From: a bacterium A37T11
GTDB taxonomy: Bacteria; Bacteroidota; Bacteroidia; Sphingobacteriales; Sphingobacteriaceae
Reading direction: 5' to 3'
DNA length: 64,000 nt
NCBI GenBank assembly: GCA_900109895.1
Contig: FOBR01000001.1
Location: 186,001-250,000, forward strand
Shown here: positions 1 through 64,000 of the stretch, one piece after another
Layout of the letters: each line of letters begins with the position of its first letter
Position numbering within the stretch: position 1 is the first letter of the stretch
Notes under the pieces: generated by a model
Told to the model about the DNA's origin: nothing
What the model saw: only the letters and a program-made list of their open reading frames with translations
Databases searched by the model: none
Translations under genes and position numbers: made by a program

Positions 1-467
1 GTAGCATAACGCGCTGCAAGCAACCATTCTTTCAGTTGATTATCAGTGGAATCTGCCGGTATACCGCCTTGCAAACCTGGTTTAGCACGGGCATTGGCAT
101 CCAACGCAATAACTTGCTTTAATTGCCCTATTGGTACGCCAAAACCATCCATTAAACCAAAACGTTGTTTTTCCTCAGCTGTAAATGGTATGCTGTAATG
201 TTCTGATATACGCTCCAGCATACGCTGACGCACCTGTGGTTCTGCTATTCCGAAAAATATTTTGCCTCCGGAACCCACCGTGATCGTCCCGATATCTTTA
301 TCAGGTACTTTAATCTGAACGGTCGATGAGGGAGTATCAACCGGCAAAGGTTCCGGTTGACGAGCCGTAGCCGTCAGAATAAAGAATGTCAGCAAGAGAA
401 ATGACACATCACACATGGCGGTCATGTCTATGGTGGTGTTTGCTCTTTTTATCTTTGGCCTTGCCAT
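1..467 (-). CDS. ExbD/TolR-family biopolymer transport protein (partial, 3' end outside window)
   Basis: The reading frame opens at an ATG at 465-467 and stays open to the window edge, so about 155 residues are visible and the C-terminus is missing. The start (MARPKIKRANTTIDM) is followed by one membrane segment at about residues 18-38 with the family's Asp just before it (DMTAMCDVSFLLL), then a long periplasmic part. ExbD proteins form the proton channel with ExbB and energise TonB-dependent uptake across the outer membrane. It lies 90 bp downstream of the ExbB gene on the same strand, so the two are very likely co-transcribed. The family call is secure; the exact partner (TonB or Tol) is not visible. 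Confidence 0.85.
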   Translation of the reverse strand, partial: MARPKIKRANTTIDMTAMCDVSFLLLTFFILTATARQPEPLPVDTPSSTVQIKVPDKDIGTITVGSGGKIFFGIAEPQVRQRMLERISEHYSIPFTAEEKQRFGLMDGFGVPIGQLKQVIALDANARAKPGLQGGIPADSTDNQLKEWLLAARYA

Positions 468-557
468 AATTTCTATCCTTTAATAAAAAATGATTCGTTG
501 ATTAATTCTCTGATGATTAATTACTGGTTATTCCATAAATTAATCTCACTTTTTATT

Positions 558-1391
558 TTATTGGTGTGTGGAGGCGTAAGTCTGTACAATAGAAAATCCA
601 GCCTCATCAATTGAATAGGTCAATTTGTCAATTTTTGAGGTAAAGATGTTGTACATAATAATTGCCACAGTTGAGGTAAAGATACCCGTTGCTGTATTGA
701 TCAACGCTTCAGAAATACCATTTGCCAATTGTGCCTGGTCTGGTGCCCCGCCTGTTGCCAATGCTGCAAAGGCCTTGATCATCCCAGTTACAGTTCCCAA
801 CAACCCGCATAACGTACCGATGGATACCAACGTTGCAATAACAGTGAGATTTTTTTCCAACATGGGCATTTCAAGAGACATGGCTTCTTCGATTTCCTTT
901 TGGATGGCAATAACCGCGTGTTCTTTGTCTAATTTTGGATCTAAGGATACTTCTTTGTATTTAGTAAGACCAGAACGGATCACATTGGCCACAGACCCTT
1001 GTTGCTTGTCGCTTTGGGCAATGGCACCATCAATATCACCATTCGCTAATAAAGATTGTACTTTTTTCACATAAACGTCAACATTTCCTTTGCCAGAAGC
1101 TTTGCTGATAACGAAAAAACGCTCAATAGAAAAAACAATCACCATCGTTAACAGACCGATCAGTATTGGTACAATGACCCCCGCCTTGTAGACCATTCCA
1201 AAATAATTACCTGGATTTGGATGGCCGTTAACAGGATCCCCTCCTTCAAAATTGCCGGGATCGCCCATAATAAATTTCCAAACCAAGGCTCCAACTAGTA
1301 AACAAATTACGATTGCTAAACTTGCAAATACGTTGGATCCTGAATTACTGCTCTCGCTCTTTGCATTAATTGTTTTTGGTGCGTTTGCCAT
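558..1391 (-). CDS. exbB: MotA/TolQ/ExbB proton channel family protein
   Basis: 277 residues. An N-terminal membrane segment at about 22-42 is followed by an insert with Gly/Asn/Pro-rich sequence, a second segment at about 70-90, and the conserved pair of helices near the C-terminus (GTLCGLLGTVTGMIKAFAAL and the stretch around EALINTATGIFTS). This layout is that of ExbB/TolQ, the proton-channel subunit that powers TonB or Tol. The extra N-terminal helix is usual for Bacteroidota ExbB. Its partner ExbD follows 90 bp downstream. Many TonB-dependent receptors in the window would need such an energy source. ExbB is preferred over TolQ because no tol-pal genes are seen, but this is an inference. 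Confidence 0.85.
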   Translation of the reverse strand: MANAPKTINAKSESSNSGSNVFASLAIVICLLVGALVWKFIMGDPGNFEGGDPVNGHPNPGNYFGMVYKAGVIVPILIGLLTMVIVFSIERFFVISKASGKGNVDVYVKKVQSLLANGDIDGAIAQSDKQQGSVANVIRSGLTKYKEVSLDPKLDKEHAVIAIQKEIEEAMSLEMPMLEKNLTVIATLVSIGTLCGLLGTVTGMIKAFAALATGGAPDQAQLANGISEALINTATGIFTSTVAIIMYNIFTSKIDKLTYSIDEAGFSIVQTYASTHQ

Positions 1392-1397
1392 TTTTCT

Positions 1398-1418
1398 AAT
1401 TTTTAATTTTTAATTTTT
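1398..1418. repeat. 7-bp tandem repeat just upstream of exbB
   Basis: Three perfect copies of AATTTTT lie 7 to 27 nt before the exbB start codon, in the untranslated leader. Copy-number change here would alter the leader length and A-richness of the ribosome-binding region. The surrounding leader is strongly AT-rich, so chance formation is possible. Confidence 0.6.
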
Positions 1419-1506
1419 AAATTGATGATTTTGCTATTAAACTGGATATTTTTTAAACTATACTCTAAAATAATTTACACGACGCTTTATTAAATTTAAG
1501 CGAAAA

Positions 1507-1536
1507 CAAAGTTAACATTTATATATAAAAACAAAA
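1507..1536 (-). promoter_or_regulatory. Probable Bacteroidota-type promoter for exbB-exbD
   Basis: Read on the minus strand, an exact TAnnTTTG -7 box (TAACTTTG, 1507-1514) is preceded by TTTTG (1532-1536) with 17 nt between them, slightly under the usual 19-21. A transcript from here would have a leader of about 110 nt. Confidence 0.4.
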
Positions 1537-1539
1537 TTA

Positions 1540-1783
1540 ATGTCACAATAATTATTTGGTCATCAGTATTTAATTCCTTCAGATATTCAACAGCAGCATC
1601 AACATCTGACTAAAAAAAACAGGTTCTGTTTAATTACTGAAACATCAGGGTACAATGAAAACTATTTTTTTCTGCATTTGCAAATAAATAAGGCATTTTT
1701 TAGAAATTTTTTTTCCTTTATCTCCGATTAACGATCTCCATTTGCCGTTATTTGGGTATACATTTATCCAACTGCTTTTCTCA
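1540..1783. other. AT-rich intergenic region between the SUI1 gene and exbB
   Basis: This is the rest of the 392-bp gap that starts at 1392. No open frame with coding character was seen. A small hairpin at 1617-1631 (AAACAG, 3-nt loop, CTGTTT) is followed on the minus strand by a run of eight T, and could be a weak terminator for the SUI1 gene, although it lies about 150 bp beyond its stop codon. Confidence 0.4.
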
Positions 1784-2128
1784 TTATCCCCCAATCATTT
1801 TAGCCCTATAACCGTCTGCCAGCAACAAATCTACGATACGTTTTCTAAAATCACCTTGTATTAAAATCTCCTTATTCTTAATGGAACCACCCACACCGCA
1901 CTTTTGTTTCATCTTTTTCCCTAGTTCTGCTAAATCATCTTCACTCCCTATAAAGCCCGTAACAATGGTTACCGCCTTTCCATTCCGATTCTTTTTATCA
2001 AGCTGTACGCGTAATTGCTGTTTCTGCGGAGCTAAGGTTGTTACTTCTTCATCGTTATTTATATATTCATAACGATCATTCGTGGAATATACAATCCCTT
2101 CATAAAATTGTTTTTTCAATTTAACCAT
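1784..2128 (-). CDS. SUI1/YciH-like translation factor
   Basis: 114 residues. The C-terminal 80 residues carry the SUI1 fold signature: a basic strand (LRVQLDKKNRNGKAVTIVTGF), the CGVGGSIKNKEILIQGD segment and a final helix (IVDLLLADGYRAKMIGG). Bacterial members (YciH) resemble eukaryotic eIF1 and act on start-site fidelity of the small ribosomal subunit under some conditions. The N-terminal 35 residues are a short lysine-containing lead, as in other bacterial members. The start at 2128 is the only in-frame ATG before the domain. It lies between the lipid kinase gene and exbB on the same strand. Confidence 0.85.
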   Translation of the reverse strand: MVKLKKQFYEGIVYSTNDRYEYINNDEEVTTLAPQKQQLRVQLDKKNRNGKAVTIVTGFIGSEDDLAELGKKMKQKCGVGGSIKNKEILIQGDFRKRIVDLLLADGYRAKMIGG

Positions 2129-2209
2129 GTCAGATGTCCATTTTACGTTTTAATTTCTAATTTATTATGCTTCACAAACAATTTAGCCTAAAAATTTGGA
2201 TAAATGTAA

Positions 2210-3088
2210 TTAATAAATGACACGAAGTGAAGCAGGATTAATTTTTACATGCAATAATTCTTGTTGTGGTTGCGATTCTCCGTCAAGGTGTACAAACTGT
2301 GGCTCAACTGCGCGAATTTTCATTTCTTTTCCCTTAATAATTTCTACATAATTGGATTTATCGGCTTTTTTATTAAATAACTGATACATCAATTCCGGCA
2401 GTTTGTATACCGGAAACGGCTTTATAATACAAACATCTAATAATCCATCTTCAACCGATGCTTTGGGAGAAATATAAGCGTTGTTACCGTACTGCGGTGA
2501 ATTGGCAAGACTGATCATAAATGCATCTCGTTGATAGCGTACGCCATCAATTTCTATGACATATTTTGTGGGTACGTATCGCCTGATCTCAGACAAAATG
2601 ATTTTTAGGTAGCCAAACGCCCCTCTGATGTTGGTATGAACGAATCGATGGCTTATTAGGGCATCAAAACCAAATCCCGCCATATTAAAAAAGGGTTTTC
2701 CATTTATAAAACCACTATCAATAGTTCGGACGTTATATTGATTGAGCTTTGTCAAGGCCTTGTTTACATTGGCTGGTATTCCTAAGAATAAAGCAAGGCC
2801 ATTGCCTGACCCATTAGGAATAATGCCTAAAGGAGTTGTTTTGTTGACTAGTGCACTGGCTACCTCATTGATGGTACCATCGCCTCCAACTGCCACCACG
2901 ATATCTGCAAGGCCTTTAACGGCTGCTAATGCTAATTCGGCCGCATGACCCGGACGTTCTGTAAACTGGTAGTTGGGTGAAAAATGCTGTAAGTCGAGTA
3001 TTTTATTGGCTTGTTGAGCAAATTTTCTTTTATTCTTACCACCCGCTATGGGGTTTATGATAAAATACACCTGCTTTTTCCTCAACAT
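2210..3088 (-). CDS. Diacylglycerol kinase family lipid kinase (YegS/DagK type)
   Basis: 292 residues, normal for the family. The N-terminal domain has the nucleotide-binding start INPIAGGKNKRKF (about 11-23) and the glycine-rich signature VAVGGDGTINEVASAL (about 65-80), followed by PLGIIPNGSGNGLALFLGIP. The C-terminal beta-sandwich ends with the HLDGE motif near residue 270. These enzymes phosphorylate a lipid alcohol such as diacylglycerol or sphingosine-like bases with ATP at the inner membrane. Sphingolipid synthesis is common in this phylum, so a ceramide-type substrate cannot be excluded. It is divergent from metK. Confidence 0.9.
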   Translation of the reverse strand: MLRKKQVYFIINPIAGGKNKRKFAQQANKILDLQHFSPNYQFTERPGHAAELALAAVKGLADIVVAVGGDGTINEVASALVNKTTPLGIIPNGSGNGLALFLGIPANVNKALTKLNQYNVRTIDSGFINGKPFFNMAGFGFDALISHRFVHTNIRGAFGYLKIILSEIRRYVPTKYVIEIDGVRYQRDAFMISLANSPQYGNNAYISPKASVEDGLLDVCIIKPFPVYKLPELMYQLFNKKADKSNYVEIIKGKEMKIRAVEPQFVHLDGESQPQQELLHVKINPASLRVIY

Positions 3089-3193
3089 ACTATTTATCTT
3101 GTTCTGATTGTTTCGTTCGGCTAATTTCGCGTATTTAAACGGTAAAAAGCAACATTATGCAGTTTATTTCATACGATACCGTCTGCTTACTAG

Positions 3194-3225
3194 TTTTGAA
3201 ATGATTGAAATTTATAGTAGGTTTG
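3194..3225 (+). promoter_or_regulatory. Promoter of metK
   Basis: TTTTG (3194-3198), 19 nt, then an exact TAnnTTTG box (TAGGTTTG, 3218-3225) match the Bacteroidota sigma-70 consensus. The start of transcription is expected near 3230, 17 nt before the metK ATG. This rules out the in-frame ATG at 3205, which lies inside the promoter. Confidence 0.7.
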
Positions 3226-3246
3226 CATCGCGAAAAATTAGCACTT

Positions 3247-4503
3247 ATGCCTTATTTATTTACATCAGAGTCTGTTTCGGAAGGTCATCCCGATAAATTA
3301 GCCGACCAAATATCGGATGCCCTTATTGATAATTTTCTGGCTTGGGATCCGGACTCACGGGTTGCTATTGAAACATTAGTAACTACCGGACAGGTTGTAC
3401 TGGCTGGTGAAGTAAAATCCAAAATATACCTCGATGTCCCAAAAATAGCACGTTCAGTCATTGAAAAAGTAGGGTATACGAAATCGGCATACATGTTTGA
3501 AGCCAATTCCTGCGGGATACTTTCTGCCATCCATGAGCAAAGTGCCGACATTAACCAGGGGGTGGACCGGAAAGAAAAACAAGACCAGGGTGCGGGCGAT
3601 CAGGGAATGATGTTTGGTTACGCCAATAACGAAACGGAAAATTTCATGCCGCTCCCACTTGACCTTTCGCACCGCTTATTGATTGAACTAGCGAAACTAC
3701 GACGGGACGGCTCTGAAATAGGCTACCTAAGGCCTGATGCAAAAGCGCAGGTGACGATTGAATATAGTGACGATCATAAACCTTTGCGCATAGACGCTAT
3801 TGTTATTTCAACCCAGCATGACGATTTTGATACGGATGATGCACAAATGCTGGAAAAAATAAAGCATGACATGATCCATATTTTGATACCTAAGGTCAAA
3901 GCTCAGTTAAAACCCGAACTTCAGGCACTATTCAACGATGACATCAAATATCACATCAATCCTACGGGAAAATTTGTCATTGGTGGACCGCATGGCGATA
4001 CAGGACTAACAGGCCGCAAAATTATTGTGGATACATATGGCGGTAAAGGCGGTCATGGAGGTGGTGCTTTTTCCGGAAAAGACCCTTCAAAGGTTGACCG
4101 CTCGGCGGCCTACGCTACACGCCATATCGCCAAAAATTTGGTTGCTGCGGGTGCTGCCTCTGAGGTGCTAGTACAAATTTCTTATGCCATCGGTGTTAAA
4201 GATCCTATCGGGATTTATGTAAATACCTATGGAACCAACAAAACTACATATAGCGATAGTGCGATTGCTGATAAACTTCTGGAGATATTTGACATGACTC
4301 CTTATGGAATAGAGACGCGGTTGAAACTACGTAATCCTATTTATGCTGAAACAGCTGCTTACGGGCATATGGGTCGCGAGCACCGCGTAGTGTCTAAGTC
4401 ATTTGAGAATTCAGCCGGTGAAGTGACCAACCTGGACGTGGAGTTGTTTACGTGGGAAAAACTGGACTACATTGATCAAATAAAAGCTGCGTTTGGTTTA
4501 TAG
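3247..4503 (+). CDS. metK: S-adenosylmethionine synthetase
   Basis: 418 residues. It makes S-adenosylmethionine from ATP and methionine in the cytoplasm. Clear family signatures are the N-terminal [21 protein letters not shown], the ATP-binding [12 protein letters not shown] (about 115-126), and [20 protein letters not shown] with the glycine-rich loop [22 protein letters not shown]. An upstream ATG at 3205 would add 14 residues, but it sits within the promoter and the sequence after it is not conserved, so 3247 (MPYLFTSES) is taken as the start. The acyltransferase gene follows 18 bp downstream on the same strand. Confidence 0.97.
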
Positions 4504-4521
4504 CGCGGCGCTTCGTCATGG

Positions 4522-5265
4522 ATGAAATCGCTAAGGAAGTTTTTAGGGTATTTGCTATCTCCCATCCATTATCTTTTTTTTTCCTTGGTTTTGGTGATTT
4601 TCCACCCTATCCAATGGATTTGTCTGAAATGGGGAGGATATAAGGCACATAAAAGATCGGTTGAATGGCTAAACCATTGCTTAATTGCAACCTATTACTT
4701 GTTAGGAAATAGGGTTAGGTTTATTAATAAGCAACCGTTGCCCACCGGCAGATCCATTATATTCATTGCCAACCATCAAAGTATGTATGACATCTCACCG
4801 CTGATCTATTTTCTGCGTAAATATGAGGGCAAGTTCATATCTAAAATAGAATTGGCGAAGGGCATACCCAGTATTTCTTTTAACCTGCGCCACGGTGGAG
4901 CGGCCAATATAGACCGTAAGGATCCGAAACAATCCATTTCTGAGATCTTGAAACTTGCCCAAAAGATGAAGGCGCTTCATTGGTCAGTTTTTATTTTTCC
5001 GGAGGGTACAAGATCTAAGACGGGGGGGCTGAAACCATTCGCAGTGGGCGGGATTGCAACAATTCTCAAAAAAGTTCCGGATGCGCTCGTGGTACCCGTA
5101 GTTATTAATAACTCCTGGCAGATGGTGCGATATGGGTCATACCCACTAAATACATTTACCAGCATGCGTTGGGAAGTGTTGCCGGCGATTGAGCCTGCCG
5201 GAAGACCAGCCGATGAGGTAGTCGCAGAGGCGGAAGCTGCAATCAGGGCGAAGGTGGTTGTTTAG
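4522..5265 (+). CDS. plsC: 1-acyl-sn-glycerol-3-phosphate acyltransferase family protein
   Basis: 247 residues. A hydrophobic N-terminus (about 10-35) anchors it in the inner membrane. The acyltransferase motifs are in order: NHQSMYD (the H-x4-D catalytic pair, about 89-95), a middle basic motif with NIDRKDPKQS, FPEGTRSKTGGLKPFAVG (about 158-175) and VVPVVINNSW. The family transfers an acyl chain to lysophosphatidic acid in phospholipid synthesis; related enzymes acylate other lipids. It follows metK by 18 bp and ends 13 bp from the convergent glycosyltransferase gene. Confidence 0.88.
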   Translation: MKSLRKFLGYLLSPIHYLFFSLVLVIFHPIQWICLKWGGYKAHKRSVEWLNHCLIATYYLLGNRVRFINKQPLPTGRSIIFIANHQSMYDISPLIYFLRKYEGKFISKIELAKGIPSISFNLRHGGAANIDRKDPKQSISEILKLAQKMKALHWSVFIFPEGTRSKTGGLKPFAVGGIATILKKVPDALVVPVVINNSWQMVRYGSYPLNTFTSMRWEVLPAIEPAGRPADEVVAEAEAAIRAKVVV

Positions 5266-5278
5266 ATAACCTAATGGC

Positions 5279-6415
5279 CTATCGTACCCACCTCCCCTTC
5301 CATTCATATTTTCCTGTATTTCCGGCAATACCGATATAAGCCATATACAACACGTGGATAACCGTAAGGGTGGGCAGATACCAAAGTAGTGACTTCCGCT
5401 GTGCAAATTGACAAACCGGCCATAAAAACAAACCTTCCGCAAGGAGTTTTATACTCCAAATTACTGCTAGTGGCCCGAATAACCACGGAAAGAAGAGACT
5501 TAGGAATAAGCTGAGCAGCAAACAGACGTTAAAAGACCAGATGAGCACGCCCATTATCACGACCATTTTATTTTTATACTTGGTGCTTTTGGATGCCCAG
5601 CGTTTGCGCTGCCTGATAAAGTCCCGCAGGGTAGGTTTTGCAGTGGTATAGACAATGGCGGCTGGGGTTTTGCAAAATGCTATTTGTTCAGGGTAGCGTT
5701 CAGCTACTTTATGCAGAAGCAGTTCGTCATCTCCAGACGCCAGGTGGTCAATTCCATTAAAGCCGCCTACTTCATAAAATACAGATTTACAATAGGCGAG
5801 GTTAGCCCCATTACAAGTAGCTGGCGTACGATTGCCAATGGTGGATGCCCCCAAACCAATGAGGTATAAGAACTCCAGGGTTTGTAATTTCTCAAAATGA
5901 TTTTGCTCCTGGTGGTACACAACAGGGCCCGATATCAATACGTTTCCTGCTTTGTATAGGGCCGCCATGGTTTTGAGCCAGGCGGGCCCCATCCGGCAAT
6001 CTGCGTCCGTTGCCACAATCAGTTCTCCCTGGCTCACTTCAATGGCGCTGGCTATGGCTTTCTTTTTATAGGAATTTAAAGGTTGTTCTTCCATTAACCG
6101 GATCAATTTTACCCCTTGTGCGGCAAAACTGGTCACGACTTCAGCCGTACGGTCTGTGGAATGGTCATCCACAACAATAAGTTCAAATAACCCGGCCGGA
6201 TAATCTTGTGATAAGATGTCGTGGATGGTATCGCCGATCTGTTGTTCTTCATTTCGGGCCGCAATTAATACGGATATGCGGATGTCGGGCAAGGTTTGGG
6301 GTGGGATGGGTTTGCGCAGGCGTTTCCAGCCCAACCAAAAGTAGGATACCACTAGGACATACAACAGGCTTAGCCCTGCTGTAAGGTCAACGAGAAATGG
6401 TAGGAGCGGTTTCAA
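5279..6415 (-). CDS. Membrane-bound glycosyltransferase family 2 protein
   Basis: 378 residues. An N-terminal membrane segment (about 5-28) precedes a GT2 domain with ISVLIAARNEEQQIG, VVDDHSTDRT, the DxD-type DADCRMG, GDDELLLHKV and RQRKRW, followed by three or more membrane segments (about 280-370). The start is TTG at 6413-6415: the frame has a stop a few codons upstream, no ATG in between, and no later Met before the first membrane helix. It overlaps the flippase-like gene by 29 bp, so the two are translated from one message. The pair suggests synthesis and transfer of a glycolipid; the sugar is unknown. Confidence 0.85.
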   Translation of the reverse strand: MKPLLPFLVDLTAGLSLLYVLVVSYFWLGWKRLRKPIPPQTLPDIRISVLIAARNEEQQIGDTIHDILSQDYPAGLFELIVVDDHSTDRTAEVVTSFAAQGVKLIRLMEEQPLNSYKKKAIASAIEVSQGELIVATDADCRMGPAWLKTMAALYKAGNVLISGPVVYHQEQNHFEKLQTLEFLYLIGLGASTIGNRTPATCNGANLAYCKSVFYEVGGFNGIDHLASGDDELLLHKVAERYPEQIAFCKTPAAIVYTTAKPTLRDFIRQRKRWASKSTKYKNKMVVIMGVLIWSFNVCLLLSLFLSLFFPWLFGPLAVIWSIKLLAEGLFLWPVCQFAQRKSLLWYLPTLTVIHVLYMAYIGIAGNTGKYEWKGRWVR

Positions 6416-7370
6416 AGAAATTGATTTTTAACACAAAGACTGATCCCACGAGGGCGGGGAAAATTAAGTTGATAAACCATATACAAGAGGCAGACGCCAT
6501 AACAGCGACTTCCTGGGTGGTGATAAAACCAAAGAAATAACTGGCCGTAAGGCTTCGCACCCCAAAATCAAAAAGGTCCAAAGTAGGCAATAGCGTTTGG
6601 GCAAAATACAGCAGAAAGATCATGGCGAGCATGGGAAAAAAGGGTAGCGCAGGGATCATCATTTGCATTAATAGGGCATATTGGGAGGTGTAAACTCCAA
6701 CCCTTAAAAGGGAGTAAGCAAAAATCCGGGTAAGTTGATGTGGCTGATATTGGGACAGCAAATTAAAAAACCTAAGGAATTTTTTTAAAAATGTGAGCTT
6801 ATTGAGTAGCCGGTTGAGTAGGCTTACCCGAAAATAAAGCAAAAGGAAAGCGCCTGAATAGAGCAGCCCGGCAAGCCACATCAAACCATTCAACCATCCG
6901 TGCACCTGCAAGAATCTACCAAGAAACCAGCATAGCGAAAGTGAGCCAACAATATTGGTAATGACTACCTGTGCCAGGGCACCAATACCCATAGCCACCA
7001 CACCAAATACCCGCTTGCGGGGTGGGAGAAACAGGACCCGGCCGCCATACTCGCCTACCCGGTTGGGTGTAAAAATGGCCCAAGTGAGACCACAGAACAC
7101 TGATTCCAAGGAGCGCCACAGGCTAATTGCTTCAAAAGGCTGGCATAAAAATCGCCACTTGATTGACTCGATCAGGTAGTTAACCAACATCAGTAAAAAT
7201 AACACAGACAGCATAACGAACATATCGGTTCGGTCAGTCTGCTTCATTAAAGTAACGAAATTGGCTAAGCTCCGGTGATCACTTAGTTTGTGATACAGGA
7301 GCCAGGCTACGAGCCCCAGGATCATTACCTTTATGCTGATGCTTATCGCGCGCTTTGTTTGTGGCCTCAA
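6387..7370 (-). CDS. Lysylphosphatidylglycerol synthase/flippase-like membrane protein (UPF0104 type)
   Basis: 327 residues, nearly all hydrophobic, with about eight predicted membrane segments. The segment PNRVGEYGGRVLFLPP at about 118-133 matches the conserved motif of the AglD/UPF0104 superfamily (E..R after a small helix), which includes the flippase part of MprF. The start is TTG at 7368-7370; no upstream ATG is available before a stop, and the first helix begins almost at once. It is upstream of and overlaps a GT2 gene, which supports a role in moving or supplying a lipid-linked substrate. Function beyond the family is not known. Confidence 0.75.
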   Translation of the reverse strand: MRPQTKRAISISIKVMILGLVAWLLYHKLSDHRSLANFVTLMKQTDRTDMFVMLSVLFLLMLVNYLIESIKWRFLCQPFEAISLWRSLESVFCGLTWAIFTPNRVGEYGGRVLFLPPRKRVFGVVAMGIGALAQVVITNIVGSLSLCWFLGRFLQVHGWLNGLMWLAGLLYSGAFLLLYFRVSLLNRLLNKLTFLKKFLRFFNLLSQYQPHQLTRIFAYSLLRVGVYTSQYALLMQMMIPALPFFPMLAMIFLLYFAQTLLPTLDLFDFGVRSLTASYFFGFITTQEVAVMASASCIWFINLIFPALVGSVFVLKINFFETAPTISR

Positions 7371-7424
7371 TGAAATACTGTATTGTTTTTTGCAATGTTA
7401 AGTATAAAAGTCCGAAGCGGGAAG

Positions 7425-7432
7425 TATCTTTG
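7425..7432 (+). promoter_or_regulatory. -7 promoter box immediately before ruvC
   Basis: An exact TAnnTTTG (TATCTTTG) ends 4 nt before the ruvC ATG at 7437. No good -33 TTG is found at the right distance. If the box is used, transcription would start at or next to the start codon, giving a leaderless or nearly leaderless message. Confidence 0.45.
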
Positions 7433-7436
7433 TGAG

Positions 7437-7997
7437 ATGGCAGCAGCGAAGGAACGGATTATTCTGGGTATAGACCCTGGTACGGCCGTATTGGGCTATG
7501 GATTGGTCAAAGAGCAGGGAAACCAGATCACTTTATTAAGTTTAGGAGTCATTAAGCTGGGTCACCTCACCGATCATGGCCTTAAATTGCAACGGATATT
7601 CCGGAAAACTACCAGTCTAATTGAAGAGTACCAACCCGATTGCATGGCCTTGGAATCGCCGTTTTATGGTAAAAACATCCAAGTGATGCTGAAGCTGGGC
7701 CGTGCCCAAGGTGTGGCCATGGCTGCTGCGCTGGCCAGGGACATCCCTATTTTTGAATATGCGCCCCGAAAAATCAAACAATCGGTGACGGGTAATGGCA
7801 ATGCCACCAAGGAACAGGTAGCTGCGATGCTCAAAACATTATTAAAATTTGATGAGAGCCCGCAGTTCCTGGACGCTACGGATGGTCTTGCGGTGGCAGT
7901 GTGCCATTCTTTTCAACGGAACCCCGCTGGTTCGGGTGCTAAAAGCTACTCCGGTTGGGAGGCCTTTGTGAAAGATAACGGCCAGCGATTGAAGTAA
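7437..7997 (+). CDS. ruvC: Crossover junction endodeoxyribonuclease RuvC
   Basis: 186 residues, close to the usual 170-190. RuvC cuts Holliday junctions during recombination in concert with RuvAB. The four acidic catalytic positions are visible: Asp in ILGIDPGTAVLGYG, Glu in ALESPFYGKN and the Asp pair in FLDATDGLAVAVCH. The basic PRKIKQSVTGNGNATKEQV segment is also typical. An in-frame ATG at 7383 would add 18 unconserved residues and would include the promoter box, so 7437 (MAAAKERII) is chosen. It is divergent from the flippase-like gene and converges with the HIT gene 9 bp away. Confidence 0.95.
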   Translation: MAAAKERIILGIDPGTAVLGYGLVKEQGNQITLLSLGVIKLGHLTDHGLKLQRIFRKTTSLIEEYQPDCMALESPFYGKNIQVMLKLGRAQGVAMAAALARDIPIFEYAPRKIKQSVTGNGNATKEQVAAMLKTLLKFDESPQFLDATDGLAVAVCHSFQRNPAGSGAKSYSGWEAFVKDNGQRLK

Positions 7998-8006
7998 TAT
8001 GATCCA

Positions 8007-8423
8007 TTAATTTTCCTCCCGGGTAATGGTGGCGAGTGCTTCGCGGATCTTTAACGCATCGTCTGCAAGCTCTTCGGCGGTTAATTTTAATTTTTCACGG
8101 CCAAAATCGAGTTCCTTTACCGCATTTAATGGAACCAGATGTATGTGGGCATGGGCTACTTCCAAGCCTATGACGGCCACCCCCACTTTTTCGCAGGGAA
8201 ACGCAAGTTTAATTCCTTGGGCGACAATTTTTGCGAATACCCATAAGCCTACATATTCAGCATCGGCCAGGTTAAACAAATAATCAGTTTCTTGTTTTGG
8301 AATAACCAATACGTGCCCATGGGCCAGTGGGTTTATATCCAAAAAGGCCAAAAACTCGTTGCTCTCAGCCACTTTATGGGCGGGAATTTCTCCGGAAATG
8401 ATTTTTGAAAATATACTCGGCAT
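8007..8423 (-). CDS. HIT family nucleotide-binding protein
   Basis: 138 residues. The histidine triad HAHIHLVPL is at about 92-100 and the upstream HGHVLVIPK at about 36-44, as in Hint-type nucleoside phosphoramidases and related AMP-lysine hydrolases. The start MPSIFSKIISGEIPAHKV is the common Hint beginning. These are cytoplasmic dimers that hydrolyse purine nucleoside phosphoramidates. It lies 13 bp downstream of greA on the same strand, so co-transcription is likely. Confidence 0.92.
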   Translation of the reverse strand: MPSIFSKIISGEIPAHKVAESNEFLAFLDINPLAHGHVLVIPKQETDYLFNLADAEYVGLWVFAKIVAQGIKLAFPCEKVGVAVIGLEVAHAHIHLVPLNAVKELDFGREKLKLTAEELADDALKIREALATITREEN

Positions 8424-8436
8424 AATTATAGGTATA

Positions 8437-8910
8437 TTATCTGGATATTTCCAGGATTTCTAACTCTACTTTACCAGCTGGCACATCGATCTGGGTTTTG
8501 TCTCCAACAGATTTACCAAGCAGTCCCTGGGCTATGGGCGATTTAACCGATATTTTACCTGATTTAAGATCAGCTTCTGTTTCAGACACTAACTGGTACG
8601 TCATGATGGAGCCATTCTTCATATTTTTAAGTTTCACGATGGATAAAGCAAGCACTTTCGTCGAATCTAATTTTGATTCATCAATGATCCTGGCATACGC
8701 CAGCACTTCTTCCAATTTTGCTATTTTAGCTTCGTGATGTCCCTGGGCTTCCTTTGCTGCGTCATATTCGGCATTTTCAGACAAATCTCCTTTATCCCTG
8801 GCTTCAGCAATCGCATTTGCTATTTTTGCTCTGCCTTCGGTCTTTAGGTACTGTAACTCTTCTTTTAATTTATCCAGTCCCTCTTTGCTATAATAAGTTA
8901 CTTCAGCCAT
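8437..8910 (-). CDS. greA: Transcription elongation factor GreA
   Basis: 157 residues, the normal length. GreA enters the RNA polymerase secondary channel and stimulates cleavage of backtracked transcripts. The N-terminal coiled coil (about 1-75) carries the conserved acidic tip GDLSENAEYDAAKE, and the C-terminal FKBP-like domain has SPIAQGLLGKSVGDK. The start YYSKEGLDKLKEEL is canonical. It is followed by the HIT gene, and is separated from the upstream response regulator gene by a strong terminator. Confidence 0.96.
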   Translation of the reverse strand: MAEVTYYSKEGLDKLKEELQYLKTEGRAKIANAIAEARDKGDLSENAEYDAAKEAQGHHEAKIAKLEEVLAYARIIDESKLDSTKVLALSIVKLKNMKNGSIMTYQLVSETEADLKSGKISVKSPIAQGLLGKSVGDKTQIDVPAGKVELEILEISR

Positions 8911-8984
8911 GATAATATACTAATTTATAATTTACTATTTATTGATCTTATTTTTAAAACGTTTATATTTTGGCAGCGCACTGC

Positions 8985-9034
8985 AAAAGAAGCAAGACCA
9001 TATTACGATACCGTAATATGGTCTTGCTTCTTTT
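8985..9034 (-). terminator. Strong terminator of the two-component operon
   Basis: A perfect 23-bp inverted repeat (arms 8985-9007 and 9012-9034) with a 4-nt loop begins and ends in A/T runs, so it could act in both directions. It lies 17 bp beyond the response regulator stop codon and separates that operon from greA. Confidence 0.9.
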
Positions 9035-9051
9035 TTACGAAGATAGCTATT

Positions 9052-9747
9052 TTATTCTTCGGCTACAAATTTATATCCCATTCCTCTGACGGTTTGAAGA
9101 TAGGAAGGTTTATCTGGATTCTTTTCTATTTTTTTACGAAGGCGAACAATGTGCATGTCCAAGGTTCGCGTATTAACATTTGAACTATATCCCCACACTA
9201 CCTGCATCAATTCATCCCTACTAATTACCCGGTCTATATTTTGTAAGAAATACAATAATATTCTATTTTCCAGAATGGTTAATTCGATTTTCTTGCCATT
9301 TCGCTGCAAGGAATGTGTGTTGGGATGGTGTTCTGTATCACCGAATTTATGCAAATCATTGGTACTATTCACAAAAAATTTGACTTTATTATCAATCATC
9401 GCTACCAATACATCCATGTTAAATGGTTTGGTTATGTAGTCTGATACCCCAAAAGTGTAAGCATCTATTTTGTCTACATCCTGCGATTTGGCAGTCATCA
9501 TAATGATCAGGTTGGTAAAACCTGCCTCGCGTACCCCAGCACACACTTCTGACCCTTGCTTACCTGGCAGCATCCAGTCAAGCAATACAATATCTGGCTT
9601 TTCAGCCAATATAAGTTGCTCCGCAGCATTACCTTCTGCGGCTTCTACTACTTTATAATGTTCTGATTCTAACCGATGAACTACTAAAAAACGAAGATTT
9701 TCATCGTCTTCAACTACAGCAATCTTTATATTTTTGTTCTGACTCAT
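9052..9747 (-). CDS. OmpR-family DNA-binding response regulator
   Basis: 231 residues. The receiver domain (about 8-120) has the acidic pair EDDE near residue 13, the phosphoacceptor Asp57 in VLLDWMLPG, and the conserved Lys in YITKPF. The winged-helix domain (about 130-230) ends with the typical RGMGYKF. It regulates transcription after phosphorylation by the histidine kinase encoded 10 bp upstream in the same operon. It resembles RprY-type regulators of Bacteroidota, but the signal and targets are not visible here. Confidence 0.94.
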   Translation of the reverse strand: MSQNKNIKIAVVEDDENLRFLVVHRLESEHYKVVEAAEGNAAEQLILAEKPDIVLLDWMLPGKQGSEVCAGVREAGFTNLIIMMTAKSQDVDKIDAYTFGVSDYITKPFNMDVLVAMIDNKVKFFVNSTNDLHKFGDTEHHPNTHSLQRNGKKIELTILENRILLYFLQNIDRVISRDELMQVVWGYSSNVNTRTLDMHIVRLRKKIEKNPDKPSYLQTVRGMGYKFVAEE

Positions 9748-9757
9748 ATGCTATAAT

Positions 9758-11452
9758 TTATGGCATAACGTTCTTTTTATTATCGAAAGGAAGTGCTATG
9801 GTAAAAATAGAACCTTTGCCTACTACGCTTTCTACACTAATTTCACCATTCAAAAAGTTGACCAATTCTTTACAAAAGGCCAAACCTAGACCAACACTTC
9901 CTTGCTGATTATATTGACTTTGTATGCGATAAAACTTTTTAAATATATTGTCAAGCTCTTTTTTAGCTATTCCAATGCCTTTATCAGCAAATTTGAAAAC
10001 AATCAATTTTTTCTGCAATAAAATTTCAATACGCAAATATTTATTTTCCGGACCCGAATATTTGTAGGCATTATCAATCAGATTTTGAAATACACTACCT
10101 AACAAAACCGGATCGGTTTGAAAGCCCTTAATATCATGATCAATGTTATACTTCAGATCAAAGTCCGGATACTTCAATAAATATGCATCCACAATCTTAC
10201 GACAAAATTCGTGCAAATCAATTCGTTCAGCCTTAATTTTTATTGCTTTATTTTCAATTTGGGTAAAAGAGAGCAATGTATTTAGTAAATTATTTAATTT
10301 ATCTGCCTCCTCATCAAGGATCCTTCCGTAGTGGCTACGTTCTCTGTCAGACAATTGTTTTGCACTTTTAATGTTATTTCCGGCAATTTTAATGACACTA
10401 ACCGGCGTTTTAAACTCGTGGGTAAGATTATTCACAAAATCATATTGTAGTTTGAACATGCGCCTATTTATATTCAGATTACGATATATTAAATAGGCAA
10501 TTAAAAGTAAAAATATATAAATGACGATAACCGTGGCTGCTACAGGCATGAAACGGCGGTTAATTTCTGTCCATAAAAACGTCCTATCAGAACTAAAATA
10601 AATCTTGTAATCGGCCAAGGCTCCCGGAAGTGGGGTTTCAGCTGTGAGCAAATCAGGATTTGTGTCTAATGATTCATACACTAATGGCCGTATTTCTACT
10701 TTTTGATACAATTCTGGCCGGGTATTGTTGATGGAAAGGGCATTAGGATTTATATAATAAGTTAAGATATCTTGTTCATAAGTAGAGGTGTCAGGCTGGC
10801 TAGTGAACATAAGTTGCTTGTAAATTTTAATGTCTTCGCGCCTTGGAATATTCATATAGGTAATTTTGCCGGGTGTTATGGAATAAAATATTTTGAACAG
10901 ATCGTCATTGTTTATGGTTTTGCTGGTATCCACTTCTTCCAGAAAACCAGCAAACTTCAGCGCCATTTTATTAAATTCATCTGCCATCAACAGGGAGAAA
11001 TTACGGTTCTGCCCACGGCGATATAGCCTGATACTATCTTTATTAACTTGAGGGCCAAACTGAAAGACAGATTTAGGTGACAACGCCAAATTATTGGCCA
11101 TAACTCCATGGCTGGCATATTGACCACTAATTTCTACATCGTAAAATACCAGCCTTTCTACAAAGGGAAACCGTTTAAAGATAGATTCCGCATAACCCGC
11201 AACCCCCACTGAATCTAAATATCCCTGGTAATACGTGATCTCGGGAATGCGATTTTGGAAGAATTCGTTATAACTGGCAATATTACTTTCAAGCACTTCT
11301 GTTTTACGTGCCTGGAATTCATTTTCCACATACTTACGGGTTAATTTCCGCGCTAATACAATGGCTACAATGAATGAAATGGAAATTAAAACCAGAAAAA
11401 CAAAGATCAGCAAAAATGTACGCCGGTAACTAAATCGTTGCTGATTGCTCAT
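9758..11452 (-). CDS. Membrane sensor histidine kinase
   Basis: 564 residues. Two membrane segments, at about 12-32 and 295-317, enclose a periplasmic sensor of about 260 residues with no family I recognise. The kinase core has the H box with His345 in LTHEFKTP, the N box FQNLIDNAYKYSG, and the glycine boxes DKGIGIAKKE and GSVGLGLAFCKEL. It would autophosphorylate and pass the phosphate to the response regulator 10 bp downstream. No HAMP domain is evident between the second helix and the H box. The operon ends at a perfect hairpin terminator. Confidence 0.93.
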   Translation of the reverse strand: MSNQQRFSYRRTFLLIFVFLVLISISFIVAIVLARKLTRKYVENEFQARKTEVLESNIASYNEFFQNRIPEITYYQGYLDSVGVAGYAESIFKRFPFVERLVFYDVEISGQYASHGVMANNLALSPKSVFQFGPQVNKDSIRLYRRGQNRNFSLLMADEFNKMALKFAGFLEEVDTSKTINNDDLFKIFYSITPGKITYMNIPRREDIKIYKQLMFTSQPDTSTYEQDILTYYINPNALSINNTRPELYQKVEIRPLVYESLDTNPDLLTAETPLPGALADYKIYFSSDRTFLWTEINRRFMPVAATVIVIYIFLLLIAYLIYRNLNINRRMFKLQYDFVNNLTHEFKTPVSVIKIAGNNIKSAKQLSDRERSHYGRILDEEADKLNNLLNTLLSFTQIENKAIKIKAERIDLHEFCRKIVDAYLLKYPDFDLKYNIDHDIKGFQTDPVLLGSVFQNLIDNAYKYSGPENKYLRIEILLQKKLIVFKFADKGIGIAKKELDNIFKKFYRIQSQYNQQGSVGLGLAFCKELVNFLNGEISVESVVGKGSIFTIALPFDNKKNVMP

Positions 11453-11477
11453 TGTTGTTTAAATAAACAAAGTAAAA

Positions 11478-13370
11478 TTACTTTTTTAAATTGGCATTAA
11501 AAAAGCTTTCCAGCTTACGGTAAAATTCTAAACGATGCTGTTCTTTCCTGAAAAAATGACCCTCATCTTCTTTAATCATGTAGCTGATGGGCGTGCCCTT
11601 TTTTTTGATTTCCTTTACAAATTGATTCGTTTCATTAACGTTACTCCTGTTATCTTTTCCACCTTGGGCAATAAACAGGGGTTTTTTTATTTTATCTGCA
11701 TGAAACACCGGAGAAATAGATCTGAAATAGTCCGCGTCGGCCGTAGGACTGCCTACCATCTCAAAATACATTCGCTGGTACGGTTTATAATAAGGAGGAA
11801 TCTCTTTCATAAAGGTAAATAAATTAGTTACGCCTGAATAGGATGCAGCGCATGCGTACAGATCAGAGTTAAAACAGGCACCATACAGCGCACAAAAACC
11901 ACCAAAACCTGCCCCATATATGCCAATCCGATCCGGATCTGCCACCCCTTCTTTAATGAGCCAGTGAACTCCATCCGTTATATCCTGCTGAATTTTACCC
12001 CCCCATTCCTTAAAACCGGCTGTCCAGAAATGCTTACCATAGCCCGTTGAACCTTGATAATTAACTTGAAATACACCGTATCCTCTATTAGCAAGGAATT
12101 GCACTTCGGTATTAAAACCCCAAGTATCCCGCTTCCATGGGCCATTGTGCGGAATGACCACCACTGGCACTCGGTGCCCGGAGGAATTTTTGGGAAGCGT
12201 TAGGTAACCATTTATTTTAATACCACTGCGGTTGGTGTACCTAACCGGTTTCATATGGCTTAATTGTTTGCCTTTAAGTGCCGGATTGTTATCAGCAAGC
12301 TTCAGTAGTTTTTTTTCTGGCGCATCGTAATAGTAAGCTGACCCGGGATTACTATCTGTATACGTATAGATAATGAAACGATTTTGGGCCGTATCCGTTT
12401 CAGCAATTTCAATTTCATATCCTTTTAATTGTTGCCTCAGATCTGCATAGATCTTTCCCATGCGCTTGTCAATAAAATGATGTTCGGGCCTCCAGGTATC
12501 ATAAACTACATTCAATACATGGCCGCTAATGTTTGAATAACCTGCACTAGCTATGTCAGCGTCATTGCTTTTGAAAATGGATGCTATTTCTTTGCCTTGT
12601 TTCAGATCAATAGACACCAGCGCCATTTTATCTCTTCCCGCGTTTGAAATGGCAAACAGGCGGTTTGCATGATCCCCAGAAAAACCAATGGGCTGAATGG
12701 CGGTTTTAAAGTTATTACTTAAAATGGGCTTAAATGGACTGAGTTCGGTTTCACGGTATAAGAGCGTTTCTGTTTCTCCATCGCTGGCGACTGCTAACCG
12801 TAACTTACCAGCCATATCCGTATACCATTCAGCAATATTGCCTGGGTTGCGGGCAATCATATCCATTCGACAATCTTTAATATGCAATCTGTATACGTCA
12901 AATACGGAAGAATCACGTAGATTAAGTGAAACTAACAACTCATCATTCCATACCCTCGCCGGTCCGACCCAACGCATGCGCATAACTGCAGGAGGTAAAA
13001 GGTTACGAACTGCGGGAATATCTCTATTTATGGCATACAAACGAACCGTATCATCTGATTTCCATTCTTTCATAAAAATAATCTCCTCATTATCCGCCCA
13101 AAAATGTTCTCCTACACCTCTATCTGTTTCTGAAGTGATGCGTTTACTATTTCCGGTAGCTACGTCCATGACATAGATATTTTTATAGTGCTTGTAGTCT
13201 GCTAAATAGGATATGTGTAACCCATCCGGAGAAAGACGGAAGGCCTCCTTTTCGGGACTCTTGAAAAAATCCTCCAGCGGAATTTGCCCCTGGTTTTCCC
13301 CTCGCTTGCAGGCTGCAAAAACCCCAAATAGGGCAACCACCAACATTATCCTTGCTAATCTGACACGCAT
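11478..13370 (-). CDS. S9-type prolyl oligopeptidase family lipoprotein lacking the catalytic serine
   Basis: 630 residues from the ATG at 13370, which gives a lipoprotein signal (MRVRLARIMLVVALFGVFAAC); an ATG 15 codons upstream would bury it. A beta-propeller-like half (about 30-370) precedes an alpha/beta-hydrolase half (about 385-630). In active S9 enzymes the nucleophile is the Ser of GxSxGG; here the motif reads GAGFGG, with Gly488 (codon GGT, 11907-11909) in its place. The Asp (Asp573, GGKDNRSN) and His (His605, EDEGHFF) of the triad remain. It may therefore be a non-catalytic binder, or a damaged enzyme. It stands alone, divergent from the DUF4286 gene. Confidence 0.85.
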   Translation of the reverse strand: MRVRLARIMLVVALFGVFAACKRGENQGQIPLEDFFKSPEKEAFRLSPDGLHISYLADYKHYKNIYVMDVATGNSKRITSETDRGVGEHFWADNEEIIFMKEWKSDDTVRLYAINRDIPAVRNLLPPAVMRMRWVGPARVWNDELLVSLNLRDSSVFDVYRLHIKDCRMDMIARNPGNIAEWYTDMAGKLRLAVASDGETETLLYRETELSPFKPILSNNFKTAIQPIGFSGDHANRLFAISNAGRDKMALVSIDLKQGKEIASIFKSNDADIASAGYSNISGHVLNVVYDTWRPEHHFIDKRMGKIYADLRQQLKGYEIEIAETDTAQNRFIIYTYTDSNPGSAYYYDAPEKKLLKLADNNPALKGKQLSHMKPVRYTNRSGIKINGYLTLPKNSSGHRVPVVVIPHNGPWKRDTWGFNTEVQFLANRGYGVFQVNYQGSTGYGKHFWTAGFKEWGGKIQQDITDGVHWLIKEGVADPDRIGIYGAGFGGFCALYGACFNSDLYACAASYSGVTNLFTFMKEIPPYYKPYQRMYFEMVGSPTADADYFRSISPVFHADKIKKPLFIAQGGKDNRSNVNETNQFVKEIKKKGTPISYMIKEDEGHFFRKEQHRLEFYRKLESFFNANLKK

Positions 13371-13466
13371 ATCTTTTTTCCCCAAATACAAAGGATCACA
13401 AATATGCCCATCCACCCTTACATATCAAAAAGCAAAGCGTAACATTTAAAGTACATGATTTGTGCG

Positions 13467-13474
13467 TATCTTCG
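13467..13474 (+). promoter_or_regulatory. -7-like box immediately before the DUF4286 gene
   Basis: TATCTTCG matches TAnnTTTG at seven of eight fixed and free positions and ends 4 nt before the ATG at 13479, the same spacing as at ruvC. A weak TTTA at 13445-13448 lies 18 nt upstream of the box. Confidence 0.35.
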
Positions 13475-13478
13475 CCAA

Positions 13479-13781
13479 ATGCAATTATTTAACGTTACTT
13501 TTATAGCTGATAAACATATCGGTAAAGAGCTTGAGTCATGGCTTCTAAACACACATCTCCCGATTGTCAAAGCCACCGGATTGTTTATTTCAGAACGATT
13601 ACTCCGGGTTTTAAATCCACAGAATGATGGGATAACCTACTGCCTGCAATTCATTGCGGAAAATGAAGACCACATCTTACTTTACAAACAGGAATTTATG
13701 TCGGCTGTACACCAAAAAGCACAAGAAGAATTTACAGAACGTTTGTTTTTAATAGAAAGCCTTATGGAATTTGTGGATTAG
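13479..13781 (+). CDS. DUF4286 family protein
   Basis: 100 residues from the ATG at 13479 (MQLFNVTFIADKHI). It is a small soluble ferredoxin-like-fold candidate with the layout of DUF4286: an N-terminal strand, a helix with LESWLLNTHLPIVKATGLF, a strand with TYCLQFIAENEDHILLYKQEF, and a C-terminal helix with LFLIESLMEFVD. No function is established for the family. An ATG at 13455 would place eight more residues over the promoter box. The last 20 bp overlap the convergent DUF4202 gene. Confidence 0.75.
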   Translation: MQLFNVTFIADKHIGKELESWLLNTHLPIVKATGLFISERLLRVLNPQNDGITYCLQFIAENEDHILLYKQEFMSAVHQKAQEEFTERLFLIESLMEFVD

Positions 13782-14361
13782 GAAGTAAGGCCAGCGCTTC
13801 TTGGATATATGCTAAACCAGCTTTGTCATAAGGTAATAGCAATGCAAACCGGTGCCCGGCAGCATCCATCTTAAGCAACGATTTCCAGAGAATATTAACA
13901 ATCTTGTCCGGATATTTCGGGTAGAAACGGGCGTACTGATATTGCAGGAAAACCAGGCATAATGCATTTTCCATCGTTTGCACGTCTGCATCTGCTTTAA
14001 TCCGCTTTTTCTGTATTATCTCCCGAACCCGGCTAATGATATCATCGCCGTAACCCGCTTCAGCCATGAGTACTGATGCCCGCTCAGCATGGTACAATCC
14101 AAGGTCCTTACGCCATTTTAAGTAGCCATCCCTTCCCGGAGGATAGCTGTCCCTGGTTATTTCCCAACGTCCGATGTGCTGGCTTCTGGCAGCCAATTGC
14201 AATTCTTCGGGTGCAGCCGGGTTTAGTTTCAACACCCATTCATGCAGCTTTAACGCCAAAAAATATTCTTCAGGAAATTCATTATCCTCCCATCGGAACA
14301 CATTTGGATCCCTTTTATTGTAGGCATCAAATAAGGCAAAAGCCTTTTCCAATTTTTCCAT
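13762..14361 (-). CDS. DUF4202 domain-containing protein
   Basis: 199 residues from the ATG at 14361 (MEKLEKAFALFDAYNKRDP); a TTG two codons upstream is a less likely start. Conserved features of DUF4202 are visible: the N-terminal DAYNKRDPN, HEWVLKLNP, the AARSQHIGRWEI motif with its His, and DGYLKWRKDLGLYHAERA. The spaced His residues suggest an all-helical metal-binding fold of HD type, but that is inference. It follows hrpB by 38 bp on the same strand and overlaps the convergent DUF4286 gene by 20 bp. Confidence 0.85.
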   Translation of the reverse strand: MEKLEKAFALFDAYNKRDPNVFRWEDNEFPEEYFLALKLHEWVLKLNPAAPEELQLAARSQHIGRWEITRDSYPPGRDGYLKWRKDLGLYHAERASVLMAEAGYGDDIISRVREIIQKKRIKADADVQTMENALCLVFLQYQYARFYPKYPDKIVNILWKSLLKMDAAGHRFALLLPYDKAGLAYIQEALALLPNPQIP

Positions 14362-14399
14362 GTCCAAACTTAACGCATCTTAGGCAAAAAACAATCAAT

Positions 14400-16880
14400 T
14401 TATTTTTTCCGTACACCCCTTACCGCGGTTGCTATAAGCGGATCTTCTGGCCATGCATGTTTGGGATACCTTCTTTTCAGTTCCTTCCGTACCTCAAAAT
14501 AGGTTTGTTTCCAAAAGTTGCGCAAGTCGGCCGTTACCTGTACGGGTTTGTATCCTGGCGACAGAAGATGCAATACCACCGCCGTCCTTCCCTCATTCAC
14601 CATCGGCGTATCCAACAAGCCGAACACCTCCTGCAATCGCACGGAAAGTACCGGCGCTTCACCATTTGCTCGGTACAATAACCGGATCATTGAACCGCTG
14701 GGTACGTGTATGCTTACCGGTGCCAATCTGTCTATTTCCTGCTGGCGCTCATAACCCACATGCTGTTGCAAGGCCTGAAGGAGGTTGATGTTCCTGAGAT
14801 CGGCCGGTGTGCGTACCTGATAGAGGTAGGGACCAAGCCATTCTTTATTCCGTTCGATCAGGGTAGGTGTAGATACATCCGGCCAGTGCTCTAAGGGGCG
14901 CCATTTTTGCAGGCTTAGCACCCTATTTTGCCACTGTTCTGTCTCCTCCGTAAATTCCAGCAGATTTTTACCTTCGTTCTTAATGGCTTTCGATACGATA
15001 CCGACCACGCTATCCGTATCCGGAGATGCGGAAGCCACCGATTGCAGTATAAGGCTGCCAATGCGCGTGATACGCAGGGCCTGCACACCCCCCTTTCGCG
15101 TATCCCAATCCAGTGTATCCGTTTCGCGCATTAACGGTTGCAAATCGGAAGGATGGAGCGGTGCGGCCATAAAGATCTTTCCCATTCCATCCCGTGCATC
15201 CATCTGCGCAATGGCAAGCCAGGGTTCATGCCCAAGGTCATCATCCGTATTGGCTTGGGCCCTTTTCCCATTCGCCAGCCTGAATTGTGCAGCTTGCCCA
15301 GGCATTGCCTGAGCAATCCGTTCCGGATAGGCATAGGCCACCAACACACCAACTTCAAATGGATCTATGACTCCGTTATCCATACCCACGTTTACCAGGC
15401 GACGATAAGATGCCGCAATGCGTTCGATGTTATCCAGCCGATGGCCTCTGCCCCCATCACGACGATACCGCCTTAACGCCTCCAAACGAAGGCACAAGTC
15501 AATACCTGCTTGCTTTGGCAGCGGGTCCCGTTCTTCAAGCAGGGCCGCAACATCGGTTGCCAGCTGCGCTTGCCGGTCATTTTTAGCCATTAGCAACAGA
15601 TGGGCCAGACGTGGATGGGTCGGCAGCGCCTGCATTTGCCGTCCCAGTGCTGTAATTTTATGGTTTTCCATGGCGCCCAGCTGTTGCAGTAGTTCTGCAG
15701 CTTTTGCAAGAGCTGTAGCAGGCGGGGGCGAAAGCCAGGTCAGCTGACCGGCATCTGCTACCCCCCATTGCAGCATGTCCAACAGCAACGGGGCCAGATC
15801 AGCATCCAAAATCTCGGGTGTACGATATGGCTGCAAGCGTGCATGCGAAGCCATTGACCACATACGGTAGCACGTTCCCGGTCCCAACCTGCCAGCCCTG
15901 CCGGAACGCTGATCTGCGGCATCCAGAGAAATGCGCCTGGTTTGTAAACGTGACAACCCAGTTGCTGGGTCAAAAGCAGAAAACCTGCCCAATCCACTAT
16001 CCACCACCACCGCAATCCCCTCAATGGTAAGGCTTGTCTCAGCAATAGACGTAGCCAGAACCACTTTACGCCTGCCCATTTTATCAGGCATAATAGCTTC
16101 TTGTTGCTGCAAATGGGATAATTGACCATATAGTGCCTGGAATAACACACCGGGGTAAGCAACATTTAATAACTCAATGCAACGCTTTATTTCAGATTCA
16201 CCAGGTAAAAACGCGAGTATATTGCCTTGTTGTTCACGAATGGCCCTTCCAATGACTTTTACACAACTGTTAGGAAATGCCAGCTCATCCGGCTCGCCCG
16301 TGTAGATTACTTCAACCGGATACAGTTTGCCTCTACTCTCAAGAGCCGGAGCATCCAATAATGTAGCAAACCGGCCGATGTCAAGGGTAGCTGACATTAC
16401 CAACAAGCGTAAATCCGGACGTAAGATCTGCTGTGATTCCTTGCACAAAGCCAAGGCAACATCTGCCTGGATACCCCGTTCATGGAACTCATCAAAAATG
16501 ACCAATCCGATATTCTCCAAGGCATTGTCCTGCTGTAACATTCTGGTCAGAATACCTTCAGTGACCACCTCGATGCGTGTTTGCTCAGAAACTTTATTTT
16601 CAAATCGGATACGGTAGCCAACGGTCTGACCCACTCGCTCACCCAGCAGATAAGCCATTCGGTTTGCAATAGAGCTTGCAGCTAACCGGCGCGGTTCCAG
16701 CATCACAATCTTTTTATTTTTAAGCCAGGGTTCCTCGAGCAATGAAAGCGGTAGCACTGTACTTTTGCCCGCGCCGGGTGAGGCGCTTAACAACAGGGCA
16801 TTCCCCTCTGCCAGGTGTTTCCGAACCTGGGGAATCAAAGCTGTAATGGGCAGATCCAGCTTCATGGGCTCAATTGTCAT
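14400..16880 (-). CDS. hrpB: ATP-dependent helicase HrpB
   Basis: 826 residues, the usual HrpB length. It is a DEAH-type superfamily 2 helicase: Walker A in SASPGAGKSTVLPL (about 33-46), DEFH in VIFDEFHERG, motif III VMSATLD, and the C-terminal helicase motif DQRSGRAGRLGPGTCYRMW, followed by the HrpB-specific C-terminal domain. HrpB is a putative RNA helicase of uncertain physiological role. An alternative start (MKLDLP) lies 15 bp downstream. Its first 11 bp overlap the end of the DUF983 gene, so it is probably translated at the tail of the respiratory transcript. Confidence 0.94.
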   Translation of the reverse strand: MTIEPMKLDLPITALIPQVRKHLAEGNALLLSASPGAGKSTVLPLSLLEEPWLKNKKIVMLEPRRLAASSIANRMAYLLGERVGQTVGYRIRFENKVSEQTRIEVVTEGILTRMLQQDNALENIGLVIFDEFHERGIQADVALALCKESQQILRPDLRLLVMSATLDIGRFATLLDAPALESRGKLYPVEVIYTGEPDELAFPNSCVKVIGRAIREQQGNILAFLPGESEIKRCIELLNVAYPGVLFQALYGQLSHLQQQEAIMPDKMGRRKVVLATSIAETSLTIEGIAVVVDSGLGRFSAFDPATGLSRLQTRRISLDAADQRSGRAGRLGPGTCYRMWSMASHARLQPYRTPEILDADLAPLLLDMLQWGVADAGQLTWLSPPPATALAKAAELLQQLGAMENHKITALGRQMQALPTHPRLAHLLLMAKNDRQAQLATDVAALLEERDPLPKQAGIDLCLRLEALRRYRRDGGRGHRLDNIERIAASYRRLVNVGMDNGVIDPFEVGVLVAYAYPERIAQAMPGQAAQFRLANGKRAQANTDDDLGHEPWLAIAQMDARDGMGKIFMAAPLHPSDLQPLMRETDTLDWDTRKGGVQALRITRIGSLILQSVASASPDTDSVVGIVSKAIKNEGKNLLEFTEETEQWQNRVLSLQKWRPLEHWPDVSTPTLIERNKEWLGPYLYQVRTPADLRNINLLQALQQHVGYERQQEIDRLAPVSIHVPSGSMIRLLYRANGEAPVLSVRLQEVFGLLDTPMVNEGRTAVVLHLLSPGYKPVQVTADLRNFWKQTYFEVRKELKRRYPKHAWPEDPLIATAVRGVRKK

Positions 16881-17295
16881 TGCGAGATGGTTTCCCGTCG
16901 GTCAGCTGATCTAAATATTTTGGGTTAAATTTTACTTTAGGTGTGAGGTAATGCAGCAGGATCAATCGCGAATACCTGAAATTAAAAGGTGCCAACAGGA
17001 CGATGGCGAGAATAAGGACAGCGGTATATAACCATGGCGACTCACTGGCCGTTAATATAAACGTAATGAGGGTGAGGGCAACTACCTGCCCAACCACCAT
17101 ACCATAACTTACATACATCGCGGCATAAAAATAACCAGGCTCTATCTCAAACCGCAACCCGCAATGCGGGCAAATATCATTTGTTCGTTGTTTGCGAAAG
17201 CTGTATACCTTTCCGGTGAACACTTTTCCTATGCGACACTGAGGACACAAAGAATGTGACATTGCATAGAACCTGGAGACCTGTTTGGCTGCCAT
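16870..17295 (-). CDS. DUF983 family membrane protein
   Basis: 141 residues. Two CxxC pairs at the N-terminus (CPQCRIGKVF and CPHCGLRFEIEPGYFYAAMYVSYG) form a likely zinc-ribbon, followed by two membrane segments (about 65-85 and 90-110). This is the DUF983 pattern. Family members are often found near cytochrome oxidase genes, and this one closes the oxidase cluster, so a role in oxidase assembly is possible but unproven. It overlaps hrpB by 11 bp. Confidence 0.85.
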   Translation of the reverse strand: MAAKQVSRFYAMSHSLCPQCRIGKVFTGKVYSFRKQRTNDICPHCGLRFEIEPGYFYAAMYVSYGMVVGQVVALTLITFILTASESPWLYTAVLILAIVLLAPFNFRYSRLILLHYLTPKVKFNPKYLDQLTDGKPSRNDN

Positions 17296-17316
17296 AGCCC
17301 ACTTAATGATGGTTAA

Positions 17317-17586
17317 CTAATTGAGATGAATTGCCTTTTCCTCCACGTAAACTGAGCTTTTTTTCCGGCGGAATCGCTTATACCACAACACGCCAACTAC
17401 GGCAGTAGCCAGGTAAGGCGTCGCCAGCAAAAACAAGATACCCTTGTTCAGCCCTTTGCCTTCCGTATTTCCGCCCGCTACAGAATTCTCTGCATTCAAG
17501 GTACACATTGCACATTGAGCGCTGGATTCACCAACGACCGCCAATGTCCATAACAACGAAAAAAACAAAATTTTAAACGCTTTCAT
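17317..17586 (-). CDS. Small secreted or membrane protein of the oxidase cluster
   Basis: 89 residues from the ATG at 17586; a TTG three codons upstream is the alternative. A signal peptide (MKAFKILFFSLLWTLAVVGESSAQ) is followed directly by a CxxC (CAMC), a Gly/Asn-rich stretch and one membrane helix at about 47-66 with a basic end (RFRRKK). I recognise no named family. Its position among SCO, DUF420 and DUF983 genes, and the exported CxxC, suggest a part in copper or thiol handling during oxidase assembly; this is inference. Confidence 0.7.
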   Translation of the reverse strand: MKAFKILFFSLLWTLAVVGESSAQCAMCTLNAENSVAGGNTEGKGLNKGILFLLATPYLATAVVGVLWYKRFRRKKSSVYVEEKAIHLN

Positions 17587-17630
17587 GATATACAAATTTA
17601 GTTAAAATAATGAAGATTGCCGCATTTAAA

Positions 17631-18176
17631 TCAATATGGGTAATAGGGCGAAATCATTAGATAAACGATCACACCGGTCACGGCCACATACAACCATAAC
17701 GGAAAGGTAATCTTCGCTATTTTCCGATGTTTGTCAAAACGGGCAGCCAATGCCCGTACATACGTGATCAAAACAAAGGGTATGATGACGATGGATAATA
17801 GGATATGTGTAATGAGAATGAAGTAATATATATATTTTAAAGCCCCTTCCCCGCCATATTTAGTGCTGTCTGAAGTCATATGGTAAGCCACATACATAGC
17901 CAAAAAAGCCACACCGCAAATAATGGCCACTTTCATCAGCCTTTCATGCAGCTGCCGTTTCCCATTTTTTATAGCCCAAACGGCCAACAGGAGAACGATG
18001 GCACAAATACCGTTAATGGTTGCATAAATAGGCGGCAGAAAACTGAGTGGTTTTACATCAAAGCCAAGCTTGCGCAAATTAACTCCAAACAATAAGGCCA
18101 CCACCAAAGGAATGGCCACAGACAACAAAATAATCCAGCGGTTGTATTTTTTTTCGAGCGTAGTTACTGATTCCAT
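17631..18176 (-). CDS. DUF420 domain-containing membrane protein
   Basis: 181 residues with about five membrane segments (near 15-33, 46-66, 80-98, 115-137 and 155-175). The order of helices and the conserved His residues (LHERLMKVAIICGVAF, YYFILITHILLSI, FDKHRKIAKITFPLWLYVAVTGV) match DUF420, a family repeatedly found in caa3 oxidase operons (YozB/CtaM-like) and thought to help oxidase maturation. It lies 12 bp downstream of the SCO gene. Confidence 0.88.
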   Translation of the reverse strand: MESVTTLEKKYNRWIILLSVAIPLVVALLFGVNLRKLGFDVKPLSFLPPIYATINGICAIVLLLAVWAIKNGKRQLHERLMKVAIICGVAFLAMYVAYHMTSDSTKYGGEGALKYIYYFILITHILLSIVIIPFVLITYVRALAARFDKHRKIAKITFPLWLYVAVTGVIVYLMISPYYPY

Positions 18177-18188
18177 CTTAACAAAATA

Positions 18189-18908
18189 TTAAAAATCATG
18201 GTAAGGACTGCTATTTCTGATCTCTTCCGTCAATAATAACCTGATTTCATCGATGAGCCGATCCACTTCTTTCGGTGTATTTACATCATAATATCCCCGG
18301 ATACGATGCGAAGAATCCAGCAAAATTAACGACGAGCTGTGAATAAACTTTCCCTCTCCGGTGGTATCCTGCAACGCATTGACCAAAAATCCATCACGCG
18401 CGATATGAAACAAGCTATCGGTTTGACCTGTGAGGAACTGCCATTTTTTCTTTTCAGGATAATAAGGGCTCGCATATTTAGCCAACACTTCCGGTGTATC
18501 ATAGGCACCGTCAACCGTAATGGAGTAAAAGCGAACACTTCTCTTTGTCAAAAATTGCTCAGCCACCCTGCTCACCTCGTCGTTCATATGTGCACAAAAC
18601 GTATGACAGCGGGTATAAAAAAAATTGACCACTGTAATTGCTGTATCGTCACCCAGCGCTTGAACTTTATTGCCCCGCTGATCAGTGAGTAAAAACGGAG
18701 CAACACGATGGTAAAGCGTATCGGGAATTTTCTTGCCTTTTTTGGAATGAAAAGTACCACTTAAGGTCTTTTCCCCATAAACAGGCAAGGGTTTATAGCG
18801 GTTTTTGCCTTTTTCGGTTAATAGATAATATAAATATACTGGCAGTACGATGATAGCTGCCAGTATGATAATCTTTTTTAACTGCCCGGAACGGGAGGAG
18901 GAATGCAT
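18189..18908 (-). CDS. SCO1/SenC family copper chaperone
   Basis: 239 residues. A single N-terminal membrane anchor (about 12-30) leads to a thioredoxin-like domain. The copper-binding CxxxC is in NFFYTRCHTFCAHM and the third ligand His in GKFIHSSSLILLD. SCO proteins deliver copper to, or reduce, the CuA centre of oxidase subunit II on the outer face of the membrane. The gene sits 7 bp after subunit IV in the oxidase cluster, which fits that job. Confidence 0.93.
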   Translation of the reverse strand: MHSSSRSGQLKKIIILAAIIVLPVYLYYLLTEKGKNRYKPLPVYGEKTLSGTFHSKKGKKIPDTLYHRVAPFLLTDQRGNKVQALGDDTAITVVNFFYTRCHTFCAHMNDEVSRVAEQFLTKRSVRFYSITVDGAYDTPEVLAKYASPYYPEKKKWQFLTGQTDSLFHIARDGFLVNALQDTTGEGKFIHSSSLILLDSSHRIRGYYDVNTPKEVDRLIDEIRLLLTEEIRNSSPYHDF

Positions 18909-18915
18909 TCGTTAA

Positions 18916-19281
18916 TTAAGGCCAGAAAGCATGCTGATTAACATGTATATGCAAGTAAGAGCCTTCGGTTAGCATTAAGGTGATGAAGTAAATAATGAAA
19001 ATAAATACTAACCCCAATGACAGGATAAACCCAAACTTCTCAAACTTCAGGTGCATGAAAAAAGCAATAATATAATAAGCCTTTACTAGCGTCAATGTTA
19101 TATAGATGCTATTTACCAAGGCTCCCTTTTCAAGAATACCGTGGTAAACCAGGCCCAATGCTATAATAAACTCAAGTACTGTAATGCCCAGCAGTATAAA
19201 AAATACTTTCCAAATACGTCCTTTGGTCATGCCATCTGCATGTCCTTCATGCCCTTCTGCTGCTATATGATGATTCTCCAT
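18916..19281 (-). CDS. Cytochrome c oxidase subunit IV (prokaryotic type)
   Basis: 121 residues. After a His-rich cytoplasmic start (MENHHIAAEGHEGHADGMT) there are three membrane helices (about 27-47, 56-76 and 84-104), the pattern of bacterial subunit IV (CaaD/CyoD-like). The motif LVKAYYIIAFFMHLKFEK is characteristic. It stabilises the oxidase complex rather than carrying redox centres. It lies between subunit III and SCO genes. Confidence 0.88.
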   Translation of the reverse strand: MENHHIAAEGHEGHADGMTKGRIWKVFFILLGITVLEFIIALGLVYHGILEKGALVNSIYITLTLVKAYYIIAFFMHLKFEKFGFILSLGLVFIFIIYFITLMLTEGSYLHIHVNQHAFWP

Positions 19282-19343
19282 AAATCTCTATTTAAAAAAC
19301 GACCTACTACTTATATTAGTTTACTAATCCTGTTATCCGATGC

Positions 19344-20069
19344 TTAAACCAAATAAAAGAATGTAAATACAAACACCCAAACCAAATCAACAAAGTGCCA
19401 GTACAAGCCAACCTTTTCAATCATCAGGTAAGAACCGCTCTTCTCAAATTTATTGGAAAGCGTCATAAATAAGATAATGATGTTGATCAGAATTCCAGTA
19501 CTTACGTGAAAACCGTGAAAACCGGTGATTGTAAAAAACAAGTTGGCAAACTGCTGGGCGGCCACTTCTGATACGCCGTGACTAAAATAAGGCCTCAATG
19601 ACTCCTGTACTGTTGCCGCTTCATGCGGAATGCGACCCCACCAAAAGCCTTCATGGTGCAGGTGCGACCATTCAAGCGCCTGGCAACCCACAAACATTAA
19701 ACCGCCGATAATGGTTGCAACCATCCAGCCCACTACTTCCTTTTTTGAGTTGCGATGCCCGGCCTCCACAGCCATAACCATAGTCACTGAACTCATGATC
19801 AGGATAAAGGTCATCAACCCTACAAACACCAGTGGCTGCCCATGGTCAGCGACAAAAGGAATCGACTGAAAAACTTTTTCAGGATCGGGCCAGGTAATAT
19901 TTGAGAAACGCTGCGCTCCATAATAAATTAGAAACGCGGAAAAAGTAAATGCGTCAGATACCAGGAAAAACCACATCATTATCTTGCCATACTCCAGATT
20001 GAATGGCGATTTCCCACCGCTCCAGGCGCCGGTCTTTACTTCATCTAATTGCGATACAACAGTGCTCAT
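19344..20069 (-). CDS. Cytochrome c oxidase subunit III (second copy in tandem)
   Basis: 241 residues, with about six membrane helices. Subunit III signatures are MMWFFLVSDAFTFSAFLIYYG, MAVEAGHRNSK with the conserved Glu, FFTITGFHGFHVSTGILINI and the ending YWHFVDLVWVFVFTFFYLV. It follows a shorter subunit III homologue by 9 bp. Two adjacent subunit III genes of different length are usual in Bacteroidota oxidase clusters, and both probably enter the complex. Confidence 0.92.
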   Translation of the reverse strand: MSTVVSQLDEVKTGAWSGGKSPFNLEYGKIMMWFFLVSDAFTFSAFLIYYGAQRFSNITWPDPEKVFQSIPFVADHGQPLVFVGLMTFILIMSSVTMVMAVEAGHRNSKKEVVGWMVATIIGGLMFVGCQALEWSHLHHEGFWWGRIPHEAATVQESLRPYFSHGVSEVAAQQFANLFFTITGFHGFHVSTGILINIIILFMTLSNKFEKSGSYLMIEKVGLYWHFVDLVWVFVFTFFYLV

Positions 20070-20078
20070 TGTTCAGTT

Positions 20079-20672
20079 TTATTGATTCAAAAGTAAGAAA
20101 ACATATATATATATCCATAGAATATCCAAAAAATGCCAAAAAATGGCAGCCGTCTCCATCCGGAATATATTCCGGGATTGTGGTATGTGGCGCAGCACAC
20201 CAACCAAGGCACGGATCAAGACCAGGAGACCTGCAAAAATATGCAGCAAGTGCATACCAGTAAAGATGTAGATAAAGGACTGGGATGCGTTGTTATTAAT
20301 AAAAACCACTCCTCTCGATATCAGGATACCCCAGGCATGAAATTGCATGAAAAAGAATCCAACGCCTAAAGCGATCGTCAGCAAAAGCCAAACTTTCTGC
20401 AAGCTGAAACGAAGTTGTCTGGAAGCGCGGTAGGCCAGATGCATCGTCAGACTGCTTACCATTAAGAGCAGTGTGCTGTATAAAAAAGCTGTGGGCAGTA
20501 TTGTCTTAATACCACGCCCTGCTGCCCCTTCGGTATACACAATGAAACCACTGCTCAGGGCGGCAAACATCATGAACATCCCGATCATGCCCAGCCACAA
20601 CGAAAATTTCCGTGCTTTTAACGTAGACAGATCTTCTTTATTCTCTGTATTTTGAACCATAGCCAGCATCAT
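20079..20672 (-). CDS. Cytochrome c oxidase subunit III (first copy in tandem)
   Basis: 197 residues, with five predicted membrane helices. The sequence has LSLWLGMIGMFMMFAALSSG-like opening (residues about 20-45), GMHLLHIFAGLLVLIRALVG and WHFLDILWIYIYVFLLLNQ, all typical for subunit III. The start ATG overlaps the ctaB stop codon as ATGA (20669-20672), which indicates translational coupling. It is the shorter of two tandem subunit III genes. Confidence 0.9.
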   Translation of the reverse strand: MMLAMVQNTENKEDLSTLKARKFSLWLGMIGMFMMFAALSSGFIVYTEGAAGRGIKTILPTAFLYSTLLLMVSSLTMHLAYRASRQLRFSLQKVWLLLTIALGVGFFFMQFHAWGILISRGVVFINNNASQSFIYIFTGMHLLHIFAGLLVLIRALVGVLRHIPQSRNIFRMETAAIFWHFLDILWIYIYVFLLLNQ

Positions 20673-21586
20673 ACCAATAAATTAAACAGTAGGATCAACT
20701 GCATTAGCGGCAAATAAATGAACGAAGTGAACATCACCTTTCGTGCAGACGCCACATCCCGCTTCAGGAACAATTGCAAACCATACCAGCTAAACAACAA
20801 AGCTCCAGCCAATGAAAAGGTTGCCACATAATATCCGCCAAAACCCAATATCCAAGGAAGCAAGCTAACCGGTATCATGATTAATGTAGTGATCAATACC
20901 ATAAAAGCACTCACTTTATCACGCTTAGTGGTAGGCAACAACCTGAAACCGGCCTTGCGGTAATCCTCATCCAACACCCAAGCGATGCTCCAGAAATGCG
21001 GAAATTGCCACACAAACTGGATAGCAAATAATACTAACGGCACAATGGTAATACTAGGTTGGTGAAAAGCCGCAAAATAACCGATAAGCGGTGGCAATGC
21101 TCCTGGAAAAGCACCCACAAAAACTGCTATAGGCGATTTTCTTTTCAATGGAGTATATAAGAAGGCATACAGCAGAATGGAAAATACAGAAAGGACACCA
21201 GTAAGGAAATTCAAACCCACCAATATATACGTACCGATAATGCCCATCAGCAAGCTAAGTACCAAAGCCTGGCCCGACGTCATGCGACCGGATGGCAGCG
21301 GCCTGTCTTCTGTGCGCGTCATTAGCTTATCCAGATCCCGCTCGATGATCTCATTAAACCCGTTGGCCGAACTCGTAACGAGAAAGCCACCAATTGTGAG
21401 CACCAGCCAGTTCACCCAAATAATTTCTCCCTGCATACGGCTGCCAATTAGAAAGGCAACGGATGCCGAAAAAACTACCGTCAGCGTCAGCCTCATTTTG
21501 ACAAGCTTCTTAAAATCGCTGGCAAATTGTTTCACTTCATCTATAAAGGAGGGGACAATAGTTTCCCCTTGTGTGTATTGTTTCAA
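20669..21586 (-). CDS. ctaB: Protoheme IX farnesyltransferase (heme O synthase)
   Basis: 305 residues with about nine membrane helices. It adds a farnesyl group to heme B, giving heme O, the precursor of heme A. The UbiA-type signature NGFNEIIERDLDKLMTRTEDRPLPSGRM (near 80-107; first part holds the Asp-rich site) is clear, as are the second loop around DYRKAGFRLLPTTKRDK. The start is TTG (21584-21586), since no ATG precedes the first conserved residues. It sits between ctaA and subunit III genes, consistent with supply of heme A to the oxidase encoded alongside. Confidence 0.95.
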   Translation of the reverse strand: MKQYTQGETIVPSFIDEVKQFASDFKKLVKMRLTLTVVFSASVAFLIGSRMQGEIIWVNWLVLTIGGFLVTSSANGFNEIIERDLDKLMTRTEDRPLPSGRMTSGQALVLSLLMGIIGTYILVGLNFLTGVLSVFSILLYAFLYTPLKRKSPIAVFVGAFPGALPPLIGYFAAFHQPSITIVPLVLFAIQFVWQFPHFWSIAWVLDEDYRKAGFRLLPTTKRDKVSAFMVLITTLIMIPVSLLPWILGFGGYYVATFSLAGALLFSWYGLQLFLKRDVASARKVMFTSFIYLPLMQLILLFNLLV

Positions 21587-21620
21587 TGTAACTTATCCTT
21601 TCCCTTTGTCATCTATTTTT

Positions 21621-22670
21621 TCAGCGGATATTCCGCCCTAATAACAACATCAAATAAAACTGGGTACCAAAAAATAAACTAGCCAGCACCAGATGTAACG
21701 TTTGCGCATAAGCGGGTGTACCTAAATAAGCCAGCACTCCACCCACCAATAGCTGAAGTACTAAGATGACCATCATGACATTGGAATAGTAGCTCTGATG
21801 GCTGGTCTTAGTAAAATAGAACCTTACCGCAAAATAAGCGATCAGGTTAATACCTAATACCAACACGGCCAAATCACGATGCACCTGTATACCATCCCCC
21901 AGTTTGTTTATCCAATCCGCACGTGCAACCCCACTGTCTGCGATTTCATCAATCACCTCCCGCACTTCTGTCCCCAAGCCTACCTGCACCAACGTAAGCA
22001 TGACTCCCAGAGCTAACAACCCCTTTAACCACCCATGGCTTCTATTGCTTAATAAGGTATGGTCGCGCAGCGCCCTAGCCTGAAAATACGTGTAAATGCT
22101 AATAGCTACTATGAGTAGTGCCAGCAACATGTGAATAGTGATCACCCATGTTGTCAGGTTAGTCGATACCACGATTGACCCTAACCAAGCCTGAAAACCT
22201 ACTGCAATGACGTTTACTAAGCTTAGATAGAATATCCGTTTTCTATTTTTAAAGAACGTGCGAGAAAAAAATACGCATAACAACAACAGCAAACCAGTTA
22301 CCGCCCCAATGAGGCGATTGATATATTCGGTCCACGTTTTAGCTGCATTAAATTCCTCATGTGTTAATATACTCTGATCATTCCTGATCTTATCTGCTAA
22401 ATTTTTAAAACCCAATGCATCCAATGTCTTGGCAAAACGACTGTTTTTTTTTGCACGTCCTGCCACGTACTGTGCCTCGTAACCCGCGGGCAACTGCAAA
22501 CTATCCGTAGGCGGCACTAACCGACCAAAACACCTTGGCCAATCTGGACATCCCATTCCAGAACCGGTACTGCGTACCACCCCTCCCGCCATGATCAGCA
22601 CGAACAGCGAAAAGATCGTGATCTGATTGATTCGAATAAACCGCTTTTCGCTCCGGGGATAAGTCCGCAT
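21621..22670 (-). CDS. ctaA: Heme A synthase (CtaA/COX15)
   Basis: 349 residues with about eight membrane helices. It oxidises the methyl group of heme O to the formyl group of heme A. The N-terminal GGVVRSTGSGMGCPDWPRC with its paired conserved residues, the EYINRLIGAVTG motif with Glu and Arg, and the His-containing TIHMLLALL and LHLVLASL helices are typical. The gene lies 23 bp downstream of coxA and 34 bp upstream of ctaB. Confidence 0.94.
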   Translation of the reverse strand: MRTYPRSEKRFIRINQITIFSLFVLIMAGGVVRSTGSGMGCPDWPRCFGRLVPPTDSLQLPAGYEAQYVAGRAKKNSRFAKTLDALGFKNLADKIRNDQSILTHEEFNAAKTWTEYINRLIGAVTGLLLLLCVFFSRTFFKNRKRIFYLSLVNVIAVGFQAWLGSIVVSTNLTTWVITIHMLLALLIVAISIYTYFQARALRDHTLLSNRSHGWLKGLLALGVMLTLVQVGLGTEVREVIDEIADSGVARADWINKLGDGIQVHRDLAVLVLGINLIAYFAVRFYFTKTSHQSYYSNVMMVILVLQLLVGGVLAYLGTPAYAQTLHLVLASLFFGTQFYLMLLLGRNIR

Positions 22671-22693
22671 GGTTTAGCATCCGATAAAAAGGA

Positions 22694-24580
22694 CTATCCT
22701 TTTAAATCTTTTTGCTCTTCTGGCTTATTTTGAACTTCCCATTCCTTTTGCAGCCTTTCAGCCTCAGGATTTCCTTCAAAATCATGCGGCAAATTTGAAC
22801 TCATCGTTGCTGAAAAAGGAACGGTTTGCGGAATAAAATCTTCTTCATGCCCGGGCTTACTATAATCATAAGGCCAGCGGTGAACTGTAGGGATCTCTCC
22901 CGGCCAGTTACCGTGAATATGTTTTACAGGCGTGGTCCATTCCAATGTATTTGAACCCCAAGGATTTTGAGGAGCCTTTTTGCCCCAACGGATAGAACCA
23001 AAGAAATTCACTAGAAAAGCCACCTGCCCGAGTGCTGCAAAGATGGCTGCCCAGGTAATAAACGTATTTACGGTAAGCCATTTTGCCATAAACGGGAATT
23101 CTGTAAAGGCATAATAACGCCTTGGAACACCATCAATGCCCATAAAGTGCATGGGGAAAAAGACCAGGTAAGCTCCTATAAACGTGACCCAGAAATGTAA
23201 ATATCCCAATCGCTCGTCCATCAACCGTCCAAACATTTTTGGATACCAATGATATACCCCACACAGCATCCCAAATATAGACGCAGACCCCATTACCAAG
23301 TGGAAGTGGGCTACCACAAAATAGGTGTCGTGCAGGTTAATGTCCAGTGAGGAGTTACCCAGGTAAATCCCGGTCAAACCACCGGAAATAAAGAATGAAA
23401 CCATCCCGATGGCAAACATCATGGCCGGTGTGAAGCGGATATTTCCTCTCCATAGTGTTGCCAGATAGTTAAAGGACTTCACTGCAGATGGCACTGCAAT
23501 AATCAGTGTGGTGATCATGAACACACCTCCAAGGAATGGGTTCATCCCTGTTACAAACATATGGTGCCCCCAAACGATAAAGGATAATACGGTGATACCG
23601 ATTAAGGAATAGACCATCGCGTGGTAGCCAAATATGGGTTTACGCGAATTGGTTGAAATGACTTCAGATGTCAAACCAAGAGCCGGCATCAACACAATAT
23701 ACACCTCAGGGTGCCCAAGGAACCAGAATAAGTGTTCAAACAAGATGGGGCTTCCACCCTCATTTGGCAATATTTGTCCCTGAACTACCAGATCTGAAAG
23801 GTAAAAACTGGTACCAAAACTTCGATCAAAAATGAGCAGTACAACTGCAGAGACCAATACGGGGAATGATAACAGGCCTGTAATTGCTGTAAGGAAGAAC
23901 GCCCAGATGGTCAATGGCATTTTCCAGAAGTCCATCCCTTTGGTGCGCATATTTAATACGGTTGAAATATAGTTAATGCCACCTAATACTTGCGAAGCAA
24001 TAAACAAGGTCATACTAGTAAGCCAAAGCGTCATCCCTAAGCCAGAACCGCTAATGGCCGTTGGCACCGCTGACAAAGGCGGGTAAATGGTCCATCCGGC
24101 TGCAGCAGGGCCACTCTCCACAAAAAATGACCCGATCATAATGACGCAAGCCGTAAGGAAGAACCAATACGACAACATGTTCATAAATGGCGAAGCCATA
24201 TCGCGCGCACCCAGCTGATATGGAATCAACAAGTTGCTAAACGTTCCGCTCAATCCGGCCGTCAGCACGAAAAATACCATGATGGTTCCGTGAATAGTTA
24301 CTAGGGATAGAAAGAACTCAGGTTTGATCCGCCCTCCTTCGGCCCATTTGCCAAGAAAAGTTTCCAATATGGGAAAATCTTTATCTGGCCAGCCTAATTG
24401 TAACCTAAACAACACGGAAAGAAACATGGCAAACACCCCCATAATAATCCCCGTAATCAGGAATTGCTTAGCAATCATTTTATGGTCCTGGCTAAATACA
24501 TATTTAGACAAGAACGTTTCATGATGGTGCCCATGAGCCTCGTGATGTTCTTCGCTATGTGATAATGTTATTTGTGACAT
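22694..24580 (-). CDS. ctaD: Cytochrome c oxidase subunit I
   Basis: 628 residues with at least twelve membrane helices. It carries heme a and the heme a3-CuB centre. The first heme ligand region is VTIHGTIMVFFVLTAGLSGTF, the CuB/tyrosine crosslink region is WFLGHPEVYIVLMPALG (K-channel residues), with the HH pair in IVWGHHMFVTGM and the final ligands in HDTYFVVAHFHLVMG. The N-terminus is His-rich. Length and helices point to an A-type oxidase, matching the caa3/aa3-like cluster. It lies 21 bp after coxB. Confidence 0.97.
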   Translation of the reverse strand: MSQITLSHSEEHHEAHGHHHETFLSKYVFSQDHKMIAKQFLITGIIMGVFAMFLSVLFRLQLGWPDKDFPILETFLGKWAEGGRIKPEFFLSLVTIHGTIMVFFVLTAGLSGTFSNLLIPYQLGARDMASPFMNMLSYWFFLTACVIMIGSFFVESGPAAAGWTIYPPLSAVPTAISGSGLGMTLWLTSMTLFIASQVLGGINYISTVLNMRTKGMDFWKMPLTIWAFFLTAITGLLSFPVLVSAVVLLIFDRSFGTSFYLSDLVVQGQILPNEGGSPILFEHLFWFLGHPEVYIVLMPALGLTSEVISTNSRKPIFGYHAMVYSLIGITVLSFIVWGHHMFVTGMNPFLGGVFMITTLIIAVPSAVKSFNYLATLWRGNIRFTPAMMFAIGMVSFFISGGLTGIYLGNSSLDINLHDTYFVVAHFHLVMGSASIFGMLCGVYHWYPKMFGRLMDERLGYLHFWVTFIGAYLVFFPMHFMGIDGVPRRYYAFTEFPFMAKWLTVNTFITWAAIFAALGQVAFLVNFFGSIRWGKKAPQNPWGSNTLEWTTPVKHIHGNWPGEIPTVHRWPYDYSKPGHEEDFIPQTVPFSATMSSNLPHDFEGNPEAERLQKEWEVQNKPEEQKDLKG

Positions 24581-24601
24581 AAAAATTCGTTCTGTTTTTG
24601 A

Positions 24602-25945
24602 TTATTTAACACCGCCCTCCAGCACCGTTTGATTGGTGTTGTTAGTTGACTGCGCCATCTTAAATTCTTTTCTCATATCGTCGTTATAGAAATAAGTCTG
24701 TTCTGCCAACCAGGCTTTGTATTCTTTTTCACTAACGACACGAATGTTTTTCTGCATATTATAATGACCTGCACCACAAATCTTAGCACACAATAATGTG
24801 TAATTAAAATTTTGGTCGTCCAATTTATCCCGCATTTGCTGTGTGGTAATGGTAGGAGTAAACTGAAAATAATTGGTCATACCAGGTACTGCATTGATCT
24901 GCACCCTGAAATACGGAATATAAAAACTATGCAGAATATCTTTGGAAATAATGTGGAAGCGTACAGGTTGATTGACCGGAAGTACGATCTCTCCTCCCTG
25001 AATATCGTCCCAGCTGGCCTTATCGGTAAAATCGATCCCCATATCGTTGGTAGTGGATGTCAACTTATAGTTCCGTTTACCCACCACATTATCCCGACCG
25101 GCATATCTGATAGTCCATTGGAACTGTGCCCCCATCACTTCCACCTGCATCGCACTCTTTTGCAAATCCTCGGGAACATTCGTAATGCTTCGCCAGGTAA
25201 AGAACCCAAATAGCACCAATATCGTCAGGACAATGGCTGGAACAATGGTCCAAATCTTTTCAATGGTATTGTTATGCGGATAAAAATAAGCTTTAGCTTT
25301 TGGCTTGCCCCGATAGATGAAAGCAAAGCTGAACATGGCAATGTGCATAACAACCAGAACAAACGTTGTGATCACAGTGGTCACAATAAACATGGCGTCT
25401 ACCCGTTTACCGTGCTCGGTTGCTGCTTCATGCCAGGCCATGCCGCCATGATGCTCAAACGACCAATAAACTCCGTATAATCCTACAAATAAACTGACCA
25501 GAAAAAGCGCTCCTTGTACAGAATTCTTGTTGAGCCCTTTTTTGCCCTGCATGGTACTGGTCAATTCATACACCCGAAGGATTTTCCCAATAATTCCAAT
25601 GACCACACACACGAGGAAAAAAAGCAGCACATAATAGAAAAAATTGATGTACACCTGCGGATCGATTGGTTTTTTAACTTCCTCGGCCGGTGCTGCTGCT
25701 GTGCTTGAAGATGTTGCAGCTGGTGCTACTGCCGAAGTTGCTGCTGCCGGTGCAGCAGCGGCACTCGTATCCTTACCTGCCGAAGCGCTTGTATCCTTAC
25801 CTGCAGAAGCAACATTACTTGTTGCAGACGTAGATGTAGATGTACTATCAGTGGTCTGTGCATAGACCCCTGGACGTATCATCAGGCCCATCAGCAGTAC
25901 TACACAGAACAGGATTCTAAAAAAATTATGTTTTTTGACGCTCAT
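24602..25945 (-). CDS. ctaC: Cytochrome c oxidase subunit II
   Basis: 447 residues. A signal peptide is followed by a Ser/Thr/Ala-rich linker (about 30-90, with an 8-residue tandem repeat), membrane helices near 97-118, 140-160 and 180-205, and the extracytoplasmic CuA cupredoxin domain. The CuA loop is CAKICGAGHYNM: both Cys, the His and the Met are present, while Lys stands where Glu is found in most proteobacterial and mitochondrial enzymes; only its backbone carbonyl is a ligand, and I recall the same change in other Bacteroidota. No heme c motif is fused at the C-terminus. Confidence 0.95.
   Translation of the reverse strand: MSVKKHNFFRILFCVVLLMGLMIRPGVYAQTTDSTSTSTSATSNVASAGKDTSASAGKDTSAAAAPAAATSAVAPAATSSSTAAAPAEEVKKPIDPQVYINFFYYVLLFFLVCVVIGIIGKILRVYELTSTMQGKKGLNKNSVQGALFLVSLFVGLYGVYWSFEHHGGMAWHEAATEHGKRVDAMFIVTTVITTFVLVVMHIAMFSFAFIYRGKPKAKAYFYPHNNTIEKIWTIVPAIVLTILVLFGFFTWRSITNVPEDLQKSAMQVEVMGAQFQWTIRYAGRDNVVGKRNYKLTSTTNDMGIDFTDKASWDDIQGGEIVLPVNQPVRFHIISKDILHSFYIPYFRVQINAVPGMTNYFQFTPTITTQQMRDKLDDQNFNYTLLCAKICGAGHYNMQKNIRVVSEKEYKAWLAEQTYFYNDDMRKEFKMAQSTNNTNQTVLEGGVK
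25767..25814. repeat. Two-copy 24-bp tandem repeat in ctaC
   Basis: Units 25767-25790 and 25791-25814 differ at a few positions and encode the repeated linker peptide AGKDTSA in the Ser/Thr/Ala-rich part of oxidase subunit II. It is in frame, so copy-number change would only lengthen or shorten the linker. Confidence 0.8.
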
Positions 25946-25997
25946 TTCAATATTAACGGTTATACGTATTATATCTTACTTAAAGGTACAATTTCAT

Positions 25998-27236
25998 TTA
26001 AATCTGATGGTGCAGGCTCTCATCCAAAAATGGATGCTTAGCCGGTGCCAACGCTTGTTTACTTAACTTTGATAGGGTAAGGAATGTAAACAGCCCCACA
26101 AAACCCAATGCTGTACCAATTTCTATTAAACCAAAACCTCTGTGCTCCCCCACAGTACCCGGCATCACCATCAGGTAATAATCAAGCCAATGACCGCACA
26201 ACAATAGGCAACAAACAAAAATCAGCACATTTTCTTTTCGTTTTGCATCTCTATCAACCAATATAAGTACAGGCGCTACAAAGTTAATAATGATATTTAA
26301 CCAAAACCAGGGTTTAAATTCAGGTTCCCACCTTTTGTAAAAATAAATCGTTTCTTCCGGTTGGTTGGAATACCAGATCAGCATGAACTGCGCAAACCAA
26401 ACGTACGTCCAGAAAATCGAAAAGCCAAAGATCAATTTTCCCAAATCGTGCAAGTGGTTTTCGTTAACCCATGCCAAATAACCTGCTTTTTTAAGCAAAA
26501 CAATGATCAAGGTAATCACACAAAGACCGCTCACCCATAAGGCCGCAAAATTATACCAGCCAAACATGGTCGAAAACCAGTGGGCTTCAAGCGACATAAT
26601 GGTATCAAAAGACCAAATAGGCGTTGTAAAACCAAATATCACCAAAAATATCGCTGATAATTTAAAGTTCTTTTTATAGGAATTGAGCCCTCCGTCCAAA
26701 TCTTCTTTATAAGAGTTTTTTGCGATAATAATAGCAAAAATACTATAGGCTCCCATAAATATAATTTGACGTAACAAAAACGCCGGCGTATTTAAAAATA
26801 CAGCCTTCCCGGCAATGATCTTATCAAATTTTGGGCTATTAGGATCGGTTAACCCTTCTTCAGCCCAGTGATGGTAAAGATTGCCAGAAAACAAGCCTGT
26901 TGCACAAATGATCAATAACAACAGGGCCGCAACAGGTAAAACGCCTGCCATCGCCTGCGGTATACGCACAAGACCGGCTGACCACCCGGATTGGGTAACA
27001 TACTGCAAAGCCACAAAAAATGCCCCTGCTGAACACACACAGGTAAAGTAGTAACCCATAAGCAACAAGTTAGCGTAAGTTCTTTCCACCTGGATGTGAC
27101 CACCGGTTAAAAATCCATAAGCGATAGCGACGATTCCTATCAGGATACCTACTAAACTCAGCACTTTGGCTTTGCCTGAAAATTCAAACTGTTCGCTAAA
27201 GTTATATGTATGATAATGATGACTGTGAGTTTCCAT
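25998..27236 (-). CDS. actF: Alternative complex III subunit ActF
   Basis: 412 residues with about ten membrane helices, first at about 25-45. It resembles the NrfD-like subunit ActC, to which ActF is related, but lacks Fe-S or heme motifs. Features include the N-terminal His/Tyr-rich stretch, WAEEGLTDPNSPKFDKIIAGK, and MSLEAHWFSTMFGWYNFA. As a membrane subunit of the quinol:cytochrome c oxidoreductase it may take part in proton transfer. It is the last act gene and lies 52 bp before ctaC, in line with the known act-oxidase supercomplex. Confidence 0.92.
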   Translation of the reverse strand: METHSHHYHTYNFSEQFEFSGKAKVLSLVGILIGIVAIAYGFLTGGHIQVERTYANLLLMGYYFTCVCSAGAFFVALQYVTQSGWSAGLVRIPQAMAGVLPVAALLLLIICATGLFSGNLYHHWAEEGLTDPNSPKFDKIIAGKAVFLNTPAFLLRQIIFMGAYSIFAIIIAKNSYKEDLDGGLNSYKKNFKLSAIFLVIFGFTTPIWSFDTIMSLEAHWFSTMFGWYNFAALWVSGLCVITLIIVLLKKAGYLAWVNENHLHDLGKLIFGFSIFWTYVWFAQFMLIWYSNQPEETIYFYKRWEPEFKPWFWLNIIINFVAPVLILVDRDAKRKENVLIFVCCLLLCGHWLDYYLMVMPGTVGEHRGFGLIEIGTALGFVGLFTFLTLSKLSKQALAPAKHPFLDESLHHQI

Positions 27237-27258
27237 TTATAACTGATATTATATCTAT

Positions 27259-27879
27259 CTATTTTTTCTGCAATTCATGTACATACATCACCACCTTCCA
27301 ACGTTCCTCCGGAGAAAGCTGCGAAGCATGGGAGCCCATAAGGCCTACCCCGTAGGTGATGGTATGATAAATCTTTCCGTCTGTCAGATCCTTCATAGCG
27401 CCGCCCCTTGACGAATTGCCCGTAGAATAAGAGGGCGGAGGGGGGAAATTCTCTAATTTCCGTGAACCTTTAGAGGTAGTCAGTGTCCGGTCCTGCGTAA
27501 TTGGCCCGTTTCCTTTTCCTTCCGGTCCATGACAGGGGAAACAAAACGCCTTAAATAACTTGGCTCCCTGCTCTAAGTGTTGTGCATTACGAATCAACGG
27601 ATTTTTCAGTTCAACACCCGCCTTTTCATAACCTTCCAAGGTATTAGCATATTCAAAGCGTACAAAACCGACCGGCGTGGTATGCTCAGGAGGCACTTGC
27701 GCTGTAAGCCCGTTCTTAAAGTTTGGATTGGGTTGATCCGGATTGAAACCAATTGGATCATACATGTTACGAGCATATTCCCAGCCGGTACTCTCCGTTT
27801 TATTATCGCCGCACGAAGCAGCCATGGCCACAAAGGCGACCGCCGTACAAAGGGTTCCAAGCAGTCTTATCTTACTCAT
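27259..27879 (-). CDS. actE: Alternative complex III monoheme cytochrome c subunit ActE
   Basis: 206 residues from the ATG at 27879, giving the lipoprotein signal MSKIRLLGTLCTAVAFVAMAASC with Cys for lipidation; in-frame ATGs at 27888 and upstream are possible but would extend the charged start. One heme c site, CFPCH, is followed by GPEGKGNGP, and a Met ligand is plausible in MGSHASQLSPEERWKVVMYV. It carries electrons from the ActA/B side towards the oxidase. The start overlaps the actD stop by 8 bp. Confidence 0.9.
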   Translation of the reverse strand: MSKIRLLGTLCTAVAFVAMAASCGDNKTESTGWEYARNMYDPIGFNPDQPNPNFKNGLTAQVPPEHTTPVGFVRFEYANTLEGYEKAGVELKNPLIRNAQHLEQGAKLFKAFCFPCHGPEGKGNGPITQDRTLTTSKGSRKLENFPPPPSYSTGNSSRGGAMKDLTDGKIYHTITYGVGLMGSHASQLSPEERWKVVMYVHELQKK

Positions 27880-28408
27880 AACTAACATATTTTCTTTCAT
27901 TGTGCAATACATCAACAGCCCCAGCCTCTTTAAGCAGGCTATTTATTTTTTCGTAATCTGTATTTTCTTTTGCATCAATTGCAATGATAAAACGGTCGTC
28001 CGTTGCGCGGAGATCCATTACACGTGGCGCCCTCCCCGGAAATAAATGGTTCCTGAAAAAGAACGTTGCTACCATACCCAGCGCACAAAACAAAATGGTC
28101 AACTCAAAGGATACCGGCACAAAATCGGGCATTGCCAATGCGGGCTTGCCACCTATATTCATGGGCCAGTCATAAACAATGGTATAGTATAGTAAGCTAA
28201 TACCACTTACCAAACCCGTAATGCCAAAGCAAAATGCAGCAATGGGCAAGCGGGATGGTTTCACCCCAAGTTTGGCTTCGATACCGTGAATAGGCATGGG
28301 TGTGAAACAATCATAAATGCTGATGTTATTTTCCTGCAATTTATCGATCCCATGCATCATATCATCCGGATCAGCAAAACTTCCTAAAATATATTTTGTA
28401 CTGCTCAT
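27872..28408 (-). CDS. actD: Alternative complex III subunit ActD (DUF3341)
   Basis: 178 residues. It is a DUF3341 protein: the N-terminal segment KYILGSFADPDDMMHGIDKLQENNISIYDCFTPMPIHGIE is highly characteristic, and two membrane helices follow (about 55-78 and 95-118). ActD is a structural subunit of the act complex without cofactors. It lies 5 bp after actC and overlaps actE. Confidence 0.93.
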   Translation of the reverse strand: MSSTKYILGSFADPDDMMHGIDKLQENNISIYDCFTPMPIHGIEAKLGVKPSRLPIAAFCFGITGLVSGISLLYYTIVYDWPMNIGGKPALAMPDFVPVSFELTILFCALGMVATFFFRNHLFPGRAPRVMDLRATDDRFIIAIDAKENTDYEKINSLLKEAGAVDVLHNERKYVSYE

Positions 28409-28413
28409 GGCTA

Positions 28414-29889
28414 TTATTTTAACTCGTTTATCTCTTCTTGGGTTATCGAATCAAATTTTACCAGCGAGTCCTTGAAAAATTCAACCTGTTCTGGCGCCTG
28501 GTGGCCTTCGGCAATTAATTTGGCTTTTTGTTGCAAACTAGCACTCTTAAGCAAGAGCTTAACTTCTGCAATGGCGATACCTGGCAGGAAGCGTAGAAAC
28601 AATAAGAACAAGGTAAAAAACACCCCAATAGATCCCACAAATATACCGACATCAGTCCAGGTGGGATAGAACATTGCCCAGCTGGAAGGAAGGTAATCCC
28701 GGTGAAGCGAGGTAACGATGATCACAAACCGTTCAAACCACATCCCGATATTCACCACGATAGAAAGTACCCAAGAGATGGGGATGCTTCTGCGTATCTT
28801 TTTAAACCAAAATAACTGTGGAGAGATCACATTACAAGTCATCATGGTCCAGTAAGCCCACCAGTAAGGACCAGCAGCCCGGTTTTGGAAAGCGTATAAT
28901 TCATATTCCGAACCGGAGTACCAGGCGATAAAAAATTCAGTTAGGTAAGCAATACCTACAATAGATCCCGTGGTCATGATGATCTTGTTCATTGACTCGA
29001 TGTGGAACATGGTAATGTAGTTTTCAAAGTTCATCACCTTGCGCATAACCAGCAAGAGCGTTTGAACCATGGCAAAACCAGAGAAGATAGCCCCTGCCAC
29101 AAAGTAAGGTGGGAATATGGTGGTATGCCAACCAGGAATTACAGAGGTAGCAAAGTCCATGGATACAATGGTATGCACCGAAAGTACAAGTGGGGTAGAA
29201 ATCCCGGCCAATACCAACGATACAATTTCAAACCTTTGCCACGTCTTTACTGAACCATTCCATCCAAAAGATAAGATGGAATAAATCCTTCTTTTTAAAC
29301 CGATAGCCCGATCGCGCACCGAGGATATATCCGGAAGCAAACCTGTATACCAAAAAACCAGCGAAACCGTAAAATAGGTCGAGATGGCAAACGCATCCCA
29401 TACCAATGGAGAATTAAAGTTAACCCATAATGAACCAAACTGGTTCGGAAGCGGAAAGATCCAGTAAGCTAACCAGGGCCGTCCCATGTGCGAAACCACA
29501 TAAGTAGCCGCACATATTACCGCAAATATCGTCATCGCTTCCGCAGAGCGGTTAATGGAGTTACGCCAGTTTTGCCTAAACAGCAGCAATACGGCAGATA
29601 TCAATGTACCCGCGTGGCCAATACCTACCCACCACACAAAGTCGGTAATATCCCAGGCCCAGCCTACCGTTTTGTTTAATCCCCAGGCTCCTATTCCTAC
29701 CCAAAACGTATAACTCACGCAGAAGACCCAAAGCAAGGCCCCCAGTGATGCCAGTGTAAAACCGATCCACCAAGCTTTATTGGGTTTATTCTCAACAGGC
29801 AGCAGAATATCATTGGTTACCTGGGCATAAGTAATGTCTTTGCCGGTAATTAATGGCTCCCTTAATATTGATTCGTTATGCGATGACAT
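28414..29889 (-). CDS. actC: Alternative complex III subunit ActC (NrfD-like)
   Basis: 491 residues with about ten membrane helices. It belongs to the NrfD/PsrC family and provides the quinol-binding site facing the Fe-S subunit ActB. Typical segments are FVWWVGIGHAGTLISAVLLL, SRPW-like MGRPWLAYWIFPLPNQFGSLWVNFNSPLVWD, and WHTTIFPPYFVAGAIFSG. It follows actB by 30 bp and precedes actD by 5 bp. Confidence 0.95.
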   Translation of the reverse strand: MSSHNESILREPLITGKDITYAQVTNDILLPVENKPNKAWWIGFTLASLGALLWVFCVSYTFWVGIGAWGLNKTVGWAWDITDFVWWVGIGHAGTLISAVLLLFRQNWRNSINRSAEAMTIFAVICAATYVVSHMGRPWLAYWIFPLPNQFGSLWVNFNSPLVWDAFAISTYFTVSLVFWYTGLLPDISSVRDRAIGLKRRIYSILSFGWNGSVKTWQRFEIVSLVLAGISTPLVLSVHTIVSMDFATSVIPGWHTTIFPPYFVAGAIFSGFAMVQTLLLVMRKVMNFENYITMFHIESMNKIIMTTGSIVGIAYLTEFFIAWYSGSEYELYAFQNRAAGPYWWAYWTMMTCNVISPQLFWFKKIRRSIPISWVLSIVVNIGMWFERFVIIVTSLHRDYLPSSWAMFYPTWTDVGIFVGSIGVFFTLFLLFLRFLPGIAIAEVKLLLKSASLQQKAKLIAEGHQAPEQVEFFKDSLVKFDSITQEEINELK

Positions 29890-29919
29890 ATGCTGTATTT
29901 AATACTTTTAATAATAAGA

Positions 29920-32900
29920 CTATGCGTTAGTGGTCGTATTCCTTACTTTAGTCATATAACCGATACCCGGCTGAACATTGATTTCTTCTAATACATAGTA
30001 TACACGTTCGTTTCTGAGTGCTTTTGAAACTTCTGACTCCGGATCGTTGGCGTCGCCAAAGATAATGGCATTGGCCGAGCAGGCACTTCCGCAGGCGAGT
30101 TTAATATCGCCATCTTTTAGCACCCTTTTTTCCATTTTTGCCTGTAGCTTGCCAGCTTGGATACGTTGCACGCACATAGAGCATTTTTCCATAACTCCGC
30201 GTGAACGCGATACTACATCCGGGTTAAGGACCAGCTGGGTGAATTCATTGTTCAGATAATTATCAAAGCGGGAATCATTCCAGTAGTTGAACCAGTTAAA
30301 ACGACGTACTTTATAGGGGCAGTTATTTGCGCAATAGCGCGTTCCGAAACAACGGTTGTAAGCCATGGAATTGAGCCCTTCTGAAGAGTGTACCGTCGCC
30401 AATACCGGGCAAACTGTTTCACAAGGAGCATGGCTGCAATGCTGGCACATCATGGGCTGGTGTACCACAGAAACATTTTCCAGATTATCCAAGTGCTTAA
30501 TCTCTCCCTCTTCCGTCACGCCTCTACCTTCCGCTTCGATCGTGTAGTAACGGTCTATGCGCATCCAATGCATTTCCCGGCGGCGCCTTACCTCATCGCG
30601 GCCCACCACCGGTATATTGTTTTCAATATTACAAGCCACAATACATGAACCACAACCTGTACAAGCGTTCAGGTCAATAGCCATGACCCATTTATGGCCA
30701 GGTTGCTCATATTTGTCCCACAAGTCGTAGGTTTTATGCTCTTTTCCTTTGTTGCCACTTCCCGAAGACGCATCTTTCTTGTAATCGGCAAAAGATGTTT
30801 CGCGGATAATGTTGCGCCCTTCAATGGTATGGTGGGTTTGGGTTTGTGCCAGTTCATAACTTTGGCCACCCTTTGTCAGCTTGGCTGTTGTATTAAACTG
30901 GATAGTGCCGTTGGTCACCTTTGCTAGCGGATAGGCGTTCTTGCCTACATTGTCGCCTGCCTTGCCTACCTTGGTTCTACCATAACCAATAGCCACTGAA
31001 ACGGTGCCCATCGCTTGCCCAGGTTGCATCAATACGGGAAGTGTTATTTTATAACCGTTTTCGCCGGCTACCTCCACGGTACTGTTTTCTTCCAGACCTA
31101 ATTTCTCTGCAAATTTGGGGTTAATGGCCACATAATTGTCCCACGTTACCTTTGATACCGGATCTGGTAATTCTTGGAGATACGCATTGTTACCCTGTTT
31201 ACCATCCCGTAGCGCAATGCTTTCATACAATTGTACTTCCACATCTTTCGCCAATTCTTTGCTTCGGGCAGCAATGCTGGCAGTCACATCATTTAACGCT
31301 AAAGCGAAATTATATGCCGTCGCAGGTTTCTCCCCTTTATATTCAATACCTGTTTGCAGCACATCCTTCCAGGTCTTAGTCGTACCTGCCAGGATCTGTG
31401 TTTCCCAAATATTTTTTACAAAATCATAATAATCTGATTGGTCACCGGCCCACAAGAGCAGGCTCTGTTCTGCCTGACGGGTATTAAATACCGGGTTGAT
31501 CGTTGGCTGCACAATGGTATAATAACCTTCCAGTGCATTTCCGTCGCCCCATGATTCCAGGTAGTTTCGGTCGGGCGCAATCGCTTCCACCTTCACGGCC
31601 GTTTCATCCTCACGATCGGCAAAAGAAACTTTAAACTTAATTTTTGAAAATGCATCTTCCGCCTGTTTCTGATCATAATAATCGTACAGTGGATTGGTAT
31701 TCAGGAAAAATGCAACTCCTACTTCACCGCGGCCCGCTTCCTGCAGAAATTGGGAAAAGGCTTCATCACTACCTTTGTACTGATAAGAAGCATTGTCAAG
31801 GTCTATGGTCGCACCGTAGCTTCCAAGGGCCGCATTAATGGCATTGGTTAAGGTCTGGATGGCCACATCGTTTGCTCCAGCAACCACAACCGCACGGCCT
31901 TTAGCCTGCAAAAGTTCTTTCGCAACCAATTTAACAGCCGTTTGCGCCTTTGCATTGGTGCTAATAGCTCCAGAAAGCGAAGCTCCGGTTAATTCGTTAT
32001 ATAAGGCAATCAACAAGGGCCCTTCTTCTGAAGGTTTGATGGCCACCCGCACGTCCGCATTAGTTCCGGTAAGGCTTAGCCCTGCCTCAAACTGAATGTG
32101 ACGCGACATTTTACCTGTTTCCAGCGTTTTGTAATTCCGATTTGAAATGTATTGCTGCGTAGCTTCTTCGCCGCTGAGCCAAGTCCCGATAAAATCGGCA
32201 GCCACACTAACGATCACATCAGCCTTATCAAAACGGTAGTGGGGCAATACTGCCTTCCCAAAGCTATTTTCATTGGCTTTAATAATACCCGCATATGAAA
32301 CCGCATCTACCTGTATCAACTTCGTCGTTGGGTATTTCTCCGTGAATTTAGCGATCGCTGCCAGGGTAGAAGGGCTATTTATTGTTGAAGAAACAATACG
32401 TATTTGTTTACCGGAAGCAGCCGCAGATGTCAGAGAAGAAATTACCTGTTTATCCAGGTCCTCCCATTCGGTTTCTTTTCCCTTTAGTATTGGCCCTTTA
32501 AGCTTCGTCATGTCATAAAGATCAAGCACGGAAGCCTGGGTTGCCGCATCAGTGCCGCAGTTCAGACCCTTTGCCGCAGGGTTGGCTTCAATGAGGATAG
32601 GCCGCCCTTCACGCGTTTTAACCAGCACACTCTGGCCTTTATAACTGGATGTATAATAGTTCGGAATTCCCGGGGTCACTTCTTCTGGCTTGATCAGGTA
32701 AGGAACCGCCTTATGGACAGGCGTACGGTTACAGGCAGCCAACGTTACGGCACCAAGCCCAAAACCAAGCGCTTTGAGAAAATCACGCCGCGGCGTTTTA
32801 GTGCTCAACCCGGCTTCGTTCAATACATTTTCAATAGGAAGCGACTCCGCAAACTCACTCTTGCTGTTATCTACAAAAGCAGGAGTTTGTTGCAGCTCTT

Positions 32901-32934
32901 CTAAACCTTTCCAATATTTCTTGTTGCTATCCAT
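29920..32934 (-). CDS. actB: Alternative complex III Fe-S subunit ActB
   Basis: 1004 residues. A Tat-type region (RRDFLKALGFGLGAVTLAAC, about 48-68) is followed by a molybdopterin-oxidoreductase-like domain that in this family lacks the cofactor (about 75-730), and a C-terminal ferredoxin-like domain. The cluster-binding motifs are CTGCGSCIVAC, CQHCSHAPCETVC, CFGTRYCANNC and CSMCVQRI with CGSAC. ActB passes electrons from quinol at ActC to the hemes of ActA. The fusion of both domains in one chain is the normal Bacteroidota form. Confidence 0.96.
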   Translation of the reverse strand: MDSNKKYWKGLEELQQTPAFVDNSKSEFAESLPIENVLNEAGLSTKTPRRDFLKALGFGLGAVTLAACNRTPVHKAVPYLIKPEEVTPGIPNYYTSSYKGQSVLVKTREGRPILIEANPAAKGLNCGTDAATQASVLDLYDMTKLKGPILKGKETEWEDLDKQVISSLTSAAASGKQIRIVSSTINSPSTLAAIAKFTEKYPTTKLIQVDAVSYAGIIKANENSFGKAVLPHYRFDKADVIVSVAADFIGTWLSGEEATQQYISNRNYKTLETGKMSRHIQFEAGLSLTGTNADVRVAIKPSEEGPLLIALYNELTGASLSGAISTNAKAQTAVKLVAKELLQAKGRAVVVAGANDVAIQTLTNAINAALGSYGATIDLDNASYQYKGSDEAFSQFLQEAGRGEVGVAFFLNTNPLYDYYDQKQAEDAFSKIKFKVSFADREDETAVKVEAIAPDRNYLESWGDGNALEGYYTIVQPTINPVFNTRQAEQSLLLWAGDQSDYYDFVKNIWETQILAGTTKTWKDVLQTGIEYKGEKPATAYNFALALNDVTASIAARSKELAKDVEVQLYESIALRDGKQGNNAYLQELPDPVSKVTWDNYVAINPKFAEKLGLEENSTVEVAGENGYKITLPVLMQPGQAMGTVSVAIGYGRTKVGKAGDNVGKNAYPLAKVTNGTIQFNTTAKLTKGGQSYELAQTQTHHTIEGRNIIRETSFADYKKDASSGSGNKGKEHKTYDLWDKYEQPGHKWVMAIDLNACTGCGSCIVACNIENNIPVVGRDEVRRRREMHWMRIDRYYTIEAEGRGVTEEGEIKHLDNLENVSVVHQPMMCQHCSHAPCETVCPVLATVHSSEGLNSMAYNRCFGTRYCANNCPYKVRRFNWFNYWNDSRFDNYLNNEFTQLVLNPDVVSRSRGVMEKCSMCVQRIQAGKLQAKMEKRVLKDGDIKLACGSACSANAIIFGDANDPESEVSKALRNERVYYVLEEINVQPGIGYMTKVRNTTTNA

Positions 32935-32972
32935 CTAAGCTATAAATAAGAAGCGTTATTTCTATTAATCTA

Positions 32973-34259
32973 TTAATAATGGCATTTACCGCACTCTAAC
33001 CCACCCAACATGGCGGCTGTTACTTTTTCGCCTTTCTTAAGTTTGTCGTGGGCAGCGATCAGCTGGTCGTAGTAAGCATTGTCTTTATGATTCACCTCTG
33101 TTACCTGGTGACAATTGACACACCATTTCATCGTAAGCGGTGAATATTGATAGACCGTTTCCATCGTTTCAACCGGCCCATGGCAGGTTTGGCATTTTAC
33201 GCCAGCCACCGATACGTGCTGCGAGTGATTAAAGTATGCAAAATCGGGCAGGTTGTGTATGCGCACCCATTCGATCGGTTTAGGATTGTTACCATAAGCC
33301 TGTGTCTTTGGATCCCAGTCAAGCGCACGGTAAATTTTAGCTATTTCCGGTGAAGTTTCACCGCCGTATTGTTCTGATCCTGTCACACCCTTGTGGCAAT
33401 TCATACAGATATTAGCAGACGGTATCGATGCATTTTTTGATTTAAAAGCACCCGAGTGGCAATATTGACATTCTATCTGATTAACCCCTGCATGCAATTG
33501 ATGTGAGAACTTAATGGGCTGCACGGGCTGATAATTGGTATGTACGCCAACGTTCCATAAATCCTTCCAACCCAGTGACGTCAGCAACCCCCCTACCATC
33601 AATACAGCAAAAAAGACAAGTTTTTTATTCTTGGCCAGTTTTTTCAGGCGGCCCGCATAGTCTTTTCCGGGTTTCCCATCCTCCTCTTCATCATCAACCT
33701 TCAGGTCCTTATTTTTCAGGATGACCTTTTCCAATGTACGGATCACGCGGTTTAGAACCACGATGACTAGGAAAGCAAGCGCGATGACTACTATGAGCCC
33801 AACCAGCATAAAGCTACTTACATTGTCGTTGGCAGCGGCCGCACCTGTTGCCCCACCGGCACCCCCTGCAGCAGCATCCGGCTTTTTATCCCCTTCAGCC
33901 TTTATATACGCCAGAATATTGGTAATGTCATCGTCTTTCAGCGTCGGGAAAGGCGTCATGACCGATTTATACTCATTAAACAACGCCACGGCTTTCTCAT
34001 CCCCAGCCTGTACCATCGCCTGAGAATTTTTAATCCATTTGTGCAGCCATTCCGCATCATGTCTGTCATTGACACCAGCTAATGCCGGCCCCACCAAACG
34101 AGCATTTAATTTATGGCATGTTGTACAATTCGCCTTAAACAACGCCTCGCCTGCTTTTACATCCTGGGCCTGTGCAAATGTTGTGACCCCCAAACTAAAA
34201 ACAGTAATGAAGGCAAGGGCTTTCACAACACTTCTAAAAAACGATGAGATATTTCTCAT
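32973..34259 (-). CDS. actA: Alternative complex III multiheme cytochrome c subunit ActA
   Basis: 428 residues. A signal peptide (1-30) precedes a class I cytochrome c domain with CTTCH near residue 46, a Gly/Ala-rich linker, a membrane helix (about 150-170), and a second helix-containing segment before a pentaheme domain with CQYCH, CMNCH, CQTCH, CVNCH and CGKCH. Six heme c sites are thus visible, one more than the pentaheme core. The protein anchors the complex and moves electrons outward. It is the first gene of the act operon, with a candidate promoter about 85 bp upstream. Confidence 0.94.
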   Translation of the reverse strand: MRNISSFFRSVVKALAFITVFSLGVTTFAQAQDVKAGEALFKANCTTCHKLNARLVGPALAGVNDRHDAEWLHKWIKNSQAMVQAGDEKAVALFNEYKSVMTPFPTLKDDDITNILAYIKAEGDKKPDAAAGGAGGATGAAAANDNVSSFMLVGLIVVIALAFLVIVVLNRVIRTLEKVILKNKDLKVDDEEEDGKPGKDYAGRLKKLAKNKKLVFFAVLMVGGLLTSLGWKDLWNVGVHTNYQPVQPIKFSHQLHAGVNQIECQYCHSGAFKSKNASIPSANICMNCHKGVTGSEQYGGETSPEIAKIYRALDWDPKTQAYGNNPKPIEWVRIHNLPDFAYFNHSQHVSVAGVKCQTCHGPVETMETVYQYSPLTMKWCVNCHQVTEVNHKDNAYYDQLIAAHDKLKKGEKVTAAMLGGLECGKCHY

Positions 34260-34342
34260 ATTGAGAGCTTTATTCTATTTTCTATGATGTAATACAAAAG
34301 GGTTACGGTATAAAACGAGTTTTAACGCATATTTCCGAACGA

Positions 34343-34375
34343 CAAAAGTATAACTTATTGGTGTATCAGTGACAA
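34343..34375 (-). promoter_or_regulatory. Candidate promoter of the act-cox operon
   Basis: On the minus strand TACTTTTG (34343-34350) is an exact TAnnTTTG. A TTG (34373-34375) lies 22 nt further upstream, slightly more than the optimum. The implied leader before actA is about 80 nt. The rest of the 274-bp gap to 34533 is AT-rich and shows only short A/T palindromes. Confidence 0.45.
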
Positions 34376-34533
34376 TTTGGTGACCCCAATTAACAATTTA
34401 TATTCATTCTAAATTGTTTGAAAAATAGGTATATGAACCCTAAAGGCCTTTTTTGAAAAAATCAGCCAACTTTTTTTAAGAAGTGGTTTTGCTTGTTGAA
34501 AAATAAATTTTTATAATATTAGGAAGTTATATG

Positions 34534-36198
34534 TTACGATGAAATAGTTTTTTGACCTGTAGATTTTTGATGTGTTAAATAAAAACAGATGAGCAGGCCA
34601 ATCAGCATTACAGTCATGCCGACTGTTATTACTATCACTTTATTTTGAGTGAGGCATCCTAATATTAAAATGCCCAATCCAACCATGGCGATTGAAATAC
34701 CGATTACTTTTATACCAAAATAATTTTGCTTTTCCGCTTCCTGATCGTGCCTGGCACCTATAGTTGCTTGTTTTGGGTCAATTACCGCATAGTCCTGCTT
34801 TTTATTAATAACTTCAAAAAAAGCCAGCACCAGCATCGGCAATCCCACACCTAGGGTGGTTTCCCAAAAACGATCCAGCTTAACCTCCAAAACGGCTGGG
34901 GCCACCAACTTCATAAACATGCTCACCAGTAAACTGGCTGCCGATGCCAAAACCATGGATAAACCCGTTTGCCTTTTGGAAAACAGGGACCAAATCAACG
35001 GGGCAAAAAGTGAACCACCAGCTATCGCTGCCGTGCTAAGCACCATTTCAACAATTCCGCCCACTTTTGGGATCAAAACAGCAATAACCATGGTCATCAC
35101 CCCAAATAACACAGTAAAAATCCTGGCCACCCAAACCAAATTTCGATCGGAAGCCTTAGGATACAGTAATTTTTTATACACGTCGTTGGCAAATACCACG
35201 GCCACTAAATTTAAGGTTGTGTTTGCCTTACTTGCCGTAGCCGAAATCATTCCTGACAATACCAAACCGATCAGCCCCGCTGGCAACACGCGCTGAGCCA
35301 TCATCATGTAGGCCCCTTCAGCTTCCGTACCCTGCAAACCCGGGTTAATAACCCGGTAGATCATCGGTGGCAGCATCCATATAAAAGGGCTTATTAAATA
35401 AAGACCCGCGAAGAGGAAAGCCACCTTGCGGGAGTTTCGTTCATTTGAAACGCTGGTGTATCGCTGTACATATGACCAGTTGCCCGCAATATAGATGGTT
35501 TGGTATACTAGAAATGCCAGAAAAAACCCTTGGTTATATTCTTTATTAAAGAAATCAAAAAAGTGATCCGGAGAACGGTCAACAAAATCCTTTACCCCGC
35601 CGACCTCGGAAAAAGCCAGCGGTATGACAATCATTACCGCCGCACAAAGCACTACAAACTGCACGACATCTGTTACCAGAACCGCCCATAAGCCCCCGGC
35701 CGAGGTATATAAAATAATGATACCGCCGATGATCAAAACGCTTGCTTCAATCGAAATTCCGGATGCCACATTGACCATTTTACCCACCGGATACAGCACC
35801 GCTGCCACTGAAAACAGACTATACAGTAAGGTAAGGGTTGTATAAAATTGTTGTGTTTTAACCCCGAATCGCACACCTAGGTATTCTGCTGCAGTCAAAG
35901 CGCGGGTTCGTTTCCACCGGTGTGCAATAAATATGGCTGTAATAAGGCCACCTATCGTCATCGTAAGCTGAATACCGTTGGCCACAAAGCCTGAATGATA
36001 AGCAATAGATCCCCATACTACAAAAGTGCCGGCCGAAAAATAACTGATAAACAGCGATAAGCCATTAATCCACCAAGGTGTTTTTCCACCAGCCTCAAAA
36101 AAGGCAGAAGAATTCTTGCTGCCAGATGTAAAGGCCATGCCAATTCCCAGGACCAGCAGTGCGAAAACGCCCATTACCACATAATCTACATGATTCAT
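34534..36198 (-). CDS. Sodium:solute symporter family protein
   Basis: 554 residues with about thirteen to fourteen membrane helices, as in the SSS family (sodium/glucose, sodium/sialic acid). The start helix with GIGMAFTSGSKNSSAFFEAGGKTPWWINGLSLFISYFSAGTFVVWGSIAYHSG shows the usual unwound first helix, and the GLVLSGMISATASKANTTLNLV segment the conserved Ser residues of the sodium site. It is the last gene of utilisation unit A, 22 bp after an FAD oxidoreductase, so it most likely imports the sugar or sugar acid released by that unit. The substrate cannot be read from sequence. Confidence 0.9.
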   Translation of the reverse strand: MNHVDYVVMGVFALLVLGIGMAFTSGSKNSSAFFEAGGKTPWWINGLSLFISYFSAGTFVVWGSIAYHSGFVANGIQLTMTIGGLITAIFIAHRWKRTRALTAAEYLGVRFGVKTQQFYTTLTLLYSLFSVAAVLYPVGKMVNVASGISIEASVLIIGGIIILYTSAGGLWAVLVTDVVQFVVLCAAVMIVIPLAFSEVGGVKDFVDRSPDHFFDFFNKEYNQGFFLAFLVYQTIYIAGNWSYVQRYTSVSNERNSRKVAFLFAGLYLISPFIWMLPPMIYRVINPGLQGTEAEGAYMMMAQRVLPAGLIGLVLSGMISATASKANTTLNLVAVVFANDVYKKLLYPKASDRNLVWVARIFTVLFGVMTMVIAVLIPKVGGIVEMVLSTAAIAGGSLFAPLIWSLFSKRQTGLSMVLASAASLLVSMFMKLVAPAVLEVKLDRFWETTLGVGLPMLVLAFFEVINKKQDYAVIDPKQATIGARHDQEAEKQNYFGIKVIGISIAMVGLGILILGCLTQNKVIVITVGMTVMLIGLLICFYLTHQKSTGQKTISS

Positions 36199-36220
36199 CC
36201 GAATATCTATTTATAGCAGG

Positions 36221-38509
36221 TTACTCATAACAACGAAATGCAAACACAGACGCCGGCACGCGCAAAGAGGGATGTTCAACTTGTAAAATTATCTTCTTTG
36301 TCTTTGCCGGCTCTTTTAGCTGGATCACATTCCGCGTTTGATAATTGCCTTCCTTCTCGAATATTGTGTTGCCAAAATCATCTTTCAGCAGATAATTGCG
36401 CACACAAAAGGGCATTTCCCGTTCTGGGTGGGTCATTAGCACCGATTCCATCGGGTGGTCAAAATCCGTATCAAAGCTAAGTTCTATTCGGGAAATAGTC
36501 TGCGCTTTGTCCCATTCAAGCACCAATTGCGGAGCAGCATCCTCCGGGTCGGCCACCCAGGCATTGGGACTGATAGTGGGCCTGTCTATACCATTCCGTA
36601 CGTTCTCTGCTTTGAAAAGGTCTATCGGCTCCAACAATGTCAATAGCAGATTCTGTCCTTCGGGCCTGCGTTGCGGGCACCAAAATTCAAATTCATCTAC
36701 GCCAGTGCCCTCGGGTGGTTCTTGCTTACCGTAATTGGAGACCGCCTTGTTCACTCCATTAAAGGCAGATACAAACCCCGTTATCCGTTGTTCGGTATAC
36801 GGCAGCTGGACAGACGGGTTTTTATGAAAAACAACGAACACATACGCTGCTTCATTGAGCGCAACATTAAAATTAAGCAAAATCTCCTGCTCACCCTCAG
36901 ATAAAGGAATATGCAGCGTTCCCAACGTAACATCAGGTGTAAAACCACCTACCCGGCTGCTTATCCTAAGTTCAGCATGAAGGCTCGTAACTTGCAAAGC
37001 GTTGGCTGAAATCCGAATCTCCGGTACAAGCCCTTTGGGCAAGGGCAATAATTGCGCTGCGGAGATCTCCAGGAGTTTCCAAGTGACCTCCAATTTGCTA
37101 AACCCCCCAAACAATAAATGGCTGGAGGCTTGCAGCGAAGCACTATTGACCAAATCGGCATCATCGTGCAAAGACAATCCCGGAATGTGCTGTCCACTTC
37201 GCATCAGCATACGCTGTAGCTCTTTGATATGCCCCTGTTGATAAATATCAGCCGGGTTAAGCAGCTTTTGATGGCAAAGCACAGCAGCAATCGCCACCGA
37301 TTGGCCAGTATAAGCACTCGTCGCCATAACGCGCGTGGCCCCAAAAGCCACGTGGCTCACGCTAATAATTCGGCCGGCGAAAAATAAATTTTCCACATTT
37401 CGGCTATACAAGGTTCGGTAAGGGATCTGAAAAACACCTTTGCTGTGCCATTGGTTGCAAGCCTGCCGCTCGCTGAATACACCATCGGCTGGATGTAAGT
37501 CAATAGACCACCCTCCAAAAGCAACAGCGTCTTCGTGGGTACGTTGTTCAATCAGATCCTTTTGAGAAAGCATAAAGTCCCCTTCAAACCGTCGGCTCTC
37601 CCGTTTTCCGGGAATCATACCTACCCATTCAAGCGTCAGGTTTTCAGCCTCAGGAAACTTACCTGAGTTTTTGATATAATCCCAAACTCCGTAAACTATC
37701 TTCCAAAGTTCCCACTTGATCTGTTCTGTATCGTGCACGGTATCCAACCGGCCTCCATGCTCCACCCACCACAGCTTACAGCCATGTTCACGGGCATTGA
37801 AATTCCGGAAACGCGGGATCTCCTTTGTCACATCCAGCGCAAAAGAAGGAGGGGTAAATTTCACCGGTAAACCCGTATCCTTGCTATAAAAATAAAGAGA
37901 ATGCCCAAGCAATTCACCATAGTCCGTATCCGGCGCCATGAGCTCATCAAATTCTTCTTTGCTTTCAGCGCCCATCCGGAATGCGGCACCCGCCAGGAAA
38001 GCCACGATCCCATCACCGGATGCATCGCAAAAAAGCGGTGCCCTTAACACATACTTCGTGGAATTCTGGCTACAAAAAGCCCGGAGCTCCGAAATAGTAT
38101 CCGGACCATTTTTTTCCACTTCATAAACAGCCGTGTTTAATAGCAATGTGATATTCGGTTCCCGGTTTACTTTATCCAGCAGGATCATATCTAATATGAT
38201 GGGGTTTCCTTCAGGGTTCTGATACGTGTTTTCCACCAATAGCTCATCGATCACTCCTCCTTCCCGGCTCCAGCGGTTGTTGTTGCCCATGTGCGATGTG
38301 GCACCCAATATCCATAACCGAACCTCGCTTGAAGCATTGCCTCCAAGCACAGATCGGTCCTGGACCAATACAACTTTCAACCCATTACGGGCAGCGGTGA
38401 TCGCCGTGCAGATACCGGAGAGACCGCCACCGGTAATGATGAGATCTCCGGTGAGTGCAATCATCTTTTTCTCTCTCCCTGCAGGGGCAAAACTTTCTTT
38501 TATTTTCAT
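36221..38509 (-). CDS. FAD-dependent oxidoreductase of PF12831 type
   Basis: 762 residues without a signal peptide, so cytoplasmic. The dinucleotide-binding start is DLIITGGGLSGICTAITAARNG, followed by GGNASSEVRLWILGATSHMGNNNRWSREGG and a later GASGDGIVA-like ASGDGIVAFLAGA, which together mark the FAD-dependent oxidoreductase family often found in carbohydrate loci. The C-terminal 250 residues are beta-rich and probably a separate domain. A second start (MIALTGDL, 38464) has a GGGAGAG-like purine-rich site before it and is an alternative. It may oxidise a released sugar or glycoside; the reaction is unknown. Confidence 0.85.
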   Translation of the reverse strand: MKIKESFAPAGREKKMIALTGDLIITGGGLSGICTAITAARNGLKVVLVQDRSVLGGNASSEVRLWILGATSHMGNNNRWSREGGVIDELLVENTYQNPEGNPIILDMILLDKVNREPNITLLLNTAVYEVEKNGPDTISELRAFCSQNSTKYVLRAPLFCDASGDGIVAFLAGAAFRMGAESKEEFDELMAPDTDYGELLGHSLYFYSKDTGLPVKFTPPSFALDVTKEIPRFRNFNAREHGCKLWWVEHGGRLDTVHDTEQIKWELWKIVYGVWDYIKNSGKFPEAENLTLEWVGMIPGKRESRRFEGDFMLSQKDLIEQRTHEDAVAFGGWSIDLHPADGVFSERQACNQWHSKGVFQIPYRTLYSRNVENLFFAGRIISVSHVAFGATRVMATSAYTGQSVAIAAVLCHQKLLNPADIYQQGHIKELQRMLMRSGQHIPGLSLHDDADLVNSASLQASSHLLFGGFSKLEVTWKLLEISAAQLLPLPKGLVPEIRISANALQVTSLHAELRISSRVGGFTPDVTLGTLHIPLSEGEQEILLNFNVALNEAAYVFVVFHKNPSVQLPYTEQRITGFVSAFNGVNKAVSNYGKQEPPEGTGVDEFEFWCPQRRPEGQNLLLTLLEPIDLFKAENVRNGIDRPTISPNAWVADPEDAAPQLVLEWDKAQTISRIELSFDTDFDHPMESVLMTHPEREMPFCVRNYLLKDDFGNTIFEKEGNYQTRNVIQLKEPAKTKKIILQVEHPSLRVPASVFAFRCYE

Positions 38510-38554
38510 GCTAAAGCTTAAAAATTATTTTTAAAATCACTCAAATTTCCTTAT

Positions 38555-40399
38555 TTAATTGTTAATCTCTTTTTCTATTTTGACGACCAGTCCGCCATTC
38601 GGTTCGAGATCAAAAGGAATAACAACGTCCTTGTTTATGGATTCCTTTCGTAAGATAACCCCTCTTCCCGAACCGGGCTTATCCAGCAGTTCATTTGCTA
38701 AATACACTTCATTATCAGCAAGAAAAAGCGGTTTGAATTGCCACTTTTGTTTTCGGTTCATTCCGTTTAAAACAACCGCATAATAGACCTTACCTTTTTT
38801 TCGTATCATAACTGCCAGCCTTCCAATCTTACTTTCAGGCATTACCCAAGTACTGTCCCAAGTCACAGGCATTTCCTTTATAAATGGAATCACCACGCGC
38901 AATGAATCGTTCTTTAAAATAAATCCGGGGTTCTCGGCCATTACCATAATAGGCGAATCATACATATAGGCTGTTGCCAATTGGTGGGCCCAGGTTGTTC
39001 TGCCCGGTTTACTAAAAGACATTGGCGTGTAATCGGCATGGCCCACGATCATACGGGTAAAGGGTAACGCCGTATTATGCCATGCAGGCAACGGTTCGCC
39101 CATGGTATTTAATTCCATCCCCCTTACTCCCTCGCGTGTCATCTCATTCGGGAATCGCCGTGCCTCGCCGGTAGGTACTTGGCAACCATGAAGATCCACC
39201 ATTAGCTTTCTTTTGGCACACGCCTCCAAAAAACCTTTTTCGAAATCAATGAGTTCCTTCGCTTCGCTATTCATGAAATCCACTTTAACCCCTACAGCCA
39301 CCGCATGTTGTACACTGTCCAAAAAAGCGTTCATCGCTATTGGATCACGGACTTCATCAGAATGTTTCCAAACCCACACTCCAATGTGTTTCAGTCTGGC
39401 CAACCGGCAATAATTTGCCAGCATCTGCCATTTGTTAGGCCATTTCTCCCAACCTTCGTCCAGCAATACATATTCAAAAGTCAGTTGATCAGCATAGTCA
39501 ATAAACTTAATTTCGTTCTGCCATGACATATATCCAGCATCTTTCGACCACCAGCTCCACACCGACCTGCCTGGTTTAATATAAGCTGTATCAGCAAATA
39601 AAGAGGCGTTTGGCTTAGGGTTAAGATCGTACAATACATTTTTCATCTGTATCAACCCATTTAGGTTCTTTGCATAAAAAGTAACACGCCAGGGCGTATG
39701 GATGCTGCCATTGACAGAAAATTGCTTTTCAGTAAAATTAACCGAAACCTGCCTGTTTCCGAGTGCCTTGAGACGCATGCCACTATAGTCATAAAGCGCT
39801 GCCTCAGAAACTGAGATATATTCTCCCCTGCTTGTTTCCACAACCAATGGCTTCCCTTGTATCGGGCCTTCCGTTGAAACGATGGAGAGGCTATCCACCG
39901 ACGTGCTCATCCAAAGACCCGCATACGACTTTAATTTCCAGTCGCTATTCCGTTCAAAATACCACACCCTGCTTTTCTGGGGGAATGTCCATGAAGAAAG
40001 CTCACCTGAGATCCGCACATCGGATGGCTGGGATAACCTGTACCGGTACGCCATCGCATCGCCGTACACCCGTATTTGCAGCTCAAATTGAAAATCATCT
40101 TGTTGTAACATAAACAAGTAATCCATATAATCCGCGGCGGCGTGCTTTTCCTTTAATTGAATCTTGTCAATATGCGCACCCAGATCCATTTGGTTGACCC
40201 TTACGCCCAAATTAGACGGATAGATCAGCGTGTCGCCTTGCCGATTGGTTAAATTGTACTGCAACTGCCGGTCTTTCGTGAGGCTCAGCTTCACCTTTAG
40301 GTATCCCATCGGATCCTGTATAACAGGAAGCGTATTGCAAGCTGAAAAGCTTAGGCACACCAGGATAACTAAACCCAAATATAATGGATATGCTTTCAA
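38555..40399 (-). CDS. Glycoside hydrolase family 97, probable retaining alpha-galactosidase-like member
   Basis: 614 residues. The lipoprotein signal MKAYPLYLGLVILVCLSFSAC needs the TTG start at 40397-40399, as no upstream ATG exists. An N-terminal beta-supersandwich (about 30-270) precedes a TIM barrel (about 275-520) and a C-terminal beta domain, the GH97 order. Landmarks are SVWSWWSKDAGYMS, LLDEGWEKWP, VKVDFMNSE and HGCQVPTGEARRFPNEMTREGVRGMELN. Asp374 (VDFM) and Glu429 (GMELN), 55 residues apart, fit nucleophile and acid/base of the retaining branch rather than the inverting SusB branch. It acts in the periplasm or at the surface. Confidence 0.9.
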   Translation of the reverse strand: MKAYPLYLGLVILVCLSFSACNTLPVIQDPMGYLKVKLSLTKDRQLQYNLTNRQGDTLIYPSNLGVRVNQMDLGAHIDKIQLKEKHAAADYMDYLFMLQQDDFQFELQIRVYGDAMAYRYRLSQPSDVRISGELSSWTFPQKSRVWYFERNSDWKLKSYAGLWMSTSVDSLSIVSTEGPIQGKPLVVETSRGEYISVSEAALYDYSGMRLKALGNRQVSVNFTEKQFSVNGSIHTPWRVTFYAKNLNGLIQMKNVLYDLNPKPNASLFADTAYIKPGRSVWSWWSKDAGYMSWQNEIKFIDYADQLTFEYVLLDEGWEKWPNKWQMLANYCRLARLKHIGVWVWKHSDEVRDPIAMNAFLDSVQHAVAVGVKVDFMNSEAKELIDFEKGFLEACAKRKLMVDLHGCQVPTGEARRFPNEMTREGVRGMELNTMGEPLPAWHNTALPFTRMIVGHADYTPMSFSKPGRTTWAHQLATAYMYDSPIMVMAENPGFILKNDSLRVVIPFIKEMPVTWDSTWVMPESKIGRLAVMIRKKGKVYYAVVLNGMNRKQKWQFKPLFLADNEVYLANELLDKPGSGRGVILRKESINKDVVIPFDLEPNGGLVVKIEKEINN

Positions 40400-40446
40400 G
40401 TCAGTTCTTCGTTTAAGTACAACTATCTTTTTATAAAATTCACCAT

Positions 40447-41178
40447 CTAACGCTGTACAAGTCGTGGCGGGGCCATCATTAACCGTTCAATAACATCCGC
40501 CATATATTGAAAAGAATATTTTTTCTTTAAAATAATATGGCGTCCATTGGGATCGCGCGTCCACGTGTCATCGCCATCATCTTTAATGGTAATGGTACCC
40601 CGTTCGTAGTCAAAATAAGTATCTATGCCCGTAACAGCCGCTAAGGCAGCAGTCTGATCATAGCTGGCACGCCCGCCCATTTCATACCGCGAGTTGTCAA
40701 ACTCCAGGATGTCCTGTTTTATTGAAACAGCATACGTATCTTTAACCGGATTACCCTCCGGGGTTTCAGCGGCAATCAATTTATCCCCGGTCCTTATATA
40801 CCTCCCTATTTCGGCGCCACTGCAAATGATTCTTGTAGGCCACTGTTCAAACACGATTTTGGCGCTCGGTAAATCTGCTAATATACCTTTAGCCGCCCCA
40901 ACCGGAATGAACGCCCTGCCGTAGTAACGGTTAATGATATATAACAACCGGGTAGTTTTCTCCATTTTATTGGAAGAAACAGTGGCCAGTATGCGGACAC
41001 GATTGCTCTCTGCCAGCGCATGTAACAACGCCAACGCCCCAACATCATCATAATCCGGCCCTATGTCCGTGTCAAAAATAACGCTTACCCGTTCGGTTAT
41101 ATGGTTGCCTCGCGCGTTGCCAAGGCACACAAGCAACAACACCATCGTCCATATTCCCGTCGTTAATTTAAAGGTCAT
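40447..41178 (-). CDS. Nucleoside hydrolase-like protein with a large internal deletion
   Basis: 243 residues including a signal peptide (1-24). The N-terminal Asp cluster VIFDTDIGPDYDDVGALALLHAL and the C-terminal half (IVFEQWPTRIICSGAEIGRYIRTG, SYDQTAALAAVTG, RDPNGRHIILKKK) match secreted inosine-uridine-type nucleoside hydrolases, which are usually 300-340 residues. After IPVGAAKG (about residue 98) the sequence jumps straight to the segment that normally lies 90-100 residues later, near 40866-40884, with the frame kept. The lost part holds the core strands and the Asn of the active site. It is translationally coupled (ATGA) to the large gene upstream. Probably inactive as a hydrolase. Confidence 0.75.
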   Translation of the reverse strand: MTFKLTTGIWTMVLLLVCLGNARGNHITERVSVIFDTDIGPDYDDVGALALLHALAESNRVRILATVSSNKMEKTTRLLYIINRYYGRAFIPVGAAKGILADLPSAKIVFEQWPTRIICSGAEIGRYIRTGDKLIAAETPEGNPVKDTYAVSIKQDILEFDNSRYEMGGRASYDQTAALAAVTGIDTYFDYERGTITIKDDGDDTWTRDPNGRHIILKKKYSFQYMADVIERLMMAPPRLVQR

Positions 41179-43796
41179 TGCCCCTTAAATTTCAACGTAT
41201 ACATACCATAAGCCGGGATCGTTATATCCCAATTGCCACCCGCCGCTTCCAACAACCGCAGGGATCTCCCGGTGTGATCCAGCAGTTCACCCTTCGTAAG
41301 TTTCGCACCAGCTTTAACCAATGCATTCAAATCGACGGAAACCTTGCCCTTTTGCTGCGTAGTACTGTTGTTCATCACGATGACGAAATAACATTTTTCG
41401 TCACGCGTCTTCGCACCAACAAAATCCAACCGCTCATTGTTAACGGATATTGCATTTTCGGGAAAAATCAGGTCGGCCTTCGTACCAAATACGTCCCCAC
41501 TTTGGAAGCCATAAGGTTGGTGCGGCCCCACTTTCGGCGTAATAAACCCGCGCGGGAACAGGATCCGGTTATCTGACCTCATTGCAGCTTCCGACATCAG
41601 GTAATCAGTTATCCATCCAATTTGCCACCAAGCATGATGTGGAAATTCACCGGGACCATTGTTCATTGCACTCCAATAATAGGAAGCTACATGCGAAGCC
41701 GGATCTACAAACGCATCCCTGCCCCAGGCAGCCGCCCGGGCCATGTCGAGAAAAATAGAATCCTTTGTTTCACCGAACATCCGCACGAACATCCCCGCAT
41801 GACTTGCTAAAAGGATCGGACCTGCTCCGTTGGCCGAACCTAGCAAACCGCCGTGCTCAAAACTCAATCCCACCTGACTTATTTGCCAATCGGCCCAATG
41901 CTTTCCTTTCACACTCTTTTCTTGCGTAGTGGGAATAGGATGCGTATAAACTGATGCCGTATAAATTCTGGCTACCCTTATTGCCGCTTTTAGATATGCG
42001 TTGTTTTTCGTAACGTCGTACAAATCCATCAAGGCTTGCGCGCTTTGGCCGGTTGCAAAATCAGGGGCAAAACGTGTATCGCCGCATACCCCTAAAAAAT
42101 TACCCTTATCAACGGCCTCTTTCAAAAACCAATCAGCCCCCTTTTTTGCAGCATCCAGATACTTTTGGTCCCCCAGTAACCGGTAGGCTACCAAAAGGCC
42201 GTAAAAAGTAGGCCGTCGGTCTTTCAACTCTGTAAACACCTGTTGCGTGGTATTCCGGTCATATGCCACCACCCAACTGCCATCTGCCTTTTGCCATTCC
42301 ATCAATTTGTCCGCACCCCAGCGCAATCGCTCGCGCAAAGCCTGATCATCGGGGTTAAACAGCAGGATATTCCCAATATCCAGCATCGTGTAATACGTAA
42401 TCGCGATAGGTTCCACGTAATTGCCCCACTCCTCAGTAAAACGCTTGCTTTTCCAGAGATAATACTGGCCGACTGCCGCCCCCTTGAAAAAACCATCTTC
42501 TGCCTGTTGCTGGGTCAATTTAAAATTCCGGGCAAAAGGTAATCGTCCATTCTTTAGCGTACTGTCGTGCGTTGCATTGGCCAGCATCCACATGGCCCCA
42601 TAGTCTGAATTTTTCATAGCGTCCTTATCGGAACCCACCACCCAGCCCAAGTAAGATTGCGCACCAATTTTAAGACCTTGATAGTTGTACGTATGCCATT
42701 TGGATGTAGAATCATTCCTTACATAATCGATCATGGCATAAATACGCTTGGTGAGCGATTCATGCGTATCCTTCAAATCTAAAAAATGTTTAAACTGGTA
42801 TACATCATAAACCGCATGTTTAAATACAGAGAACCATTCATCAGTACCCAATGAATAGCGGAAACGAAAGGTCCTTTCCTCCCCTGCGTTCATGTATGAA
42901 CCCTTCTCTCCCAAAACAGGATGATAAACAGTGGGCGTGAGCTGCCCTTTTCTGTTCATAAGTGAAAGCCCCAAGTCCCATTCACTTTGGGTTGACTTAT
43001 CGGCCGCCCAGGGATCGCGACCCGTTCCGGGCGCTGGTATGACCGCCAGTGTCACGCGATCCTTGTTTTGAATAAGCGGCGCAAGCGTGCTGGCCGTCCG
43101 CTCCCTAACCACCACAGGCCGGTCAGGAATCCCTTCGCCATAACCATAGGACAGCATCAGATCGGGGTTCAGTGATTTCCCCTGGAAATACCCCGGAAGC
43201 ATGGCCCATTCAAGGTTCGCCCGGGGTATCGCATACACCGACGGACTGGCGATCGAATAATAGCCCGCCACTTTCGCTTTCATCTGTACCTCTACCAGTA
43301 CATCGCCCGCAAAAGCAGGGTCGAGTTGCCAAGTGGCCTCCATATCCAACTCCGGAAGCTCCCTGCCAAAAATCAATTTACTGCCAACCTCCTTCGCCGT
43401 AGCAGGATAAAAGGTCAAGGCCTTTCCGGCAGTATTCATCGGCACAGGGCCTGTTGCTATTTTCCAGCCGTTCAGCATATGTTGATATGCTTTTAGGCGT
43501 CCCCATTGCGCTGAATCGACATTAACAGGCATTTTCAAAGCTGCTTCATTCGCGTATAAGACTGTATATTCTCCGAAAGGATTGGGCACTATAAGATTGC
43601 CTTTTTTGCCTATAAGTACCAGTGATTTCAATCTGTAGCCGCTATCTGTCTTGGCCCACTCCATTTTCACTTTTCTATTCCCAAGTTGTACTTTTGTTTG
43701 TGAAACTCCAGAGAAGAAAGTTGCTAATAAAATTATAAGTAAGCCAAATGAACTTGCTTTTGTTTTCCCATTAAGAGTCATCCTTTTCCTGTACAT
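41175..43796 (-). CDS. Large secreted protein with an alpha/alpha-barrel-like centre, probable glycan-active
   Basis: 873 residues; a start five codons later (MTLNGKTKASS) is equally possible. A signal peptide is followed by a beta-rich N-terminal part (about 35-330), a helical centre (about 340-740) with repeated helix pairs such as AITYYTMLDIGNILLFNPDDQALRERLRWGADKLMEWQ and YLDAAKKGADWFLKEA, and a small C-terminal beta domain (about 770-873). This is the layout of six-hairpin glycosidases and polysaccharide lyases. I cannot assign a numbered family. It lies 22 bp after susD in unit A, so it probably attacks the glycan bound by that pair. Confidence 0.7.
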   Translation of the reverse strand: MYRKRMTLNGKTKASSFGLLIILLATFFSGVSQTKVQLGNRKVKMEWAKTDSGYRLKSLVLIGKKGNLIVPNPFGEYTVLYANEAALKMPVNVDSAQWGRLKAYQHMLNGWKIATGPVPMNTAGKALTFYPATAKEVGSKLIFGRELPELDMEATWQLDPAFAGDVLVEVQMKAKVAGYYSIASPSVYAIPRANLEWAMLPGYFQGKSLNPDLMLSYGYGEGIPDRPVVVRERTASTLAPLIQNKDRVTLAVIPAPGTGRDPWAADKSTQSEWDLGLSLMNRKGQLTPTVYHPVLGEKGSYMNAGEERTFRFRYSLGTDEWFSVFKHAVYDVYQFKHFLDLKDTHESLTKRIYAMIDYVRNDSTSKWHTYNYQGLKIGAQSYLGWVVGSDKDAMKNSDYGAMWMLANATHDSTLKNGRLPFARNFKLTQQQAEDGFFKGAAVGQYYLWKSKRFTEEWGNYVEPIAITYYTMLDIGNILLFNPDDQALRERLRWGADKLMEWQKADGSWVVAYDRNTTQQVFTELKDRRPTFYGLLVAYRLLGDQKYLDAAKKGADWFLKEAVDKGNFLGVCGDTRFAPDFATGQSAQALMDLYDVTKNNAYLKAAIRVARIYTASVYTHPIPTTQEKSVKGKHWADWQISQVGLSFEHGGLLGSANGAGPILLASHAGMFVRMFGETKDSIFLDMARAAAWGRDAFVDPASHVASYYWSAMNNGPGEFPHHAWWQIGWITDYLMSEAAMRSDNRILFPRGFITPKVGPHQPYGFQSGDVFGTKADLIFPENAISVNNERLDFVGAKTRDEKCYFVIVMNNSTTQQKGKVSVDLNALVKAGAKLTKGELLDHTGRSLRLLEAAGGNWDITIPAYGMYTLKFKGQ

Positions 43797-43818
43797 ATTA
43801 GTATTATCAATCAGTCAT

Positions 43819-45318
43819 TTAATTCCAATCCGGGTTTTGTACCAGTTGCGGGTTGGCATTGATTTCATCCTGTGGAATTGGAAAAAAGCGATATTTAGAT
43901 TGAATATTTCTCGTAGGATACACATCATTAGTCGCCGTTGGAATTACCGACATATACGTATTCGTTCGAGTCAAATCATACCACCGATCACCTTCAGCAA
44001 ACAATTCCCAAGACCGTTCCTGCAATACAGCAGCAATAAAGTCCTCTCTATTTAATCCAGGAGTCAAGTCCTTTAAACCTGCGCGATGCCGAATAGCATT
44101 TATATAACCGTATGCTTTTGAATCAGCACCATTCAACTGTGCCTCTGCTTCAGCAGCAATCAGATATATATCAGCTAAACGCAGAATCGGAATGTTTCTG
44201 ACAGTGCCTACAGTTGATACTGGATCTTGGTATTTTTTGATTAAAACCGCATTTTTGGTAATAGGGGTAATAGCTGCCATGGGAACCCATTTACCACTTT
44301 TATTCAGATAAGTAGTATCCAATAACCCCCGCCGCTGGTCCTTTGGATCAAACGATTGAAAAAATTTATAATATGCAAACATAGAACCAAATGAGGTTTT
44401 AGCATATTCTACTCCCCCACTACCAGTAGGACCGCAGAGCCCAACTAATTGATGCCCATTTCCCGGAGAGATTGGGTCGCATTCGTAAGACCAGATCATC
44501 TCCTTCCTACTCGCCTCTTTTTGGGCATAATCAAACAGATCGATTACACTTGAAATTAGGGAATAGTTATTTGAGTTGATCACTATTTCGGCTTTTGCCA
44601 ATGCTGTTGACCAATCTTCATTATATAATGCTACTTTGGCATATAATGCGCTAATCGCTTCATTTGAAGGCCTTCCAATGACTACACCTGAAGAAGAAGG
44701 TAATCCGGATATACCTGCACTATCTAAATCACTATATATTTGATTATACACTTCTTTTACTGGACTTTTTAATAAATAGGCATCTTCCTTAGTAGCACTG
44801 GGTGTAACTTTAACGGGCACTTCCCCAAAATTTTTTGTCAATGTCCAAAAATAAAAGGCCCTCAAGAAAAAGGCTTCACCCAGGATCTGCCTTTTACGGG
44901 TATTGTCCATTGATACTCCGGGTAATTTTTGAAGTACCCAATTGGCCTGTTCTATGCCACTATAGCACGAAGTCCAAATTTGTTGAGGTGATTCGCTCAG
45001 CCTCCCCTGACTGCGTTGTACCGTATACGTAGGCTCCAAGGTAAAAAGTGTTAATGAGTTTCTTCCAACAACAGCTCGTGGATAAGCCTGGTCCGCGCTA
45101 AAATCTGATACCAATGTAGCAGCTGGTCCGCCATACATTGAAGGCATCGCACCGTAAGTAGCTAAAAGGCCCTTTTCTGCATCAGATGCTGTCTTATAAA
45201 AAGTTTCGGTAATTATGGAAGAATACACATCTTCATCCAAGGAACAGGAGGCATAGGTCAAACATAATATACCCAACAGATATATTTCTAAGAAAATCTT
45301 TATACGAGCAGATTTCAT
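43819..45318 (-). CDS. susD: RagB/SusD-family outer-membrane lipoprotein (unit A)
   Basis: 499 residues from the ATG at 45318 (MKSARIKIFLEIYLLGILCLTYASC), which gives a clean lipoprotein signal and begins 13 bp after the susC stop; ATGs further upstream would overlap susC. SusD signatures include the TPR-like helices, AEAEAQLNG followed by YINAIRHRAGL, and the C-terminal LFAEGDRWYDLTRTN with VYPTRN...FFPIPQDEINANPQLVQNPDWN (given in parts). SusD proteins cap the SusC pore and bind the glycan. Partner of the susC gene just upstream. Confidence 0.95.
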   Translation of the reverse strand: MKSARIKIFLEIYLLGILCLTYASCSLDEDVYSSIITETFYKTASDAEKGLLATYGAMPSMYGGPAATLVSDFSADQAYPRAVVGRNSLTLFTLEPTYTVQRSQGRLSESPQQIWTSCYSGIEQANWVLQKLPGVSMDNTRKRQILGEAFFLRAFYFWTLTKNFGEVPVKVTPSATKEDAYLLKSPVKEVYNQIYSDLDSAGISGLPSSSGVVIGRPSNEAISALYAKVALYNEDWSTALAKAEIVINSNNYSLISSVIDLFDYAQKEASRKEMIWSYECDPISPGNGHQLVGLCGPTGSGGVEYAKTSFGSMFAYYKFFQSFDPKDQRRGLLDTTYLNKSGKWVPMAAITPITKNAVLIKKYQDPVSTVGTVRNIPILRLADIYLIAAEAEAQLNGADSKAYGYINAIRHRAGLKDLTPGLNREDFIAAVLQERSWELFAEGDRWYDLTRTNTYMSVIPTATNDVYPTRNIQSKYRFFPIPQDEINANPQLVQNPDWN

Positions 45319-45331
45319 GATATTTATGGGA

Positions 45332-48300
45332 TTAAAAGTTAAGCTGGAGTCCAGCAATAAATGAACGAGCTTGAGGATATACCAAATTGTCAATACCTAT
45401 GGCAGTATTAGACCCAGCAAAGCTATTTACTTCAGGATCGTAACCTGAATAATTGGTGATTGTAAACGGATTATTGGCACTCACATAAATGCGAATACTT
45501 TGCAACACTTTGGTAAAAGAGGTAAAGCGGTATCCCAATGTTATATTCCGCATACGTAAATAAGAGCCATCTTCCATGGAATAGTCAGAGATAGGCTGTC
45601 GACCTCCTGGAAATCCGCTAGCATATTGATTATTGTGATTTTCAGGAGTCCATCTATCAACCATACCAGCAAATAGATTCCGCTGCCCCAGCGGATTCTC
45701 AAAGGACAACCTGCTGATGTTATAAATATCGTTCCCATAGGAACCTGATAAGAACAGACTTAAATCAAAATTTTTATAGCTTAAATTGGAAGAGAAGCCA
45801 TAGATAAATTTCGGATTTGGATCACCTGTTATCCTTTGGTCATCGGAATTAATGATATCATCGTTATTAAGATCCTTAACTTTTTGGCCACCTACCCTTC
45901 CATCATAACCAGGGACGATCTCATCAGCACTTTGGTTGATTCCATCAAATACATAGGTTTTAAAAACTCCTAGGGGCTCGCCCACTTTTAACAAGGAATA
46001 GGTATTTATAAAGCGCTCGTTAGTAACACCCCCGTCCAAATCAAGTACTTTATTTTTATTGGCGGTAAAATTAGCTGAAACCGACCATTTAAAGACTCCT
46101 TTAAGGATATCAGCATTGGCGGATAACTCAATACCATGATTTTCTATAGCGGCGAAATTTCCGACCATGGTTGCATACCCAGAAGATAGCGGCAAGGCCT
46201 GAACGTATAAAAGATCATTAGTTTTTTTCTTATAATAATCTGCTACCAGCGAAACACGGTTATCAAAAAAACCAAGGTCAATACCTACATCCGCCTGTTT
46301 GGACCTTTCCCACCTCAGGTCTGGGTTTGCGATTCCCGTAGGTCCTATCCCCGTCAGATAGGTGTTATTTATATTATAACCACCATTTGAAGAGACCAAA
46401 CGAAGAGACTGGTAAGGAGTGATCGCACCTGCATTTCCAGTGATACCATAACTTACGCGAAGCTTTAGATCGGAAATTGCTTTTACATCACTTAAAAAGG
46501 CTTCTTGTTTTATACGCCATGCTACAGCAGCAGCCGGAAAGAATCCGTATTTATGATTTGCACCAAATTTACTTGAACCATCCACACGTCCTGTCAAATC
46601 CAGGAACAATTTATCCTTATAGCCATAGTTAATACGGCCCATGTAAGAATCCAAACGCTCTTTGGTCCTATTGCTGGTTACAGTTCGGTTTAAGGCAAGC
46701 TGTAAGGCCTCGTTTAAGGTGGCATCGTTGGGAAAACCGGTTGCGCTAACCACATTTTGCTTGTACGTTTGCACTTGCGTAGCAAAAAGGCCCGTTAGTT
46801 TCAACGAATGTACTTCATTAAATTTCCTTGTATAGGTCAATAAACTCTCATGCAAAAGGTTGAGGAAATCCTGGTTGTTCTTTGAGCCAGAACCCGAATT
46901 TTCATTAATGTCGGACTTTGCAATGATGGCAATCGGTGAATAATTATCATTCAATTGATTTTGAATATCTGAATTAAACGAAGCACGATAAACTAAACCA
47001 GGGATGATTTCATATTCACCAAAAACATTAATAAGTGTCCGTTTTATGCCGGCTCTTTGCAATATTTCAGTAAAATTAAGTGGGTTGGCTACCTCCCTGT
47101 ACCTTCCGTTTCCCTGTTCCGCAAAGGGAAACAAGGTTCCGTCAGGTCGATATGGCTCAAGTGTCGGAGGAGCACCGATAGCCGCCCCTAGTACACTTCC
47201 GGTCACCACACTTCCATTGTCCAAATCCTGAGATCCTGCATTTATACCGTTATTCACTGAATAGCTGCCTATTATGCTCGACCCAATTTTAAAACGATCG
47301 TTCACTTGGTGGTCTACATTCAGCCGGTATGAATATCTGTTAAAATCTGAATTGACAATAATACCGTCCTGCTTAAAGTAGTTCAGGGATAAGGAAAGTT
47401 GCGTCTTTTCATTTCCCCCCCCAATGCTGAGTTGCTGATTATTCATCGGTGCATTCCTAAAGATGATATTTTGCCAGTTCACTCCCTTACTAAGCGAAGC
47501 AGGGTCCTGATAATAATTATCTTTGTAAATCTCGTTTTCCAGCTGCGCAAACTGCGATGCATCCAGCACGTCCAATTTTTTGCTGGTACTCTGCGTACCG
47601 AAATAGCTTTCTATCTCAATACGTGTAACGCCAGACGCTCCTCGTTTTGTAGTTATTAGCACCACCCCATTGGCCGCCCTAGATCCATAAATGGCAGTTG
47701 CAGAAGCATCCTTCAAAATTTCTACAGATTGAATATCTCCTGGATTTATCGTAGAAAGAGGGCTAACATCATTAATACCACCACTATTTGAAATCTGTAT
47801 ACCATCTACAATATATAGAGGCTCAGAAGTTCCATTAATAGAGTTAGTCCCCCGGATACGCACGCTTACACTTCCACCAGGAGAACCTGAATTCTGGCTA
47901 ACCTGAATGCCGGAGACTCTGGCTTGCAGACCTTGAGCCACATTAGCGACCGGCCGCTGATTAAGATCCGCAGCTTTGACCGAGGCAATAGATCCTGTTG
48001 TTTCAATTTTGCGCTGGGAACCATATCCTACTACCACAATTTCATTGAGTACTTCATTGCTTTCATGCAGTTTCACAGCTAGGGTGTTTTCCCCGGGACT
48101 CACCGGAACGGTCAATGATGTGTAGCCAACAAGCGAAAACACCAATGAACTGCCTGCTTGCGGAACCTCAATGCTGAAATTTCCGTCCTTCCCTGTTGTG
48201 GCGGATGCCTTGGATCTGCCCGTCACTGTAATTGTCACGCTTGGAAGAGGCGCTCCTGTAGATTCATTGACTACAGTACCAGTCACTTGCCGTTTTTCCT

Positions 48301-48370
48301 GAGCTTGTATGAATCCAAAGCTAAATACTGCCATTAAAAAAGATAAAATAATTTTAAGTTTACTTTTCAT
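45332..48370 (-). CDS. susC: SusC/RagA-family TonB-linked outer-membrane transporter (unit A)
   Basis: 1012 residues. A signal peptide is followed by a carboxypeptidase-regulatory-like domain (GTVVNESTGAPLPSVTITVTG, about 30-105), a plug with NEIVVVGYGSQRK and the SusC signature SVEILKDASATAIYGSRAANGVVLITTKRG, and a 22-strand barrel ending in LQLNF. It imports oligosaccharides through the outer membrane with energy from TonB-ExbB-ExbD. It starts unit A. Its promoter carries a TGGT-repeat site shared with the other susC in this window. Confidence 0.97.
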   Translation of the reverse strand: MKSKLKIILSFLMAVFSFGFIQAQEKRQVTGTVVNESTGAPLPSVTITVTGRSKASATTGKDGNFSIEVPQAGSSLVFSLVGYTSLTVPVSPGENTLAVKLHESNEVLNEIVVVGYGSQRKIETTGSIASVKAADLNQRPVANVAQGLQARVSGIQVSQNSGSPGGSVSVRIRGTNSINGTSEPLYIVDGIQISNSGGINDVSPLSTINPGDIQSVEILKDASATAIYGSRAANGVVLITTKRGASGVTRIEIESYFGTQSTSKKLDVLDASQFAQLENEIYKDNYYQDPASLSKGVNWQNIIFRNAPMNNQQLSIGGGNEKTQLSLSLNYFKQDGIIVNSDFNRYSYRLNVDHQVNDRFKIGSSIIGSYSVNNGINAGSQDLDNGSVVTGSVLGAAIGAPPTLEPYRPDGTLFPFAEQGNGRYREVANPLNFTEILQRAGIKRTLINVFGEYEIIPGLVYRASFNSDIQNQLNDNYSPIAIIAKSDINENSGSGSKNNQDFLNLLHESLLTYTRKFNEVHSLKLTGLFATQVQTYKQNVVSATGFPNDATLNEALQLALNRTVTSNRTKERLDSYMGRINYGYKDKLFLDLTGRVDGSSKFGANHKYGFFPAAAVAWRIKQEAFLSDVKAISDLKLRVSYGITGNAGAITPYQSLRLVSSNGGYNINNTYLTGIGPTGIANPDLRWERSKQADVGIDLGFFDNRVSLVADYYKKKTNDLLYVQALPLSSGYATMVGNFAAIENHGIELSANADILKGVFKWSVSANFTANKNKVLDLDGGVTNERFINTYSLLKVGEPLGVFKTYVFDGINQSADEIVPGYDGRVGGQKVKDLNNDDIINSDDQRITGDPNPKFIYGFSSNLSYKNFDLSLFLSGSYGNDIYNISRLSFENPLGQRNLFAGMVDRWTPENHNNQYASGFPGGRQPISDYSMEDGSYLRMRNITLGYRFTSFTKVLQSIRIYVSANNPFTITNYSGYDPEVNSFAGSNTAIGIDNLVYPQARSFIAGLQLNF

Positions 48371-48382
48371 AATATATTTATT

Positions 48383-48403
48383 ATTGGTATGGTCTGGTCT
48401 GGT
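48383..48403. promoter_or_regulatory. TGGT-repeat operator at the unit A susC promoter
   Basis: On the plus strand the site reads ATTGGT followed by ATGGT, CTGGT, CTGGT, that is tandem 5-bp repeats of nTGGT. All 21 bases are identical to 58364-58384. It lies between the predicted transcription start and the susC ATG, 12 bp before the start codon, 15 bp from the -7 box. A bound protein would block transcription or translation. Confidence 0.75.
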
Positions 48404-48418
48404 AACTTAACCACGATG

Positions 48419-48451
48419 CAAGTTTATGGACTTTTATCTTATAATCCAAAA
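48419..48451 (-). promoter_or_regulatory. Promoter of unit A (susC)
   Basis: On the minus strand TTTTG (48447-48451), 20 nt, then TAAACTTG (48419-48426), one mismatch from TAnnTTTG. The start of transcription is expected near 48413, just before the operator repeats. Confidence 0.65.
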
Positions 48452-48795
48452 TAATTTAAAAAAAATAATTAAGAATTATTATACTCTATGATTTAGTAAT
48501 TGATAGTGGTATATGTACATTAGGACTGCTCATTATGCTATCAAATTATATCTCCCTACGCCAAGTCTTAAATAATAATATTCTTTGATCCCCCCTACCC
48601 ATGGTTGCCTTCCGATCCAAATTGCTGGGATAACGTTGTATATGCAGACTTCACCTCCTGTTCGTATCTCTTCAGCATCCTGGAAAATCCCACTTATCTT
48701 TGCCGGCCAACCCGCAATAAACCGCAACGTATTTCACTGGTCAAGCTAACTTGACATCCGGTGACCGATAGTATTCTCCCTGCCACCTCTGTGCT
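48452..48795 (-). pseudogene. Decayed gene remnant, downstream part
   Basis: No intact gene is present, but the minus strand holds coding-like pieces in several frames: a WQGEYYRSPDVKLA stop PVKYVAVYCGLAGKDKWDFPG stretch (about 48680-48785), and an ending MLKRYEQEVKSAYTTLSQQ...NHG with a stop at 48595-48597. These follow the truncated secreted ORF at 48796-48969 and look like one gene broken by frameshifts and stops. The part below about 48530 is plain AT-rich promoter region. Confidence 0.4.
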
Positions 48796-48969
48796 TCACC
48801 AATCCGTTTCCGTCATCAATAAACACACCCAGGAATTGGGCTGATCCACATCCCAAATCCATTTGGGAGGTAAGCCATTGGATTCGCCAAAATATACACC
48901 TGGTAAATTTGCCGCCCCAGCAAACCCACATACACCCCATAAACATATCAATAAAACCTTAATCTTCAT
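48796..48969 (-). pseudogene. Truncated secreted ORF at the end of unit B
   Basis: 57 codons starting inside the end of the esterase gene (ATG 48967-48969, overlapping its stop by 11 bp, a typical coupled start). It has a clear signal peptide (MKIKVLLICLWGVCGFAGA) followed by about 38 residues with PPKWIWDVDQPNSWVC, then a premature TGA. A different frame stays open across the end (FLGVFIDDGNGLVKHRGG), suggesting a frameshift. The original family was not recognised. It could be a real small secreted protein, but the coding-like debris after it favours a broken gene. Confidence 0.5.
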
Positions 48970-51046
48970 GTACTATCCTGCCTTTCACCAATACCTTGGC
49001 CAAATAAATATCCCTGTGTGCATACTTATCCGGATGCGCTGTAATATCGCCCTGCTGAGCAGGCCCCAAAATCCCCTGCTTATCCGGTATTTCCCGGTCG
49101 ATACTAAAAGTAACAACATGCCGGCCCGGCGATGTCTGCAAAACAAAAAATTGGCCCCGATAGCGGTTATTACAATTGACATTGAACCGGTTGAATATCG
49201 GGCTGCCGCTATCATCTTCCCGGTACCGAACCCCTTTTTCCTGTTTCCATCCCACTTCCTTACCATCCAATTTTACACGCAGCTGCCCTACTTCCGGCCC
49301 GCCAATATCGAACAAGCCAATGGCATCCCCTTCAAAAGAAACCGTAAAAGCATCCCCTGCGTTGCCAGCCGCCATTACCGAAGGGAACCAAGCGGAAAAT
49401 TGAGTCAGCTTACCCGAAACCGGGATCTCTTTCCATCCATCCGAAAATTTTGCCGCCTTCATGGGATCCTCCCAATCCGCATCTTCCCAATTATCCGCAT
49501 AATATGGTGGGGGTAAATCATCGCCAAGCCCACTTTTCTCATTTTGCTGCAGCAGGGCCGCTTTCATCATACGGCCAATTGACCCTGCATACAAGTTCCC
49601 GCCCCTCTCCAGCGGGTGCACGCCATCTTGCGTAAAGACCAGGCGACTGGGAAGAGAAGCAGGATCACCTTTTGGCACTAATTTTCCGTATTGCAGCAAC
49701 AAGGCCGGTAACAAGGCCATGTGCACCGAAGGTATCTGATAATGGTCGGCCAATTTTTCCAGCTCAGCGATGTGAGGCAATACCCTTCCTTGCCCATAGT
49801 ACGCTAACTGTCCAGCCGTAGCAGCATACAAAAAACAAATATCTGTACGGCTATCCGCTTTTTTTATTTTTCGGATAATGCCTTCCATCCCCTCTGGAAA
49901 CCCACCGTTTACCGCAAATTCCACAAACACCACATCCGGATGTCTGGTCAATAGCTGATCGGAAACCCGGCAGGCCCCCAGATCCGCATCCGTCCCGGGT
50001 ATACCCGCAGAAATTTCGGAGATATCGTTCTTTGGAAAGATCCTGCTGATCACCGCCGTTGCCTGCCTCCGGTACCGGTCATCCACCTGGGTAATGGAGC
50101 CTCCCAAGTAAGCCACCCTAAGTTCCTTCTGCTTTTCCGCTTTATCCAGAAAGTTGAGAAACCCGTCCCTGAGATTGAATTCACGTACCGCACCGTGCTT
50201 CAAGGGCGTAGAAGCAGATGCCGCGCGCCTGCCCAATTTGAGTTTATTGATCACGGAATTTGCTACCGCATCCCCCACTATATTCAGGGCGTCCTGGTTG
50301 TAATGTATTTCATCGCGCATCATGCCCTTCTTCAGGAACAGATTGGCATCATCATAGCCAATATAAACACCTGCCATCCGCTGCGCCAGCTCTCCCTGCA
50401 CTTTCCTTACCAGGTCAAAACCCTTTACCGGATGATCTTTATAATAACCCGTCTTTACGATGAAAAAAGGAACATCGGTTTGTATTGCCTGTCTAAAACG
50501 GCCGATAACAGAACGCAGGCTTTCTTCATATTCTTTGGCATCCATCTGCCCCGCATTGATCGCGTTTGCGTCTCGTTCGCCCTGTATCCAGAGAATTCCC
50601 GACAAAGGAAGCCCGGTTTTTTTCATCGCCGCGTTCACTTTCTTTACTGCCGCCGGAAAAAGATAGCCCATTTCTGCCCATGTCCCCGAACCTGCCAGTT
50701 CAGCCTTTTCGTGACAAGAACTGCCGTCACGTGCGGCCGCCACCAAAATAACGGTATCGCCGGTCATCTGGTAAAACGACCGGCAAAAGGCAGGCCAGGC
50801 ACTTCCTGACATCGCCTGCTGCAATTTCAATTCATTTACCCCTACAGGATCGGCTACAGGCTTCAAAGAATCTGCCAGGCAAACATATTCAAAGGCCGTT
50901 CCCGGCAATACCACGGGAGAAAGGGAAGCATCCCCTTTACCTACCGCATTACTTTGTCCGGCTATTAAAAATAAATACTTCATTGCCTGTACCCTGCAAA
51001 CCATGCTATTCAACAATAGCAAACATATGATCCCCTTGCATCTCAT
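48959..51046 (-). CDS. Two-domain secreted SGNH/sialate-esterase-like carbohydrate esterase
   Basis: 695 residues with a signal peptide (1-21). The first SGNH domain (about 23-270) is of sialate O-acetylesterase type: Ser32 in FLIAGQSNAVG, ILWIQGERDA, and Asp245/His248 in DEIHYNQ. The second (about 295-490) has Ser317 in YLGGSITQ, VFVEFAVNGG, and Asp474/His477 in QDGVHPLE. A beta-sandwich (about 500-690) ends the chain. Both catalytic sets look complete, so two acetyl or acyl groups may be removed from one glycan. It lies in unit B after the two surface lipoprotein genes, separated by 171 bp. Confidence 0.88.
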   Translation of the reverse strand: MRCKGIICLLLLNSMVCRVQAMKYLFLIAGQSNAVGKGDASLSPVVLPGTAFEYVCLADSLKPVADPVGVNELKLQQAMSGSAWPAFCRSFYQMTGDTVILVAAARDGSSCHEKAELAGSGTWAEMGYLFPAAVKKVNAAMKKTGLPLSGILWIQGERDANAINAGQMDAKEYEESLRSVIGRFRQAIQTDVPFFIVKTGYYKDHPVKGFDLVRKVQGELAQRMAGVYIGYDDANLFLKKGMMRDEIHYNQDALNIVGDAVANSVINKLKLGRRAASASTPLKHGAVREFNLRDGFLNFLDKAEKQKELRVAYLGGSITQVDDRYRRQATAVISRIFPKNDISEISAGIPGTDADLGACRVSDQLLTRHPDVVFVEFAVNGGFPEGMEGIIRKIKKADSRTDICFLYAATAGQLAYYGQGRVLPHIAELEKLADHYQIPSVHMALLPALLLQYGKLVPKGDPASLPSRLVFTQDGVHPLERGGNLYAGSIGRMMKAALLQQNEKSGLGDDLPPPYYADNWEDADWEDPMKAAKFSDGWKEIPVSGKLTQFSAWFPSVMAAGNAGDAFTVSFEGDAIGLFDIGGPEVGQLRVKLDGKEVGWKQEKGVRYREDDSGSPIFNRFNVNCNNRYRGQFFVLQTSPGRHVVTFSIDREIPDKQGILGPAQQGDITAHPDKYAHRDIYLAKVLVKGRIVHED

Positions 51047-51217
51047 TTCGCTAAATAAACTTAACCTTTACACCTATTTTAAATTGACCCAGACCCTAAG
51101 TAAACACTAGTTTATCGGCTTTTTTTTGCTGAACGGTTTTCACAGCATAGCATTTATTTCATCACGAGACAATCCGATTTGATAAACCTACTTAAGCCCC
51201 CCTTATAAAGTTTTTCC

Positions 51218-51907
51218 TTACAAATGCAAGCTTTGATAATTTGTGTAAAACGTATCTATTGCATTTGAATCTGGCTTAAATAAGGTCCTGTATTGAAGGG
51301 AACCATCCAGCAGTTCATAATTGATCCTGGTAGTATCTTCGGTAATAGCCCTTTTAATATGTTGTTCTATAGCCGCTACATCTTTAAACATAAGCTCTAT
51401 GCCAACGCCGCCACGTACATTGCCCGGATCCCAAATAATCATAGGCTTGCCCAGATCATCGAGCTTAAACGCCTTGTATACACGGTTAAATAAGGTAGCC
51501 CTGTATTCATCGCCATATACCGTTCCGATAGTATCTGATTTTACAGATCTGTGCCCACCTAGATCATAGGTATAATATTCAAATGTATATGTTCCCTCCG
51601 CTATCGGATCGATTATTGAACTCACCGTATCTAACTGCTTTTTAAGGCTTATTGGTACAATTAAGGAATCGGCACCATCATTCCAATATACAGCATATTT
51701 AGCATAATTTGTTCCTGAAAGAATTAAAGATACCTTGGCCCGTTTATCACCGGGAGAAATCCACGCAGAATCTGGTATTTTTCCATACCTGAACTCACCA
51801 TCTTTTAAAAATTCACGGTAGGTGTCATCCATTTTATGGCAAGACACCCATAGTTCACCCAGTACCAAGATAAATATGGTTAGTTTGTAATTAAATATTC
51901 TTATCAT
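51218..51907 (-). CDS. DUF4998-type surface lipoprotein
   Basis: 229 residues. A lipoprotein signal (MIRIFNYKLTIFILVLGELWVSC) is followed by an immunoglobulin-like beta domain with DTYREFLKDGEFRYGKIPDSAWISPGDKRAKVSLILSG (given as landmark; first part to residue 47), the pattern of DUF4998. These occur in utilisation loci beside SusD and DUF5000-type proteins and are thought to bind glycans at the cell surface. It lies 12 bp after the DUF5000-type gene. Confidence 0.82.
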   Translation of the reverse strand: MIRIFNYKLTIFILVLGELWVSCHKMDDTYREFLKDGEFRYGKIPDSAWISPGDKRAKVSLILSGTNYAKYAVYWNDGADSLIVPISLKKQLDTVSSIIDPIAEGTYTFEYYTYDLGGHRSVKSDTIGTVYGDEYRATLFNRVYKAFKLDDLGKPMIIWDPGNVRGGVGIELMFKDVAAIEQHIKRAITEDTTRINYELLDGSLQYRTLFKPDSNAIDTFYTNYQSLHL

Positions 51908-51919
51908 TATTCTTAAGTT

Positions 51920-53125
51920 TTACTGAATTGTCTGTCCCCAAAAAGTTAATTCCAGCACCCAACATGCCCCTAGCGCCGAATTTGCTGGTGAAGCAAAGGT
52001 TGAAATGACCTTGAACCTGAGATAACGGACTTCTGGTGCATTAATTGGAACTGAAAATTCCATCCCATTGGCCGCAGCTTCTTTATCTTCGGCTGTTATT
52101 GTAGTACCCGGTGCTGACGGTTTAATCACTTCATAAGCTCCTAATTGTTCCCAACCATCATAACTACCATCAGGCGCGGGACTATTGCTACCCCACAATT
52201 CAAACTTCTTTACATTCCCACCAGAAAATTCACGACCGTCATGCACACCCCAAACCCGAAATCTACTTAATTTTCCTTTCAAGCCCATATCAAATGAGAA
52301 CCATTTAGGAAAAGGGTTATTTTGATTAGAAAATCCACCATTGTTAACTACATTTATGTTATCCCATAAGCCCGCAATCCCCCAAGCACTTACAGCATCT
52401 CCAGGTAGTGAAAGCACTTTAAAATTTGTTTTCACAAACTGCTCCTCAAACAAAGGTGTTAAATTTTTCACCACGGTATCTGAATTATTCCCCCAGCGGT
52501 CTGTCACATATACGCCAAATGTTGTCGGCAGGGAAGGGAGCCCACGGACTGGAAATACACCTGCCGGTCTACTGGTGTAATATCGATCATAATCCGTCCA
52601 GTCTCCCAAGCTATCCTTAACCAACACTGAAATAGAGAGGTCTGCCTTATCATTATTTACAAAATTGACTGTGATCCCCCCAAAATCCTCGATATATGTG
52701 AGATTCTTATATACCTGTAAAACCGGAGCAATTTGTGGCCTTATGCCAACTTTCACAGGATCGGATTGATTACCGCCTCGATTTACCACTGTCAAGACAA
52801 CATCATGGTTCAGCGTATCGCTAAATCCTTGAACGAGCAGAGAGTTGTCATACAACGAAGATACCGCCTGTTCCTTCACACCCGGCCTTATTTCATAGTC
52901 TGCCGTTACATACAAAATATCTGTACTATTAGGCAAACTATAGGTAATCTTTGCACCTCCTGGTTGATTTATTACTTGGACGTCAGTCACCACAGCCGGT
53001 TTCTCGCCAGCCCCCTCCAATGGTTTCCTTAAGTCGCTTTCCTTACAAGCATCCATTCCCAAACAGTACATGACTAGCAGTATCCATTGGATTGATTTTC
53101 TGTTAAATTCTTTATAAAAGCACAT
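51920..53125 (-). CDS. DUF4959/DUF5126/DUF5000-type glycan-binding surface lipoprotein
   Basis: 401 residues from the ATG at 53125 (MCFYKEFNRKSIQW...DAC lipobox); an in-frame ATG at 53155 would begin 1 bp after the susD stop and is an alternative. Three parts follow: a fibronectin-like domain with VVTDVQVINQPGGAKITYSLP (about 45-140), a second beta domain (about 140-245), and a C-terminal discoidin-like domain with KWFSFDMGLKGKLSRFRVWG and RYLRFKVISTF. This trio is typical of surface glycan-binding proteins next to SusCD. Coupled to the unit B susD. Confidence 0.88.
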   Translation of the reverse strand: MCFYKEFNRKSIQWILLVMYCLGMDACKESDLRKPLEGAGEKPAVVTDVQVINQPGGAKITYSLPNSTDILYVTADYEIRPGVKEQAVSSLYDNSLLVQGFSDTLNHDVVLTVVNRGGNQSDPVKVGIRPQIAPVLQVYKNLTYIEDFGGITVNFVNNDKADLSISVLVKDSLGDWTDYDRYYTSRPAGVFPVRGLPSLPTTFGVYVTDRWGNNSDTVVKNLTPLFEEQFVKTNFKVLSLPGDAVSAWGIAGLWDNINVVNNGGFSNQNNPFPKWFSFDMGLKGKLSRFRVWGVHDGREFSGGNVKKFELWGSNSPAPDGSYDGWEQLGAYEVIKPSAPGTTITAEDKEAAANGMEFSVPINAPEVRYLRFKVISTFASPANSALGACWVLELTFWGQTIQ

Positions 53126-53156
53126 ATGCTTAGGATCTAAATTCATAAATAACATG

Positions 53157-55067
53157 TTACCAGCCCGGATTCTGAACCAGATTATTATTAACGATGGTAT
53201 TCTGCTCCTTCACCGGCCAAAGATAATCTCTACTTTTAAAGGTTTTACCAAATAAGACCAAGGGTTTATAGTAATAGGCCGCCTCTGTTTGCTTCACATC
53301 CCACCCAAGAACCGGCCCACTCATCACTGAGGTCGCCTCTTTCCAACGCACCAGGTCCCAATACCGCCCTCCTTCAAAAGCCATCTCTATCAAGCGCTCT
53401 TGGTGAATGATCTTCCGAAGGCCTTCTTTACTTTGATAGTCTGTGGGATGCTTAGCAAATTGCGTCCACGATTGTTCTACCGTTGGCAGCCCCGCCCTGT
53501 CTCGCACCTTATTTATCCATTCCAACGCTTCGGCTTTCGAGCCGGCTTCATTCAAAGCCTCTGCATAATATAGGTAGAGGTCTGCAAGCCGTATGATAGG
53601 CCAAGGATAAGACTGTATTGCATACATTCCATTGGTCTGTAAAACATTCAGGAAATTGACTAGTTTTTTTACATAATAACCGGTTATCGAATACTCCCCA
53701 CCACCCCTCACGCCGGAATACTGGCCGGACTTCCCTTCCACGTGCCAGGTACTACTCTCATCATATTTACCTTGTCCATACCAGATACCTCCATCAAATC
53801 CCATATCGGCATAGAACCTGGGTTCCCGGTCAAAATTGAGGGCGGCCGTCGTATATCCCGATTGAATAAACAGCTTATTTGCATCGTTAGCCACCTTGAG
53901 CCCATACCTACCACCATAGTCCCAGGTTTTATCTTCTTCTATGGGCACTCCATTTTTGGTATAGAATAATTCTGCAATTTTCATCGTAGGTGCATACTCT
54001 CCATATGGCCTGGTCGCACCATTGGTTATACTCACCGAAGGGTCGGTATAGGGCTGTGCATATTGCTGCAGTGAGCCTACCATGCTATTGCTGGCGCCCC
54101 AGATAAGCTCCGCATTCCATTTGTCGCAGATAGCATTGCGCAAGTCCATCTGCAATTTTATCTCAGGCCCTATTTTATAGGTATTGACAAGCGGATTAAA
54201 GTGATACAGTTCGTGCCCCTGTGATAATGAAAAATCAATGGCCTGCTTACACGCGTCTGCCGCATACTGCCACCTGCTCGGGTCGGCCACCGTATTAAAG
54301 AGCACAACTCCCCGGTTATCCTTAAAATTTGAATATTCGGTATTCCCATTGAAAAGAGGGCTGGCAAATGTAGTGAGAATCCTAGCTTTTAATGCCAAGG
54401 CTATAGACTTGTCAATACGGCCCAGCTCAGAAATCCGGTCTTCAATTTGGTCTGGCAGTCCGGGAAGCGATTTATCAATTAGCCTTGTTATAAAATTAAA
54501 ACACGAATCTACCGGCTGTCGGTAGATGTCTACCTCCCCCACACCCGCAGAGATGGGTAAGTTTTCGTCGATGATCGGCATTGGGCCGTACATCCGTACA
54601 AGGAACCAGTGATAGTAAGCCTTCAAAAAGGTTACTTCCGAGATCCATCGGGTCTTTTCTTCCTCTTGCATGTCTGGTACCTTCCCAATATTTGCCAAAA
54701 ACGTATTGCAATCGCGTATCGCCTGAAACAGCGGTTTGCCCCCATTAGTTCCACTCATATAGTCAAGATAGGGGTTCACCACGTTTTGATTGCCGCGGGC
54801 CACCTCCCAATTGCTAGGAGGCGTCCCATAAAATGCTTCAGTAGTTGGATAAAAAAACCAGATCTCATCACCACTGAGTAATGCTGGGTTGGCATTCCAA
54901 CTCGCATCTGAAGGAAGATACGAATAGCAAGTGAATAAGTATTTTTCAGCCTGGCTTCTTAAGCGAAATGCATAATCGACTGTCGCCACATTATCTGGAA
55001 CCACATCAAGATAACTACAACCTGTCATTAATCCTATAAGGGCTATCGCCAATAAATTCTTTTTCAT
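53157..55067 (-). CDS. susD: RagB/SusD-family outer-membrane lipoprotein (unit B)
   Basis: 636 residues, longer than the unit A SusD. The lipobox is IGLMTGC near residue 17. Characteristic parts are WISEVTFLKAYYHWFLVRMYGPMPII, LYYAEALNEAGSKAEALEWINKVRDRAGLP, IHQERLIEMAFEGGRYWDLVRWK and the final LVQNPGW. It forms the lid of the SusC encoded 18 bp upstream and binds the substrate glycan. The two SusDs in the window are clearly not close copies, so the two units probably handle different parts or forms of a glycan. Confidence 0.95.
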   Translation of the reverse strand: MKKNLLAIALIGLMTGCSYLDVVPDNVATVDYAFRLRSQAEKYLFTCYSYLPSDASWNANPALLSGDEIWFFYPTTEAFYGTPPSNWEVARGNQNVVNPYLDYMSGTNGGKPLFQAIRDCNTFLANIGKVPDMQEEEKTRWISEVTFLKAYYHWFLVRMYGPMPIIDENLPISAGVGEVDIYRQPVDSCFNFITRLIDKSLPGLPDQIEDRISELGRIDKSIALALKARILTTFASPLFNGNTEYSNFKDNRGVVLFNTVADPSRWQYAADACKQAIDFSLSQGHELYHFNPLVNTYKIGPEIKLQMDLRNAICDKWNAELIWGASNSMVGSLQQYAQPYTDPSVSITNGATRPYGEYAPTMKIAELFYTKNGVPIEEDKTWDYGGRYGLKVANDANKLFIQSGYTTAALNFDREPRFYADMGFDGGIWYGQGKYDESSTWHVEGKSGQYSGVRGGGEYSITGYYVKKLVNFLNVLQTNGMYAIQSYPWPIIRLADLYLYYAEALNEAGSKAEALEWINKVRDRAGLPTVEQSWTQFAKHPTDYQSKEGLRKIIHQERLIEMAFEGGRYWDLVRWKEATSVMSGPVLGWDVKQTEAAYYYKPLVLFGKTFKSRDYLWPVKEQNTIVNNNLVQNPGW

Positions 55068-55085
55068 AATTTAAACCTTAATCCA

Positions 55086-58000
55086 TTAAAAAGATGCCTG
55101 AACTCCAAGGTTAATGACGCGCTGTACCGGATATGCCAATCCATTGCCCGCCATCTCTACGTCCCATAACTTAAAAGAACTCCAAGACAAAAGGTTTGTT
55201 CCATTAGCATATATTCTTAGTTTTTCTAAGTAAATTTTTTTGGTTTGCTTTTCTGGTAATGTAAACCCGATTTCTGCTGACTTTAATCGCAAAAATGTAC
55301 CATCCCGCATGAACCAAGTACTACTCTGTGAATTATTTGGATTTACAGTCGTACTTAAGCGCGGCCACAAGGCATAGGGATTGCGATTGCTTTCTGACCA
55401 GTGATCATCAGCATAAGCTTGCAATAGTTGATTTTTAAGTTTTCTTCCTGTATTTGGCTCTACGCTGGTCGCAAAGGGGGACGTAGAAGCCACTTCAATC
55501 CAAAAAGATTCTTGCGCCAAACCCTGGAAGAAGCAGGAGACATCAAAACTCTTATAGCCTACCGACGCCCCAAAACCATAGATGATATTGGGAGAGGTAG
55601 GATAACCGATCGGCACCTGGTCCAGCGTAGTTATCTTCCCGTCCTCATTCACATCACGATATTTAATATCGCCGCCACGTGTCTGTTGACCAAAGTTCTG
55701 TGTAGGTGAATTAGCTACCTCGGCATCATCTACAAACAACCTTTCTGCCAGATAGCCCCAATTTTGCGATAACGGATAGCCCACATGCGATTTCCAGGGG
55801 GCATTTGCATAATTAGGTTCTTCGTACACCGAAAAATTGCTGAGCGCATACGTAAAGTTGGCTCTTCCCTGAATCCAAAATCCATTGTTAAAAAACTTAG
55901 AATAGTCAACCGAGGCATCGATCCCTTTGCCTTCTGCCACTCCTACATTGGCCTTAGGAACCGAGTTGATCTTAGGATCCGTACTCGTACTTAGTCCAAG
56001 AGAAACTGGAATATTTGTTCGATCCATTAATATATTGGTTCGCTTTTCCTTCCAGAAATCCACAATAAAATTGACATTATTAAATAAGCTCATATCCATC
56101 CCTATATTGGTTTTAAATGATTTTTCCCAGGTGATCAAGGGATTGTCATACCTCCTCACCGTCACCCCATTATCATGATAAGTATTGTCAAACCCAAAAG
56201 AAGCACCCTTTGCCGGATCATCCATATTTACGTCAGACAGATAAAAGAATCGGTCTGACTCAGAACCTATCGCATCGTTACCGATAATCCCATAGGTACC
56301 ACGCAATTTGAGGTTAGTGACCACTTTGGAAAGTGGCTTCCAAAACGATTCATTAGATACTTGCCAGGCCACACCGGCAGAAGGAAAGAAACCAAACCGC
56401 TGTGTTTTATAAAACCGCTCTGATCCGTTATAACCAAAATTAAACTCGGCAAAATATTTACTGTTTAGTGCATACGTAAACCGCCCGGACAACCCAATAT
56501 TCCGATGTGGCAGCGAGGTTTGCAGCGTTCCTGCATTTCCGCTTAGCTGGTTTTGCATAAGAAAGACCAACAGGCCGCTGATACCATGTATTTTGCCAAA
56601 CGTATGGCTATAATTCAAGGTGCTCTGAATGTAAGTAGTGGCCATTACCTGTTTGGGGCCTTCGGTATAATCCAGGTATTCCGTACCAGTATTTTCGTTG
56701 ATAGACTCCAAGGTATACGTATTAGCCAATTTATCATACGAACCTATCTGATACCAATAGGGCTTATAGGAACGTGTCACGTCAAAATACGAAGAACGCG
56801 TAATGTTAAACAACGCCTGCAGATTAAGGCCTTCAGTTATAAAATTAAGATCCTGTTTTACATCAAACTGGGCAAGCATTAAACTACGGCTATAATCCTT
56901 ATACCCCTTCACCATCTCTGCATATGGATTAACAACTTGATCTGGCGTATTTCCAAACAATACATGCTCTACATATTGATGGTCTGCATCCTTCGGGTAA
57001 AAAGCAGGGAAACTAACTGGATCACTTCTGATGGACAATTTGTAATATTCGGCACCACCGTCAATAGGGCCACTATAATCGTCAAATGTCCCATATAATT
57101 TCACTCCGATAATCGTTGATTTGGTTACGTTTATATCCACATTTGAACGTAATCCATATGATTTCAAATCGATATTACTGTTAAAATTATTTCGCTTATC
57201 CACTTTAAGAATCCCGTTATCCTGGTTAAAAGTCCCGGCCAGGTAATAACGCGCCACACTCCCGCCGCCACTGATATTTAGGTTACCCCGTTGATTTTGT
57301 GTATAATCCTTAAATAACATGTTCATCCAATCAACTGCCGGATACACATAAGGATTTTTTCCGGCTATGGTATTGTCAATTTTAGACTGAAAATAAGGGG
57401 TCTCGCCAGTGGGATTCCGGGTCAGCACAGCTTCATTATTTAGCTGCATATAAGTGGTCGGATCTGCTAGCTCAACGTTTTTAGTTGGTGCAGAAATTGA
57501 ATTTTCAATTCTGAATGATAGCTTTGCTTTACCTTCCACACCCTGTTTTGTTGTGATCAAGATGATGCCATTTGCACCACGGGCACCATATAATGCGGTT
57601 GACGCTGCATCCTTTAAAATAGAAAAACTGGCTATGTCATCGATCTGCATCCGTGCAAGATCCGTAGAGGTTAATTCTATACCATCCACTAGTATTAGTG
57701 GATCTTTCTTATAACCAAACGTCGTGACACCCCTAATAAAGAAATCGGCATTGTCCTGTCCAGGCTCGCCACTTCGCTGGTAGGCTACTACGCCGGCTAA
57801 ACGTCCGGCCAACGCTGTCGTCAGATTACTGGAAGGCACCTTCAGCTCCTGCGGGTTAATAGTTGTTACAGAACCCACTACTTCTTTTTTTTTCTGCGTA
57901 CCGAACGCCACTACCACCACATCATCCAACTGGCTGGATGAGGGCAAAAGCACCACCCTAAAATCCTTTTTAGCACCCACATCTATTTGCTGTTCGTCAA

Positions 58001-58238
58001 ATCCCACCATCGTAAACACCAGGACTGCCTTAGGTGGCACATCCAATATAAATTTCCCGTTTGCATCCGTAGTGGTACCGATACTTTTTTTGTCTTTTAC
58101 AACCACGGAAACGCCAGAAAGAATGGCCCCGGTACTATCTACTACCGTACCATATACGCTTTGCTGGGCAAATGAAGCTAACGGTGAGAAAATCCAAATC
58201 ACTATCAGCCACAAATTCAGTTTAATAAATTTGCACAT
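55086..58238 (-). CDS. susC: SusC/RagA-family TonB-linked outer-membrane transporter (unit B)
   Basis: 1050 residues. A signal peptide, a carboxypeptidase-regulatory-like domain (about 28-105, VYGTVVDSTGAILSGVSVVV), a plug with DVVVVAFGTQKKKEVVGSVT and SFSILKDAASTALYGARGANGIILITTKQG, and the barrel with the final VQASF are all present. It starts unit B, divergent from the GntR-type regulator. Its 330-bp upstream region contains a promoter, a TGGT-repeat operator identical to that of unit A, and an unusually long leader of about 155 nt. Confidence 0.97.
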   Translation of the reverse strand: MCKFIKLNLWLIVIWIFSPLASFAQQSVYGTVVDSTGAILSGVSVVVKDKKSIGTTTDANGKFILDVPPKAVLVFTMVGFDEQQIDVGAKKDFRVVLLPSSSQLDDVVVVAFGTQKKKEVVGSVTTINPQELKVPSSNLTTALAGRLAGVVAYQRSGEPGQDNADFFIRGVTTFGYKKDPLILVDGIELTSTDLARMQIDDIASFSILKDAASTALYGARGANGIILITTKQGVEGKAKLSFRIENSISAPTKNVELADPTTYMQLNNEAVLTRNPTGETPYFQSKIDNTIAGKNPYVYPAVDWMNMLFKDYTQNQRGNLNISGGGSVARYYLAGTFNQDNGILKVDKRNNFNSNIDLKSYGLRSNVDINVTKSTIIGVKLYGTFDDYSGPIDGGAEYYKLSIRSDPVSFPAFYPKDADHQYVEHVLFGNTPDQVVNPYAEMVKGYKDYSRSLMLAQFDVKQDLNFITEGLNLQALFNITRSSYFDVTRSYKPYWYQIGSYDKLANTYTLESINENTGTEYLDYTEGPKQVMATTYIQSTLNYSHTFGKIHGISGLLVFLMQNQLSGNAGTLQTSLPHRNIGLSGRFTYALNSKYFAEFNFGYNGSERFYKTQRFGFFPSAGVAWQVSNESFWKPLSKVVTNLKLRGTYGIIGNDAIGSESDRFFYLSDVNMDDPAKGASFGFDNTYHDNGVTVRRYDNPLITWEKSFKTNIGMDMSLFNNVNFIVDFWKEKRTNILMDRTNIPVSLGLSTSTDPKINSVPKANVGVAEGKGIDASVDYSKFFNNGFWIQGRANFTYALSNFSVYEEPNYANAPWKSHVGYPLSQNWGYLAERLFVDDAEVANSPTQNFGQQTRGGDIKYRDVNEDGKITTLDQVPIGYPTSPNIIYGFGASVGYKSFDVSCFFQGLAQESFWIEVASTSPFATSVEPNTGRKLKNQLLQAYADDHWSESNRNPYALWPRLSTTVNPNNSQSSTWFMRDGTFLRLKSAEIGFTLPEKQTKKIYLEKLRIYANGTNLLSWSSFKLWDVEMAGNGLAYPVQRVINLGVQASF

Positions 58239-58363
58239 ACGCCTTTTAGATTAATTGGACTAACGTAATAGTTGAACAACATAGGCAGGAAACTGCTTTC
58301 AGCATTAGGAAACAAAAGCACCCGCAAATAATAATTAGTTTTCATTATTATCATAATTTAGAA
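58239..58363 (-). promoter_or_regulatory. Long 5' leader of the unit B susC mRNA
   Basis: 125 bp separate the operator from the susC start codon, against 12 bp in unit A. The leader is AT-rich and holds short inverted repeats (AATAAT with ATTATT near 58328-58352, GAAA with TTTC near 58289-58300). No known riboswitch was recognised. Confidence 0.35.
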
Positions 58364-58384
58364 ATTGGTATGGTCTGGTCTGGT
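58364..58384. promoter_or_regulatory. TGGT-repeat operator at the unit B susC promoter
   Basis: All 21 bases match the unit A site at 48383-48403. The distance to the -7 box is again exactly 15 bp, and the short stretch between them is partly conserved (ACG, one base, TGCAA). It is a direct repeat of 5-bp units rather than the palindrome usual for GntR proteins. Confidence 0.75.
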
Positions 58385-58399
58385 GCCAGAATCACGGTG

Positions 58400-58431
58400 C
58401 AATTATATATACTTATATTTAAATAACAAAA
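58400..58431 (-). promoter_or_regulatory. Promoter of unit B (susC)
   Basis: On the minus strand TTTTG (58427-58431), 19 nt, then TATAATTG (58400-58407), one mismatch from TAnnTTTG. It is laid out like the unit A promoter, with the operator just downstream. Confidence 0.65.
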
Positions 58432-58523
58432 TTTATTTTAAAAATTTTTTACTAAATCGTGTTTATTGATATAAATACACATATAACTAATAATGACACC
58501 CAGAGCTTATTTTTTTTATATTG

Positions 58524-58560
58524 CTCTGGTTTGGTTTGTTCAGCAATATCCTTACTTTTG
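58524..58560 (+). promoter_or_regulatory. Promoter of the regulator gene with overlapping operator-like repeat
   Basis: TTTG (58530-58533), 19 nt, then an exact TAnnTTTG (TACTTTTG, 58553-58560) lie 8 bp before the regulator ATG. The -33 box is embedded in CTCTGGTTTGGTTTGTT (58524-58540), a looser version of the TGGT repeats at both susC promoters, which suggests autoregulation. Confidence 0.65.
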
Positions 58561-58568
58561 AATAATAT

Positions 58569-59609
58569 ATGGATAAGATCATATCAACACCAACATTTAA
58601 TGCAGCAGAAGTGGCAGACGGCCCTACTAATCGCTTAAAATACCTGCAGCTGGTTGACTACATCACTAACCTCATTGAAACTGACCAGTTACATATCAAT
58701 GACCGGTTGCCGTCGCTTAAGCAACTGGAGCATCAGTTCAGCATGAGTAAGGAAACTGTGCTAAAAGGATTAAACCATTTGCTTGAGAAGGGGATTATTG
58801 AGTCGGTTTACCGAAAAGGATATTATGTACGTAAAAAGTCAGTGGACCATAACTATCGTATATTCCTGTTACTGGACAAGATGAACGTTATGCGTGACAA
58901 ACTTTACCACACCTTATTTGAGCAACTGCGTGATGTTGCGGACGTGGATGTTTACTTCCATCATCACAATTTCAAGGTGTTTGAAAACCTCATTAAGGAA
59001 AATCTGAACAGCTATACCCACTTTGTGCTCACTACATTCTTGAAAGAAGATCCCTCCGCCGCCATCAACCTCATTCCTCCCCAAAAAAGAATTGTGGTTG
59101 ATTACGACCAACCCGGCCTTGAAGGGGATTATACCACCATTTTCCAGGATTTCCAATCAGACATTTATGATGCCCTAACAGAACTGCAGCCACGCCTTAA
59201 AAAATATAAACAACTGATCCTGGTAGTACCTCCTGAAGCATTCCATGCCAAATTTGTCGTTGATGGATTCCTGCATTTCTGCCAGGAGCATACCTACAAA
59301 TACGTCATTCAGCACGAGGTAACTGCCGATAATTTCAAAAAAGGTAATGTATATATTACCTTTAGCCGGTATGATACTGATGACGTAAGCCTCATTAAAC
59401 TAGCCAGAAAAATGAATTACACCTTGGGGAAAGAAATTGGACTCATTTCTTACAATGACACCGATGTTAAAGAAATCCTGGAAGGCGGCATTACCGTTAT
59501 TTCGTCTGATTTTGAAGAAATGGCACGTCAGGTTGCCGCAACCATCACCAACAAACAAACACTCAGGCAGCGTAACCCTACCAAGGTCATCCTTCGAAAC
59601 TCATTATAA
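58569..59609 (+). CDS. GntR-family regulator with a sugar-binding-like C-terminal domain
   Basis: 346 residues. The N-terminal winged helix-turn-helix (about 22-90) shows YITNLIETDQLHINDRLPS, the recognition helix region MSKETVLKGLNHLLEKGII and the wing YRKGYYVRKK, all GntR-type. The rest (about 95-330) resembles a LacI-type periplasmic-binding fold (YRIFLLLDKMN, KQLILVVPPEAFHAKFVVDGFL, IGLISYNDTDVKEIL), the same combination as Bacteroides monosaccharide regulators such as FucR. It is divergent from unit B and its own promoter carries a version of the operator. I infer that a sugar from the glycan is its ligand and that it controls both units. Confidence 0.88.
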   Translation: MDKIISTPTFNAAEVADGPTNRLKYLQLVDYITNLIETDQLHINDRLPSLKQLEHQFSMSKETVLKGLNHLLEKGIIESVYRKGYYVRKKSVDHNYRIFLLLDKMNVMRDKLYHTLFEQLRDVADVDVYFHHHNFKVFENLIKENLNSYTHFVLTTFLKEDPSAAINLIPPQKRIVVDYDQPGLEGDYTTIFQDFQSDIYDALTELQPRLKKYKQLILVVPPEAFHAKFVVDGFLHFCQEHTYKYVIQHEVTADNFKKGNVYITFSRYDTDDVSLIKLARKMNYTLGKEIGLISYNDTDVKEILEGGITVISSDFEEMARQVAATITNKQTLRQRNPTKVILRNSL

Positions 59610-59627
59610 CCAATCACAACTAAAAGG

Positions 59628-61922
59628 TCATTTTACCTTAAACCGCAAGCCCACATAAAACATCCGGCCCGTTACCGGCCCCCACACCATGGAAGCATCA
59701 AAATAGGAGCCGAAGGGCGCATCTGCTGCTACTATGGTCTCCTTCTGCCGAAAGTCGGTCAGGTTTTCAGCACCTAAATATACTTCAAACGCCTGGTTAT
59801 TGCCTATGGATTTTGACACCTGCGCATTCATGGTCACGAAAGCAGGCGACCTTGGTTCAAGCCGGTACTGAAGCGGATTGCTTGTGGTTGCAGGCAGGCG
59901 TTTTTCGCTCGTATAGTTCACCGTATAGTCCAAACTCCAGGAAGCCAGGGTATACATCGCATTGATAAAACCACGGTGTGCCGGCACCAACGGCCGCTGT
60001 AAAAGTTGCCCACTGTAAGTGGTTTTAACGTCTACATAGCGGTAAGCCAGCCGCATATCCAGCCCCTTTAGTGGCTCCATATTGAATTCCGTCTGGTAGC
60101 TGTTGGAAAAAGAGCGACCCTGCAAATTATAAAACTTTACCAGCCTTGGGTCTTCGAGGTCAACCACTACCTGGTTCGTAAAGTCCGTCCTGAAAAAATC
60201 CATGCTAAACACCGCCTCCCTGCTGAACAAGCGGAAACGTTGATCCAGGCTAAGCCCGTTATCCCAGGCCACTTCAGGTTCCAGGCCATACGCTTTCGCA
60301 TGCTGGTCAGCCAGCACACTAACCTTGCGTGCACTCATAAGCACACCTAAATTTTCAGCATAGATGTTGCTAGTGCGCTGTCCACGGCCAGAACTTACGC
60401 GAATGGTAGTACCAACAAACGGCATGTACGACGCATTCAATCTGGGCGTCGCATAAATACCATACAAGTTATCATGGTCGGCCCGGATACCCAACACGGC
60501 ATTAAACTTATCCGCATATTTATAAGTATATTCAAAAAACGCCCCGGGCACCACCTCATCCCGTTTAAAACGGTCTGTTTGGTAATCTTCACGGTATTGG
60601 TCATATAAAATACTAACACCCGTCCTGAAGGTATGGTTTGGGTTACCGATCATGGATTGATAGATCAAGTTGGCGTATACATTCTTTTGGTTACCCTCAT
60701 AGCGATTATCTCCCCAGGCAGCATCCTGCTGATGGCTGAAAGCAGCGGCTTGGAACCCGATGCTTTTATAAGTACTTCCCGGAAAAACATACCCTATCTT
60801 TGCAAAACCCTCATAGCGATCCGTTTGGATATGCATGGCATAAATCCCCCGGGCCGGGTCATCCGGCAAATAGGCCTCGTCTGTTTGGCCACCGTTCTTA
60901 TCATCGGTAAGCACTTTTACACCAAACTGCATCAACAATCCCTTTGCATTGTCATATTTCCACCGGTTCATGGCCGTAAACAAATGTCCTGCGGGCAGAT
61001 CCCTAAACCCATCCTTATTGACATCCAACTTTTTATTATTCAGAAAATCATCGTGCAGCAACAAACCGGTGGACCAATAATTGTCCATTTTCCGGGCTAA
61101 GTTGAGGTTAAGATCTGTTTTTCCCAGCTCATTTAAATAGGCGTTGGCATATAAAGCCTCACTGGTCTCCGGTTTCTTTAGTTCCACATTAATCTGCCCA
61201 GCCATGCTTTCAAAGCCGTTAGCCACAGAACCCGTGCCTTTAGTCAATTGGATAGATTCAATCCAGGGCCCGGGGATGGAATTAAGCCCTAACGAAGTAG
61301 CCAAACCCCGCGGACCCGGCATATTTTCAACCGTAAGTTGCGTATAAATGCCACTTAAACCCAATAATTGTATCTGTTTGCTGCCAGTTACCGCATCGTT
61401 ATAAGACACATCCACGGACGGATTCGTTTCAAAACTTTCACTTAAATTACAACACGCAGCTTTCAGCAACTCCTTGCTGCTGATAAATTGAGAGCGCACC
61501 GCGCTGAGGGGAGGGCTGTAAGTAGGCCATTGTTTCGAACTTACCTGCACTTCATCCATTTGAATAGCCCCCCCGGTAGCATCTTCCCGGTAACGGCAGC
61601 ATGCAGGCAAACTTTCGTATGCCTCATCTGACGCCTTTTGATCAGCCAAGTCGTGTCCGGCTTTCAGAATCCGTTCTTGAACTTGTATTACAGATGTGTG
61701 GGAAAGATCAAGCTGCAAAGTGAGGAATTTTGTCTTTACATCCCAACTGGCCTTTTTTACTCCTTTGCCTTTGGCCGCGTTCTCAATGCGATGTTGGCAT
61801 TGCTCGCAAAGACCAAACACCTTCAATGACAGGGTAGTATCCTGCGCTTGCACGGCAGATACCCTCAGCAAGCATGCCAAGATACTGAAACAAAACCAAC
61901 GGATAAAAATAAACCTTTTCAA
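59628..61922 (-). CDS. TonB-dependent receptor with an N-terminal HMA domain, probable metal uptake
   Basis: 764 residues. A signal peptide (1-27) is followed by a heavy-metal-associated domain (about 30-95) with Cys39 and Cys42 in FGLCEQCQHRIE, a short linker with Cys108-Cys109, and the plug and barrel of a TonB-dependent receptor (about 120-764), with Cys157-Cys158 in the plug. HMA domains bind Cu(I) and related ions, so copper or a similar metal is the likely cargo. The start is TTG (61920-61922): a TGA lies three codons upstream and no ATG precedes the signal peptide. TAATTTTG (61930-61937) stands 7 bp before it. Convergent with the regulator gene. Confidence 0.88.
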   Translation of the reverse strand: MKRFIFIRWFCFSILACLLRVSAVQAQDTTLSLKVFGLCEQCQHRIENAAKGKGVKKASWDVKTKFLTLQLDLSHTSVIQVQERILKAGHDLADQKASDEAYESLPACCRYREDATGGAIQMDEVQVSSKQWPTYSPPLSAVRSQFISSKELLKAACCNLSESFETNPSVDVSYNDAVTGSKQIQLLGLSGIYTQLTVENMPGPRGLATSLGLNSIPGPWIESIQLTKGTGSVANGFESMAGQINVELKKPETSEALYANAYLNELGKTDLNLNLARKMDNYWSTGLLLHDDFLNNKKLDVNKDGFRDLPAGHLFTAMNRWKYDNAKGLLMQFGVKVLTDDKNGGQTDEAYLPDDPARGIYAMHIQTDRYEGFAKIGYVFPGSTYKSIGFQAAAFSHQQDAAWGDNRYEGNQKNVYANLIYQSMIGNPNHTFRTGVSILYDQYREDYQTDRFKRDEVVPGAFFEYTYKYADKFNAVLGIRADHDNLYGIYATPRLNASYMPFVGTTIRVSSGRGQRTSNIYAENLGVLMSARKVSVLADQHAKAYGLEPEVAWDNGLSLDQRFRLFSREAVFSMDFFRTDFTNQVVVDLEDPRLVKFYNLQGRSFSNSYQTEFNMEPLKGLDMRLAYRYVDVKTTYSGQLLQRPLVPAHRGFINAMYTLASWSLDYTVNYTSEKRLPATTSNPLQYRLEPRSPAFVTMNAQVSKSIGNNQAFEVYLGAENLTDFRQKETIVAADAPFGSYFDASMVWGPVTGRMFYVGLRFKVK

Positions 61923-61929
61923 AACGATT

Positions 61930-61937
61930 CAAAATTA
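61930..61937 (-). promoter_or_regulatory. -7 box before the HMA-TonB receptor gene
   Basis: TAATTTTG on the minus strand is an exact TAnnTTTG and ends 7 bp before the TTG start. No -33 TTG was found at the right spacing, so the assignment is tentative. Confidence 0.3.
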
Positions 61938-61998
61938 TCGTTAATTTCTGTGTTGCCTTTATATCATTATGAGGAAACATTATATAATTCTGAAAGTA

Positions 61999-62763
61999 TT
62001 ACCCCTGTTTCTCTGGCAGATACTTCCAATACCTTCTGGGCACATGTTGCAAGTGAAGCTTCATGTTGCGGCGCGACTCAATGTTAGTACTCTTAAAATA
62101 TTGCTTCCATAAAAGCTCAAATTGAGCATCCCGTTCATCCAAAGTAATGGTCGCTGCCTTATCGGTCAATGCATCCTTTTCAGGAGCTGTAAGCTGCACT
62201 TCAGAAACGTAGCCCTCCTCATGCAGCAGCCCATACCTTCTTTTTACATCATAAATCAACCAGCGCTGGTCAGCATACCGATTTTTAAAAAAACCAGAAA
62301 CAAGCGGCAGCACATTGAAGTCAGGCTCTATGATCGCGAAAAATAATCCGTCAGCGCTTTTTTGAAAACGCGTAAACGCCTTCATCCTGTGCCGCTCCCT
62401 GCTTACTTTATGAAGGGTTTGTGAAAAATAAAGCACATCGGCATCCCCGTAATTCGTGAGCACGGCAGGCCCGGCCTGAAAGATCTGATGAATAATATGG
62501 AAGGAAGACAGCCACACCTTGCGGTCTTCCGATAAAAAAGCCCGGAAAAAGTCCAGAACTTTTTGATCACCCAGTTGCTTTCGAAGTCCGCGTAATACGC
62601 GTTCCATTTTAGCAAGGTCGGTTTGCACGGTTCGGCCTTCCTGAAAAAGCCCGGGTTGAAAATCAAGTTCGGTTACTGGAATTGCACCAGGTTCTTTCCG
62701 CTCAAAGCTTTCAAACACACAAGACATAAAACCGGCATAGCTGCCATCAAATACGTAGTACAT
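61999..62763 (-). CDS. DUF4130 (TIGR03915-type) putative DNA metabolism protein
   Basis: 254 residues. Family landmarks are the start YYVFDGSYAGFMSCVFESF, the helix-rich centre with VLTNYGDADVLYFSQTLHKVSRERHRMKAF, FFAIIEPDFNVLPLVSGFF and the ending KLHLQHVPRRYWKYLPEK. Members are always found with a radical SAM protein (TIGR03916), and in many bacteria DUF4130 is fused to a UdgX-type uracil-DNA glycosylase; here it stands alone. A role in DNA repair or modification is predicted but unproven. It begins 1 bp after the radical SAM stop codon. Confidence 0.9.
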   Translation of the reverse strand: MYYVFDGSYAGFMSCVFESFERKEPGAIPVTELDFQPGLFQEGRTVQTDLAKMERVLRGLRKQLGDQKVLDFFRAFLSEDRKVWLSSFHIIHQIFQAGPAVLTNYGDADVLYFSQTLHKVSRERHRMKAFTRFQKSADGLFFAIIEPDFNVLPLVSGFFKNRYADQRWLIYDVKRRYGLLHEEGYVSEVQLTAPEKDALTDKAATITLDERDAQFELLWKQYFKSTNIESRRNMKLHLQHVPRRYWKYLPEKQG

Positions 62764-62764
62764 C

Positions 62765-64000
62765 CTAAAAAAGACTTAGCTGCGCTTGCGGCATCATCCG
62801 TTTATATTTACTATTCCCCTCGCGCAAAATACGGTTCTTTACGGAAGCCATACTCAAGGCACCCAATGAAAATGGCGTATCAGCGCAGCGCATAAAAAAT
62901 TTTGCCCGGTTAAAGTCAATACCCATTTTCCGCACCTGATACTCGCTTAACCGGCCAAACTTCCTGGCCTGAACCACCTTCAACGCTGATTTTTTCCCTA
63001 CTCCCGGAATCCGGAGAATCGCATTAAAATCGGCCGTATTGATGTCAACCGGAAAAAGATGCGGGTTTCTTAAGGCCCAGCTCAGTTTAGGATCTATATC
63101 CAGATCCAGTTGCTGGTGGTGTGTATTTAGGAGTTCATCTAGCTGAAAGCCGTAGAATCGCAATAACCAATCGGTTTGATAAAGCCGGTTCTCGCGAATA
63201 AGCGGCGGGGTGGTACCGATCTGTGGCAACAAGCTACTGGTATTATTCACCGGCACATAACCGCTATAATAAACGCGCTTAAGTTTATAGTCCTTATAAA
63301 ACGAGTTAGCCACCCCCATGATCTCCAGATCAGTTTCAGGCGTGGCGCCAATAACCATCTGCGTGCTCTGGCCTGCCGGCACAAACGTAGGTACGTGCTT
63401 TATTAATTTGGATTCAGCCTTAAAAGCTTGCTTTTGTTGATTAACAAAGGCCAGCGGTTTTCGGACCGAGTCATGATCCTTTTCAGGGGCCAGCATTTTG
63501 AGCCCAGCTTCCGTGGGCAATTCCAGGTTTATGCTCATCCGGTCAGCATAAAGCCCCGCTTCTTTGATCAATTCCTCACTTGCCCCTGGAATAGTTTTTA
63601 AATGGATATAGCCATTGTACCGCTCTTCAGTTCGAAGTTTTTTAACAATCCGGAGCAAGCGCTCCATGGTAAAATCGGCATTTTTAAAAATACCAGAGCT
63701 GAGAAACAAACCTTCAATATAGTTCCTCCGGTAAAAATTCATGGTCAGATCGACCACCTCCTCCACCGTAAATGCCGCCCGCTTTACATCATTGCTCCTG
63801 CGGCTCACACAAAATGCACAGTCGTAAATACAGTGGTTTGTCAATAATATCTTAAGTAACGAAACACAACGGCCATCTTCGGTATACGTATGGCAAATGC
63901 CGGAGGCAGATGCATCGCCAATGCCTCCGGTATTTTTACGTTTACTACCGCTTGAACTGCAGCTTACATCATATTTAGCCGCATCTGCCAGGATTTTTAA
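62765..64000 (-). CDS. Radical SAM putative DNA modification/repair protein (TIGR03916 type, 5' end outside window)
   Basis: The frame is open to the window edge, so the visible 411 residues lack the N-terminus. It has the radical SAM cluster motif CIYDCAFC after a Cys/Ser-rich lead (DVSCSSSGSKRKNTGG and GICHTYTEDGRCVSLLKI, 63850-63970), SAM-binding-like segments, and a C-terminal helix-hairpin-helix DNA-binding end (LRIPGVGKKSALKVVQARKFGRL, about 60-90 residues before the stop). A TTG at 63842-63844 just before CIYDC would be a false start, since the conserved lead continues upstream. It is translationally adjacent to the DUF4130 gene. Confidence 0.92.
   Translation of the reverse strand, partial: LKILADAAKYDVSCSSSGSKRKNTGGIGDASASGICHTYTEDGRCVSLLKILLTNHCIYDCAFCVSRRSNDVKRAAFTVEEVVDLTMNFYRRNYIEGLFLSSGIFKNADFTMERLLRIVKKLRTEERYNGYIHLKTIPGASEELIKEAGLYADRMSINLELPTEAGLKMLAPEKDHDSVRKPLAFVNQQKQAFKAESKLIKHVPTFVPAGQSTQMVIGATPETDLEIMGVANSFYKDYKLKRVYYSGYVPVNNTSSLLPQIGTTPPLIRENRLYQTDWLLRFYGFQLDELLNTHHQQLDLDIDPKLSWALRNPHLFPVDINTADFNAILRIPGVGKKSALKVVQARKFGRLSEYQVRKMGIDFNRAKFFMRCADTPFSLGALSMASVKNRILREGNSKYKRMMPQAQLSLF

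Follow-up and report, generated by a model that had tools for sequence, protein, structure and literature searches.

Predicted head-to-tail TGGT operators of an AraR-type GntR regulator at two susC promoters of a Sphingobacteriaceae genome

The binding sites of AraR are palindromic. AraR of Bacillus subtilis is a chimeric repressor built from GntR and LacI parts (PMC4494728), and direct-repeat sites are on record for the GntR proteins NagQ, FarR and GabR, with TGGTATT words for NagQ and ATACCA for GabR (PMC4494728). NanR of Escherichia coli, which belongs to the FadR subfamily of GntR proteins, has a (GGTATA)3 operator to which several dimers bind cooperatively, and thus sets a precedent for the occupation of direct repeats by several GntR dimers (PMC8012715). 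In Bacteroides, the GntR-family proteins FucR (BT1272) and ManR (BT2103) have been reported for monosaccharide operons, and the repeats read by other regulators of sugar loci are spaced by about 21 bp in the case of the hybrid two-component systems (HTCS) and by 67 or 77 bp in the case of SusR (PMC3878776).

Our analysis concerns a 64-kb stretch of bacterial DNA (referred to as the window) in which a GntR-type regulator gene neighbors two susC-led gene units (Table 1). We consider it very probable that two identical 21-nt elements in front of the susC genes are operators of this regulator, which would recognize 5-bp TGGT units arranged head to tail and would most likely act as a repressor.

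Table 1. Candidate operators, predicted promoter elements and genes of the window.
Feature	Position	Strand	Remarks
Operator A	48383..48403	-	four nTGGT units (16/16), reading ACCAGACCAGACCATACCAAT in the sense direction; same 21 nt as operator B; lies in the leader predicted for susC at 45332-48370
Operator B	58364..58384	-	same 21 nt as operator A; lies in the leader predicted for susC at 55086-58238
Operator C	58522..58540	+	degenerate array TGCTCTGGTTTGGTTTGTT, between operator B and gntR; absent from the first-pass annotation
-7 box of the 48-kb susC promoter	48419..48426	-	TAAACTTG; 15 nt, then array
-7 box of the 58-kb susC promoter	58400..58407	-	TATAATTG; 15 nt, then array
-7 box of gntR	58553..58560	+	TACTTTTG; spaced 19 nt from the TTTG of operator C
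GntR-type regulator	58569..59609	+	winged HTH (residues 25-87) and LacI/periplasmic-binding-protein-like sensor domain
First unit, susC (TonB-linked receptor)	45332..48370	-	probable ancestral target, by homology to gntR-adjacent susC of relatives
First unit, genes downstream of susC	34534..45393	-	assigned by Pfam; homologs near orthologous regulators
First unit, susD	43819-45393	-	
First unit, GH127/GH88-like protein	41175-43796	-	
First unit, short nucleoside-hydrolase-like ORF	40447-41178	-	
First unit, GH97	38555-40399	-	
First unit, FAD-dependent oxidoreductase	36221-38509	-	
First unit, sodium:solute symporter	34534-36198	-	
Second unit	48959..58238	-	susC through SASA-type esterase
Second unit, susC	55086-58238	-	
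Second unit, susD	53157-55067	-	
Second unit, DUF4959/5126/5000 protein	51920-53155	-	
Second unit, DUF4998 protein	51218-51907	-	
Second unit, SASA-type esterase	48959-51046	-	

A first-pass annotation of this DNA had pointed out that the same 21 bases, ATTGGTATGGTCTGGTCTGGT, are present at operators A and B, each copy 15 bp behind the -7 box of a Bacteroidota promoter; both the coordinates and the geometry were verified. Read on the minus strand, the promoters have the form TTTTG-20-TAAACTTG at operator A and TTTTG-19-TATAATTG at operator B, and exactly 15 nt separate either box from the array. The count of three nTGGT units needs to be corrected, as the array has four. The additional element in front of gntR, operator C, scores 14/16, ends 28 nt before the gene start and contains, at 58530-58533, the -33 TTTG of a consensus Bacteroidota promoter (TTTG, 19 nt, TACTTTTG). 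ATTGGTATGGTCTGGTCTGGT is the sole directly repeated 21-mer of the window, and its exact copies in the 5.1-Mb genome are operators A and B only. The other repeated stretch of the window is one local inverted repeat near 9 kb; a single further match to ATTGGTATGGTCTGGTCTGGT in the genome, with three mismatches, has no evident meaning. The genome-wide search for the motif that had been proposed retrieved five 14/16 array matches elsewhere in the genome, all of them within coding sequence, and the other perfect three-unit matches likewise sit inside coding genes; on this basis the idea of a scattered motif was rejected.

The regulator has a winged HTH matching PF00392 (36.7 bits against a Pfam cut-off of 27), which places it in the GntR superfamily, followed by a C-terminal domain with similarity to Pfam Peripla_BP_3 slightly under the cut-off of that model (E 8e-05). 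None of the NCBIfam models attains its cut-off with this protein. An AlphaFold2 model derived from 37 relatives (pLDDT 85.8; residues 1-22 disordered) consists of a winged HTH and, behind it, a LacI-like domain, and the top Foldseek matches are LacI-family proteins (E about 1e-12). Since the protein has the C-terminal GalR/LacI-type ligand domain that marks the AraR subfamily, it is best read, on the strength of the model, as an AraR-type GntR-LacI chimera. Regulators accompanied by arrays carry SKET in the HTH and YRKG in the wing, and the array-less paralogs SRDT and PGKG.

Searches across genomes tie the arrays to this regulator. Among 301 genomes of the family, 29 orthologs were found at 56-74% identity, and when the window's own copy is included, 28 of the 30 regulator genes are preceded by arrays scoring 13/16 or higher, compared to 1 in 300 shuffled sequences. 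Upstream of 17 paralogs (about 33-37% identity), scores reach at most 11 and arrays are absent. A second, named collection, which overlaps in part with the first, comprises 62 loci from Olivibacter, Parapedobacter, Pedobacter, Sphingobacterium, Niabella, Sinomicrobium and others, and in 60 of these an array is located in non-coding DNA or at the start of a gene. The two exceptions are Bacteroides orthologs (L143, L144), which lack an array despite the HTH signature SKET, and scanning the Bacteroides orthologs for other 5-bp arrays yielded nothing convincing. Because TGGT reads identically backwards, which voids a reversed-pattern control, permuted units served as controls for the array search: at a score of at least 14/16 and in non-coding or gene-start positions, the 62 named loci contain 67 arrays of TGGT, none of GTTG or TGTG and one of GTGT. 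The permutations TTGG and GGTT are contaminated as controls since TGGTTTGGTTTGG contains them. Orthologs from genomes sampled later carry arrays in 9/9 cases.

The same association emerges when whole genomes are considered. The search for the 19-mer array covered 26 genomes, 14 with and 12 without the regulator; the 21 perfect arrays occur in 12 of the 14 regulator-bearing genomes, all on the contig of the regulator and within about 30 kb, the remaining two genomes have one-mismatch arrays beside the regulator, and perfect arrays are missing from the 12 genomes that lack it. Those of the perfect arrays that were read in context precede a gene and have ACCA on its sense strand. Several genomes combine a single regulator with two to four array-bearing promoters nearby, the distal arrays standing before further operons, and many orthologous regions have an array on the gntR side as well. 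A Pedobacter genome (G109, L226) has three more arrays; the gene behind one of these is, judged by its first residues, FAD-dependent oxidoreductase-like. This type of gene is also represented in the first unit of the window. As the arrays follow the regulator across genera, miss its paralogs and, when perfect, are confined to regulator-bearing genomes, comparative genomics strongly supports the assignment of both susC sites to the GntR protein that the first-pass annotation had favored. A local multi-operon regulon with autoregulation would be the best reading of these data. A chance repeat was rejected in view of the array counts relative to the controls, the 5-bp spacing, the co-occurrence with the regulator and the status of the 21-mer as the sole one repeated.

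The arrays obey strict spacing rules. Across 55 dereplicated regions, the count of TGGT-TGGT pairs is 111 at 5 bp (null 0.22), 75 at 10 bp, 27 at 15 bp and zero at 6-8 bp, and inverted TGGT/ACCA pairs have no preferred distance; the description of the site as a direct repeat of 5-bp nTGGT units is thereby sustained. Many lineages have a degenerate middle word and perfect words 10 bp apart (e.g., TAGT-TGGT-TGGA-TGGT-TGCT), and in gntR-side arrays the perfect words are adjacent. One might argue that the regulator is correctly identified but that its actual site is a classical GntR palindrome (GT-N4-AC) within the array, the direct repeat being incidental. The sequence GTCTRGAC does indeed lie inside the array, where the latter is degenerate, in 17/55 of the regions, and its resemblance to the published HutC-type core GTMTAKAC (PMC4494728) makes a palindromic reading possible for the lineages in question. 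However, it never co-occurs with three consecutive perfect TGGT words, an arrangement present in 22 regions including that of the window; TGGTTTGGTTTGGTTTGGT offers no inverted half-site, and the peaks at 5, 10 and 15 bp belong to direct pairs only. We regard a palindromic operator as unlikely.

The position of the arrays is conserved, too. That the array lies just behind the promoter, as first noticed in the window, applies to 39/47 target sites, where the end of a TAnnnTTG -7 box precedes the array by 5-20 nt (other bins hold at most 1/47); arrays at targets are found 5-16 nt behind the -7 box. At target genes, ACCA is on the sense strand and the array falls into the predicted leader; at gntR, TGGT is the sense-strand word. 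In 17/53 loci, a TTTG at the distance of a -33 element is contributed by the gntR-side array, and in several genera this TTTG stands 18-20 nt before TAnnTTTG. The leader location and the ACCA sense at target genes would suit an element that acts at the RNA level in the susC leader, through a small RNA or a bound protein. At gntR, however, the array is oriented the other way and overlaps the -33 element, which places it outside the transcript of that promoter, and across genomes it tracks a clade of DNA-binding proteins. An RNA leader element, to which we attach next to no credence, was consequently rejected, and the opposite sense together with the untranscribed position at gntR argue that the array is a DNA site.

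SusR-like and HTCS regulators activate. The array could correspondingly be an activator site through which the regulator turns the susC units on, in the way of SusR and the hybrid two-component systems of Bacteroides. That SusR-like and HTCS regulators of sugar loci employ direct repeats can be taken from PMC3878776. Yet the array follows the -7 box at the targets and overlaps the -33 element at gntR, positions that are expected to block RNA polymerase instead of recruiting it, and the wide repeat spacings of HTCS and SusR come with unrelated protein families. Activation is, in our opinion, quite improbable, and repression is the most likely mode, judged by the position of the arrays.

In the repressor model, the regulator would recognize TGGT words repeated head to tail each 5 bp. 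Bound immediately downstream of either susC promoter, it would block transcription at initiation or early in elongation; at the gntR promoter, where the array carries the -33 element, the bound regulator would exclude RNA polymerase and so control its own gene. Release would come from a sugar or oligosaccharide, derived from the substrate of the locus, that binds the LacI-like domain. As 5 bp correspond to half a helical turn, alternate words (first and third, second and fourth; 10 bp apart) should face one side of the DNA, and two dimers, one on each face, would be a plausible arrangement. Rather tentatively, and with somewhat more doubt than confidence, one may extend this model to a GntR-LacI clade that abandoned palindromes in favor of a contiguous 5-bp array, with dimers on opposite faces in alternating register and a word that changes with the recognition helix (SKET with TGGT; in one SKST relative, a TGTT array). 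For this relative, a sister protein in locus L224, the 5-bp TGTT array occupies the matching position and overlaps the -33 box. No array was seen for the other SKST relative (L225), and only these two were found, so the joint change of word and HTH stays a lead. If true, it would provide a natural series of operators; the head-to-tail layout itself raises the structural question of how a two-fold symmetric dimer is matched to repeats half a turn apart.

The history of the locus can be traced by comparison with relatives. The gntR-adjacent susC of Olivibacter is 74% identical to the far (48-kb) susC of the window, and those of other relatives, including Parapedobacter, are 65-72% identical to it; the near (58-kb) susC has no homolog of at least 40% identity in any compared orthologous locus. 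For these reasons, the 58-kb susCD unit has probably been inserted next to gntR, separating it from its ancestral target, the 48-kb susC. When the 70 nt preceding operators A and B are aligned, the score is 23.5, attained in 1/8000 AT-rich control comparisons, so that the two susC promoters look like diverged copies. A recent duplication of the whole region had been discounted in the first-pass annotation since the susC proteins and their flanks differ; the upstream flanks are, however, not unrelated. Our best inference for the origin would be a duplicated promoter that diverged except for the array.

Could the identical 21-mers then simply be remnants of a duplication or of a recombination crossover that imported the 10-kb susC unit, devoid of any regulatory role? 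The unit at 48.9-58.2 kb is without counterpart near orthologous regulators, the far susC is orthologous to the susC adjacent to them, and the promoter similarity extends past the 21 nt, all of which such an event would explain. Against it, like arrays stand at the orthologous promoters of other genera that show no such duplication, and additional promoters in other loci carry them too; moreover, the array stayed identical while its flanks diverged, which implies selection on the array. Duplication is a likely origin of one array copy, and remnants lacking a regulatory role are a very improbable account of both. Interpreted as operators of the GntR protein, the identical sites would mean that the locus gained uptake genes with a second susCD unit and retained one switch.

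How does this predicted system relate to those already described? With AraR, the regulator shares a GntR-type winged HTH, a GalR/LacI-type sugar sensor and, by prediction, control of sugar-polymer genes. AraR sites are palindromic, whereas the arrays of the window are direct repeats: there is no peak of inverted TGGT/ACCA pairs, and the region of the window lacks GTCTRGAC. The match between the HTH of the window's protein and that of AraR is weak (4egy, E 0.0018). With NanR, the regulator has in common a GntR-type winged HTH, several short GGT-containing direct repeats and a repression of sugar-uptake genes that is predicted for the window. NanR combines a FadR-type sensor with a hexamer repeat, GGTATA, neither of which was found here; the sensor is LacI-like and the nTGGT unit recurs with a 5-bp period in up to four contiguous copies. 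FucR and ManR resemble the regulator in being GntR-family regulators of sugar utilization in Bacteroidota, and it differs from SusR and HTCS in that the adjacent regulator is a GntR protein and the period is 5 bp. At least two head-to-tail words at promoters, the hallmark of direct-repeat GntR sites, are present as judged by sequence. NagQ, FarR and GabR are likewise GntR proteins reading direct repeats, but with longer words and from other subfamilies (HutC, MocR), and contiguous 5-bp arrays are not described in PMC4494728. Hence, of the unusual binding mode suggested earlier, the direct repeat in place of a palindrome stands, while its unusualness does not, as direct-repeat GntR operators (NanR, NagQ) are already known (PMC4494728, PMC8012715). 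With the arrays at hand, operator, regulator and regulon can be named from sequence in several genera of Sphingobacteriaceae and related Bacteroidota. We found no description of an AraR-type chimera paired with a contiguous 5-bp array in the open-licence literature; direct-repeat GntR sites are familiar, and the pairing with such a chimera is a new combination within the open literature.

The susCD unit that lies between the putative repressor gene gntR and its older target is probably an insertion that separated the regulator from the ancestral susC gene. Because the start codon of gntR follows the -7 box by only 8 nt (window 58553-58569), its mRNA is probably almost leaderless.

The Pfam match of the nucleoside-hydrolase-like ORF is limited to the first 65 of 297 model positions, and this ORF may be truncated or divergent. 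The gene group adjoining the sugar locus looks like a cluster that encodes an alternative complex III together with an oxidase. Elsewhere in the window, a stretch of about 23 nt (AAAAGAAGCAAGACCATATTACG) has an exact inverted copy close by.

Features of the window
Feature	Position	Remark
Inverted exact repeats	8985-9034	
Cytochrome, molybdopterin/Fe-S, COX1, COX2 and COX15-like genes	21621-34259	adjoins sugar locus
Nucleoside-hydrolase-like ORF, 243 aa	40447-41178	Pfam match
susCD unit, also encoding a DUF4959/5126/5000 protein, a DUF4998 protein and a SASA-type esterase	48959-58238	

A regulator with 62% identity to the window GntR protein is present in Bacteroides congonensis and an uncultured Bacteroides (loci L143 and L144, around 7595-10984), and no TGGT array was found at these two loci. 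Immediately upstream of it, on the same strand, both carry a FAD-oxidoreductase homolog. The sister GntR protein of locus L224, 50% identical to that of the window, has SKST in its helix-turn-helix. A 5-bp array of TGTT words (7178-7200) covers the -33 box of its gene, positioned as in the window. Word and recognition helix have possibly changed together, TGTT being paired with SKST in L224.
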